A DNA stretch of 42,703 bases, from assembly GCA_018644725.1 (NCBI GenBank), contig JABGPZ010000038.1, positions 1-42,703 of the forward strand, read 5' to 3'. Origin of the DNA: Phycisphaerales bacterium (GTDB lineage Bacteria > Planctomycetota > Phycisphaerae > SM23-33). Shown here in pieces: positions 1 through 42,703 of this stretch (within the stretch, counting starts at the first letter, position 1; every line of letters starts with the position of its first letter). Position numbers and translations under genes: made by a program. Below the pieces are notes generated by a model. The model was given only the letters and a program-made list of their open reading frames with translations, was not told the origin of the DNA and did not search any database.

Positions 1-11
1 ATAGCCCCGCA

Positions 12-40
12 CTCTAACGAATCACGTTGTCACGTTAGAG
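12..40. other. Inverted repeat downstream of pyrC
   Basis: CTCTAACG (12-19) is perfectly complementary to CGTTAGAG (33-40) around a 13-base loop, 39 bases past the pyrC stop. Neither side has a T-run, so it is a weak intrinsic-terminator candidate. It may be an mRNA 3' stabiliser or just a chance hairpin. Confidence 0.35.
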
Positions 41-78
41 ACTTGAATCCGCCAAGGAATATATTCTTTTAGAAGCCT

Positions 79-1365
79 TTACTTTTCCAGTTGGAATTTG
101 ATGTCGCCGTTGACGATGGTGGTGGTGGGGCGGCCTTTGAGAGTCCAGCCGTTCCACGGGCAGTTGCGTCCCTTCGACGCGAATCGGTCGACGTCCACGG
201 TCCATTCCAGCTCGGGATCGATAATCGTCACATCGCCCGGTCGGCCCACTTTCAGCGTGCCAAGGTCCGAGTGAATCGACGCCGCCGGGCCAACGGTCAT
301 CCGCTCGATCACGGTTTCCCAGCCGCACAGGCCGGTGTCGATGAGCGCCTTGGCGTAGAGGCTCACCGCGCACTCGAGGCCGACGATCCCGAACGGTGCG
401 AGCGCGAATTCGAGGTCTTTTTCTTCCTGGGTGTGCGGCGCGTGATCCGTCGCGAGGCAGCAGATCGTCCCGTCCACCACACCACGGCGCAGCGCGTCCA
501 CGTCGGCGGCGGTGCGCAGCGGCGGATTCATCTTGAAATTCGAGTCATAGGTCATGCACGCCGCGTCGGTCAGCAGGAGGTGGTGGGGCGTGGCCTCGGC
601 CGAAACCGTCAGGCCGTCTTTCTTCGCGGTGCGGACCAGTTCGATCGACTTCTTCGAGGACAAATGTTGCGCGTGATAATGCCCGCCGATGCGCTCGAGA
701 AGCTCGATATCGCGCAGGAGCATGATCTCTTCGCCGACGGGTGCAATGCCGCCGAGGCCCATCCGCACGGCGATCGGGCCAGAGTTCATCGACCCGCCAA
801 ACAGCGTCGGATCCTGGCAGTGCTGCATCAGCGTCGCGTCGAGCATTTTCGCATATTGCATCGCGCGCTGCATGACCTTGGAATCGGCGATGCCCGTGCC
901 GTCGTCGGTAAAGGCGACCGCGCCGGCCTCTTGCATCATGCCCATCTCGGCGAGTTCTTCGCCTTTGCGGTCTTTGGTGATGCAGCCGGTGGTGAGCACG
1001 CGCGCGAGCTTGGCTTGGCGACCTCGGTGCAGCACGAAGTCCACGCTGGTGTGTTGGTCAATCGCGGGCGAGGTGTTGGGCATGGCGACGATGGTCGTAA
1101 ACCCGCCAGCGACCGCAGCAGCCGAGGCGGTGGCGATGGTCTCTTTGCCTTCCTGACCCGGTTCGCGACAATGCACATGCACGTCGATCAGCCCGGGACA
1201 GACAATCTTGCCCTTGGCCTTGATGCGCGTCGCGCCGCGGGCGTGGTGGGGCGAAACCGTACCGACCTGAGAAATCACGCCGTCCTCAATCAGGACGTCA
1301 CAGACTTTGTTGAGTTTCGATGCCGGATCAATCACCCGGCCTTGTTGAATCAGCAGCTTGGTCAT
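79..1365 (-). CDS. pyrC: Dihydroorotase
   Basis: Cyclises carbamoyl-aspartate to dihydroorotate, the third step of de novo pyrimidine synthesis, in the cytoplasm. The 428-residue protein opens with [14 protein letters not shown] and carries the metal-binding [10 protein letters not shown] motif of type I (AllB/PyrC-like) dihydroorotases, and the C-terminal [14 protein letters not shown] segment with the catalytic Asp and substrate-binding His. The ATG at 1365 is chosen over upstream in-frame starts because GGGAG precedes it by about five bases and it overlaps the pyrB stop by four bases. It is the last gene of a pyrR-pyrB-pyrC operon and is probably translationally coupled to pyrB. Length and motifs are typical of the active family, so it does not look like the inactive pseudo-dihydroorotase that partners some PyrB proteins. 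Confidence 0.96.
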
Positions 1366-2399
1366 GATTGCTCCCGCAGAAGGCCCTGGGCCTGGAAGAC
1401 CGAGTAGAGCACGGCCATGCGAATTGCCAGGCCGTTGGTGACTTGTCGGAGGATGGTGGAGTTGGGCCCGTCGGCGACGGCGGAGGTGATTTCCACGCCG
1501 CGGTTCATCGGCCCGGGGTGCATGATCAGCACGTCGTCTTTGCACTGGGCAAGGCGCGCGTTGTTCATGCCGTAGAGTTTGTGGTATTCGCGAATCGAGG
1601 GGAACAGCCCGCCGCCGAAGCGCTCGAACTGGATGCGGAGCATGTTGATTGCGTCGAGCTCGGGCAGGACCTCGTCGAGGCTATGGCTGATGGAGCATCC
1701 CATTTGCGCAATGGCGTTGGGGATGAGCGTCGGCGGGCCGACGACGACCACCTCGGCCCCGAGTTTCTGCAGGCCGATGATGTTGCTGCGCGCGACACGC
1801 GAGTGGGCGATGTCACCGACGATGGCGACTTTTTTGCCGGCGATCGAGCCGAGCTTCTCGCGAATCGTGTAGATGTCCAGCAGCGCCTGGGTGGGGTGTT
1901 CATGGGGCCCGTCGCCGGCGTTGATGATCGACGCGGACGTTTTGCGGGCAACCATGTGCGGCGCGCCGGACTGGCCGTGGCGCATAACGAAGATGTCCAC
2001 GCCCATGGCCTCGATGTTCTTGACGGTGTCGAGGGTGGTTTCGCCTTTGGAGACGCTGGATCCCGAGGACGTAAAGATGATCGGGTCGGCCGAGAGTCGC
2101 GCAGCGGCCAGTTCGAAACTCATGCGCGTGCGCGTGGAGTTCTCGAAGAACAGCAGCCCGACGACCTGGCCACGCAGGGCGGGGACCTTTTTGATCGAGC
2201 GGGTCGAAACCTCGCTGAAGGACTCTGCCGTGTCGAGCAGGTAGGTGATTTCCTCGGCCGACAATTCGTCGAGCCCGAGGAGGTCTTTCTTGGTCCAGAC
2301 AAAACCCTCCGGGACGACCACATCCGCAACCTTGGGTTTGCGTTTGCGGGTCGCGACGGGCTTATTGCGTTTCGATGCCGTAGGCGCCTTCTTGGCCAT
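1362..2399 (-). CDS. pyrB: Aspartate carbamoyltransferase, catalytic chain
   Basis: Joins carbamoyl phosphate and aspartate to give carbamoyl-aspartate, the committed pyrimidine step. The 345-residue protein has the carbamoyl-phosphate loop [11 protein letters not shown], the HPTQALLD segment and the C-terminal [11 protein letters not shown] segment typical of PyrB. A Lys/Arg-rich N-terminal tail of about 25 residues ([12 protein letters not shown] and following) precedes the conserved fold and is longer than usual. The ATG at 2399 has GGAGG six bases upstream, inside the end of pyrR. It overlaps pyrR by 38 bases and pyrC by four. No pyrI regulatory chain is in the window. Confidence 0.97.
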
Positions 2400-2895
2400 C
2401 GGTTTCCTCCAGTTGGACTTTGACTTTTTGGTCGATAGGGATATCCATGGTCGCGCCGATCATGTCGGCGGTGATGGGCAGTTGGTGTCCGCCGCGGTCG
2501 ATGAGGACCGCGAGTCGCACGGCGGCGGGGCGGCCGAAGTCGTGCAGTTCGGTGAGTGCCGCGCGGATGGTTCGGCCGGTTTGGAGAACGTCGTCCACCA
2601 GCAGAATCCATGTGCCGTCGACGTCGAAATTCAGCTCTGCCGAGCGTGCGACGGGGATCGACGTGCGCGTTTTAAGGTCGTCCCGATAGAACGTCACATC
2701 CAGCGCGCCGGAGTGAATTGTCCGTTTGGGGAACTTCGCGACGAGCCGGTCGGAGATGCGCTCGGCCAGCGGCACGCCGTTGGAACGGATGCCGATAATG
2801 GCGATGTCGCCCTCGGCGGGAAGCGCCGCGGTGACCTGCGAATACAAACGGTCGAATACCTGTTCCATCTGCGTTTTGGTCAGTAGCTTATTCAT
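2362..2895 (-). CDS. pyrR: PyrR: pyrimidine operon regulator / uracil phosphoribosyltransferase
   Basis: A type I phosphoribosyltransferase-fold protein. In Bacillus-type systems PyrR binds pyr mRNA in response to UMP and also has uracil phosphoribosyltransferase activity. The PRPP loop is clear ([18 protein letters not shown]), as is [14 protein letters not shown] near the N-terminus. The ATG at 2895 gives the usual [14 protein letters not shown] start, but its AAGG sits directly against the ATG. An in-frame TTG at 2913 has AGGG about seven bases upstream and would add six residues, so the start is uncertain. First gene of pyrRBC. The roughly 110-base leader shows no obvious PyrR-binding loop or UMP-controlled terminator, so the regulatory mode is open. 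Confidence 0.93.
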
Positions 2896-3051
2896 CCTTA
2901 TAAAGATAGGCAAACACGCGCCCTAACACAAGGAAAAAGAGGCTGGAAGTGTGAGTGGAGAGAGGAGGATGGTGGAAATCGTCTGACATTATTTATACCG
3001 CAAAACAGCTTTGTAGTTACAGTGCGGAATAAAAAAAAGTATGATGTCTGC

Positions 3052-4071
3052 ATGAGTTCTCGCCGCCCCATCCGAGGTGTCCCGCTGAATGTGCGACACT
3101 GGAACTTCGCTGGCCTATGCCTGACCGACTGGTGCAACGCATCGTGTCGCTGTTGCTATATGGGGTGCAGCCCCCAGCGCGGCCATTGGATGGACGAGGA
3201 TACGGCGGTGGAAATCTGGCGTCAACTTCAGAGCGCATCGCCGCATGGGTGCAAGATTCATCTCAGCGGCGGCGAGATTTTTGGCGATTGGCCAAGGCTG
3301 ATTTCTCTGGTGCGTCGCGCCAAGGCCGAGGGGCTTGTGCGGCTGGAGAAGGTGGAGACCAATGGGTTCTGGCTGGCGGATGAAGACGAAGCCTGCCGCC
3401 GGATCGAGGCTCTCGGTGAAGCGGGAATGGAATTTCTCGCGATTTCGGCCGATCCGTTTCATCAGCACTATGTCCCCCTCGAGCAGGTCCGTCGCCTGGC
3501 AGAGCTGGGCCGAAAAACCCTGGGCCCCACGCGTGTGCAGGTCCGATGGGAAGAGTGGATGGAGAATGGCGAAGACCTGACCGCCGTGACGCCCGAGCAC
3601 CGAAATGCGGTCTTTGCCAAGTGGCTCACGCGCGGGTACGAGCGCATCAACGGGAGGGCGGCCGAAGAACTCGCCGGCCTGATGGAGCGCAAACCCATCG
3701 ACACATTCCGCGAATCGATCTGCCGCAAAAGTCTTCTGCGCGGGAAGCACATCCACGTCAATCCCGACGGGACGCTCACGCCGGGAGTGTGCGCGGGGAT
3801 TTTGCTGGGCTCGTGGGGCTCTGGAGAAGAATCTTCCATCGCGGCGAATTGGCAACGTCTCAAAGACGAATACGATTCCCGGCCGATTGTCTCGACTCTC
3901 GCTACGGGCGGGCCGGTCGCCCTGGCCGAGCAAGCCGCCGAGCGCGGATTTGTGATCGACCCGCGCGGCTATGTCAGTAAGTGTCATCTTTGCTGGTCGT
4001 TGCGGAAGTGGCTCTTTGCCAAAGGGCTTGGCGGCGAAGAACTAGGCCCTGCGTGGCTCTATGGGATATAA
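3052..4071 (+). CDS. Radical SAM protein, function unknown
   Basis: A 339-residue radical SAM enzyme with the iron-sulfur motif CX3CX2C at C28, C32 and C35 (CNASCRCC) and the SAM-binding SGGE motif near residues 72-75. Near the C-terminus there is a CHLC pair (C311, C314) followed by a basic WSLRKWLFAKG segment. Two further cysteines in the middle (ICRKS, GVCAG) could take part in an auxiliary cluster, but this is not a standard SPASM domain. The ATG at 3052 is preferred; an in-frame GTG at 3022 would add ten residues, and neither has a convincing ribosome site. No substrate peptide or partner gene lies alongside it. The protein class is certain; the reaction is unknown. Confidence 0.85.
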   Translation: MSSRRPIRGVPLNVRHWNFAGLCLTDWCNASCRCCYMGCSPQRGHWMDEDTAVEIWRQLQSASPHGCKIHLSGGEIFGDWPRLISLVRRAKAEGLVRLEKVETNGFWLADEDEACRRIEALGEAGMEFLAISADPFHQHYVPLEQVRRLAELGRKTLGPTRVQVRWEEWMENGEDLTAVTPEHRNAVFAKWLTRGYERINGRAAEELAGLMERKPIDTFRESICRKSLLRGKHIHVNPDGTLTPGVCAGILLGSWGSGEESSIAANWQRLKDEYDSRPIVSTLATGGPVALAEQAAERGFVIDPRGYVSKCHLCWSLRKWLFAKGLGGEELGPAWLYGI

Positions 4072-4094
4072 TGGCCCGTGGGGCTTCCAAGGCG

Positions 4095-4123
4095 TTGACT
4101 TTAACGCGGCGGGGCGATAGGAT
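4095..4123 (+). promoter_or_regulatory. Sigma-70-type promoter for the STAS/RsbW-like operon
   Basis: TTGACT at 4095-4100, a 17-base spacer and TAGGAT at 4118-4123. This lies about 80 bases before the STAS gene and past the radical SAM stop, so the four-gene operon probably starts here. Confidence 0.55.
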
Positions 4124-4205
4124 AGTATACAAATCACCTCTGGCGCTGAACCTTGCTGCATTGACGGCCTGGTTGCGCCATAACTCGATACCCAGGAGAG
4201 ACCAG

Positions 4206-4562
4206 ATGGAACTCGATAATGCCAAGATGCAAGTGGCCGTTGAACAGGGCGTGACCATGGTGACTCTGTCCGACCAGAAGATTCTCGACGAAATCAACAT
4301 CGCCCGGATCGGCGAAAACCTCTACGCCCTTGTCCGCGATGCGGCCGCGCCCATGATGGTCGTGGACTTTGCGACGGTGGCGAATATGTCTTCCAGTGCG
4401 CTGGGGATGCTGATTACGCTCCACAAACGCATCCGTGAAACGTCCGGAAAATTGGTCCTGTGCAACATTCAACCCGCGATTCTCGAAGTGTTCCGCATTA
4501 CGCGCCTTGACGAAATCTTCATGATTTGCGCCAGCCGTAGCGAAGCCCTCGAACAGTTTTAG
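4206..4562 (+). CDS. STAS-domain anti-sigma factor antagonist
   Basis: A 118-residue single STAS domain (SpoIIAA/RsbV family). Such proteins bind and neutralise a kinase/anti-sigma factor until phosphorylated on a conserved serine. The phosphoacceptor region is NMSSSALGML, with candidate serines around residues 61-63. The ATG at 4206 is chosen because AGGAG lies eight bases upstream and the protein then has normal family length; longer in-frame extensions are not STAS-like. It is followed 18 bases later by an RsbW-like kinase, the expected partner. No sigma factor or PP2C phosphatase is in the window, so the output of this partner switch is unknown. Confidence 0.9.
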   Translation: MELDNAKMQVAVEQGVTMVTLSDQKILDEINIARIGENLYALVRDAAAPMMVVDFATVANMSSSALGMLITLHKRIRETSGKLVLCNIQPAILEVFRITRLDEIFMICASRSEALEQF

Positions 4563-4580
4563 TCTTCGGAGCCTGTCACA

Positions 4581-4991
4581 GTGGAATTGGATACCGCCAT
4601 CGCCTCGAGCTTGTCCCAATCCAGAGTTGTCATTGAACAACTGATGGACGCTATTGGTGTGTCCGGGTTTGGTGAAGGGGAACTCTTCGGGATCAAATTG
4701 TCCCTCGAAGAGGCATTCGCAAACGCGATCAAGCATGGCAATCGGTTCGATCCAGAAAAGCAGGTCCACATTCAGGCCCGCATCACTCCAGGACATCTGG
4801 AGATCACGGTTCGCGACGAAGGGGACGGTTATTGTCCCGACTGTGTTGCCGATCCGACGGCTCCGTGTAATCTCGAACACCCCGGCGGCCGAGGATTGCT
4901 GTTGATTCGCGCCTACATGGATGAAGTGATTCACTCTGACGAGGGCCGAAGTGTTCGCATGATCAAAACCGCCGCAACTTCAACCCAATGA
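4581..4991 (+). CDS. Anti-sigma factor serine kinase (HATPase_c, RsbW/SpoIIAB-like)
   Basis: A 136-residue GHKL ATPase. The N box is EEAFANAIKHG (about residues 43-53), the G1 box DEGDGY and the G2 box GGRGLLLIRAYMDE. In this family the protein either sequesters a sigma factor or phosphorylates its STAS antagonist, here most likely the gene immediately upstream. The start is GTG at 4581 with GGAG ten bases upstream. Its stop overlaps the ATG of the next membrane-protein gene by four bases, suggesting translational coupling. The regulated target cannot be named from sequence. Confidence 0.9.
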   Translation: MELDTAIASSLSQSRVVIEQLMDAIGVSGFGEGELFGIKLSLEEAFANAIKHGNRFDPEKQVHIQARITPGHLEITVRDEGDGYCPDCVADPTAPCNLEHPGGRGLLLIRAYMDEVIHSDEGRSVRMIKTAATSTQ

Positions 4992-5998
4992 ATTATAAAA
5001 CCCACATCCATCTTGAATCGGTGAGTGTCTATGTCCTGATGGCGCTGTTGTCCTGGCTGAGCGTGGCCCTTGTGCGCACGCTGGAGCTGAGCGCGGGGTC
5101 GTGGGACGTCCTGATGGTGATGGTTCTCCTGGGATCGGGGGGCGTGGTTCTGCTTGCTGCGGTGGGAGGATTTTGCCGCACCAGTGCCGCCATTGCTGCG
5201 GCGATGACGATTATGGCTGGCCCCTGTATCGAAGCCGAGGCCATGTCGACGGTGCTTTGGCAGAATGAGGGACAAACCCAATCCCTCTATTTGGGAATGG
5301 GTCTACAGCTCCTCGCGGTTGGCTTTGCGGGTTTGCTTCTTCAAGATCTGCTTGTGCTGCTGCGGGAAAAATGGGTGACCAGCGAGTCCTATTGGGCCCG
5401 CCACGGTGTGAACTGTCCGGCGCTTTCGCCCGAGACACCCGCCACGCCTAGCTATGACAAAACGAAAACCCGGTTCCTCACGATCTATGCGAATGACCGG
5501 TGCGGCGAAAAAGATTCACTGGGACTTCTCCCCGCACGCGAAGGGCTGATTCGTCGATGGAGCGGGATGGATCCCCAGGACCGGACCGATACCATATTTG
5601 CGTTTGTGACCGGATTCATCCTCACAGGGATGCTGCTGTTTATCCTCGGGCAAGCGGCATCGCGCACACAGGTTCTCTTTGCGCTGATTGGTGCGTCGGC
5701 CGGGGCACCGATGATTCTGCTACGCTATTTCCCCAATGTTCGCGCGGCCGTGTGGAGTGTCATTCCGCTCATGCTGGGCGTTGGTGTGTATACGCTGGGG
5801 CTGATCACGGCGCCGTCGCTGACTCCGTATGGGATCACGCGTATTTCGCCGATCCTCCAGCTCTATCCCCTCGATTGGATCGTCGGCGGTATGGGCGGGG
5901 CGATGCTGGGGTGCTGGTACGCGGAGCGTAGCCGAGAGCATCACGCGTTTGACGCTCTGTGCGAAGCGGCCGATTCTGCCGAGGATTGTGAATGCTGA
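4988..5998 (+). CDS. Eight-helix integral membrane protein, unknown family
   Basis: A 336-residue protein with about eight hydrophobic segments: roughly residues 12-34, 39-62, 66-84, 99-125, 203-223, 227-246, 253-276 and 296-311. A soluble stretch of about 75 residues (about 128-202) separates helices 4 and 5. I do not recognise the family and see no transporter or enzyme motif. Its start overlaps the RsbW-like gene by four bases and its end overlaps the WaaP-like kinase by seven, so all four genes are very likely one transcript. It could be a membrane sensor or effector of the partner switch, or an envelope component used with the kinase; both are inference. Confidence 0.85.
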   Translation: MNYKTHIHLESVSVYVLMALLSWLSVALVRTLELSAGSWDVLMVMVLLGSGGVVLLAAVGGFCRTSAAIAAAMTIMAGPCIEAEAMSTVLWQNEGQTQSLYLGMGLQLLAVGFAGLLLQDLLVLLREKWVTSESYWARHGVNCPALSPETPATPSYDKTKTRFLTIYANDRCGEKDSLGLLPAREGLIRRWSGMDPQDRTDTIFAFVTGFILTGMLLFILGQAASRTQVLFALIGASAGAPMILLRYFPNVRAAVWSVIPLMLGVGVYTLGLITAPSLTPYGITRISPILQLYPLDWIVGGMGGAMLGCWYAERSREHHAFDALCEAADSAEDCEC

Positions 5999-6801
5999 AC
6001 GATTGGGTCAGTTCACGCTTCGAGGCACTCTTTCAACGCGAAGGGTTGATTGGTTTTGATGCGTGGTACACGACTGATCGGGGCAGCTTGCTCCAGCGCA
6101 GTTCCCGCCGTGACGTCTCGATTCTCACCTTTGACGATGAGGGGACCGAGCGAACCTTTTTTCTCAAACGGTTCCACAGGCCGCACATCAAGGATATGTG
6201 GTTTGCATTTCAAAATTCTCTGCGCATCATGTCCCAAGCGGAATTCGAACGCTCCAATTCCGACTTGCTCCGCACATTGGGCGTGGGGTCGTTGCGGCCC
6301 GTCATGGTCGGGTCACGCTTTTTGGGCGCGATTGAACGCTGCAGTATTCTTCTGACGGAACAATTGGAATCGATTCAGTTGCCAGAGTATGTCATCACAC
6401 ACTGGGACACCATGCCCCCCGAGCGGCGTCAGGTACTCCTGCGGGCGATGGGGAAAACTGTGCGGAAACTTCACAATGGCCGCGTCTCGTTCCCGGACCT
6501 GTATGCGTGGCACTTTTTTGTTCGTGAGCAGGGCGACAGCTTCGATTTTGACCTGATCGACCTCCACCGCATGGGCCGACGGATGCTCTTCCCCGGGTAC
6601 ATTCCCGATAACCTTGGTACGTTGCTGTTCAGCATGCCCCAATCCATTTTTACACTGGATGACACCTCGGCAATTTTGGATGGATATTTCGAGGGCGATC
6701 CGTCAAGTCGGCGCGCTGCATTGATGCCGGCTATTCATCGCCAGACGATGAAACTTCTTCGCCGACGTCCTGGGTCCATCGACCACAAGTGGAATCTGTA
6801 A
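5992..6801 (+). CDS. Lipopolysaccharide kinase (Kdo/WaaP)-like protein
   Basis: A 269-residue protein resembling the WaaP/KdkA eukaryotic-kinase-like family that phosphorylates LPS core sugars. Candidate ATP lysine is K59 in TFFLKRFHR. The catalytic-loop equivalent is FPDLYAWHFFV (D169, H174), corresponding to the RDFY..HFLL loop of WaaP, and the metal-binding segment LIDLHR (D190) matches the family closely. The usual His-Arg before the catalytic Asp is replaced by Phe-Pro, a departure worth testing. Last gene of the STAS/RsbW-like/membrane-protein operon, overlapping its neighbour by seven bases. The true substrate could be a lipid A-core sugar or something else. Confidence 0.75.
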   Translation: MLNDWVSSRFEALFQREGLIGFDAWYTTDRGSLLQRSSRRDVSILTFDDEGTERTFFLKRFHRPHIKDMWFAFQNSLRIMSQAEFERSNSDLLRTLGVGSLRPVMVGSRFLGAIERCSILLTEQLESIQLPEYVITHWDTMPPERRQVLLRAMGKTVRKLHNGRVSFPDLYAWHFFVREQGDSFDFDLIDLHRMGRRMLFPGYIPDNLGTLLFSMPQSIFTLDDTSAILDGYFEGDPSSRRAALMPAIHRQTMKLLRRRPGSIDHKWNL

Positions 6802-6810
6802 CGCGTTTCC

Positions 6811-6841
6811 AAAAAAAAAGAACGACGGTGTTTCGTCGTTC
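6811..6841 (-). terminator. Intrinsic terminator of metF
   Basis: GAACGACG (6820-6827) pairs perfectly with CGTCGTTC (6834-6841). On the minus strand the stem is followed by nine T residues (the A-run at 6811-6819). It lies in the 62-base gap between the convergent kinase gene and metF. Confidence 0.85.
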
Positions 6842-6863
6842 TGTTCGTTCAGGTGGAAGCGGG

Positions 6864-7745
6864 TTATCGCCACTGGCCGAGTTCGCGGCAGATCGTTGTG
6901 ACCGGTTCGGCCTTGTTGAGGCAATAGAAGTGTAGCCCCGGTGCGCTGGAATCGAGAAGGTCCTGGCATTGGCGGATTGCAAAGTCCACGCCAGCGGTCG
7001 CCATTGCGTCGGCGTCCTCTTCGTGCGGGCGGAGCGTATTGACGATCGCGTCCGACGGTGCGACATCGCACTGGGTGCAGAAGCGCAGATAGCTCGTAAG
7101 ATTCGTTACGGGCAAAATCCCGGGAATCCGCCGCATGGTCACGCCGACGTTGTTGGTCCGCTGGATGAAATTACGGTAGTGGTCGTTCTCGAAGAACAAT
7201 TGCGTGATCGCAAAATCCGCGCCGGTTTCCTGTTTCATGCGGAGGACAAGACTGTCGATGGTCTCGTTTTCGCTACGGGGATGATTTTCCGGAAACGCCG
7301 CAACGCCCACGCAGAACGCATCACCATATTCACGAATCAGCCGAAGCAGTTCGAAGGCGTAGCGCGGTTCGTCTTTGCCCGGGACATAGTCCTGCTCGTT
7401 GGCGGGGGGGTCGCCCCGGAGCGCAAGGAGGTTGGTCACGCCGGCGGCCTGCATGTCTTCGAGCTCTTGGCGGAGTTCGACCCGGGAGTGTTTCGTACAG
7501 GTAAAGTGATGCATCACGGGGATTTCGTGACGCTCCTGAAGTTCTTTGACAATCGAAAGCGTATTTTCCGCTGTTGTTCCTCCGGCCCCATAGGTGACCG
7601 AGAAAAAATCGGGATTCAGGTCCATCAAGGATTCTGCAGCTGCAAAAAGACCTTCACGGCCCTTGTCGGTCTTGGGCGGGAAAAATTCAAAGGAGAGTGT
7701 CCGCAAGCGCTTGCGAAAGATTTCGTCAATTCGAGATACAGCCAT
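6864..7745 (-). CDS. metF: 5,10-methylenetetrahydrofolate reductase
   Basis: Reduces 5,10-methylene-THF to 5-methyl-THF, the methyl donor for methionine synthesis; an FAD-dependent TIM barrel. The 293-residue length is normal. Family segments are FEFFPPKT near the N-terminus, FFSVTYGAGGTT, LALRGDPP, AFPENHP, FAITQLFFEND and IPGILPV. The ATG at 7745 lies only 22 bases after the stop of the HU-like gene on the same strand, so the two are probably co-transcribed. It fits with metY, metX-metW and mtnP elsewhere in the window. An intrinsic terminator follows its stop. Confidence 0.97.
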   Translation of the reverse strand: MAVSRIDEIFRKRLRTLSFEFFPPKTDKGREGLFAAAESLMDLNPDFFSVTYGAGGTTAENTLSIVKELQERHEIPVMHHFTCTKHSRVELRQELEDMQAAGVTNLLALRGDPPANEQDYVPGKDEPRYAFELLRLIREYGDAFCVGVAAFPENHPRSENETIDSLVLRMKQETGADFAITQLFFENDHYRNFIQRTNNVGVTMRRIPGILPVTNLTSYLRFCTQCDVAPSDAIVNTLRPHEEDADAMATAGVDFAIRQCQDLLDSSAPGLHFYCLNKAEPVTTICRELGQWR

Positions 7746-7767
7746 TCGAGTCTCTATCTTTCCAGCG

Positions 7768-8073
7768 CTAGGCCAGCTCGCTCAATTTGAGCTTCATGAT
7801 TCGGCCAGGTTTGAATTTGACCGTGTGCTTTGCGGGGACTTCCACGCGTTCGAGGGTGCGAGGGTTCTGTGCAATTCGGGCAGCCCGGCGACGGGTTTCA
7901 AATACGCCAAAGTCCCGGAACTCCAGACGATGCCCCTTGCCAAGCTCTTCCACGATCGAATCGAGAAACAGTTGTACAACATCCTTGACAAGGACGCGTT
8001 TGGCCTTGGTGGTGGTTGCAATGCGATCAACCAGCTCTTTTTTGGTTACGGTGATGGGTTTGGGTTGGTCCAT
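7768..8073 (-). CDS. HU/IHF-family DNA-binding protein
   Basis: A 101-residue nucleoid-associated protein. The bacterial histone-like pattern is clear: KKELVDRIATTTKAKRVLVKDVVQ helices (shown in part), then LEFRDFGVFETRRRAARIAQNP with the conserved GxF and the Arg-rich beta-arm including the Asn-Pro that intercalates DNA. The ATG at 8073 is chosen over the longer upstream reading because AAGGGG lies about seven bases before it and the residues upstream are not HU-like. A TATAAT box precedes it at 8119-8124. Upstream partner of metF, probably in one transcript. HU versus IHF-like cannot be decided from sequence alone. Confidence 0.93.
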   Translation of the reverse strand: MDQPKPITVTKKELVDRIATTTKAKRVLVKDVVQLFLDSIVEELGKGHRLEFRDFGVFETRRRAARIAQNPRTLERVEVPAKHTVKFKPGRIMKLKLSELA

Positions 8074-8118
8074 AGTTTGTCCCCTTGCTGTGAAAGGTTT
8101 GAATTTCCTAACTAGTGT

Positions 8119-8124
8119 ATTATA
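8119..8124 (-). promoter_or_regulatory. -10 element for the HU-like/metF transcript
   Basis: Perfect TATAAT on the minus strand, about 46 bases before the HU-like ATG. I see no good -35 hexamer at the right distance. Confidence 0.45.
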
Positions 8125-8161
8125 TCCTATCCAATCACAATTTATAGTAATTTTGGAAGAA

Positions 8162-8199
8162 AATGAAAAAAAAATGCCGAGACGATTTCTCGTCCCGGC
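8162..8199 (-). terminator. Intrinsic terminator of the nucleotidyltransferase gene
   Basis: An imperfect hairpin (core GACGA/TCGTC, flanked by GCCG/CGGC with small bulges, 8176-8199) is followed on the minus strand by a long T-run (A-rich 8164-8174). It separates the nucleotidyltransferase gene from the HU-like gene. Confidence 0.7.
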
Positions 8200-8224
8200 C
8201 TGTTTTGTAGTCCTACAAGCTGTT

Positions 8225-9142
8225 TTAGCCCCAAAGGCTTTCGGGATAAACACCTGCGTCAATCAGGGCGCGGATGGCGGCAACCACGGTCGGTTTGTCC
8301 TCCTGATAGGTCACGCCAAGCCATTTTTCGTCGGTCGGCAGAACGCGGACGGTGGCGGCGTTGGCCTGAAGCTGGCGATTGACCTCGGTGGGGATATAGT
8401 ATTCGCCCTTGGGGGTGTCAATCGCGCCGGGGAGCCACTCGTGGAATCCTTCTTCCAGTGCAGACAGATACGACGTCGTAAGGCCCCACATATTCATCGA
8501 GACGAGGGACTCTTCCCCCACGGGCTTCCAGCTCGTGCCATCGTCCTCGCTGAACTGTACGCCCTCGGGGCGGCGCTGGATCATCGTCCGTTCGACGACG
8601 GTGTCAAGGCAACCATCGGCGGTGACGTTGCAGATCCCCCGGGCCACGTGCCCGTGGTCAGACAGAGTGTTGGCGAGCACGAAGGCCACCATCGACCAGT
8701 CGGCGACGCCATCGCGGTCTTCGGCGGTGCGGAGATGGTTGGCAATGGTCTCGAAGCTGCTGCGGCCATAGAAGTCGTCCCCGTTAATCAGCGCAAACGG
8801 ACCGTCAATCACGTCCTTGGCGCAGAGCACGGCGTGGCCTGTGCCCCAGGGCTTTTGACGCGTCGGGGGACACGTGAACCCGGCGGGGAGCTTATCGAGT
8901 TCTTGAAACGCGTACTCGACTTCGATGCGCGATTCAATCGTCTTGCCGACTTTTTCGCGGAAGGCCTCTTCGATGTCCTTGCGGATGATGAAGACGACCT
9001 TCTCGAAGCCCGCGCCAATCGCGTCGCTCACAGCGTAGTCCAGAACGATCTCCCCATTGGGGCCAATCGGATCAATTTGCTTCAGGCCGCCATAGCGGCT
9101 TCCCATTCCAGCGGCCATCACGACCAGTTGTGGTTTGTTCAT
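8225..9142 (-). CDS. Nucleotidyltransferase (sugar-1-phosphate NTP transferase fold)
   Basis: A 305-residue Rossmann-like nucleotidyltransferase that should transfer an NMP to a phosphorylated substrate. The N-terminal signature is VVMAAGMGSRYGGLKQ, the glycine-rich nucleotide-binding loop with its Arg and Lys. The metal-binding GDDFYG follows near residue 120. It resembles a widespread group annotated only as NTP transferase and related to GalU/RmlA; the sugar specificity is not readable. The ATG at 9142 has AGGAA six bases upstream. It has its own promoter and terminator, so it appears monocistronic. Confidence 0.85.
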   Translation of the reverse strand: MNKPQLVVMAAGMGSRYGGLKQIDPIGPNGEIVLDYAVSDAIGAGFEKVVFIIRKDIEEAFREKVGKTIESRIEVEYAFQELDKLPAGFTCPPTRQKPWGTGHAVLCAKDVIDGPFALINGDDFYGRSSFETIANHLRTAEDRDGVADWSMVAFVLANTLSDHGHVARGICNVTADGCLDTVVERTMIQRRPEGVQFSEDDGTSWKPVGEESLVSMNMWGLTTSYLSALEEGFHEWLPGAIDTPKGEYYIPTEVNRQLQANAATVRVLPTDEKWLGVTYQEDKPTVVAAIRALIDAGVYPESLWG

Positions 9143-9444
9143 CGGTATTCCTGCAGTTGGGCAAGGCAGAGGCCTTGCGGGGCATTTTGATCATTCGGCG
9201 ACAGAATGCAGCCTTTCCGCCGAAAATCAATTGAATTTCGATCAGGTGGGGTATCCTAACGATTCGGTGAAAAATTTCAAGGGGATTTTCCAATCGATTC
9301 ACTGGGAATGCGTTACTCTACATGTCTGGACAAAGAGGGTATTTCGAAGAATTCCAGATTTGGTAGATAAAAGTCCATTTGGATGGACAGGTGCCGCTGG
9401 ATTGAGTACACTCTTTGCTTCCCTTTTTTGGATTAGGAGAAACG
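9143..9444. other. Gene-free divergent intergenic region
   Basis: 302 bases between the minus-strand nucleotidyltransferase and the plus-strand toroid gene. It holds the minus-strand promoter listed separately and a small perfect hairpin, GTCCAT (9373-9378) with ATGGAC (9383-9388). AGGAG at 9435-9439 is the ribosome site for the plus-strand gene. No convincing ORF or clear plus-strand promoter is visible. Confidence 0.6.
9253..9280 (-). promoter_or_regulatory. Promoter of the nucleotidyltransferase gene
   Basis: On the minus strand: TTGAAA (9275-9280), a 16-base spacer and TAGGAT (9253-9258), about 110 bases upstream of the ATG. The TAGGAT box matches the one proposed for the STAS operon. 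Confidence 0.5.
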
Positions 9445-11931
9445 ATGCGACAACTTAAGATGTCAGTACTGGCGTTGGCTCTTCCGCTTTTGATGGTCAG
9501 TTCGCTTTCCCAAGCGGCTGTGGACAATGAGCGCGTCCAAGCCGCGATCCAAAAGGGTGTGGCGTACCTGAAGGCTCAACAGCAGAAGGATGGGAAATGG
9601 CTCAGTGGTTCCCACTTTCTTAAAAAACATCCGCTCGGTTCGACGGCTGTGGCAACGTATGCGTTGCTGAGTTGTGGTGAAAGTGCAAATTCCGAACACA
9701 TCAAAAAAGCCTTCGCGCAATTGATCGATGAGCGAGGCTATCCGAAAACCAAGCGCGTTTACACGCTCGGTCTCTTGGCGAGTGCATTGCATTTGGCAGC
9801 CATCGAAAATAAGTCCTATGAAAAACCGCTTCGCAATCTCTCCAGTGCATTGATCCGGTATCACGCTAAGGGAGCCTATGGGTATGAAATTCCCTGGAAA
9901 CCGAATGACAAGCACAACCCATTGCACGTCTCGACCTCCCAATATGGCATTCTCGGGGTATGGGCGGGGATGAGCGCCAATCCGGTCTCCAGTTCCTACT
10001 GGCTGGCGGCGAATCGATGGTGGAAGGCCAATCAGGTGTCTGACGGGGGTTGGCCCTATCGAAAAGGAGGCAAAAGTACGGCCTCGATGACGGTCGCGGG
10101 GATTGCTTCGAGCTTTCTCTGTTTCGACAATCTCTATCGCAACCAATTCGTCACCTGCACAGGCGGCAAGCTCCCCGTTCACATTCAAAAAGGGATGGAT
10201 TGGATGGCCAAGCATGCCAAGGGATCCATCGGGAATCCAGGCTCCCACTGGAACTACTATTATTCTCTCTACGGGTTTGAGCGCGTTGGCCTCGCGGCCG
10301 GGTATAAGTATTTCGGCACCTGTGACTGGTATGCCGACGGCGTCGATCGCCTGCTTCCAATGCAGTGGGCCAATGGCGGCTGGCCTGACATTGGGGGAAA
10401 GAAAGCACCCAAATGTGAATCGATTGTCAATACGTCGTTCGCGCTGATTTTCCTGTTGCGTGGACAACAACCCGTGCTGATGAACAAGTTGGAATTCCAA
10501 GGCGACTGGAACAATCGCCCGCGCGATTTGGCGAACGTGACCGCCTGGATGAACCAAATTTTCGAACAAAAAGGGCGATGGCAGATCACCAACCTCCTCG
10601 TACCGGTGGAGGAGCTGCACGATTCGCGCATCCTGTATATGTCTGGCTGCAAGAAGCTTGAGCTCTCCGACGCCGACATTGCCAAGCTGCGCACCTATGT
10701 CCTCCAGGGCGGCACGATCCTGAGTTGCGCCGAGTGCAACGGGGTGGTCTATAAACAGTCGTTCCGCGCAGCCTGCGAGAAACTCTTCCCCGAGTGGAAA
10801 CTCAAACTTGTCGATACCGACTCGCCGATTTACACCTCCCTGTTCCAACTCAACAAGGACAAGACCGCGCCGGAATTGTATATGGTTCACAACGGTGTTC
10901 GTCCGTTGGTGATTTATTCCGACGAAGATTTTGCGCGCTCGTGGCAAACTTTGATCCCGCACACCAAGCCCGAAAAGATCACCCGCGGGGGGATGGTGAA
11001 AATTCTTCCCAATATCATGCGGCACATCGTCGGCAGGATGGAAGATCTCGAATCTGCCGGATCGTTCCGTTGGCCTGCCGCCACAAAACTGGCCCCGACC
11101 ATCCATGTTGCTCATGTCAAATACGCGGGGAACTGGAACCCCGAACCCCTCGCCTATGAACGATTCAGTTTGCTCATGGCCGAGCGCGAGAAGGTTTTGC
11201 CGCAGATTGAGGAGTGCCCGGCTGCGTCCCTTGCTTCGAGCAAGGCCAAGGTCGCGATCATGGCCATCACCGAGGCCGTGTCGCTTTCCAGTGAAGAACA
11301 AAAAGGCCTCAAAGCGTTCCTCGCCAAAGGCGGACTCCTCTTTGTGGATACCGCCGGCGGAGACGCCAAGGTCGCCGAGGCGGGCAAGGTGTTCATCCGC
11401 GATCTCACAGGCGAAGCGCCCGCTTACCTCTCCTCCAGGCACGCCCTTTACCAGATCAAGGGTAAAAAAATCACCGAGGTGTATGACCGCAAGTCTTCCA
11501 AGGCCTTCGCGCCGGGAAGAATGATGTGCGTTTTGAAGGACAAGAAACTCTCGGTTCTTTTCAGCCGCCAAGACATCACGGGTGGGTTGCTGGGAATGTC
11601 CTCGGGGACGATTAGGGGCTATGATCCGGAGAGTGCCTACGATCTGATGCGCAACATCATCCTGCACGGCCATGGACCCATGACCACGACCCAGGTCAAG
11701 ATCGAAATGGTTGTCGCTGAACCCGTTAAAAAGGAAGCGTCCCCCAAGCAGGAAGCTCCCCTCAAAGATGCCGCCGCGAAGATGGCCGCATTGAAGGCCC
11801 GTCTTGAGGCCGCCGAGAAAGCGGCCGAGGCTGCCAAGAAAGCGATGAAAGCGATGGAAGAGATGAAGCGGGCAGAGGAAGAGCTCAAAAAGCTCGAAGC
11901 CGCAGAAGCCGCCGCAAAAGCCGCTGCCTGA
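9445..11931 (+). CDS. Secreted alpha/alpha-toroid protein with two DUF4159-like domains (paralog A)
   Basis: An 828-residue protein, probably exported: residues 1-25 are a Sec signal peptide ending near SQAA. Residues about 30-345 are a terpenoid-cyclase/prenyltransferase-type toroid with QW-like repeats (QQQKDGKW, SDGGWPY, ANGGWPD); I see no DxDD cyclase acid motif, so it is probably not a cyclase. Residues about 350-530 and 535-745 look like two DUF4159-like domains, each with a GG(T/L)xL...-type core (LQGGTILS; AKGGLLFVD). Residues about 750-828 are an Ala/Glu/Lys-rich coiled-coil tail. ATG 9445 has AGGAG six bases upstream. The next gene is a tandem paralog, identical in DNA over the second DUF4159-like domain. 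Function unknown. Confidence 0.85.
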   Translation: MRQLKMSVLALALPLLMVSSLSQAAVDNERVQAAIQKGVAYLKAQQQKDGKWLSGSHFLKKHPLGSTAVATYALLSCGESANSEHIKKAFAQLIDERGYPKTKRVYTLGLLASALHLAAIENKSYEKPLRNLSSALIRYHAKGAYGYEIPWKPNDKHNPLHVSTSQYGILGVWAGMSANPVSSSYWLAANRWWKANQVSDGGWPYRKGGKSTASMTVAGIASSFLCFDNLYRNQFVTCTGGKLPVHIQKGMDWMAKHAKGSIGNPGSHWNYYYSLYGFERVGLAAGYKYFGTCDWYADGVDRLLPMQWANGGWPDIGGKKAPKCESIVNTSFALIFLLRGQQPVLMNKLEFQGDWNNRPRDLANVTAWMNQIFEQKGRWQITNLLVPVEELHDSRILYMSGCKKLELSDADIAKLRTYVLQGGTILSCAECNGVVYKQSFRAACEKLFPEWKLKLVDTDSPIYTSLFQLNKDKTAPELYMVHNGVRPLVIYSDEDFARSWQTLIPHTKPEKITRGGMVKILPNIMRHIVGRMEDLESAGSFRWPAATKLAPTIHVAHVKYAGNWNPEPLAYERFSLLMAEREKVLPQIEECPAASLASSKAKVAIMAITEAVSLSSEEQKGLKAFLAKGGLLFVDTAGGDAKVAEAGKVFIRDLTGEAPAYLSSRHALYQIKGKKITEVYDRKSSKAFAPGRMMCVLKDKKLSVLFSRQDITGGLLGMSSGTIRGYDPESAYDLMRNIILHGHGPMTTTQVKIEMVVAEPVKKEASPKQEAPLKDAAAKMAALKARLEAAEKAAEAAKKAMKAMEEMKRAEEELKKLEAAEAAAKAAA
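11018..11677 (+). repeat. 660-bp perfect direct repeat, copy A
   Basis: By direct reading I find no difference between this block and 13752-14411 (offset 2,734 bases). It encodes residues about 525-744 of paralog A, the second DUF4159-like domain. Identity begins and ends abruptly; flanking sequence is only partly similar. Confidence 0.95.
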
Positions 11932-11954
11932 TTCGTCAAACGCTGTTCACCCGC

Positions 11955-11983
11955 AGGCCACGAGACATCGTCGCCTGTTCTTT
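11955..11983 (+). terminator. Terminator after paralog A
   Basis: AGGC-C-ACGA (11955-11963) pairs with TCGT-C-GCCT (11968-11976) around a GACA loop, with a central C-C mismatch, followed by GTTCTTT. The homologous hairpin after paralog B is perfect. Confidence 0.6.
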
Positions 11984-12050
11984 AGTCAATCATTCCACAC
12001 ACGCAGCGATTCGTCGCCGCTTTTTCTCCCGCAAAATTCGAGGCGATATC

Positions 12051-12107
12051 TGTACAATAGAACTAGGATGTACTAAAATCGAAGATTCAGTGTACTATAC
12101 AATGTAC
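12051..12107. promoter_or_regulatory. Cluster of four TGTAC motifs upstream of paralog B
   Basis: TGTAC begins at 12051, 12069, 12091 and 12103. The third lies inside the inverted repeat TGTACTATACA (12091-12101) and a TACAAT -10-like box sits at 12098-12103. No -35 box is placed well. It is a candidate operator/promoter for the downstream gene; no equivalent cluster precedes paralog A. Confidence 0.35.
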
Positions 12108-12133
12108 GGCCACCCTCTTGGATGGAGATTCCT

Positions 12134-14494
12134 ATGCGACTCAACCGAGCAATTCTGATCCTTCTGGCGACGACCATGGTGACCGGCACGGTCGCGATGA
12201 CGGCAGCCGACAAGAAGGTGGCTGATAAGAAGGTGGTCGTCAAAAAGGTGGTCGACAATAAAGAAGTGGCCGAGTCAATCAAGAAGGGGGTTGCTTGGGT
12301 GAAGTCTCAGCAGAAACCCGACGGCAGCTTTTGGCCGACGAAACAGTATCCCCTTGGCTATACTGCGTTGGCGACGTATGCTTTGCTGAGTTGTGGTGAA
12401 AGTGCCCAAGACCCCGCCGTCAAAAAAGCGCTGGAGCTCCTGATCAAGAAGAAGACCAACCGCGTGTATACTCTGGGGCTGTTGTGCAGTGCGCTGCACC
12501 TGGCCGCCATCGAAAACCCCGCCTATCTCAAGGACCTCAAACAGATTTCCCAGGCGTTGGTCGTCCATGTTCATAATGGCGGCTCACGACGCCACCGCGG
12601 GTCGTATGGCTATGCCATTCCCTCGGACGCGAAAGATGGCCCACATGGTGCCAGAAACCCACAGCATTGTTCCACCGCGCAATATGGTGTCCTTGGCGTT
12701 TGGGCAGGGCTTAGCGCCCGCATCACCGTCAAGAAGGTCTATTGGCAAATGGTCGAAGAATATTGGAAATCGACCCAGTGTTCCGATGGCGGCTGGCCGT
12801 ACAATCCGAACATTAAAAAGATCTCGAATCTCTCCCGCTCGTCAATGACGGTGGCGGGGCTCGCGAGCTTGTTCCTCTGCATGGACCATCTCCGTGCGAA
12901 CGAATTTACCGGCGTGAAAGGCGGAAAGCTCTCCAAGGAGATTGAAAGGGGTATGGCGTGGTTGGCCAAGAATGCCGAGCGCGCGATCAACATACCCAAT
13001 AAGAGCCGCGACGGCAATTATCATTATATGTTGTACGGTATGGAGCGCGTTGGCCTCGCCTCGGGGTATAAATATTTTGGAGAGTGCGACTGGTATTCCG
13101 ACGGGGCGAGTTACCTTCTGCGCACCCAGGCAGCAAATGGGAGCTGGTACAATAATTCCGAGGCGACCTGTTTTTCTTTAGTGTTCCTCATGCGCGGTCA
13201 CTATCCGGTGCTGATGAATAAGCTGCAGTTTGACGGGGATTGGAATAACCGCCCGCGCGATTTGGCGAACCTTTCTGCGTGGCTGGGGCGCTACTTCGAA
13301 AACCCCCTTCGTTGGCAGGTCATCAATCTCAAGGGGTCCGTGGCCGAGTTGCACGATTCGCGCTTTCTCTACCTCTCCGCATACCGAAAAATGGAGTTTA
13401 CCGATGCGGAAATCAAGAAACTCCGCACCTATGTCCTCCAGGGCGGGACAATTCTCAGCAGCACCGAGAGGAAGAGCCCCGTCTACAAAAAAAATATCCG
13501 CGCATTGAGTGTGAAATTGTTCCCCGAATGGGAGAGGCAGGATGTCCCCAAAGATCACGCCATCTATCAATCGCTGTTTCCGCTTCATAAGGATCGGCGC
13601 GCGCCGAAATTGTATATGGTTCATAATGGAGTGCGTCCGCTGCTGATCCACACCGACGAGGATCTCTCACTCGCCTGGCAGACTCTCCAGCCGCACACCG
13701 AGCCCGAAAAGATCCGCGATGTGGCCATGGTGACCCTCGTACCCAACTTGCTGCGGCACATCGTCGGCAGGATGGAAGATCTCGAATCTGCCGGATCGTT
13801 CCGTTGGCCTGCCGCCACAAAACTGGCCCCGACCATCCATGTTGCTCATGTCAAATACGCGGGGAACTGGAACCCCGAACCCCTCGCCTATGAACGATTC
13901 AGTTTGCTCATGGCCGAGCGCGAGAAGGTTTTGCCGCAGATTGAGGAGTGCCCGGCTGCGTCCCTTGCTTCGAGCAAGGCCAAGGTCGCGATCATGGCCA
14001 TCACCGAGGCCGTGTCGCTTTCCAGTGAAGAACAAAAAGGCCTCAAAGCGTTCCTCGCCAAAGGCGGACTCCTCTTTGTGGATACCGCCGGCGGAGACGC
14101 CAAGGTCGCCGAGGCGGGCAAGGTGTTCATCCGCGATCTCACAGGCGAAGCGCCCGCTTACCTCTCCTCCAGGCACGCCCTTTACCAGATCAAGGGTAAA
14201 AAAATCACCGAGGTGTATGACCGCAAGTCTTCCAAGGCCTTCGCGCCGGGAAGAATGATGTGCGTTTTGAAGGACAAGAAACTCTCGGTTCTTTTCAGCC
14301 GCCAAGACATCACGGGTGGGTTGCTGGGAATGTCCTCGGGGACGATTAGGGGCTATGATCCGGAGAGTGCCTACGATCTGATGCGCAACATCATCCTGCA
14401 CGGCCATGGACGCACGACCAAGGTCAAGGTCAAGACCGAAACGCCTGTCGCTGAACCCGATAAAAAGGAAGCCGCCGCAAAAGCCGCTGCCTGA
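12134..14494 (+). CDS. Secreted alpha/alpha-toroid protein with two DUF4159-like domains (paralog B)
   Basis: A 786-residue tandem paralog of the preceding gene. Residues 1-27 are a signal peptide (hydrophobic AILILLATTMVTGTVAM, then Ala). A Lys/Val-rich stretch with repeated DKKV units (about residues 28-45) precedes the toroid domain (about 50-355), whose QW-like units include QQKPDGSFW and SDGGWPY. Two DUF4159-like domains follow; the second (residues 540-759) is encoded by DNA identical to paralog A. The tail is short (ends KKEAAAKAAA) and lacks the 57-codon coiled coil of A. ATG 12134 is preferred (GGAG upstream) over 12122. A strong terminator follows. Confidence 0.85.
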   Translation: MRLNRAILILLATTMVTGTVAMTAADKKVADKKVVVKKVVDNKEVAESIKKGVAWVKSQQKPDGSFWPTKQYPLGYTALATYALLSCGESAQDPAVKKALELLIKKKTNRVYTLGLLCSALHLAAIENPAYLKDLKQISQALVVHVHNGGSRRHRGSYGYAIPSDAKDGPHGARNPQHCSTAQYGVLGVWAGLSARITVKKVYWQMVEEYWKSTQCSDGGWPYNPNIKKISNLSRSSMTVAGLASLFLCMDHLRANEFTGVKGGKLSKEIERGMAWLAKNAERAINIPNKSRDGNYHYMLYGMERVGLASGYKYFGECDWYSDGASYLLRTQAANGSWYNNSEATCFSLVFLMRGHYPVLMNKLQFDGDWNNRPRDLANLSAWLGRYFENPLRWQVINLKGSVAELHDSRFLYLSAYRKMEFTDAEIKKLRTYVLQGGTILSSTERKSPVYKKNIRALSVKLFPEWERQDVPKDHAIYQSLFPLHKDRRAPKLYMVHNGVRPLLIHTDEDLSLAWQTLQPHTEPEKIRDVAMVTLVPNLLRHIVGRMEDLESAGSFRWPAATKLAPTIHVAHVKYAGNWNPEPLAYERFSLLMAEREKVLPQIEECPAASLASSKAKVAIMAITEAVSLSSEEQKGLKAFLAKGGLLFVDTAGGDAKVAEAGKVFIRDLTGEAPAYLSSRHALYQIKGKKITEVYDRKSSKAFAPGRMMCVLKDKKLSVLFSRQDITGGLLGMSSGTIRGYDPESAYDLMRNIILHGHGRTTKVKVKTETPVAEPDKKEAAAKAAA
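13752..14411 (+). repeat. 660-bp perfect direct repeat, copy B
   Basis: Partner of 11018-11677, identical at every base I compared. The first bases outside the block differ on both sides (A/C on the left, C/G on the right). Confidence 0.95.
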
Positions 14495-14518
14495 TTCGTC
14501 AAACGCTGTTCCCCCACT

Positions 14519-14546
14519 GGCCACGAGACATCGTGGCCTTTTCTTT
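14519..14546 (+). terminator. Terminator after paralog B
   Basis: GGCCACGA (14519-14526) pairs perfectly with TCGTGGCC (14531-14538) around GACA, then TTTTCTTT. Its 3' end overlaps the stop codon of the convergent pilT-like gene. Confidence 0.9.
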
Positions 14547-15660
14547 AGCCAATCAGGCCGCCGGTCGAGGTAGTAATTCCCTTCATCAGCATTTTGAGCT
14601 CATCGGCATTGGGGCTGACGGCGTAGGCGGTCTTGGGGTCGATCATATCCGTCTCGATGAGCTTCATCAGGGACGAGTTGAACGAGAGCATTCCGTCGAG
14701 TTCCGAAGACCGGATCACCGTCGGCAGGTCCGCCTCGCGGCCTTGGGCGATCAGGTCGCACACGACCGAATTGTTCCGCATGATTTCCACCGAAGGGACA
14801 CGGGAAACGCCTTCTTTGCAGCTCGGCAGGAGCTTTTGGCAGACAATCGCCTGGAGGGTGAACGCGAGGGTCTGGAGGATTTGGTTGCGTCGCTCGATGG
14901 GGAATAGCTCGGTGATGCGGCTGATGGTTTGCGGGGCCGTCGAGGCGTGAATTGTCCCGAAGACAAGGTGGCCGGTTTCGGCCGCCTGGAGCGCGGCTTC
15001 GAAGGTTTCCGGGTCGCGCATTTCGCCCAGGAGCACCACGTCGGGGTCTTCGCGCAACATCGCGCGCAGGGCGCTGGGGAAGTCGGGCGTGTCGATGCCG
15101 ATTTCGCGCTGATTGACAAACGCCTTCTGGTCGGAGTAGACATATTCAATCGGATCCTCGAGGGTGAGGATGTGGCAGCGGCGGGTGGCGTTGATGTGGT
15201 TGAGCATCGACGCGATGGTTGTCGATTTCCCGCTGCCGGTGGGGCCTGCGAGAAGCACGAGCCCTTGGTGCTGGACGAGAATTTCTCCGAGCGATTCGGG
15301 CAGATGCAGAGTATTAAAATCGGGAATGTCGCAGCTCACGCGCCGCGCCGCGAGGCCCGGTTCACCGCGCTGGCGAAACAGATTGATACGGAAGCGGTCA
15401 CCGTCGGGGACCTGATAGGCGATGTCCAAATTGCCGGTATGGTGGAACGCGTCGGCCTGTTCCTCATCGAGCAGGCTCAGCGCCATCGCGAGAATCGTTT
15501 CGTTGTCGAGCGGCGGTTCGTCGAGCAGGCGCAATTGCGAGTCGATTCGCACCGCAGCGGGGCGATCGGTCTTGATGTGCAGGTCCGAGGCTTTGAGGCG
15601 TGAGACGGCGGTGAAATAGGCTTCGATTTTTTTACGGGCATCGTCGGGGGTCATGCTCAT
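14545..15660 (-). CDS. pilT: PilT/PilU-like twitching motility ATPase
   Basis: A 371-residue secretion-superfamily ATPase that in characterised relatives powers retraction of type IV pili at the inner membrane. Motifs in order: N-terminal ASDLHI, Walker A GPTGSGKS (residues 139-146), Asp box LTLEDPIEY, Walker B DPDVVLLGEMRD and His box TGHLVFGTIH. The C-terminal AIRNLIRE motif of classical PilT is replaced by a diverged VVCDLIAQGRE, so PilU or another pilus ATPase is possible. ATG 15660 has AGGAG five bases upstream. No other pilus gene is in the window. It lies 20 bases downstream of hisF on the same strand, perhaps in one transcript. Confidence 0.9.
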   Translation of the reverse strand: MSMTPDDARKKIEAYFTAVSRLKASDLHIKTDRPAAVRIDSQLRLLDEPPLDNETILAMALSLLDEEQADAFHHTGNLDIAYQVPDGDRFRINLFRQRGEPGLAARRVSCDIPDFNTLHLPESLGEILVQHQGLVLLAGPTGSGKSTTIASMLNHINATRRCHILTLEDPIEYVYSDQKAFVNQREIGIDTPDFPSALRAMLREDPDVVLLGEMRDPETFEAALQAAETGHLVFGTIHASTAPQTISRITELFPIERRNQILQTLAFTLQAIVCQKLLPSCKEGVSRVPSVEIMRNNSVVCDLIAQGREADLPTVIRSSELDGMLSFNSSLMKLIETDMIDPKTAYAVSPNADELKMLMKGITTSTGGLIG

Positions 15661-15680
15661 GGGAGCTCCTTGGTGGAGAA

Positions 15681-16448
15681 TTAGAGGCGGATGGGAATCC
15701 CTTTGTCAGCGAGATAAGCTTTGGTTTCGGCGATGGAGTAGGTGCCGAAGTGGAAAATGCTGGCGGCGAGCGCGGCGTCGGCCCGGCCAGCGGAGAGAGC
15801 TTCGTACATGTGCTCGGGGCTGCCGCATCCGCCCGAGGCAATCACGGGGATGTCCACGGCATCGGAGACCGCGCGGGTGATTTCGCAATCATACCCGTCG
15901 CAGGTGCCGTCGGCATCCATGACCGTCAGCAGGATTTCGCCCGCGCCGCGGCGTTGCATTTCGCGCGCCCACTCCACGGCTTCGAGGCCGGTGGGTTTGC
16001 GCCCGCCGTGGATGTGAACGTCCCAAACTTCTTCGCCGTCGATCAGGATCCGCTTGGGATCGATCGCGACGACGATGCATTGGCGCCCGAAGCGCCGGGA
16101 GGCAGCTTCGACGAAGGCGGGGTCTTTCACGGCGGCCGAGTTGATCGCGACCTTGTCCGCGCCCGCATTGAGCAGGCTGCGGCAGTCTTCCAGAGTGCGC
16201 ACCCCGCCACCGACGGTCAGCGGCATAAAGACCTGCTCGGCACAGCCGCGGACCATGTCCAGCAGAATGTCGCGCTGTTCGTGGCTGGCGGTGATGTCGA
16301 GGACGACCAGTTCGTCGGCCCCTTCGGCTTCATAGCGCGCGGCGATTTCGACGGGGTCGCCCGCGTCGCGCAGATTGACAAAGTTGACGCCCTTGACGAC
16401 ACGGCCTGATTCAACATCCAGACAGGGGATGATTCGTTTTGCTAGCAT
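15681..16448 (-). CDS. hisF: Imidazole glycerol phosphate synthase, cyclase subunit
   Basis: With HisH it converts PRFAR and glutamine-derived ammonia to imidazole glycerol phosphate and AICAR in histidine synthesis. The 255-residue TIM barrel begins [12 protein letters not shown], with the first catalytic Asp, and has the second conserved Asp in MDADGT, the phosphate-binding VGGGVR and ASGGCG segments. An in-frame ATG at 16466 would add six residues (METHYR); the conserved MLAKRIIP start at 16448 is preferred although its ribosome site is weak. hisH and other his genes are absent here. It is divergent from nadD with about 50 bases between starts. Confidence 0.96.
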
Positions 16449-16498
16449 GCGGTAGTGAGTCTCCATTTGGGGTGAAGCCTCATTATAGGAAAATTTGC

Positions 16499-17158
16499 AT
16501 GGATTTGGGAGATGAAAAACCCGACAATATCATCATGAATCTCCACAACGCCATTTTGTTGGGCGGGTCCTTCGATCCGGTTCATCGCGGCCACCTCGAA
16601 ATCGCGACGTTTGTTGCCTCCGCTGTCGGGGCCGAGTCGGTCGTGCTGCTCCCCACAGCGTGCAATCCGCTCAAGACTCCGCCCGTCGCGAACGATGCCC
16701 AACGCCTCGCGATGCTCGAGCTCGCCGCCCAGAGCGATCCGCGAATGATCGTCAGCGAGTTTGAACTCCAGCGTGGCGCGAGCTATACCATTGACACCAT
16801 CGAAGCGCTCGAGCGGGACGGCGCATCGGATTTGATGCTCCTGATCGGCGCGGACAATCTCCGCGATCTGTCGCGCTGGCGACGTGTGGAAGACTTGCTG
16901 GCGAAGGTGCGCCTGCTCGTGGCGTGTCGGCCGCCGGATGGATTTGCCCAAGCGAGCGAGGCGGTCAATGCGCTGGAGGGAATGCTTCCCGATGCGCTGG
17001 TGGACAAAGTGCGCACAGGCCTGATCGAAACGCCGCTGATCGATATTTCGTCCACGGCAATCCGCGAGGCCATTGCTCGCGGCGAGCCATGTCAATCCAT
17101 GGTGCCAGCGGGGGTGTGGGACTACATAGAACGCGAAGGGCTGTACCGTTCGTGTTAA
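16499..17158 (+). CDS. nadD: Nicotinate-nucleotide adenylyltransferase
   Basis: Adenylates nicotinate mononucleotide in NAD synthesis. The nucleotidylyltransferase signature [13 protein letters not shown] (HxGH class) and C-terminal ISSTAIRE are clear. The ATG at 16499 is chosen because AGGA lies nine bases upstream; the ATG at 16535, giving [11 protein letters not shown], matches the usual protein start but has no ribosome site. Its stop overlaps that of coaD (a related HxGH enzyme) by four bases in a tail-to-tail arrangement, with no terminator between them. Confidence 0.93.
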
Positions 17159-17661
17159 CGATTGCGGTCGAATAGCGGGTGGCGAATGTGTTCGACAGCC
17201 ACCTTGGGAACGAGCGGGGAAATGTCGCCGCCCATCGACGCGATTTGCCTCACCAGTGAACTGGAGAGATGCGCGTGGCAGGGGTCGGTGAGCAGAAAGC
17301 ACGTCTCAAATCCACCCAAAGCGCGATTGGCCAGCGCCATTTGCGCTTCGTATTCCATGTCGATCGTGTTGCGTAGGCCGCGGACGATGACCGTCGCGTC
17401 GACCTGTTTGGCAAACTCAATCGTCAAGCCCGAATAACTTTCCACCGATACATTGGGATGGTCGCGGGTGGTGTCTTGAAGGATCTGAATGCGCTGATGG
17501 AGGCTGAGCATCGTTTTTTTGTCGGGGTTGTGGCCGACGGCAACAATGAGGTGCTCGAACAATTCTGCCGCGCGCGTAATGATATCCATATGGCCAAGTG
17601 TGACTGGGTCGAACGTGCCGGGGAACAGGGCGATCTGGTTGGGCTTGGCGTTGTCACTCAT
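17155..17661 (-). CDS. coaD: Phosphopantetheine adenylyltransferase
   Basis: Makes dephospho-CoA from 4'-phosphopantetheine and ATP, the penultimate CoA step. A 168-residue single-domain HxGH nucleotidylyltransferase, the usual size. Motifs: FPGTFDPVTLGHMDII, VRGLRNTIDMEYE and SSSLVRQIA. ATG 17661 has GGAGG seven bases upstream; a longer upstream reading frame is not CoaD-like. A TATACT -10-like box lies at 17679-17684 on this strand. Convergent with nadD, overlapping by four bases. Confidence 0.96.
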   Translation of the reverse strand: MSDNAKPNQIALFPGTFDPVTLGHMDIITRAAELFEHLIVAVGHNPDKKTMLSLHQRIQILQDTTRDHPNVSVESYSGLTIEFAKQVDATVIVRGLRNTIDMEYEAQMALANRALGGFETCFLLTDPCHAHLSSSLVRQIASMGGDISPLVPKVAVEHIRHPLFDRNR

Positions 17662-17715
17662 AAGATACCTCCGCAGGTAGTATAGCACTCTCGGGGGAAG
17701 AAATGAACAAGATTC

Positions 17716-17744
17716 TTGCAAATGTCCCCCCGCGGAGAGATACT
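17716..17744 (+). promoter_or_regulatory. Promoter of the small lipoprotein gene
   Basis: TTGCAA (17716-17721), a 17-base spacer and GATACT (17739-17744), with the ATG 36 bases further on. Confidence 0.5.
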
Positions 17745-17780
17745 GGGGTGGAACGATTCTCGTTTGCACACGGAGACACC

Positions 17781-18086
17781 ATGAAGAAACGATGGATGAC
17801 ATTGCTGCTGTTGATCGCGCTGGGGACGTCGGGCTGCATGACCTATGACGTGACGTTTGTGAACCCCACCAGCGAATCGCTCGCGTTTACGCTCTACGGC
17901 CCGGGCTCGGGTGTGGGCGAGCTTGGCACACTCCCAGGCAATGGAACCTTGCAGGCGCGGATCGTGGTCTCGCCGCTGGATTTGCCGACGACGTATACCT
18001 ATACCGTCGGAACGCGTCACGGTGCGTTTAGCCTCGCGTCGGATAGCAATTCGACGATCCGGCTGACGATTTCGCCGCAGCAGTGA
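17781..18086 (+). CDS. Small lipoprotein, unknown function
   Basis: A 101-residue protein with a type II signal peptide: MKKRW, hydrophobic MTLLLLIALG, then the lipobox-like TSGC. The roughly 80-residue mature part is rich in Thr, Ser and Gly and looks like a small beta-structured domain; I recognise no family. ATG 17781 has GGAG seven bases upstream. It is divergent from coaD and convergent with the APH-fold gene. Export and lipidation are likely; the role is unknown. Confidence 0.75.
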   Translation: MKKRWMTLLLLIALGTSGCMTYDVTFVNPTSESLAFTLYGPGSGVGELGTLPGNGTLQARIVVSPLDLPTTYTYTVGTRHGAFSLASDSNSTIRLTISPQQ

Positions 18087-18094
18087 GTTCTTCG

Positions 18095-19255
18095 TTATTC
18101 GCTTGGCGGCGGGGGTGAATCGACGACTTGTGTCAACCCACTGGCGAGTGAATCGGTGTTCATGGACGATTCTTTTTTGCGCGTCGGAGGTGGCGGGGCG
18201 GTGACGGTGTCGCTGTCGGCCTGGTCGAGAATCCCCGCGAGCTGTTCTTGGTGCTTGAGGATCCATTCGACCTTGCGACGAATCATGGTCAAAAAGACGC
18301 CACCGTCGAATCGGTGGAATTTTCCGGCGGCCGCGATGGGCAGAATGGCTTCGGCGATCATCGCTTCGCACATCAGGAACGGAATTGCGCGCAGCTCGTC
18401 GGTGGTGATCACATTGACCGAATCGTATCCGCGCAGGAAGCGCTGGAAGCGGGTGACTTCGAGCTGGCGAGGCCATTTGCGTGGATCGTCGCCGCCACCC
18501 AGAATCGAAAATTGGAGCGCACCGTTGGCGACATCGATGATGCGCTGGTGCAGCCGGGCGGTGTCATAATCGATCACGGCCGCGACCATCTGTTTGCGGA
18601 AGAGCATGTTGCCCGGGTGCCAGTCGCCGTGGACAATCTGGCGGGGCCATTTCTTCAGCCCCAGGTCGGTCGCTTCCTGGGCCGACTTGCGATAGGCGTT
18701 GGCGAGCACGGTAATGGTCTCGCCAATCGGCGGGTCTTCGCCCGATCCCTTGGGGAGTTTGTCCGCGGCTTTGTGGATCGACTCGAAGATGGTCTTGGCG
18801 TTGTGATAGCTTGCGGTGGGGGGTTCCCAGTCGCCCTGGAAATTTTCGAGCAGCTTGTGATAGAGCCCCAACGCGTGGCCGGATTGCTCGGTACTCTTGG
18901 CCGAGCCGTCGAAGCCACTGCCCTGGATAAACTCCTGCACTTCGTAAATGTGGTCGTTAAAGACCAGCATGGAATTGTTCTCGTCGCACGTGCCCAGAAG
19001 GTGTGGCAGGGGAAAGTTTTGCTCGGCGAGGGCAAGTTGAATCTGATGGGTAAAGGCGACCTTTTGAATTTCTTCCACGCCGCGCTGGCGACGCTTGAAG
19101 AGGTACTTTCCGTTTTGACATTCGACGATGGCTTTGGGGGCGCGGTGGGATCCGCGGGGAAATTCCGCGATGGAATAAATGATCCCAAGATCATAATGAC
19201 TCAGGCCGATGGCGAGTTCTTCGGCTCCGAATGTGGATCGTTTTTTAGGGCCCAT
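18095..19255 (-). CDS. Aminoglycoside phosphotransferase (APH/CotS)-fold kinase
   Basis: A 386-residue protein kinase-like phosphotransferase. The catalytic loop is VHGDWHPGNMLF (H209, D211, N216) and the metal-binding Asp lies in AVIDYDTAR (D229). This fold covers antibiotic, choline, homoserine and other small-molecule kinases; the substrate is not identifiable. The C-terminal 40 residues are a low-complexity Pro/Ser tail (APPPPTRKKESS; DSPPPPSE). ATG 19255 has AAAGGA about seven bases upstream; a TTG at 19258 is the alternative. It follows the GH3-family gene by 27 bases and is probably the last gene of the hydrolase-GH3-kinase operon. Confidence 0.83.
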   Translation of the reverse strand: MGPKKRSTFGAEELAIGLSHYDLGIIYSIAEFPRGSHRAPKAIVECQNGKYLFKRRQRGVEEIQKVAFTHQIQLALAEQNFPLPHLLGTCDENNSMLVFNDHIYEVQEFIQGSGFDGSAKSTEQSGHALGLYHKLLENFQGDWEPPTASYHNAKTIFESIHKAADKLPKGSGEDPPIGETITVLANAYRKSAQEATDLGLKKWPRQIVHGDWHPGNMLFRKQMVAAVIDYDTARLHQRIIDVANGALQFSILGGGDDPRKWPRQLEVTRFQRFLRGYDSVNVITTDELRAIPFLMCEAMIAEAILPIAAAGKFHRFDGGVFLTMIRRKVEWILKHQEQLAGILDQADSDTVTAPPPPTRKKESSMNTDSLASGLTQVVDSPPPPSE

Positions 19256-19282
19256 CAATGAATCCTTTCTTGATCTGCGCGG

Positions 19283-20935
19283 CTAGGCCTTGGCAGTGTC
19301 GTCGTCGGGCATGATTTCGGGTCGCAGATAGTTGGGTTTGTACTGTTCTGCACGCAAGTTCCGTTTGCGGATTTCTTCTTGTTCGAGTTCCGTGAAAGTT
19401 CCCTGCGGCGAGATGTGGACCTGGATTGGCCCGAGGCGATCTGTTTTTCGCTTCGAGTTGTATTCCATGTTGATCAGGCGCAGGTGGTGATCGAAGCAGC
19501 GCGAGAGCGTCGTCGCGGCGATGGGCGAATCGACGTGCAATTCGTAATAGGGCGTGTCGGCGAAATGCCCCTGGAGATAGAATTGGTCGACGTGGAGTTG
19601 CAGGTCGCGGCTGGTGCATTCCATGGCGGTGACGACCTGGTGTTCCGTGAGTTTCTCGCCGGTGATGTTGGCGGTGTGTTTGCCGCGGGAGAGAAATTCG
19701 AACACGGGGGACTGCCCGTAAAAGTCGACCACGCGAATCCGGTCATCGATGTCATAGCGCATCAGAGAGGTGAAATTGCTGAACACGAGGAAATATTCGT
19801 GGCCGACTTCCAGCTCGTGGGCGAGGAGCGTTTCGGGGTTGTCCTTTTCCCGCTGTTCGACGGGGATGAATTCGAGGACGTTGGACAAGATTTCGGCCAC
19901 GCCAGCAGAGGTGTTGTCGCGAATGGGCAGGTTGAAGCGTCCCTCGCTGGCGAGCAGGCCAATGTCGCGAATCGGTGCGCCGCCGGTGAGTTTGCGGAGC
20001 TTGGGAAGATACAGCCCGAGCGTGCCGCCCGTCCAGTTGGCCACAAACGAGAGATCCCACAAACAGCGTGCGGTGAACGTCCCGCTTTCGTCGATGCGGT
20101 CGCGGATCATGTCTGCCCGGCGGGGATTGGCGCGGAAAGCACGCACTTGGTGGGCGAGTGTTTTCGGCAGGTCGCCCGGCGGTGTAAACGTTCCGTTTTC
20201 GAGATCGCTCAGGAGCGGTTCGATCTGGTCGCGGGCGGCCTCGATGAGCTGGATGGTCGTCGAGGGATTGGCTGTGGTGATAAACGCAACATTGCGTTCG
20301 ATGGCGTAGCGGAGAATCGTGTAGAAGCGCGTCTGGATCTCGGGGATTTCAGAGACCCATTGCGGCGTGGGATACATCCGGCGCACGAGGCGCTGTTGGT
20401 TTTGGGCGAGCAGGCCGCTGATGGCACCACAGGGAATTCCCGCAGGCGATGTTTCTTCGTGCATCGTTGAGGTCAGGCTGAGGATCGAGCGGCCAAACGC
20501 GCTCATGTGGTCGCGGATCACACCGATCCCGAACGCGTTCCAGCCCATCTTCATTTGATCGGCGAACGGCTGGGTCACGGGAATGTATTTCGGTGTGCCC
20601 GTGGTTCCCGATGTCATCGAGAACATCAACGGCGGCACTCCATTGGGCATCAACGCTTTAAAATCACCCTCGCGCACTCGGTCGATGTAGGGCCGGTAGT
20701 AGTCGTACGTGGACAGCGGGACGGCCTTGCGAAAATCGTCCATCGTCTTGACCGACAGGAGATTGTGGTCCTTGCCGAACCCGGTTCCAGCGTGCGCCTC
20801 GACGAGTCGTTCGAGGAGTTGCTGCTGAACGTCGCGGGTGTTCTGGTGGGCACGGAGAAATTTACGCCGACAGGTGTTGGCGCGATAGCCCGCAATCAGA
20901 GACACTGGTTTGAGGAAAAATTCACGCAGTCCCAT
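19283..20935 (-). CDS. GH3-family acyl-adenylate / amidotransferase-like enzyme
   Basis: A 550-residue member of the ANL adenylate-forming superfamily resembling plant GH3 auxin-responsive proteins, which conjugate amino acids to carboxylic acids. The nucleotide loop MTSGTTGTPKYIPVT lies near residues 107-121, followed by family-like segments (SEGRFNLP, RYDIDDRIRVVD, GEKLTE). ATG 20935 is preferred: GAGG sits six bases upstream and the start overlaps the hydrolase stop by 14 bases. A longer in-frame start at 21022 would extend into the hydrolase with a non-GH3 Pro/Arg/Thr-rich leader. Between an alpha/beta hydrolase and an APH-fold kinase, it suggests a small acyl-conjugate pathway; the substrates are unknown. 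Confidence 0.87.
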   Translation of the reverse strand: MGLREFFLKPVSLIAGYRANTCRRKFLRAHQNTRDVQQQLLERLVEAHAGTGFGKDHNLLSVKTMDDFRKAVPLSTYDYYRPYIDRVREGDFKALMPNGVPPLMFSMTSGTTGTPKYIPVTQPFADQMKMGWNAFGIGVIRDHMSAFGRSILSLTSTMHEETSPAGIPCGAISGLLAQNQQRLVRRMYPTPQWVSEIPEIQTRFYTILRYAIERNVAFITTANPSTTIQLIEAARDQIEPLLSDLENGTFTPPGDLPKTLAHQVRAFRANPRRADMIRDRIDESGTFTARCLWDLSFVANWTGGTLGLYLPKLRKLTGGAPIRDIGLLASEGRFNLPIRDNTSAGVAEILSNVLEFIPVEQREKDNPETLLAHELEVGHEYFLVFSNFTSLMRYDIDDRIRVVDFYGQSPVFEFLSRGKHTANITGEKLTEHQVVTAMECTSRDLQLHVDQFYLQGHFADTPYYELHVDSPIAATTLSRCFDHHLRLINMEYNSKRKTDRLGPIQVHISPQGTFTELEQEEIRKRNLRAEQYKPNYLRPEIMPDDDTAKA

Positions 20936-21998
20936 GAGCAACCTCGCAGGCAGACGTATTGGGGTCGTCCTCTGGTGAAATGTCGGTCGGGGCGATGTCG
21001 AGACCGGCAAGATGCTTGTCAAAAAACGCGACGGTGCGCAGTGCGTAGCGTTCGGGTTGGGTGGCGACGGCCTGGTTGTGTTTGGCCTTGGGGACGATCC
21101 AGAGATATTTCGGCGATGGGGCCATCTCGTGCAGCGATTCGGTCTGGTCGACGCGGATGTAGCTGTCGCGTTTTCCGTGGATGAAATAGACCGGGCGGGG
21201 CTGCATTTCGCGCAGAGCCTTGGCCACCGACGGGAAGCGTCGTTTGAGGCGCCGCTGGGCGAAGTGGATCAACAGGCGATAGAGAAACCGCCAGTACGGT
21301 TCGGGGTGTTCCTTATAAAGGATCCCGATTTTCGCGAAGAGTTGCCCCCAGCGCTTCATCAGGGAAATCAGCGTGCTTTGGGTATCGAACGCGCCATCAC
21401 AAACGATCGCCTTGATGTCCGAGTCGCTGCTGGCGGCGAGCAGTGCCACGCCCGCGCCGCGGCTGATGCCGAAGACACCCACGCTGGGGTCTTTTCCCTC
21501 GTCGCTGAGGCGGGACCGCATATAGGCACACGCGCCGAGCAGGTCGCCAACCTCTTTGTCACTGGGCCATTGCAACGGGCTGTAGTCTTTGCCGGACGAC
21601 TCGCCGTGAGCGCGATAGTCGAAGGTGAAAATCTGATAGCCCGCATCGAGCAGGGGCTTGGCATAGCGCGCACAGCTCGCGCCATCGGCGTGGAATTCGT
21701 GGCTGAAGAGAATGGTCCCTTTATAGGGTTCCTGCTGACTGCCGAGAAGCGTGCCCTGGAGGCTCGTGCCGTCCCAGCTGCGGAAGCGGATGGTCTCTCC
21801 TTCGATCTCGTCGAAGTCCATGACCTTGCGCGAGAGCGGCGGGTGGGTGTCGCAGAAAATGTTGAGAATGATCCTGACGTAGTAGGCGAGAAAATAGCAT
21901 GTGACACCAACGAGAATCAGGACCGTTGCTGAAATTGCAACCAATGCCCAGTTCCGTGATACCCAATCGCACAGGGTTGCCAGGATGAAAGATTCCAT
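20922..21998 (-). CDS. Membrane-anchored alpha/beta hydrolase
   Basis: A 358-residue protein with an N-terminal transmembrane helix (about residues 18-42) and an alpha/beta hydrolase domain. The nucleophile elbow is GISRG (S179); the other triad members are probably D278 (HGKRDSY) and H307 (KAKHNQ). The HEFHADG segment (about residues 100-106) may form the oxyanion hole. It resembles the BAAT/dienelactone-type hydrolases commonly annotated only by fold. ATG 21998 has GGAG six bases upstream. First gene of the tight hydrolase-GH3-kinase cluster. Confidence 0.85.
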   Translation of the reverse strand: MESFILATLCDWVSRNWALVAISATVLILVGVTCYFLAYYVRIILNIFCDTHPPLSRKVMDFDEIEGETIRFRSWDGTSLQGTLLGSQQEPYKGTILFSHEFHADGASCARYAKPLLDAGYQIFTFDYRAHGESSGKDYSPLQWPSDKEVGDLLGACAYMRSRLSDEGKDPSVGVFGISRGAGVALLAASSDSDIKAIVCDGAFDTQSTLISLMKRWGQLFAKIGILYKEHPEPYWRFLYRLLIHFAQRRLKRRFPSVAKALREMQPRPVYFIHGKRDSYIRVDQTESLHEMAPSPKYLWIVPKAKHNQAVATQPERYALRTVAFFDKHLAGLDIAPTDISPEDDPNTSACEVAHGTA

Positions 21999-22017
21999 TC
22001 GTTCTCCAGAAGAGCGT

Positions 22018-22053
22018 AAAAACAGCCAGAAATCATTTTACAATTCCTGGCTG
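22018..22053 (-). terminator. Terminator of the lepA-yqeY transcript
   Basis: On the minus strand CAGCCAG (22047-22053) pairs with CTGGCTG (22023-22029) around a 17-base loop, followed by TTTTT (22018-22022). The loop is long for an intrinsic terminator but the stem and U-tract fit. Confidence 0.6.
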
Positions 22054-22122
22054 CGATAGGCAAGTAGAGAGTCAGTATTCCTTTATTTTGGTTTTGCGTC
22101 CTTGGTGGGCAAAACCGCTGAA

Positions 22123-22569
22123 CTAGCCGTTGCGGATTTGCGCGACAGCGGCGGCGACGTCTTTGCCGTTGACCGGCGCGCCGGAGGGCTTGAGTGCGCC
22201 CATGGCCATGCCGGTGGCCGGGCCGTCGGCGTTGGCGCCCTGGATGCGATCGATCACACCGGGCTGTTCGCCGAGGAACGTGATGATTTCTTCGACGCTC
22301 CACTGCTTGGGGAGCAGGGCATCGAGGATTTCGTTTTCGCGAGTGAGCTGCTCGTTGCGAGGAGAATCGGGGCAGGCCGCGATGGTCTCGACATTGGCTG
22401 CGAACAGTTTGCGAAGAATGGTCTCGGCCGTCTCTTCCGAGCAGGTCCCTTTGCGGGTTTCTTCCATCTGGATATCGCCGAGGGCGACGCGCAGGACGTT
22501 TTTCTTCACGTCGTCGCGAGCCTTCATGGCGGTCTTGATTTCGGCTTTGAGAGTTTCGATCAGGGACAT
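22123..22569 (-). CDS. yqeY: GatB/YqeY-domain protein
   Basis: A 148-residue YqeY-family protein, related to the tail domain of the GatB amidotransferase subunit that binds tRNA; the role of free-standing YqeY is not settled. Evidence is the MSLIETLKAEIKTAMKARD opening (shown in part), KKNVLRVALGDIQ, and the lysine/glycine-rich end (PATGMAMGALKPSGAPVNGK). ATG 22569 has AAGGAG five bases upstream. It follows lepA and a duplicated lepA tail and is probably in the same transcript. Confidence 0.9.
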   Translation of the reverse strand: MSLIETLKAEIKTAMKARDDVKKNVLRVALGDIQMEETRKGTCSEETAETILRKLFAANVETIAACPDSPRNEQLTRENEILDALLPKQWSVEEIITFLGEQPGVIDRIQGANADGPATGMAMGALKPSGAPVNGKDVAAAVAQIRNG

Positions 22570-22592
22570 GACGTCTCCTTCTATGTAGTTGC

Positions 22593-22624
22593 GGTTATTC
22601 TTCGCCGGATTCCAACACGGCCAT
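22593..22624 (-). repeat. Duplicate of the lepA 3' end
   Basis: A 32-base segment matching 22673-22704 at 31 positions, 80 bases away. It repeats the codons for the last nine LepA residues, MAVLESGEE, and the stop. Confidence 0.9.
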
Positions 22625-22669
22625 TTTTTTGAGATGGCGTGCGACTTCGAAAAAATCCGTGGCGATCAT
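22595..22669 (-). CDS. Possible 24-residue peptide carrying the LepA C-terminal tail
   Basis: An ATG at 22669, five bases after the lepA stop, opens a 24-codon frame with sequence MIATDFFEVARHLKK followed by MAVLESGEE. The last nine residues are exactly the LepA tail. No clear ribosome site precedes it, though coupling from lepA is possible. It may be translated or be only a remnant of a local duplication. Confidence 0.3.
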   Translation of the reverse strand: MIATDFFEVARHLKKMAVLESGEE

Positions 22670-22672
22670 CAA

Positions 22673-22704
22673 GGTTATTCTTCGCCGGATTCCAAGACGG
22701 CCAT
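22673..22704 (-). repeat. lepA 3' end, original of the 32-base repeat
   Basis: Encodes LepA's final MAVLESGEE and the stop. The copy at 22593-22624 differs at one base. Confidence 0.9.
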
Positions 22705-24474
22705 AAATGCCTTCTGCGGAATTTCGACGTTGCCGACCATTTTCATGCGCTTCTTGCCGGCCTTCTGCTTTTCGAGCAGTTTGCGTTTCCGGCTGATGTC
22801 GCCACCGTAGCATTTGGCCGTGACGTTTTTGCGCAGTGCGCGGATGGTTTCGCGCGCGATCACCTTCGTGCCGATGGCGGCCTGGAGGGGGATTTCGAAT
22901 TGGTGACGCGTGATTTCTTTTCGCAGCTTCTGGATCAGCGCCCGCCCACGGATCTGGGCCTTGGAACGGTGAACGATCACGCTCAGCGCGTCGACTGCGG
23001 TGTTGTTCACGAGGATGTCCATCTTGACCAAGTCTTCTTTGAAGTAGCCGATCAACTCGAAGTCCATCGTGCCATAGCCGCGTGTGCCGCTCTTGAGCTT
23101 GTCGTAGAAGTCGTAGATGATTTCGGCGAGCGGAATCTTGTAGGTCAAAATCACGCGGTCGGTCGAAAGGTATTCGGTCTTCTGATAGGTCGCGCGGCGG
23201 TCTTCGCAGAGCTGCATCACATTGCCCACCGAGTCGGCCGGGATGATCAGGTCGCATTTGACAATCGGCTCGCGGATTTCCTCTAGGAAGTTGGCGTCGG
23301 GCAATTCGCCAGCAGCGTCAACCTCTTGAACCGTGCCGTCGTTGAGCAGGACTTCGTAGGGAACGGTCGGCGCGGTCTGAACGACCTCGATATTGAATTC
23401 ACGTTCGAGGCGCTCTTGGACGATCTCCATGTGGAGCATGCCGAGGAACCCGCAGCGGAACCCAAACCCAAGCGCGTCGGAGGTGATCGGAATGTAGGTC
23501 AGCGATGAGTCGTTGAGTTTGAGCTTGTCCAGCGCGTCGCGCATGTCGGGGAACTGCGTCGAGGGGCCTGGGTAGAAGTCGGAATAGACCATCTGCTTGG
23601 GCGGCTCATAGCCGGGCAGGGCATCGGTCGCCGGGTCGCCCGCGAGCGTCACCGTATCGCCGACGTGAATGGTATCAATCGTGCGAATGTGTGCGACGAA
23701 GTAGCCCACCTCGCCGCTGTGGAGTTTGTTGATCTTCGTCTGCTTGGGCATGAACTTACCCATGTCGGCGATGACGTATTCGTCGCGTGTGCCGAGCATC
23801 TTGACTTTGTCGCCAACTTTGAGCGTGCCATCGAACACGCGAAGGTAGACCACCACGCCGCGGTAGTCGTCATATTGGCTATCGAAGATCAGCGCGCGGA
23901 GTTTGCCGTTGGGATCGCCAGCAGGGGGCGGGAGCTTCTCGACGATCGCTTCGAGCATGTTCTCGATGCCTTCGCCAGTTTTGGCCGAGGTGAATACGCA
24001 ATCCTCTGCCGGGATGCAGACGAGATTTTCCACTTCCATCGCCACATCTTCGGGACGGGCAGCGGGCAGGTCGATCTTGTTAATGACGGCCGCGAGGGCC
24101 AGCTCACAATTTTCCGCGAGGTGCGCGTTCGCAACGGTCTGCGCTTCGACTCCCTGCGCGGCGTCAACGACCAGCAGACCGCCTTCACATGCAGCGAGTG
24201 AACGCGAAACCTCATAATGGAAGTCGACGTGCCCGGGGGTGTCGATCACGTTGAGCATGTATTTCTCGCCCTTGTGCTCATATTCCATCGTGACGGCGGA
24301 GGCTTTGATCGTAATGCCGCGCTCGCGTTCGAGGTCCATCGAATCCAGAATCTGGTCCTTGAATTCGCGCTCGGTGATCGAGCCTGCCAGCAACATCATC
24401 CGGTCGGCGAGAGTGCTCTTGCCGTGGTCGATGTGGGCGATAATACTGAAATTGCGGATGTGGCTTTGGTCCAT
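22675..24474 (-). CDS. lepA: Elongation factor 4 (LepA)
   Basis: A ribosome-bound translational GTPase that can back-translocate stalled ribosomes. The 599-residue length is standard. G1 is AHIDHGKS, G2 RERGITI, G3 DTPGH and G4 NKID; the LepA-specific C-terminal region includes GYGTMDFE and CYGGDISRKRKLL. The ATG at 24474 gives the conserved MDQSHIRNFSIIAHIDHG, although no strong ribosome site precedes it. It is divergent from the glutamine synthetase gene across an AT-rich region and is followed by a duplicate of its own 3' end and then yqeY. Confidence 0.97.
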   Translation of the reverse strand: MDQSHIRNFSIIAHIDHGKSTLADRMMLLAGSITEREFKDQILDSMDLERERGITIKASAVTMEYEHKGEKYMLNVIDTPGHVDFHYEVSRSLAACEGGLLVVDAAQGVEAQTVANAHLAENCELALAAVINKIDLPAARPEDVAMEVENLVCIPAEDCVFTSAKTGEGIENMLEAIVEKLPPPAGDPNGKLRALIFDSQYDDYRGVVVYLRVFDGTLKVGDKVKMLGTRDEYVIADMGKFMPKQTKINKLHSGEVGYFVAHIRTIDTIHVGDTVTLAGDPATDALPGYEPPKQMVYSDFYPGPSTQFPDMRDALDKLKLNDSSLTYIPITSDALGFGFRCGFLGMLHMEIVQERLEREFNIEVVQTAPTVPYEVLLNDGTVQEVDAAGELPDANFLEEIREPIVKCDLIIPADSVGNVMQLCEDRRATYQKTEYLSTDRVILTYKIPLAEIIYDFYDKLKSGTRGYGTMDFELIGYFKEDLVKMDILVNNTAVDALSVIVHRSKAQIRGRALIQKLRKEITRHQFEIPLQAAIGTKVIARETIRALRKNVTAKCYGGDISRKRKLLEKQKAGKKRMKMVGNVEIPQKAFMAVLESGEE

Positions 24475-24541
24475 GGAGTTTTGCCGTCGGAATAGAGGTA
24501 GAGTAGGGTAGAAGGGTGGCCGGATCGTGAGATTCGAGCAA

Positions 24542-24569
24542 ATTGTACAGATTATCTACTAATATACAA
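24542..24569 (-). promoter_or_regulatory. Candidate lepA promoter
   Basis: On the minus strand: TTGTAT (24564-24569), a 16-base spacer and TACAAT (24542-24547), about 70 bases before the lepA ATG. Confidence 0.4.
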
Positions 24570-24670
24570 GCAGAATTCCAGTTTCCACTATCTCTTTTGT
24601 ACAATGGGCGCTACAATCTAAACAATCGACAGGAGATTTGCGACAAAATCGACGGAAACAGGAAAAGCGC

Positions 24671-24713
24671 TACAAAAATGTATAAACTGGATGTCATGTA
24701 TTACAAAAGTGTA
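24671..24713. promoter_or_regulatory. Paired TACA-N4-TGTA palindromes
   Basis: TACAAAAATGTA (24671-24682) and TACAAAAGTGTA (24702-24713), 31 bases apart (about three helical turns). They lie about 115-155 bases upstream of the start site predicted from the sigma-54-type promoter, where enhancer sites for sigma-54 activators usually sit. Confidence 0.45.
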
Positions 24714-24800
24714 GTAAAATTCCCTTCCGACAAATCTGTAAAAAATCTGGAATTCCCCATCGCCTTTATTTGCAATGTCTTAAACGATTCCTCTTCTTTT

Positions 24801-24816
24801 TGGCACGGAAAATGCT
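24801..24816 (+). promoter_or_regulatory. Sigma-54 (-24/-12) promoter of the glutamine synthetase gene
   Basis: TGGCACG (24801-24807) and TGCT (24813-24816). The invariant GG (24802-24803) and GC (24814-24815) are separated by exactly ten bases, and only the first T of the -12 TTGC differs from consensus. A TATAAT at 24816-24821 overlaps but lacks a spaced -35 box. The predicted start is near 24826, about 70 bases before the ATG. Confidence 0.65.
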
Positions 24817-24895
24817 ATAATTCCAGTGCTATGCCTCTATCTGGGCAGCAATGGACACTATACACATGTCACACCGAAACCAGGAGACACCTTCC

Positions 24896-27091
24896 ATGAG
24901 CAAGCACACTGTTCGCAAAAGCGCCATCGACACCATCGCCAAGGTTAAGCCCGCAGGCGGCGCGGTTGATTACCTCGAAACCGATGTTCGCGACGTCTAT
25001 TCCTGCAATGTGTTCACTGACACGATTCAGCGTGAACGCCTGCCCAAGGATATTTATAAGAAGCTCCAGGCCACGATCAACTCGGGCAAGGGTCTCGACT
25101 CGGCGATTGCCGACTCGGTTGCCGTTGCGATGCGCGACTGGGCCATTGAAGGCGGCGCGACGCACTATTGCCACTGGTTCCAGCCGATGACCGGCTCGAC
25201 GGCCGAGAAGCATGACAGCTTCATCGAGCCCGATGGCGGCGGCGTGGTGATGAAGTTCAGCGGCAAAGACCTTGTTCGCGGTGAGCCCGATGCCTCGAGT
25301 TTCCCCTCGGGCGGCCTGCGCGCGACCTTCGAAGCCCGCGGCTATACCGCGTGGGATCCTTCCAGCTCGGCATTCCTGCTCGAAGGCCCCAACGGCGTGA
25401 CCCTCGTGATTCCCACGATGTTCATCAGCTGGACCGGCGAAGCGCTCGGCGCGAAGACCCCGCTGCTGCGGAGTGATGCAGCCATCAGCAATGCCACCTT
25501 GCGCTTGCTGAAGCTCTTCGGCAATAACGAAGCGACCCGCATCGCCAGCTCGCTTGGTGCGGAACAGGAATATTTCCTCGTCGACAAGCATTTCGCACTG
25601 CACCGTCCTGACCTGACCAACTGTGGCCGGACGCTCTTTGGCGCCAAGCCCCCCAAGGGTCAGGAACTCGACGACAACTACTTCGGTGCCATCGAAGAAC
25701 GCGTCATCGCCTGCATGGCCGAAATGGAATACGAACTCATCAAGATCGGCGTGCCGATCAAGACCCGTCACAACGAAGTGGCCCCCGGTCAGTTCGAACT
25801 CGCGCCGACCTTTGAAGCCTCGAACATCGCCGCCGACCACCAGATGATCACGATGGAAATCCTCCGTCGCGTCTCCGACCGTCACGGCTTTGTCTGCCTG
25901 TTCCACGAAAAACCGTTCGCCGGCGTCAACGGTAGCGGCAAGCACGTGAACTGGTCGATCGGTGCGGACGTGGGCGGAAACCTGCTGAACCCCGGCGACA
26001 ACCCCCACGACAACGCGCAGTTCATCGCGATTCTCGCGGCCTGCTGCCGCGCGGTCCACAACTATGCACCGCTGCTGCGCATCACCGCAGCCAGTGCGGG
26101 CAACGACCACCGTCTGGGTGCGAACGAAGCACCCCCGGCGATCATCTCGATCTATCTCGGTGCCCAACTGACCGACGTGCTGGACACCATCGAAAGCGGC
26201 AAGAAGTCCAAAGCCGGCAAAACCAAGCCCCTCGAGCTTGGCGTGTCGATGCTTCCGAAGCTGCCGCGTGACGCAGGCGACCGTAACCGCACGAGCCCGT
26301 TTGCCTTCACCGGCAACAAGTTCGAATTCCGCGCGGTGGGCTCGAATCAGAATCCCTCGGCCGCGATCACGGTGATCAACACCATCGTCGCCGAGTCGAT
26401 CGACTATCTCTGCGACGAACTCGTCAAGGCCGCCAAGACCAAGACCCCGACCGAAGCACAGCTCAACAAAGCTCTGCAGAAGGTTCTGCCGAAGATCGTC
26501 AAAGACTTCCGCCCGGTGATCTTCAACGGCGACGGCTACACCCAGGAATGGAAAGACGAAGCGGCCAAGCGCGGTCTGCCGAACCTGCCCACCACGCCCG
26601 AAGCGCTCGACTACATCAACAAGAAGGACATCGTCGCACTCTTCAAGAAGTACGGCGTGTTCAGCAAGAAGGAACTCGACAGCCGCAAGGAAATCCACCT
26701 CGAGAACTACGCCTCGATTCTCAAAATCGAAGCCGACACCACACTGGTCATGGCGCGCACGATGCTTCTGCCGGCTGCGCTGAAATATCAGACGCAGGTC
26801 GCCGAAGCCTATATCAGCCTCAAGGCCGCGGGCATCGATTCCGAAACCCAGGCCAACATCCTGGGTGATCTCGCGGGAACCATCGATGCGTTCAGCGCTT
26901 CGATTGACACCCTCGCCGCTGCCATCGCCCACGACGCGCCGGCCGCCGCCATGAAGCACGCTTGCTACATGCGCGACACCGTCCTCGCTGCGATGAATGA
27001 ATGCCGCGAACTTGGCGACGCACTCGAAACCGTCTGCAACGATGAACTCTGGCCGATCCCGAGCTATAACGAAATGCTGTTCATCCGCTAG
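24896..27091 (+). CDS. glnN: Glutamine synthetase type III
   Basis: Condenses glutamate and ammonia to glutamine with ATP. The 731-residue length and the distinctive segments identify GSIII rather than GSI: LGAEQEYFLVD (catalytic metal ligands), RHNEVAPGQFELAP, FAGVNGSGKHVNWS (ATP-binding region) and NDHRLGANEAPPA. The C-terminal third is helical, including DFRPVIFNGDGY. ATG 24896 is preferred to 24851 because AGGAG lies nine bases upstream and the protein then starts MSKHTVRK. It has a sigma-54-type promoter and a terminator before metY, so it is likely monocistronic and possibly nitrogen-regulated; no glnB or ntrBC lies nearby. Confidence 0.96.
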   Translation: MSKHTVRKSAIDTIAKVKPAGGAVDYLETDVRDVYSCNVFTDTIQRERLPKDIYKKLQATINSGKGLDSAIADSVAVAMRDWAIEGGATHYCHWFQPMTGSTAEKHDSFIEPDGGGVVMKFSGKDLVRGEPDASSFPSGGLRATFEARGYTAWDPSSSAFLLEGPNGVTLVIPTMFISWTGEALGAKTPLLRSDAAISNATLRLLKLFGNNEATRIASSLGAEQEYFLVDKHFALHRPDLTNCGRTLFGAKPPKGQELDDNYFGAIEERVIACMAEMEYELIKIGVPIKTRHNEVAPGQFELAPTFEASNIAADHQMITMEILRRVSDRHGFVCLFHEKPFAGVNGSGKHVNWSIGADVGGNLLNPGDNPHDNAQFIAILAACCRAVHNYAPLLRITAASAGNDHRLGANEAPPAIISIYLGAQLTDVLDTIESGKKSKAGKTKPLELGVSMLPKLPRDAGDRNRTSPFAFTGNKFEFRAVGSNQNPSAAITVINTIVAESIDYLCDELVKAAKTKTPTEAQLNKALQKVLPKIVKDFRPVIFNGDGYTQEWKDEAAKRGLPNLPTTPEALDYINKKDIVALFKKYGVFSKKELDSRKEIHLENYASILKIEADTTLVMARTMLLPAALKYQTQVAEAYISLKAAGIDSETQANILGDLAGTIDAFSASIDTLAAAIAHDAPAAAMKHACYMRDTVLAAMNECRELGDALETVCNDELWPIPSYNEMLFIR

Positions 27092-27125
27092 GATTCAGGC
27101 GGGTAACGCAAACAACACCAAAAAA

Positions 27126-27159
27126 GTGCGGTTCTCCACTGGAAGAATCGCGCCTTTTT
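27126..27159 (+). terminator. Terminator of the glutamine synthetase gene
   Basis: GTGCGGTTCT (27126-27135) pairs with AGAATCGCGC (27144-27153), with two G-T wobble pairs, followed by CTTTTT. Confidence 0.8.
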
Positions 27160-27162
27160 GCC

Positions 27163-27168
27163 TATAAT
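27163..27168 (+). promoter_or_regulatory. -10 element of metY
   Basis: Perfect TATAAT, 41 bases before the metY ATG and directly after the preceding terminator. No good -35 hexamer is visible because the terminator stem occupies that position. Confidence 0.5.
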
Positions 27169-27209
27169 GGCGCAAGTTACATTTAGGAAACTACACAAAG
27201 GAGCTTTCC

Positions 27210-28517
27210 ATGTCCGAACTCGAATTCAATAAACTTGGTACTCTCGCCGTTCATGGCGGTTACGATCCGTTTGACGATGCGCAGTTGAGCTGTGCGCCGC
27301 CGATCTATCCCACGGCGAGTTATATGTTCAAAGATTCCGATCATGCAGCCGATCTGTTCGCGCTCAAGGAATTTGGGAACATTTATTCGCGTCTGATGAA
27401 CCCCACATGCGACGTGCTGGAAAAACGTCTCGCCGCGCTTGATGGTGGGGCGGCAGCGCTTGCGTTTGCCAGCGGGATGGCCGCGATCACCGCGACGATT
27501 TGCACGCTCGCTCAGGCTGGCCAGAACATCATCGCCTCGAAAAATCTCTATGGTGGCACGGTTACGCTCTTCGGCCAGACGTTGCCCAAGCTCGGGATCG
27601 AAGTGCGGATGTTCGATTCGACCAAGCCCGAAGAAATCGCCGAACTCGCCGACGAAAACACGCGCGGCGTCTACATCGAGACGATTGCCAACCCCAACAA
27701 TCTCATCGCGGACTTCCGCGCTCTCGCCGACGCGACTCACGCTGTTGGCGTGCCGCTGATTTGCGACAACACCATCGCTACGCCCGCGTTGATGCGCCCG
27801 ATTGAACATGGCGTGGACATCGTGGTCTATTCGACGACGAAATACATCGGCGGCCATGGCGCGCACATTGGCGGGGCCGTGGTCGATGCCGCGACCTTCG
27901 ACTGGGAAGCCGAGCCCGAAAAATGGCCGCAGTTCACCGCGCCCGACCCGAGCTACCACGGCGTGGTCTTCACCGAGGCGCTCAAGCCCATCGGCAATGT
28001 CGCGTTCATCATCCACATGCGTACGCACTGGCTGCGTGACACCGGCGCCGCGATGAGTCCCTTCGCCGCGTGGATCATGTGTCTCGGCATCGAGACGCTG
28101 CATCTGCGGATGGAGCGCCATTGCGAAAATGCGCAGAAAGTCGCCGATTGGCTCGCGGAGAATCCGCTCGTAGATTGGGTCAACTACCCCGGCCAGACCG
28201 CCCACCGTAGCCACGAGTTGGCGAAGAAATATCTCACGGGCGGCTTTGGTGGCATGTTGGGCTTTGGGATCAAGGGCGGGTGTGAGGCCGGTAAAAAATT
28301 CATCGATGCGGTGAAACTTTGCCGTCACCTCGCGAACGTTGGCGATGCCAAGACGCTTGTGATCCATCCCGCCAGCACGACCCACCAGCAGCTCACCGCC
28401 GAAGAGCAGAAGGCCGCTGGCGTGAGCCCGGAGTTTGTCCGCATGTGCGTCGGCATCGAAGATATTGACGATATTATCGCGGATATTGACCAGGCCCTGA
28501 CGGCCTCGCAGCAATAG
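27210..28517 (+). CDS. metY: O-acetylhomoserine sulfhydrylase
   Basis: A PLP enzyme that joins O-acetylhomoserine with sulfide (or methanethiol) to form homocysteine or methionine. The 435-residue length, the opening LGTLAVHGGYDP, FASGMAAITATI and the PLP-lysine segment YSTTKYIGGHG with CDNTIATP fit the MetY group of the Cys/Met metabolism family. The C-terminal SGGFGGMLGFGI-type core is present as TGGFGGMLGFGI. ATG 27210 has AAGGAG eight bases upstream. The next gene makes its substrate (MetX), separated by a strong terminator hairpin. Confidence 0.95.
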   Translation: MSELEFNKLGTLAVHGGYDPFDDAQLSCAPPIYPTASYMFKDSDHAADLFALKEFGNIYSRLMNPTCDVLEKRLAALDGGAAALAFASGMAAITATICTLAQAGQNIIASKNLYGGTVTLFGQTLPKLGIEVRMFDSTKPEEIAELADENTRGVYIETIANPNNLIADFRALADATHAVGVPLICDNTIATPALMRPIEHGVDIVVYSTTKYIGGHGAHIGGAVVDAATFDWEAEPEKWPQFTAPDPSYHGVVFTEALKPIGNVAFIIHMRTHWLRDTGAAMSPFAAWIMCLGIETLHLRMERHCENAQKVADWLAENPLVDWVNYPGQTAHRSHELAKKYLTGGFGGMLGFGIKGGCEAGKKFIDAVKLCRHLANVGDAKTLVIHPASTTHQQLTAEEQKAAGVSPEFVRMCVGIEDIDDIIADIDQALTASQQ

Positions 28518-28537
28518 AACGACTTGCTCAGACCGCA

Positions 28538-28580
28538 ACAAACCCCGCAAACGGATATTCCATCTGTGCGGGGTTTGTGT
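28538..28580 (+). terminator. Long hairpin between metY and metX-metW
   Basis: ACAAACCCCGC (28538-28548) pairs perfectly with GCGGGGTTTGT (28568-28578); an inner stem, ACGGAT with ATCTGT, fills much of the loop. Only a short T-rich stretch follows, so it may be an attenuating or processing hairpin rather than a full terminator. Confidence 0.65.
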
Positions 28581-28617
28581 TATTATGTGGCTTACGAATG
28601 ACTTTAGCGAGGCCCGT

Positions 28618-30405
28618 ATGACCGAAATTGAAAACGCAGACATTTTTGCCGGCAGCGACGAATGCCGCTCTGGCACGGACTTACCGTTCCTTCAGACGGC
28701 GACGTTTTCTGACCCGCTTGCTCTCGAGCTGGGTGGGGCGCTTTCGTCTGTCACGGTAGGCTATGAGACCTATGGCGAGCTGAACGCTGCCCGGGACAAT
28801 GCCGTGCTCATCGCCCACGCCCTCACCGGCGACAGTCACGTCGCCAAGCACAACGACGAGGACGAGCCGGGGTGGTGGGACTGTTTTGTTGGTCCGGGCA
28901 AGGCCGTCGATACCAATCGCTATTTTGTGATTTGCCCGAATTGCCTCGGCGGCTGCCGCGGTACGACCGGCCCGGGGAGCACAAACCCCGCGACGGGCGA
29001 GCCCTATGGCAGTGCGTTTCCCGACATCACATTCGGGGACATTGTCGCCGTGCAAAAACGCCTCGTCGACCATCTCGGCATTGCTCGCTTGCGGGCGGTG
29101 ATCGGTGGGTCGATGGGTGGCCAGCAGGCGCAAATCTGGGGAACCGACTACACCGACTCGACGGGGGGGGTGGTGCTTGTAGCCACGAGTCCGCGCCTGA
29201 CCAGTCAAAGCCTCGCGTTTGATATTGTCGGGCGCAACGCGATCCAGAGCGATCCGAACTTCGCCGCTGGCGCTCCCGCGACGGGCCTGGCGATTGCGCG
29301 GATGCTCGGGCACATTACCTATCTGTCGTCCGAGGCGATGAACCGGAAATTCGAGTCCACCCGCAACGCACCGCGCGACGTGGAGACCGACTTCGAGAAG
29401 CTGTTCTCTGTCGGGTCGTACCTCGCGTACAAGGGCCAAAAATTTACCGAGCGCTTCGACGCCAACAGCTATTGCGCGATCACGCTCGCGATGGATCGCT
29501 TTGACATGGGCGCGACGGTCGAGCAACTCGCCGAGCGCTATGCGCCGAGCAAAACGCGTTGGCTGGTGATGAGCTTCACGAGCGATTGGCTGTTCCCGCC
29601 GACCCAAAGTCAGCAGATTGTCGACGCGCTTGTGCATTCGCAAATCCCGGTGAGCTATTGCAACATTCAGAGCGACTGCGGCCACGATGCGTTTTTGCTG
29701 CCGAACAACGTCGAGCGCTATGGCGGAATGACGGCCGGCTTTTTGGCGAATTTCGATACGAATCCCACTGCCACCGACGGCGAAGAAACGCACGATCATA
29801 CGAGCATTTTCCATCCCCAACGGCGCTTGGACTATGAACGCATTCTCGATCAAATCGGCGATGCCCAATCGGTCCTCGACCTCGGCTGCGGCACGGGTGG
29901 ATTGTTGTGCCGCCTGGAAGGGACGTCCGACATTCGCCTCTGCGGTGTCGAGCGCGACGAGGCCAGCGTGCAGGAATGCATCCGCCGCGGCGTCGATGTG
30001 GTTCAAGGCGACCTCAACGAGCCGCTTGATCGCTTTGGCGATGGCGAGTTCGATTGCGTCGTTCTCAGCCGGACCCTTCAGGCCGTCTTTGACGTCCGCG
30101 GGTTGCTGAGCGAAATGCTCCGCATCGGCCGACGCTGCGTGGTGTCTGTACCGAACTTCGGCTATCACAAACTTCAGGAACAGTTCCGCCAGACCGGCCG
30201 GATGCCCGAAGCCGCGCTGCTGCATCACAAGTGGTACGACACGCCGAACATTCGCGTGCTCACCCTGAGCGACTTCGAAGCGTTCTGCACCGAACACGCC
30301 ATCACGATTGACAAGCGTGTTCTGCTCGACAGCGAGCAGGGCAGTGAGGTCGACCGTGACGAACTTGCCGACATGGCGATTTTTGTTCTGCATCGGGAGG
30401 CCTGA
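28618..30405 (+). CDS. metX: Homoserine O-acetyltransferase MetX fused to MetW
   Basis: A 595-residue two-domain protein. Residues about 1-380 are MetX, an alpha/beta hydrolase-fold acetyltransferase that activates homoserine: nucleophile GGSMGGQQ, Asp in SFTSDWLFP, His in CGHDAFLLP. Residues about 395-595 are MetW, a methyltransferase-fold partner of MetX: DLGCGTGGLLCRL, GVERDEAS, VVLSRTLQAV and SVPNFGYH. The two are normally adjacent genes in many bacteria. ATG 28618 has GAGG six bases upstream. metY lies directly upstream, so the homoserine-to-homocysteine route is encoded together. Whether the O-acyl donor is acetyl- or succinyl-CoA is not decided from sequence. Confidence 0.93.
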   Translation: MTEIENADIFAGSDECRSGTDLPFLQTATFSDPLALELGGALSSVTVGYETYGELNAARDNAVLIAHALTGDSHVAKHNDEDEPGWWDCFVGPGKAVDTNRYFVICPNCLGGCRGTTGPGSTNPATGEPYGSAFPDITFGDIVAVQKRLVDHLGIARLRAVIGGSMGGQQAQIWGTDYTDSTGGVVLVATSPRLTSQSLAFDIVGRNAIQSDPNFAAGAPATGLAIARMLGHITYLSSEAMNRKFESTRNAPRDVETDFEKLFSVGSYLAYKGQKFTERFDANSYCAITLAMDRFDMGATVEQLAERYAPSKTRWLVMSFTSDWLFPPTQSQQIVDALVHSQIPVSYCNIQSDCGHDAFLLPNNVERYGGMTAGFLANFDTNPTATDGEETHDHTSIFHPQRRLDYERILDQIGDAQSVLDLGCGTGGLLCRLEGTSDIRLCGVERDEASVQECIRRGVDVVQGDLNEPLDRFGDGEFDCVVLSRTLQAVFDVRGLLSEMLRIGRRCVVSVPNFGYHKLQEQFRQTGRMPEAALLHHKWYDTPNIRVLTLSDFEAFCTEHAITIDKRVLLDSEQGSEVDRDELADMAIFVLHREA

Positions 30406-30408
30406 CCC

Positions 30409-31104
30409 GTGCCGCGCAATCTGATTTTAGGCCGCATTCAAGAGGAGATATTGTCTCTTCGCGCCGACCATACGATTCGTGTCGGCATTGACGGCGTCGG
30501 CGCGTCGGGCAAGACCACGCTCGCGGACGAACTTGCCGCGCGTCTTGAGGCCGCCGGGCGCGAAGTGGTCCGTGCCACGATTGACGGGTTTCACCATCCC
30601 CGGCCGCATCGCATCCGCCGCGGGGCCGACAGCGTCGAAGGCTATTACCACGATTCATTCAACTATCCAGCCGTCTGCGAGGCGATTCTTCATCCACTCG
30701 GCCCGGACGGAGCGGGGGAGTTTCGTCGCGCGGTCTATGACTTTCGCGTCGAGCAGCACGTGGATTCGCCCGTCGAGACTGTCGGGCCCGGCGCTATTCT
30801 CATCTTCGATGGGATGTTCCTGTTCCGCCAAGAGCTTGCGGAGCACTGGGACTATCGCGTGTTTGTCCACGCCGACTTTCACGTCACCCTCAACCGGGCC
30901 ATTGAGCGCGATTTGACCCTCTTTGGCAGTGAGGCCGAAATCCGTCGCCGCTATCAGGCGCGCTACATCCCCGGCCAAACCTTGTACCTCGACACCGTTC
31001 GTCCATTTGACATTGCCGACGCGGTGGTCCATAATAATATTCCGCAGACACCCACTGCGCACTTTGCCAGTGACGCTGGCAATCCAGAAGGAATCGATAC
31101 CTGA
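30409..31104 (+). CDS. Uridine kinase-like P-loop kinase
   Basis: A 231-residue P-loop kinase of the uridine kinase/phosphoribulokinase-like class. The Walker A loop is GVGASGKTTLADE (about residues 28-40), followed by ATIDGFHHPR, a typical nucleoside-kinase substrate segment, and a RDLTLFGS lid region. It is somewhat diverged from Udk, so another small-molecule substrate is possible. The start is GTG at 30409 with GGGAGG eight bases upstream, inside the end of metX-metW. It overlaps the next small gene by one base (TGATG), indicating coupling. Confidence 0.8.
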   Translation: MPRNLILGRIQEEILSLRADHTIRVGIDGVGASGKTTLADELAARLEAAGREVVRATIDGFHHPRPHRIRRGADSVEGYYHDSFNYPAVCEAILHPLGPDGAGEFRRAVYDFRVEQHVDSPVETVGPGAILIFDGMFLFRQELAEHWDYRVFVHADFHVTLNRAIERDLTLFGSEAEIRRRYQARYIPGQTLYLDTVRPFDIADAVVHNNIPQTPTAHFASDAGNPEGIDT

Positions 31105-31373
31105 TGAACCCTCTACAAAACTGGCTCGCCCGCCACAAGAACCCCACCAGCTTCTGGCTGCACATGATCGGGATTCCGGCGTGTTTCATTGCCGCGCCTG
31201 CGTTTTTGATTCTCGCGCGCTATTGGGCGGCCCTGGCGATGTTCATCGGCGGCTATGCAGTCCAATTTATCGGGCACTATATCGAAGGCAATCGTAGCGG
31301 CGAAGAAATGCTCCTGCGCCGTCTGCTGCGTCTCGATCAGAATTCGAATGCGCCGGACGGGAAATCCCGGTAA
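31104..31373 (+). CDS. Mpo1-like (DUF962) small membrane protein
   Basis: An 89-residue protein with the DUF962/Mpo1 pattern: HKNPTSFWLHMIGIP (residues 11-25), two hydrophobic helices, then QFIGHYIEGNRSGE. In yeast the relative Mpo1 is an Fe-dependent dioxygenase of 2-hydroxy fatty acids; the bacterial small forms are not characterised, so this is fold-level naming only. Histidines at 11, 20 and in IGHY are the likely metal ligands. Overlaps the uridine-kinase-like gene by one base. Confidence 0.8.
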   Translation: MNPLQNWLARHKNPTSFWLHMIGIPACFIAAPAFLILARYWAALAMFIGGYAVQFIGHYIEGNRSGEEMLLRRLLRLDQNSNAPDGKSR

Positions 31374-31388
31374 AACCGCTTGTTCCTC

Positions 31389-31417
31389 TTGTTCTCGCGG
31401 TGAAATCGCTGTATAAT
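31389..31417 (+). promoter_or_regulatory. Promoter of the FabZ-like gene
   Basis: TTGTTC (31389-31394), a 17-base spacer and a perfect TATAAT (31412-31417), 38 bases before the ATG. Confidence 0.65.
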
Positions 31418-31454
31418 TCTCTGTCGATTTGACCCTTACCCACGAAAGAACCCC

Positions 31455-31931
31455 ATGCCTCCCAAACAAATCCTCGACCTCTCGATGCTCGACGACACCA
31501 ATATTATTTCCGACCGCGAAGAGATCTACGGGAAATATCTCCCGCACCGTTTTGAATTTGAGCGCCTTGACGCGATCATCTACAATAACACGGAAGAGCA
31601 CACCATCGCGGGCTATCGCGATCTTCCGGATGATGAGTTCTGGATTCGTGGCCACATTCCGGGTCGTCCGATTTTCCCCGGCGTGATGATGATCGAAACT
31701 GCCGCCCAGCTCGTGAGCTATGCCGTCATGACCAGCGAAAACAAGGAAGGCTTCCTTGGATTTGCGGCCGTCGACGAAGTCAAGTTCCGCGGCTCGGTTG
31801 CCCCCGGCCAGCGCATTATGATGGTCGGCAAGATGATCGATATTCGCGCGCGCCGCTGCGTGGGCTATACCCAGGCGTATGTGGAAGGGAAGATGGTATA
31901 CGAAGGAAAAATTACGGGCATGTGGCTGTAA
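31455..31931 (+). CDS. FabZ-like 3-hydroxyacyl-ACP dehydratase (hotdog fold)
   Basis: A 158-residue hotdog-fold protein. It matches FabZ: N-terminal LPHRFEFERLDAI, then RGHIPGRPIFPGVMMIET with catalytic His67 and Glu81. FabZ dehydrates 3-hydroxyacyl-ACP in fatty acid synthesis; closely related dehydratase-like proteins act in other acyl pathways, so I do not claim it is the housekeeping copy. It has its own promoter and a terminator-like hairpin. No other fab gene is nearby. Confidence 0.88.
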   Translation: MPPKQILDLSMLDDTNIISDREEIYGKYLPHRFEFERLDAIIYNNTEEHTIAGYRDLPDDEFWIRGHIPGRPIFPGVMMIETAAQLVSYAVMTSENKEGFLGFAAVDEVKFRGSVAPGQRIMMVGKMIDIRARRCVGYTQAYVEGKMVYEGKITGMWL

Positions 31932-31990
31932 TCGCTACAGGTCCAACTGACCGAACACTACGCCGTAGCGATTTCGTTGCGGCGTTTTTT
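31931..31990 (+). terminator. Terminator with a competing hairpin after the FabZ-like gene
   Basis: ACGCCG (31960-31965) pairs with CGGCGT (31980-31985), followed by a T-run (31985-31990). An alternative perfect pairing, ATCGCTAC (31931-31938) with GTAGCGAT (31965-31972), shares bases with the terminator stem, so the two may compete. Confidence 0.65.
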
Positions 31991-32010
31991 ATGGGATCAT
32001 CGCACGATTT

Positions 32011-33195
32011 ATGACGGAGCTGACTTTCCAATTTGACGACGCGGCCGACCTGCCTCCCTCGCCGAGCGAAGCGGATTTGCGCGTTATTCCCGCCGCGCGC
32101 GGTGTCGTGCTGCTGGAGACCGCGACCGGCGAGCCGGTGGTCTTGCTGACGGCGGGGTCCATGCGAGCACGCGTCGCGACCCGGTTGCTCGAAGACGCGG
32201 AGAAACCCACCAGTCGCACGCGCGGCCAATTGCGTGGTGTGGTGGGTCGTGCACGCTGGATTCGGTGCGGCGGGATGTGGGAAACGCACTGGCGCTATCT
32301 GGAAATCGCGGCCGAGCTTTGGCCGAAGTCCTATGTATCGATGGTGACCTGGAAACCGCCGTCGTGGCTGACGCTGGAGATTGAGTCGGACTATCCCCAT
32401 TTTCGTATCACGCGCGATCCGCGCGGCGGGGGAGAATGTATCGGTCCGTTTTTGACCCGCCGAGATGCCGACGCGTTTCTTCAATCGCTCACCGACGCGT
32501 TTTGCCTTTGCCGGAGCGCGGCGTGTCTGCGAAAATCGCCCCACGGCACGAAATGCAACCACGGCCAAATGGGCCGATGCCTCTCGCCGGTGGATGGCAC
32601 GATTTCGATGCCGGACTATCGCCTGGCCTTGCGCGATGCATTCGACTTTGCCGCAGGAGAGCGCACGCCATTGCGCGATTCGCTTCAGGCGGAGATGACC
32701 CAGGCCGCGGCAACGCTTGCCTTTGAAGAGGCCGCCGCGATCAAAACGCGTCTCGATCGGCTCAAGGATTTCGATCAGCCTCGCTATGCGACCGTCGCCC
32801 GCCTCGAAGAATTTCGCTGGTTGTTTGTCGAGCGGGGTGTCGGCGCCAACACGATACAACTCTTCCATATCCGCCCGGACAAACTCTATGCAGGGAGTGT
32901 ATTCCGCTGGCCTTTGGAGCCCGATCAGCTCGACGCCGAAATTCAAAGTGCTCATGCGCTCCCCGCCAATACTGAATCGATCGAGCCCTTGAGCCTGCTG
33001 CGCTGCTCGTTGGCGACGCGCCAGCTTCATGCCGACGAGGCTCGGCGCGGAATTGTTCTTCACTGGGGTGCTGACATCGATGCACAAACTTTGTATGATA
33101 GGATTGCCGATTGGATGGATCTTGCCGACGACGATGCGGCGCCATCCCAACCGGCGAGTGGGGAGGAGTTGAGTTCTGAACCGTCCTCAGCATAG
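32011..33195 (+). CDS. UvrC N-terminal-half homolog with a degenerate GIY-YIG domain
   Basis: A 394-residue protein aligned by eye with the first ~300 residues of UvrC. The N-terminal region (GVVLLETATGE...VLLTAGSMRARV) corresponds to the GIY-YIG nuclease, but the second YIG (IYVG in UvrC) is LLTAG, so the catalytic tyrosine is missing. The YPHFRITRDPRGGGECIGPF segment is UvrC-like, as is the Cys-rich stretch CLCRSAACL...KCNHGQMGRC. The fourth iron-sulfur cysteine (GPC in UvrC) is Val (SPV). A UvrB-binding UVR-like helix pair follows (LAFEEAAAIKTRLDRL). The RNase H-like second nuclease and HhH domains are absent. ATG 32011 has only a weak ribosome site. A repair accessory or regulator is possible. 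Confidence 0.72.
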   Translation: MTELTFQFDDAADLPPSPSEADLRVIPAARGVVLLETATGEPVVLLTAGSMRARVATRLLEDAEKPTSRTRGQLRGVVGRARWIRCGGMWETHWRYLEIAAELWPKSYVSMVTWKPPSWLTLEIESDYPHFRITRDPRGGGECIGPFLTRRDADAFLQSLTDAFCLCRSAACLRKSPHGTKCNHGQMGRCLSPVDGTISMPDYRLALRDAFDFAAGERTPLRDSLQAEMTQAAATLAFEEAAAIKTRLDRLKDFDQPRYATVARLEEFRWLFVERGVGANTIQLFHIRPDKLYAGSVFRWPLEPDQLDAEIQSAHALPANTESIEPLSLLRCSLATRQLHADEARRGIVLHWGADIDAQTLYDRIADWMDLADDDAAPSQPASGEELSSEPSSA

Positions 33196-33235
33196 TCTGG
33201 GCTGGCTGCGCGGTCACCGGGTTCGGTGGCGGCGG

Positions 33236-36200
33236 GTGTCCCTGCGTCGCCGTCGCGCGGCGGTGGCGGTGGTGATTTGTCTCTGCTCGATCGTGGGCGC
33301 GTGGAACTACTTCCTCAGTTCGGGATATCTCACACCGCTGTTGCGCGAAAAAATCGAAATGCTCACCGGCGCAAAAGTCGAGTTGGACTCTGCGCGCTTT
33401 CGCCTCTTTAAAGGACTCGACCTTGAGGGATTGTCCATTCAACCACCCGACGGCGGCGAGGCGATTCTCTCGGCCGAAGCGGTCCATCTGGAATATCGGC
33501 TGTGGAATCTTATTTCCAATCGCGCCTTCGGCATTGAGCGGATTGTCTGCCACAAGCCCCGTGTGACGCTGGAATATTTCCAAGGCCCCGACGGCGAAGA
33601 AACCACCAATCTCCAGCAGCTGTTTTCTTCGTTCGGGTCCGACGAAAAAAGCCCGCTCGCGTCGTTGCCACTCGAGTCGTTGCCGATGATCGAATTCCAC
33701 AAGGGACGCATCCGTCGCGTCGATCGCACCGCCACCAAAGCCGACGTAATGGAAAAGCCATTCCACTGCGTCATGCTCCCCGTCCGCCAAGGGGAATATC
33801 GTGGCATCGTCGAGCTCACCGCCCAGCGCGCGCCGATCTGGTTGCGCTATGCTTGCGAGCTGGACACCGGACGGCTGCGCCTTCTCGGGGGAAGTGTCTC
33901 CTCCGAGGCGCTGGACTTTCTCCCGCCGCGCTTTCACACTCTCGTCAAGCGATACAAACTTCGCGGCGAGTTTCTTCCGGTCTACCGTGAGGACGCACCG
34001 AAGGATGCCGATGCGTTTGAAGTCCAGTTGCACAATTTTTCTCTCGAACTTCCCCCCGAGGATGGCGGGCTGACGATGCGAAATATCCGTGGCCACGTCG
34101 CGCTTGAGGGCTCGGCGCTCCGGATTGATCTCGCGGGACGGCTTGTGGAATTTGGCAATGCAGAGCTTTCGGCGCGTGGCCATCTTTCATCGCTGACGAA
34201 TCCTGCTTTTGATTTGGATTTGGCGTTGCGGGGCGTAAAAATGCCCATTCAGCTCGACCCGAACTCGCCCATGGCAGCACTCCTCGCCAAAGTGGAGACC
34301 GATTTTCGAATCCGTGGGACCGGGGATGTGGTTGCGTATCTCGGCCGTGCGCGCGGAGGCAATGTGCGCTGTCGCGGGTACATTGCGCCCCAAGGCGTTT
34401 CAGGCCTGTACCGCGAATTTCCACTGGCGCTGAAAGATGTTCGTGGGCGCATTGAGTTTGATGAGACCGGCATTCGCGGAATCGACCTGACTGCCAAGCG
34501 CGGCGAGGGCACGCTTCGTGCCATCGGCCGTCTGCAGGACGTGCGCCATCTCGACCACTGGCGTACGCTCTTTGATGTCAAAGTCACTGGCGAAAATATC
34601 GCTCTTGAACCGGCATTGCTCCAGGCGCTGCCCCCCGAGGGCAAACAGGCCTGGGCCGGGGTCCAGCCCAGTGGGCGCTCCGACGTCGGCGTTCATCTTT
34701 CGCGCCGCGAGACCTCGAAAAAACTCGCGCTGTCGGTTGAGCTTCGTCCGCGCGGGGAGCTGTCGTTGCGCTGTAAGGAATTTCCCTATCCGCTGCACAA
34801 TTGTGTCGGCCGCGTGACCGTGGCGAAGGACATCGTGACAGTTCACGATATTCACAGCCACCACGGCAAGCTTCAGATTTCCGCCAGCGGGACTCTCGAA
34901 CATCTTTCGGCCAAGACCCCCACGATCCGGCTGCAGATCCAGGGTTCGCACATGCCGTACGACAAAACGCTCACTGACATTCTGCCGCCGGACCTCCAGG
35001 GGTTTTTGACCGATTTGAACTATCGCGGCACGATCCATCCCATCGCCGCGACGATCACACAATCGCCCGGCAAAGCGCTTCATTATGACGTGCGGCTGGG
35101 CCTGCCCAATGGCGCGTTGCGCTACAAACCGTTTCCCTATGCCCTCGAGGAGGTCAACGGGACGCTTCATGTGTTGCCCGAGATCATCCGCATCGAATCG
35201 CTTCGCGCCCGTCACGGCAAGCAGGTCGTCACGGCGGGGGGGTACTATGCGCCCAAGAAGGCAGGGCGGGACGATTTCAAGATTCTCGTCGGTGCAGAGG
35301 ACGCAGAACTGACGGGCGATTTCCTCGCAGCCGCTCAGGCCAACCCCGCGCTCGCCAAGGCGATCAAGCCGTTTCAGTATGTCGGCAAGGCCGACCTGCT
35401 GGTTGAGTTTACGCCCTCGAAGAACCAGGACGAGGTGGTTGGCTATGCCGCGCGCCTGATGCCCAAGGGCGGTCAGCTGCTCTGGGATCAATTGCCGTAC
35501 CGCATGGATACCCTCACGGGCGAAGTGCTCGTCCAGCCAGAGCGCATCACGCTCCGCGATCTCAAAGCGACCCACGGGAAAGCCACCTTGGCAGTGGGCG
35601 GGAAGGTGGATCTTTCGGCGCTGCGGACCCAGGCGACGCTCGCGGTGAAATCGTCAACGCCTGTGGACGAGGACCTGCTCAAGGTGATGACCTTTCTCGA
35701 ATCGCCATTTGACGGAAACCTCCAGGCGGGCGGGACCATCACGACCGACCTCACCCAGCTTCAGTTGACGTGGGATCATGCCACGAAAACGGAGCCCGCA
35801 AAATTTGCATGGACCACCGACGGGCGCATCGGGCTTGCGGATGCGCAGTACAAGATCGACCTCGCCGACAAGGAAGCGCACAAACTCACGGGCGAACTTC
35901 TCGGCCATCTTGGCCGGCGCAACGACCTGTTCACTGCCCACGCTGATGCCGCGCTGACGACGTTCCAGGTCGAGCACATCCCGTTGAAGGAGATTCGCGG
36001 GGAATTGCGCTGCACCGAGCGGGACCGCAATGTCCTGCAGATCCAAAAACTCACCGCGCGGTGTCAGACGGGCAAACTCGCCGGCAACGTCAGCGTCCAT
36101 CTGGACGGGGAAACCGAATATGAATTTGACCTCTCGATGGTCGACGTTCCTTTGGCCGCGACGCTGACCACCGAGGCCTCGCGCAAGTTGATGAAGGGCA

Positions 36201-36685
36201 GTCTTCAGGGCCGTCTGGCGATGCACTACAAGACTGGCAAGAAGCGAATTCGTCAGGCCGAAGGACACCTCGAAATTGTCCGCGGCGAGCTCTATCGTCT
36301 GCCCGTGTACCTCGACACCCTCAGCGTCCTCGCGCTCCAGCTCCCCGGCAAGTCCGCTTTTCAGAGCGGCCACATCCGATACACCCTGCGCGACGACACG
36401 CTGAATCTCCGTGAAATTTTTCTCACCGGCAAGAGCATTTCGCTCCTCGGCAGCGGCACGATTTCTCTCAAGACCGACGCGCTGGAGCTTTCTTTCCTCA
36501 CGGGCCCACCCGGGAAACTTCCGCGCATCGACCAAGTCAGCACGGAAATCCTGCGCGCCCTCAGCAAACAGCTGATGGAAATTCGTGTCACTGGCACGAC
36601 GGCCAAACCCAAATTCCAACCTCGTCCACTCGGGCGGATTACGACGATTCTTGAAACTCTACTCGCACCGCTCAAAGCGCGCTGA
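33236..36685 (+). CDS. AsmA/TamB-like large envelope protein
   Basis: A 1149-residue protein with an N-terminal arginine-rich cytoplasmic stub and a signal anchor (about residues 8-28, AAVAVVICLCSIVGAWNYF). The rest is a long periplasmic repeat-rich beta structure, as in AsmA, TamB and YhdP, thought to bridge inner and outer membrane for lipid transport. AsmA-like features: LTGAKVELDSARFRLFKGLDLEGLS near the N-terminus (given in part), repeated IRG/GKL-type units and a C-terminal LTGKSISLLGSGTISLKT region. I assign the family from architecture, not a motif. The GTG at 33236 is listed, but a CTG at 33176 with strong SD GGGGAGGAG is also possible. Confidence 0.75.
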   Translation: MSLRRRRAAVAVVICLCSIVGAWNYFLSSGYLTPLLREKIEMLTGAKVELDSARFRLFKGLDLEGLSIQPPDGGEAILSAEAVHLEYRLWNLISNRAFGIERIVCHKPRVTLEYFQGPDGEETTNLQQLFSSFGSDEKSPLASLPLESLPMIEFHKGRIRRVDRTATKADVMEKPFHCVMLPVRQGEYRGIVELTAQRAPIWLRYACELDTGRLRLLGGSVSSEALDFLPPRFHTLVKRYKLRGEFLPVYREDAPKDADAFEVQLHNFSLELPPEDGGLTMRNIRGHVALEGSALRIDLAGRLVEFGNAELSARGHLSSLTNPAFDLDLALRGVKMPIQLDPNSPMAALLAKVETDFRIRGTGDVVAYLGRARGGNVRCRGYIAPQGVSGLYREFPLALKDVRGRIEFDETGIRGIDLTAKRGEGTLRAIGRLQDVRHLDHWRTLFDVKVTGENIALEPALLQALPPEGKQAWAGVQPSGRSDVGVHLSRRETSKKLALSVELRPRGELSLRCKEFPYPLHNCVGRVTVAKDIVTVHDIHSHHGKLQISASGTLEHLSAKTPTIRLQIQGSHMPYDKTLTDILPPDLQGFLTDLNYRGTIHPIAATITQSPGKALHYDVRLGLPNGALRYKPFPYALEEVNGTLHVLPEIIRIESLRARHGKQVVTAGGYYAPKKAGRDDFKILVGAEDAELTGDFLAAAQANPALAKAIKPFQYVGKADLLVEFTPSKNQDEVVGYAARLMPKGGQLLWDQLPYRMDTLTGEVLVQPERITLRDLKATHGKATLAVGGKVDLSALRTQATLAVKSSTPVDEDLLKVMTFLESPFDGNLQAGGTITTDLTQLQLTWDHATKTEPAKFAWTTDGRIGLADAQYKIDLADKEAHKLTGELLGHLGRRNDLFTAHADAALTTFQVEHIPLKEIRGELRCTERDRNVLQIQKLTARCQTGKLAGNVSVHLDGETEYEFDLSMVDVPLAATLTTEASRKLMKGSLQGRLAMHYKTGKKRIRQAEGHLEIVRGELYRLPVYLDTLSVLALQLPGKSAFQSGHIRYTLRDDTLNLREIFLTGKSISLLGSGTISLKTDALELSFLTGPPGKLPRIDQVSTEILRALSKQLMEIRVTGTTAKPKFQPRPLGRITTILETLLAPLKAR

Positions 36686-36707
36686 TCTCATAACACAAGG
36701 AACTATC

Positions 36708-37580
36708 ATGGCTACAATCGGACTCATTGGCGGCTCGGGCCTCGGCGACGCACTCGGCGCAGAGCAGGGCACTCGCATCACAATCGATACCCCGTTCGGC
36801 GCGCCGAGCAGCGATCTGATCAAAACCTCTTGGAGCGGCCACGACATCGTGATTCTTCAGCGTCATGGCGACGGGCACACCACGCCGCCGTCGATGGTGA
36901 ACTATCGCGCGAACATCTGGGCGCTCAAGGCCGCAGGTTGCACCCACGTGATCGCCTCGGGCGCGGTGGGCAGTTTGCGCGAGGACATGGCGCCCAAGCA
37001 TCTCGTGATCCCCGACCAGATCATCGACAAAACCACACGGCGCGTCGGCACGTTTTTCGACACCATTGCCGTTCACATCGAATTCGCCACACCGTTCTGC
37101 ACCATTTTGCGGGACCACCTGATTTCCTGTCAAGATGCCGTGGAGACGACCCTTCACGAAGCCGGGACCTATGTCTGCATGGAAGGCCCCGCGTTTTCCA
37201 CGCGCGCCGAAAGCGAAATGCATCGCACGTGGGGCGGGGACCTGATCGGGATGACCGTCATGCCCGAGGCCAAGCTTGCCCGCGAGGCCGAAATGGCCTA
37301 TGCGATGGTCGCGCTGCCGAGTGATTATGATTGCTGGCGACCTGCACCGGCGACCCTCGACAAGCACGAACTTCTGCGCGAAATCATCGGCAATCTCCAG
37401 GCCGCTACGCAGAATGCCGTCGCGCTCATCAAGGCCGCGATTGAACGGTTCGACGCGATCGCTGAGATCGAATCGCCCGCGCATTCTGCGATGGAAATGG
37501 GCATCTGGACCCGTCCAGACAGCATCGACCCGGCCGAAAAACAGCGCCTCGATCTGCTCGTGGGAAAATATCTCAAGTAA
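36708..37580 (+). CDS. mtnP: S-methyl-5'-thioadenosine phosphorylase
   Basis: Cleaves methylthioadenosine with phosphate to adenine and methylthioribose-1-phosphate, the first methionine-salvage step. A 290-residue PNP-superfamily protein: MATIGLIGGSGLG, the RHGDGH phosphate/substrate loop, EGPAFSTRAES and GMTVMPEAKLAREAE. ATG 36708 has AAGGA seven bases upstream. It follows the AsmA-like gene by 22 bases and faces polA across a bidirectional terminator. No other mtn gene is in the window. The related enzyme PNP (purine nucleosides) is the main alternative. Confidence 0.92.
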   Translation: MATIGLIGGSGLGDALGAEQGTRITIDTPFGAPSSDLIKTSWSGHDIVILQRHGDGHTTPPSMVNYRANIWALKAAGCTHVIASGAVGSLREDMAPKHLVIPDQIIDKTTRRVGTFFDTIAVHIEFATPFCTILRDHLISCQDAVETTLHEAGTYVCMEGPAFSTRAESEMHRTWGGDLIGMTVMPEAKLAREAEMAYAMVALPSDYDCWRPAPATLDKHELLREIIGNLQAATQNAVALIKAAIERFDAIAEIESPAHSAMEMGIWTRPDSIDPAEKQRLDLLVGKYLK

Positions 37581-37616
37581 TATCAATCCAATGAGATAAG
37601 TACACACAGAACAGAT

Positions 37617-37690
37617 GGGCGAAAGATTTTTCGCCCCTACAAAACGGACAAACAAAAAACACCGCCGGGCAATTGCTCGACGGTGTTTTT
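37617..37690. terminator. Bidirectional terminator between mtnP and polA
   Basis: The main hairpin pairs AACACCG (37658-37664) with CGGTGTT (37681-37687), extended inward by CGGGC/GCTCG. A-runs on the left (minus-strand U-tract) and T-runs on the right suit both directions. A second perfect stem, GGGCGAAA (37617-37624) with TTTCGCCC (37629-37636), lies just upstream and lacks a T-run. Confidence 0.88.
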
Positions 37691-37721
37691 ATAGATGGAT
37701 AATGATCGCGATGGTCCCCGT

Positions 37722-40466
37722 CTATTTCGCAGCCATCCAGTTTTCGCCGATGTGGATGTCCACTTTGAGCGGTACGCGCAGGTCGATGGCACCGATCATT
37801 TCCGCATCGATGAGCGCGGTGGCGGCCTCGACGGCGTCGGGGGGCAGCTCGAAAACAAGTTCATCGTGAATCTGCAGGAGCATGGAAGCGGGGGAGTGGG
37901 TTTCGCGGAGTTTGGCATCGACGCGGATCATGGCCTGCTTGATGAGGTCGGCCGCCGAGCCCTGAACGACGGAGTTGATCGCGAGTCGCTCGGCCGCCTG
38001 GCGGACCATCGGCTTGGGGCTTTTGATGTCGGGGATGTAGCGGCGTCGGTGGAAAATTGTTTCGACATAGCCGTTGGCCTTGGCGGCGTCGATGCACTCG
38101 GCGAGAAAGTCGTCGATCTTGGGGAAGCGCGCGCGGTAGCGGTCGATAAATTCCTGCGCCTCGAAGCGCGGGATCCGCAGCGTCTTGCTCAGGCCGAACG
38201 CGGTCTGGCCATAGATGATGCCGAAGTTGACCGTTTTGGCCCGGCCTCGCTGCTCGGGTGTGACTTCGTCAAGCGGGACACCGAAGACTTCGCTTGCGAC
38301 GATGGTGTGAATGTCGAGGTCGTTTTCGAACGCGGCGATCAGCGTTTCGTCTTGGCAGAAGTGAGCGAGCATGCGCAGCTCGACCTGGGAATAGTCGGCC
38401 GCGAGTAGGACGCTTCCATCGGCGGGGACAAATGCCGAGCGGATCAGCCGGCCTTGTTCGGTGCGGATGGGAATGTTTTGAAGGTTCGGGTTGGAGCTGC
38501 TCAGTCGGCCCGTCGCGACCATCGTCTGATTGAACGACGTGTGAATGCGGTCGGTGCGCGGGTTGATCTCCTTGACCAGCGCCGAGAGATAGGTGCTGAT
38601 GAGCTTCTTGAGCTTGCGGTATTCGAGAATGAGATCTGGCAGGGGGGAATCGGTTTCGGTCGCGAGCTCCTCCATGGTCGCCGAATCGGTGCTCGGGCCG
38701 GTCTTGCCTTTCTTGAGAATCGGCAGGGCGAGGTGGTCTTCCCCGAAGAGGATTTCGGCGAGTTGCTTGGGGGAGTCAATGTTGAACGTGTCATTGCCGG
38801 CGGCGGCGTGGATTTTTTCGCTCAGCTCGTCGGCTTGTTTGGTGAGGGTGACTTCCATCGTTTTGAGACTCTGGGCATCGACCGAAATTCCGCGGGTTTG
38901 CATGTCGGCGAGGATCGACATCAGCGGCATTTCCAGATCGCGGAATAGAGAATCGAGCCCGGTGGTCGTCAGCTCGTCGCGGAAAATCTCCGCGAGTCGC
39001 AGCGTTACGTCGGCGTCTTCACCGGCATAGGGTGCGGCGGCATCGAGCGGGACCTGGTCGAAGGTGATCTGATTTTTCCCGCGGCCGATGAGCTCGAAAA
39101 TCGGGATGCACTGATGGCGCAAAAGCGAGTTGGACAGCGCGTCGAGTTTGAACGAAGGACGCGACGAGTCGAGCACGTGCGCGGCGATCATCGTGTCGAA
39201 GAATGGCCCGGCGACCTCGAAGTCTGCATTGCGAAGAATCAGCAGATCGAACTTGACGTTGTGGCCGATTTTCTCCGTCGCTGGATTCGCCAGCAGCGGC
39301 GCGAGCGCGGTGCGAACGGTGTCCGCGTCGAGGCGGTCGTTCTGGCCGAACATCAGTCCGCCACCACCGACGGTGACGGGGATATAGAACGCGCGGCCGG
39401 GCTTGCAACAAAGCGAAATCCCGCAAAGTTTGTCTTCCATCACGCGCAGGCCGGTGGTCTCGGTGTCGAACGCGAATCGCTCGCAGCCGTCAAATTCGGC
39501 GAGCATCGCGTCGAGCTGTTCGGTCGTCGTGATGAGATTGTAGTCGAAATCTGCGGCCGTCGTGGTTTTGAGATCGTCGCGCACTTCCAGCGTTTCGCCC
39601 GTGAGCGCGCTGATCCGGTCGACGAGACGATTCATCCCCAGCTCGGCAAAGGTGTCGGCCGCTGCGGGAAGATTCAGATTCGAAGCGGCACCCGCGTCGA
39701 GATCGAGTTTCACCGGAACGTCGTCGATCAGCGTGACGAGTTTGCGCGCGAGGTCGAGCGATTTCTGCCCGGCCGCGAGAAGATTTTCGCGGAGCTTGGG
39801 CGTCTGTTCTTCGGCGGCGGCGAGGACCGCTTCGGCCGTGCCATATTTGTGGATCAGCTTGAGCGCGGTTTTGGGCCCCACGCCGGGGATGCCGGGAATG
39901 TTGTCCACGCTGTCGCCGGTGAGCGTCTGAATTTCGATGACCTGGTCCGGGCGGAATCCCTTTTCCGCCACCAGCGTTTCGGGATCAAACAGGATGTCCT
40001 TCTTTGGATCGAACAGGCTCACATTCGGTGTGATGAGTTGGGCGAGGTCTTTGTCGCCGGAGACAATTACGACCTGCAACTCCTCACTGGCAAGGGTTTT
40101 GGCGAGGGTCGCGATCATGTCGTCGGCCTCGTAGCCCTTGGTGTGGAGAATCGGCATGGAGACCGCTTCGAGCAGTTCGAGGATGCGTTGTTCCTGCGGG
40201 AAAAAGTCTTCGGGCGTAGGTTTGCGCTGGGCTTTGTACTCGGGAAACCACTCGCTGCGGAGAAGCTCTTTGCGCGGCCCATCGACGGTCATCAGGACAT
40301 AGTCCGGAGTTTTGTCGTCGAGGAGTTTGAGGAGCATGTTGAAGAAATAGAGCGTCGCCCAGGTGGGTTCGCCGTCGGGACTCGTCAGGCGTCGGCCATG
40401 AGCGCCAGCGTGGTAGGCGCGGTACATTTGTGCGTGGCCATCGATGATATACAGAGTTTTGGGCAT
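37722..40466 (-). CDS. polA: DNA polymerase I
   Basis: Repair and Okazaki-fragment processing polymerase. 914 residues in three domains: 5' flap nuclease (about 1-300: LYIIDGHAQMYRAYHAG, GYEADDMIATL, SGDKDLAQL), 3'-5' exonuclease (about 325-510) with FAFDTETTGL, IGHNVKFDLL and YAGEDADVTLRL, all catalytic acids intact, and polymerase (about 560-914) with TGRLSSSNPNLQNIP, AADYSQVELRML, RGRAKTVNFGIIYG and QIHDELVFE. The proofreading domain appears active. The ATG at 40466 has a weak ribosome site. It lies 23 bases downstream of uppP and ends at a bidirectional terminator. Confidence 0.97.
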   Translation of the reverse strand: MPKTLYIIDGHAQMYRAYHAGAHGRRLTSPDGEPTWATLYFFNMLLKLLDDKTPDYVLMTVDGPRKELLRSEWFPEYKAQRKPTPEDFFPQEQRILELLEAVSMPILHTKGYEADDMIATLAKTLASEELQVVIVSGDKDLAQLITPNVSLFDPKKDILFDPETLVAEKGFRPDQVIEIQTLTGDSVDNIPGIPGVGPKTALKLIHKYGTAEAVLAAAEEQTPKLRENLLAAGQKSLDLARKLVTLIDDVPVKLDLDAGAASNLNLPAAADTFAELGMNRLVDRISALTGETLEVRDDLKTTTAADFDYNLITTTEQLDAMLAEFDGCERFAFDTETTGLRVMEDKLCGISLCCKPGRAFYIPVTVGGGGLMFGQNDRLDADTVRTALAPLLANPATEKIGHNVKFDLLILRNADFEVAGPFFDTMIAAHVLDSSRPSFKLDALSNSLLRHQCIPIFELIGRGKNQITFDQVPLDAAAPYAGEDADVTLRLAEIFRDELTTTGLDSLFRDLEMPLMSILADMQTRGISVDAQSLKTMEVTLTKQADELSEKIHAAAGNDTFNIDSPKQLAEILFGEDHLALPILKKGKTGPSTDSATMEELATETDSPLPDLILEYRKLKKLISTYLSALVKEINPRTDRIHTSFNQTMVATGRLSSSNPNLQNIPIRTEQGRLIRSAFVPADGSVLLAADYSQVELRMLAHFCQDETLIAAFENDLDIHTIVASEVFGVPLDEVTPEQRGRAKTVNFGIIYGQTAFGLSKTLRIPRFEAQEFIDRYRARFPKIDDFLAECIDAAKANGYVETIFHRRRYIPDIKSPKPMVRQAAERLAINSVVQGSAADLIKQAMIRVDAKLRETHSPASMLLQIHDELVFELPPDAVEAATALIDAEMIGAIDLRVPLKVDIHIGENWMAAK

Positions 40467-40489
40467 AGGATTCTTAACCGTTCAGAGGT

Positions 40490-41521
40490 CTAAATGTATT
40501 GGAAGAAATGGTAGATCACTCCGACCGCCAGCGCGATGCGGTACAGTCCAAACGGCGCGAGGCCGTGGCGCGTGAGGTGGTCGAGGAGGAATTTGACGCT
40601 GAAGGCTGCGACGATTGTGCTGATGACCGTGCCGGCGATCAATGCGTCGAGGCCGACCGATGCCGTCAGCGCGTCCCACTGGGTGATGGCTTTGTAGAAT
40701 GTCGCGGCGGTGAGTGTCGGTAGCGCGAGCAGAAAGCTGAACTCGGCGGAGGCGACCATGCTCAGGCCCACGCCGAGGCCCGCGAGAATGGTGACCATCG
40801 AGCGCGACGTTCCCGGCCACATCGCCAGGCACTGCACCAGGCCGATGATCAGAGCGCATCGGACGGTTAAATCGTGAACATCGCGGATGTGTTTTCGCTC
40901 GCGGTGATACAGCTTGGCCGTCGCGATCATCGCTACGCCACCGACGGCGAGTGCGATGGCAACGGTCAGCGGACTGAAGAGGTATTCCTCAATCATGTCG
41001 TCAAAAAGCAGGCCGAAGACCGCAGCGGGTATAAAGGCCACGATGAGATTTTTCAGGAGTTTGCGTCCACGCTCGTCGCGGCCGAGAAGGCCGTTCGCCA
41101 TTTCTTTCACGCGGCCAAAGTAGATGCCAAACACGGCGAAAATCGCGCCAAGTTGAATGACGATGGTGAATGCGTTGAGGGCCGGGTTCGGTTTCATGAT
41201 CGGGCCGAGCGGGCCTTGGATGATGTCTCCCGATTCGTCGTCGCGGGCGACCCCGCCCAAATCCAGCGCGTCGGCCGCGAGGATCAGGTGACCCGTGGAC
41301 GAAATGGGCAGATATTCCGTGAGGCCTTCGACGACACCGAGAACCATCGCCTTGGGAAGGGTAATTTTTTTGAATTCGGCGTGGGTGTTGGCAGGGGGCG
41401 ACACGGGTGCCGGTGCCGGCGCTTGCGCCGAGGAGGCCGGTGAAGGGGGCTCGGCGAAAGAGACCGAGCACGCTGCCAAGACAATCAACCCACCGAGCAG
41501 GACTGTGAAACGAAAAGCCAT
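40490..41521 (-). CDS. uppP: Undecaprenyl-diphosphatase with an N-terminal signal/lipobox extension
   Basis: Dephosphorylates undecaprenyl diphosphate to recycle the peptidoglycan lipid carrier; integral to the inner membrane. The BacA/UppP core begins near residue 53, with EGLTEYLPISSTGHLIL (E65 onward) and PGTSRSMVTI. At 343 residues it is about 70 longer than typical: residues 1-50 are a hydrophobic segment ending LIVLAAC (C18, a good lipobox), then a Pro/Ala-rich linker (SAQAPAPAPVSPPANT). Whether C18 is lipidated is unknown; a signal peptidase I site after SFA is an alternative. ATG 41521 has GGAG seven bases upstream and lies four bases after the pgsA stop. Probably an operon pgsA-uppP-polA. 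Confidence 0.92.
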   Translation of the reverse strand: MAFRFTVLLGGLIVLAACSVSFAEPPSPASSAQAPAPAPVSPPANTHAEFKKITLPKAMVLGVVEGLTEYLPISSTGHLILAADALDLGGVARDDESGDIIQGPLGPIMKPNPALNAFTIVIQLGAIFAVFGIYFGRVKEMANGLLGRDERGRKLLKNLIVAFIPAAVFGLLFDDMIEEYLFSPLTVAIALAVGGVAMIATAKLYHRERKHIRDVHDLTVRCALIIGLVQCLAMWPGTSRSMVTILAGLGVGLSMVASAEFSFLLALPTLTAATFYKAITQWDALTASVGLDALIAGTVISTIVAAFSVKFLLDHLTRHGLAPFGLYRIALAVGVIYHFFQYI

Positions 41522-41524
41522 GGC

Positions 41525-42187
41525 TTACTCCGGCTGAGGCTGGGTGAACAGCTTGCGCGCTTTGATCAGATATTCCAGGCCGCTGTAGATGGTTACGAGG
41601 ATGGTTGTCCAGACCGCGAGAATTTTGATGAAGTTGCACCAGATCGCGGTCGGCTGAAATGCGAGGCTATAGGCCATTGCGCCGATGGCGAAACACTGGA
41701 CGCCCATTTTGATTTTTCCGCTCCATTTTGCGCCAAAAGGCGTGCCGGAAGCCTCGGCAAAGCCGCGCAGTGCATTGATGAGGAATTCGCGGCTCAAAAG
41801 GACCACCAGCATCCAGGGTTGGAACGCGGTAATCATATCGCCGGTGATCCAGCTCGGAAGGCCCGCCTCCCACGCGCCGCGCGGATCGACGCCGCCAGCG
41901 GTGAGTGCAAAGGCCGGGCCTGCATAGAGCGCGAGCGCCCCGAGGTTGAGCACTTTGTCGCAGACGGGGTCGGCGATGCGGCCAAACACGGTGACCTGGT
42001 TGAATTTGCGCGCGAGATAGCCATCGAAGAAATCGCTGACGGCCGCGATGATATAGATCACGAACGCTGCAGCGAGGATCGGTGATTCGCCCATCCCATG
42101 TGTGCCCGAAAGGCCGATGAGGATGAAGAAGATGACCGAGAGAACGATTCGGCCCATGGTGATTAGATTGGGGATTGTCCAAAGCAT
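41525..42187 (-). CDS. pgsA: CDP-alcohol phosphatidyltransferase (phosphatidylglycerophosphate synthase)
   Basis: Makes phosphatidylglycerophosphate from CDP-diacylglycerol and glycerol-3-phosphate at the inner membrane. The CDP-OH-P signature D(x)2DG(x)2AR(x)8G(x)3D(x)3D is complete: SDFFDGYLARKFN, then FGRIADPVCDK. 220 residues with several membrane helices. The start MLWTIPNLITMGRI at 42187 resembles PgsA N-termini (NLxTxxRI); there is no clear ribosome site, and an upstream in-frame ATG at 42253 is the alternative. Related CDP-alcohol transferases (PssA, CrdS) are less likely. First of the operon pgsA-uppP-polA. Confidence 0.9.
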   Translation of the reverse strand: MLWTIPNLITMGRIVLSVIFFILIGLSGTHGMGESPILAAAFVIYIIAAVSDFFDGYLARKFNQVTVFGRIADPVCDKVLNLGALALYAGPAFALTAGGVDPRGAWEAGLPSWITGDMITAFQPWMLVVLLSREFLINALRGFAEASGTPFGAKWSGKIKMGVQCFAIGAMAYSLAFQPTAIWCNFIKILAVWTTILVTIYSGLEYLIKARKLFTQPQPE

Positions 42188-42703
42188 GAATGGATTGTAA
42201 GTGATGCCAACAGTGCAAGCAATAGAAATGTCCCGCGTGCGATGAGTTTTCATTGCGGGCAATGCGGGTTTGACCAGCGTTCTATGCGGTGATTCCTGTC
42301 TTTGGCGTAACACATTGATTTCCCGACCCTTAAAAAACACATAACGGATATTATCGGACCTTATGCGTATTCTTGCCCTATCGGGTCAAAGGCCCCATAG
42401 ATCGTCCATTGCGGCAGTTTTGGCTTCTGCGGCGGGTTACGGATGCAGAACTCCTCCCTCTGCTCTGCATGCTCAGTTCCCGCGCGCAGTCTCTAAAGTG
42501 TATCAATGCACCTTTTCGCATTCCGAATTTCACCAATTCATCCGCGTCGGCCGATCCAGAAATGATCTCGTAACACGAGTACGAAAGGAACGTCTCATTT
42601 TGAAAAGAGAGTACTCTCAAATAATAGTAATCGCGTTCGATTTATTTATTGGTAGTGTAAATTTGTTTCTGTAAATTCGGGATTGTTTGGCGCGGGAGTC
42701 TCT
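42188..42703. other. Gene-free region at the window edge
   Basis: 516 bases upstream of pgsA. I see no convincing gene, tRNA or rRNA. It becomes AT-rich to the right and contains a perfect 12-base palindrome, GAGAGTACTCTC (42607-42618), and a short inverted repeat, CTCGT/ACGAG (42567-42579). No strong promoter for pgsA stands out. Confidence 0.5.

Follow-up and report, generated by a model that had tools for sequence, protein, structure and literature searches.

Probable recent gene conversion of one C-terminal domain between tandem toroid-DUF4159 genes in an uncultured Phycisphaerae bacterium

The stretch of DNA analysed here (the window; 42,703 bp) belongs to the metagenome-assembled genome (MAG) of an uncultured Phycisphaerae bacterium, which comprises 2.54 Mb in 112 contigs. 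Two tandem paralogs lie on its forward strand. Gene 1 (9445-11931; ORF 9415-11931, with the likely ATG at 9445, after AGGAGA, chosen by reading the sequence) encodes a signal peptide, an alpha/alpha toroid, two DUF4159-like domains (D1 and D2) and a charged K/A/E-rich tail, and gene 2 (12134-14494; ORF 12122-14494, likely ATG 12134) is its tandem paralog with a short tail. The two share 68% amino acid identity over aligned codons, and both belong to the toroid-DUF4159 family according to their matches to the DUF4159 profile PF13709 (4.5e-32 and 1.1e-34 for genes 1 and 2; 111.6 and 120.1 bits against a cut-off of 25.9). Squalene-cyclase toroid profiles are matched weakly by both genes (SQHop_cyclase_N at 1.6e-6 in gene 1). 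Convergent with gene 2 is a pilT-family ATPase gene on the reverse strand (14545-15660; TIGR01420, 4.4e-118). The host genome contains a third family copy (L034 1-5055, equivalent to 20871-25925 of G000 contig C43), which is likewise convergent to and directly adjoining a pilT-family ATPase gene (TIGR01420, 7.5e-123), an arrangement that may reflect an old segmental duplication or a functional link; a pilT-like gene occurs near a family gene at only one further surveyed locus (L107/L186, the same place). Upstream of gene 1, three ORFs (4988-5998, 6969-7790 and 7787-9190) have no Pfam or NCBIfam match and adjoin radical SAM, STAS and Kdo-kinase-like genes.

An AlphaFold2 model built with 58 relatives (mean pLDDT 89) resolves a toroid at residues ~45-360, D1 at 362-547 and D2 at 572-761, followed by a disordered tail. 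Foldseek matches the model to the toroids of squalene-hopene cyclases (8paj, 8pak) and to the DUF4159 protein Hoch_4089 (4i66). Identity as a squalene-hopene cyclase was rejected on the basis of hopene_cyclase scores of 16-18 bits against a cut-off of 431, the toroid fold alone being held in common. None of the papers searched mentions DUF4159.

The two genes share a 660-bp block, 11018-11677 in gene 1 and 13752-14411 in gene 2, in which all 660 positions are identical and the exact match ends at both of these edges. In gene 2 the block corresponds to residues 544-763, that is, the inter-domain linker and the whole of D2 in the model, confirming the proposal of a first-pass annotation that it spans the second DUF4159-like domain without any difference, silent sites included (0 of 154.7 synonymous sites changed; 95% upper limit ~2% by the rule of three). 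Diverged homologous sequence flanks the block on both sides, and the offset between copies is constant at 2734 from 10448 to 11738, placing the block in register. The left flank, comprising D1 (10448-11017, homologous to 13182-13751), has mismatches at 196 of 570 positions, a rate at which an exact run of 660 bp would have a log10 P of about -121. We found no third copy of the block in the genome and, within the window, no other long repeats beyond the block pair and its flanks. A diversity-generating retroelement was also considered and rejected, as the repeat copies are identical over 660 bp and no reverse transcriptase is present among the window ORFs scanned.

The same annotation had described both edges as sharp, which applies to the left edge, where the adjoining 100 bp contain 34 mismatches, but not to the right edge, which is stepped. 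A segment of intermediate divergence (11678-11738, pairing with 14412-14472; 11/61 mismatches) is followed by a K/A/E-rich tail segment which in the alignment is restricted to gene 1 (~11739-11904) and then by 88 bp that are 93% identical (11905-11992 against 14468-14555; 82/88). Judging from the alignment, the tail segment would be either an insertion in gene 1 or a deletion in gene 2. It forms part of a long K/A/E-rich extension missing from gene 2, which is probably helical or disordered, and the few differences preceding this tail are mostly non-synonymous (13 versus 2). The 88-bp stretch in gene 1 holds the last codons, the stop, a terminator-like hairpin with a stem mismatch and an interrupted T tract, and an 11-bp relic of the pilT 3' end. 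Its gene 2 counterpart holds the stop, an intact terminator (hairpin at 14519-14538, z = -3.5, plus TTTTCTTT) and the last 11 bp of pilT itself. These features place a putative duplication junction at 11992/11993 and suggest that the gene adjoining pilT is the original tandem unit. An older homogenisation appears to have spanned the 3' tail and terminator, reaching 11 bp into the neighbouring pilT. Differences number 0/660 in the block and 17/149 on its right side (Fisher p = 1.5e-13), which excludes a single event, and more than one is needed because the right side carries this older conversion layer.

Divergence along the pair, calculated by gene segment, gives NG86 (Nei-Gojobori) dS values of ~2.3 for the toroid, 1.9 for D1, 0 for the block and 0.13 for the tail. 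The toroid and D1 have thus diverged to synonymous saturation between the two genes, in line with the earlier description of diverged N-terminal halves, to which we add the correction that D1, too, is clearly homologous between the copies (61% amino acid and 66% nucleotide identity). GC3, compared with respect to donor and recipient, is 0.717 in the block, 0.735 in D1 of gene 1 and 0.714 in D1 of gene 2, values that give no pointer to the direction of transfer.

A survey of Phycisphaerae, in which class the family is strongly expanded, yielded 228 distinct ORFs of the family and 32 distinct tandem pairs with both genes on one strand; the comparison set includes no second genome of the host's genus. 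Among side observations, arrays of four tandem toroid-DUF4159 genes occur at two loci (L137, G070 C93; L180, G076 C69), and one genome (G005) has about 17 or more dispersed family copies. In 20 unconverted pairs the toroid and D2 are equally diverged (0.58 and 0.59 at the nucleotide level, p = 0.84) and D1 is more conserved than either (0.67). D2 is therefore not inherently slow, and the block is explained neither by constraint nor by D2 having started out more similar; its identity reflects an event. It could be argued that D2 has been held identical by strong purifying selection, acting on the DNA or on the protein, with no recent recombination, given that D2 is a complete folded domain with conserved residues. 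The synonymous identity already refutes this: such selection would have to leave 0 of 155 synonymous sites changed beside regions with a dS near 2 and would need a conserved overlapping function, of which relatives show none. Since in 20 other tandem pairs D2 has diverged as far as the toroid, with D1 the better conserved of the domains, we regard this explanation as having almost no chance of being correct. Relatives with copies equally diverged across D2, named in the first-pass annotation as evidence against conversion, do exist among these other pairs; they are not orthologous to the window pair and do not refute conversion in it. Orthologous tandem pairs were sought in near relatives of G091, and none with the tract was found in G106. 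One orthologous tandem pair present in two species of a single genus (L224 and L238; 93-95% identical between species) shows no conversion between its copies and provides a useful negative control.

Domain trees of 209-217 sequences recover genes 1 and 2 as sisters in both the toroid and D1 (support 1.0), with a distance of 0 in D2. Their sister position in the 215-sequence toroid tree makes them true lineage duplicates rather than recipients of an imported N-terminus. This bears on a scenario in which the whole gene was recently duplicated in tandem and the N-terminal part of one copy was then replaced from a diverged homologue elsewhere, which would likewise yield an identical 3' part and a diverged 5' part and is compatible with the junction visible near 11992. 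Not only are the toroid and D1 of each copy the closest relatives of the other, but no other copy in the genome resembles either (next best 28% identity), and a single duplication cannot produce 0/660 beside 17/149 differences; we consider this scenario very improbable. Elsewhere in the trees, the two L036 genes group as sisters in D2 (0.97) although a clade of 39 leaves lies between their toroids, which adds an independent case of conversion. The L040 pair form sisters in D1 only (0.77), and the L137 pair show the reverse pattern, being sisters in the toroid only (0.82).

Tracts were identified in three further pairs among the 32, two in D2 and one in D1. The longest exact run is 660 bp in the window pair, followed by 311 bp in L042, 92 bp in L246, 51 bp in L211 and 7-42 bp in the other 28 pairs. 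The L042 pair (G046, from another family of the class) has a near-identical tract of ~430 bp with 2-3 codon differences between flanks of 76-85% identity, the tract of L211, at residues ~661-760, is decayed, and the L246 tract is located in D1 at ~385-450. Conversion is recurrent in toroid-DUF4159 genes throughout Phycisphaerae and affects mostly the C-terminal domains. The left edge of the L042 tract is at residue ~547, as compared to 544 in the window, so that two independent tracts have left breakpoints within about three residues of one another at the D1/D2 boundary.

Three further MAGs have paired contig ends inside family paralogs with exactly 127 bp (twice each in G146 and G156) or 141 bp (G061) in common, and upstream of the overlaps the paralogs differ by ~20%, with indels. 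Both 127 and 141 are usual assembler k-mer sizes. Exact overlaps of this kind are the expected short-read outcome where identical paralog stretches exceed k and collapse. From the outer contigs, the inner contigs being unseen, the common stretch in G146 appears to extend from about residue 354 to 745, covering both C-terminal domains with the toroids distinct, and that in G156 would start within the toroid. The overlapping-end test was negative for G111, G059, G041, G116 and others, so some contig breaks in the family have causes other than repeat collapse. Seven tracts or collapsed stretches are known in all, and the toroid is the centre of none; with uniform placement the probability of this is roughly 0.02, an approximate value that takes no account of the stronger conservation of D1 or of the small sample.

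Such collapse raises the prospect that the D2 copies in the window differ by SNPs or strain variants and were merged into one consensus used twice, particularly as the genome is a MAG in 112 contigs and repeat collapse between paralogs is demonstrable in this family. Against this, each copy runs into its own diverged flanks with the reading frame intact, and a loop repeat has one consistent path, hence two copies are expected. Collapse also requires near-identical segments, here alongside ~35% mismatch, so conversion would still be required and an artefact could hide at most a few differences. Independent MAGs moreover retain small in-tract differences (L042, L211). An assembly artefact, which the first-pass annotation had ranked as the main alternative, is thereby weakened and in our judgement improbable, and its suggestion of an engineered-looking partial duplication finds no support.

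Interlocus gene conversion between old tandem duplicates, with a recent tract, is the best explanation of these data and one that we hold with high confidence. The recent single-domain conversion originally envisaged is borne out by the register, the diverged flanks, the absence of synonymous change and the coincidence of the block with linker and D2 in a confident model, with an older layer now added on the right side. An ancestral toroid-DUF4159 gene convergent to pilT would have been duplicated in tandem, with the end of the unit probably 11 bp inside pilT; the copies then diverged to synonymous saturation in the toroid and D1. An earlier conversion may have homogenised the 3' end up to the homology limit at 11992/14555, as we infer from the tail dS of 0.13 and the 93% identity of the 3' non-coding stretch. 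Later, double-strand-break repair by presumed RecA-type recombination would have copied ~660 bp without crossover, with the result that both genes are intact and D2 is identical. Tracts of 660 bp are of ordinary length, since the mean walk fitted to tuf conversion in Salmonella is ~500 nt in each direction (PMC5485169). A counter-point is that the left flank, at ~65% identity, is a poor substrate for homologous recombination unless D2 was still similar, and the later event was probably primed by similarity left in D2 by the earlier conversion. Selection for a common D2 is possible. A more speculative reading, which we put forward tentatively and think somewhat unlikely, is that selection favours repeated conversion within domain bounds, which would hold the C-terminal DUF4159 domains of this expanded family alike inside each genome and let the toroids diversify to confer specificity. 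The C-terminal domains would then perhaps serve, with similar doubt, as a common docking or catalytic module. Should the domain bias be selective, D2 would represent a common functional module of otherwise uncharacterised secreted proteins.

The window pair provides a clean, dated case in which conversion between bacterial tandem paralogs is confined to one domain, and the family supplies further, independent cases. A warning comes with it: MAGs assembled from short reads are broken or collapsed at tracts of this kind, so that for the C-terminal half of the proteins in this expanded planctomycete family neither paralog numbers nor domain trees are reliable. The papers searched contained nothing on conversion between planctomycete paralogs. 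Domain-limited conversion of tandem prokaryotic paralogs is already known, with a close precedent in mtrA-1/mtrA-2 of methanogens, in which one domain was converted between tandem paralogs (PMC4632066), and a related one in NRPS genes; new here are the gene family, the recurrence within it and the near-coincident breakpoints at the D1/D2 boundary. Like mtrA-1/mtrA-2, the window pair are old tandem paralogs in which repeated gene conversion has homogenised one domain and another differs, with recurrence in separate lineages. Conversion in mtrA was, however, inferred over very long times in an operon of known function, whereas the window pair combines one very recent exact tract with an older layer in an uncharacterised family, and the divergence of its unconverted part came from substitutions and not from the gain of a domain (PMC4632066). 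The tufA/tufB genes of Salmonella resemble the pair in copying between two chromosomal paralogs, non-reciprocal in tuf and presumably so in the window, with tracts of several hundred bp, but are ~99% identical throughout and far apart, as opposed to tandem and ~65% identical outside the tract (PMC5485169). Intragenomic exchange in NRPS adenylation domains likewise affects no more than one domain or subdomain of a multidomain paralog. What is swapped in that case is the part that sets specificity, whereas in the window pair it is the C-terminal domain that becomes uniform, with the toroids staying distinct (PMC9205934).
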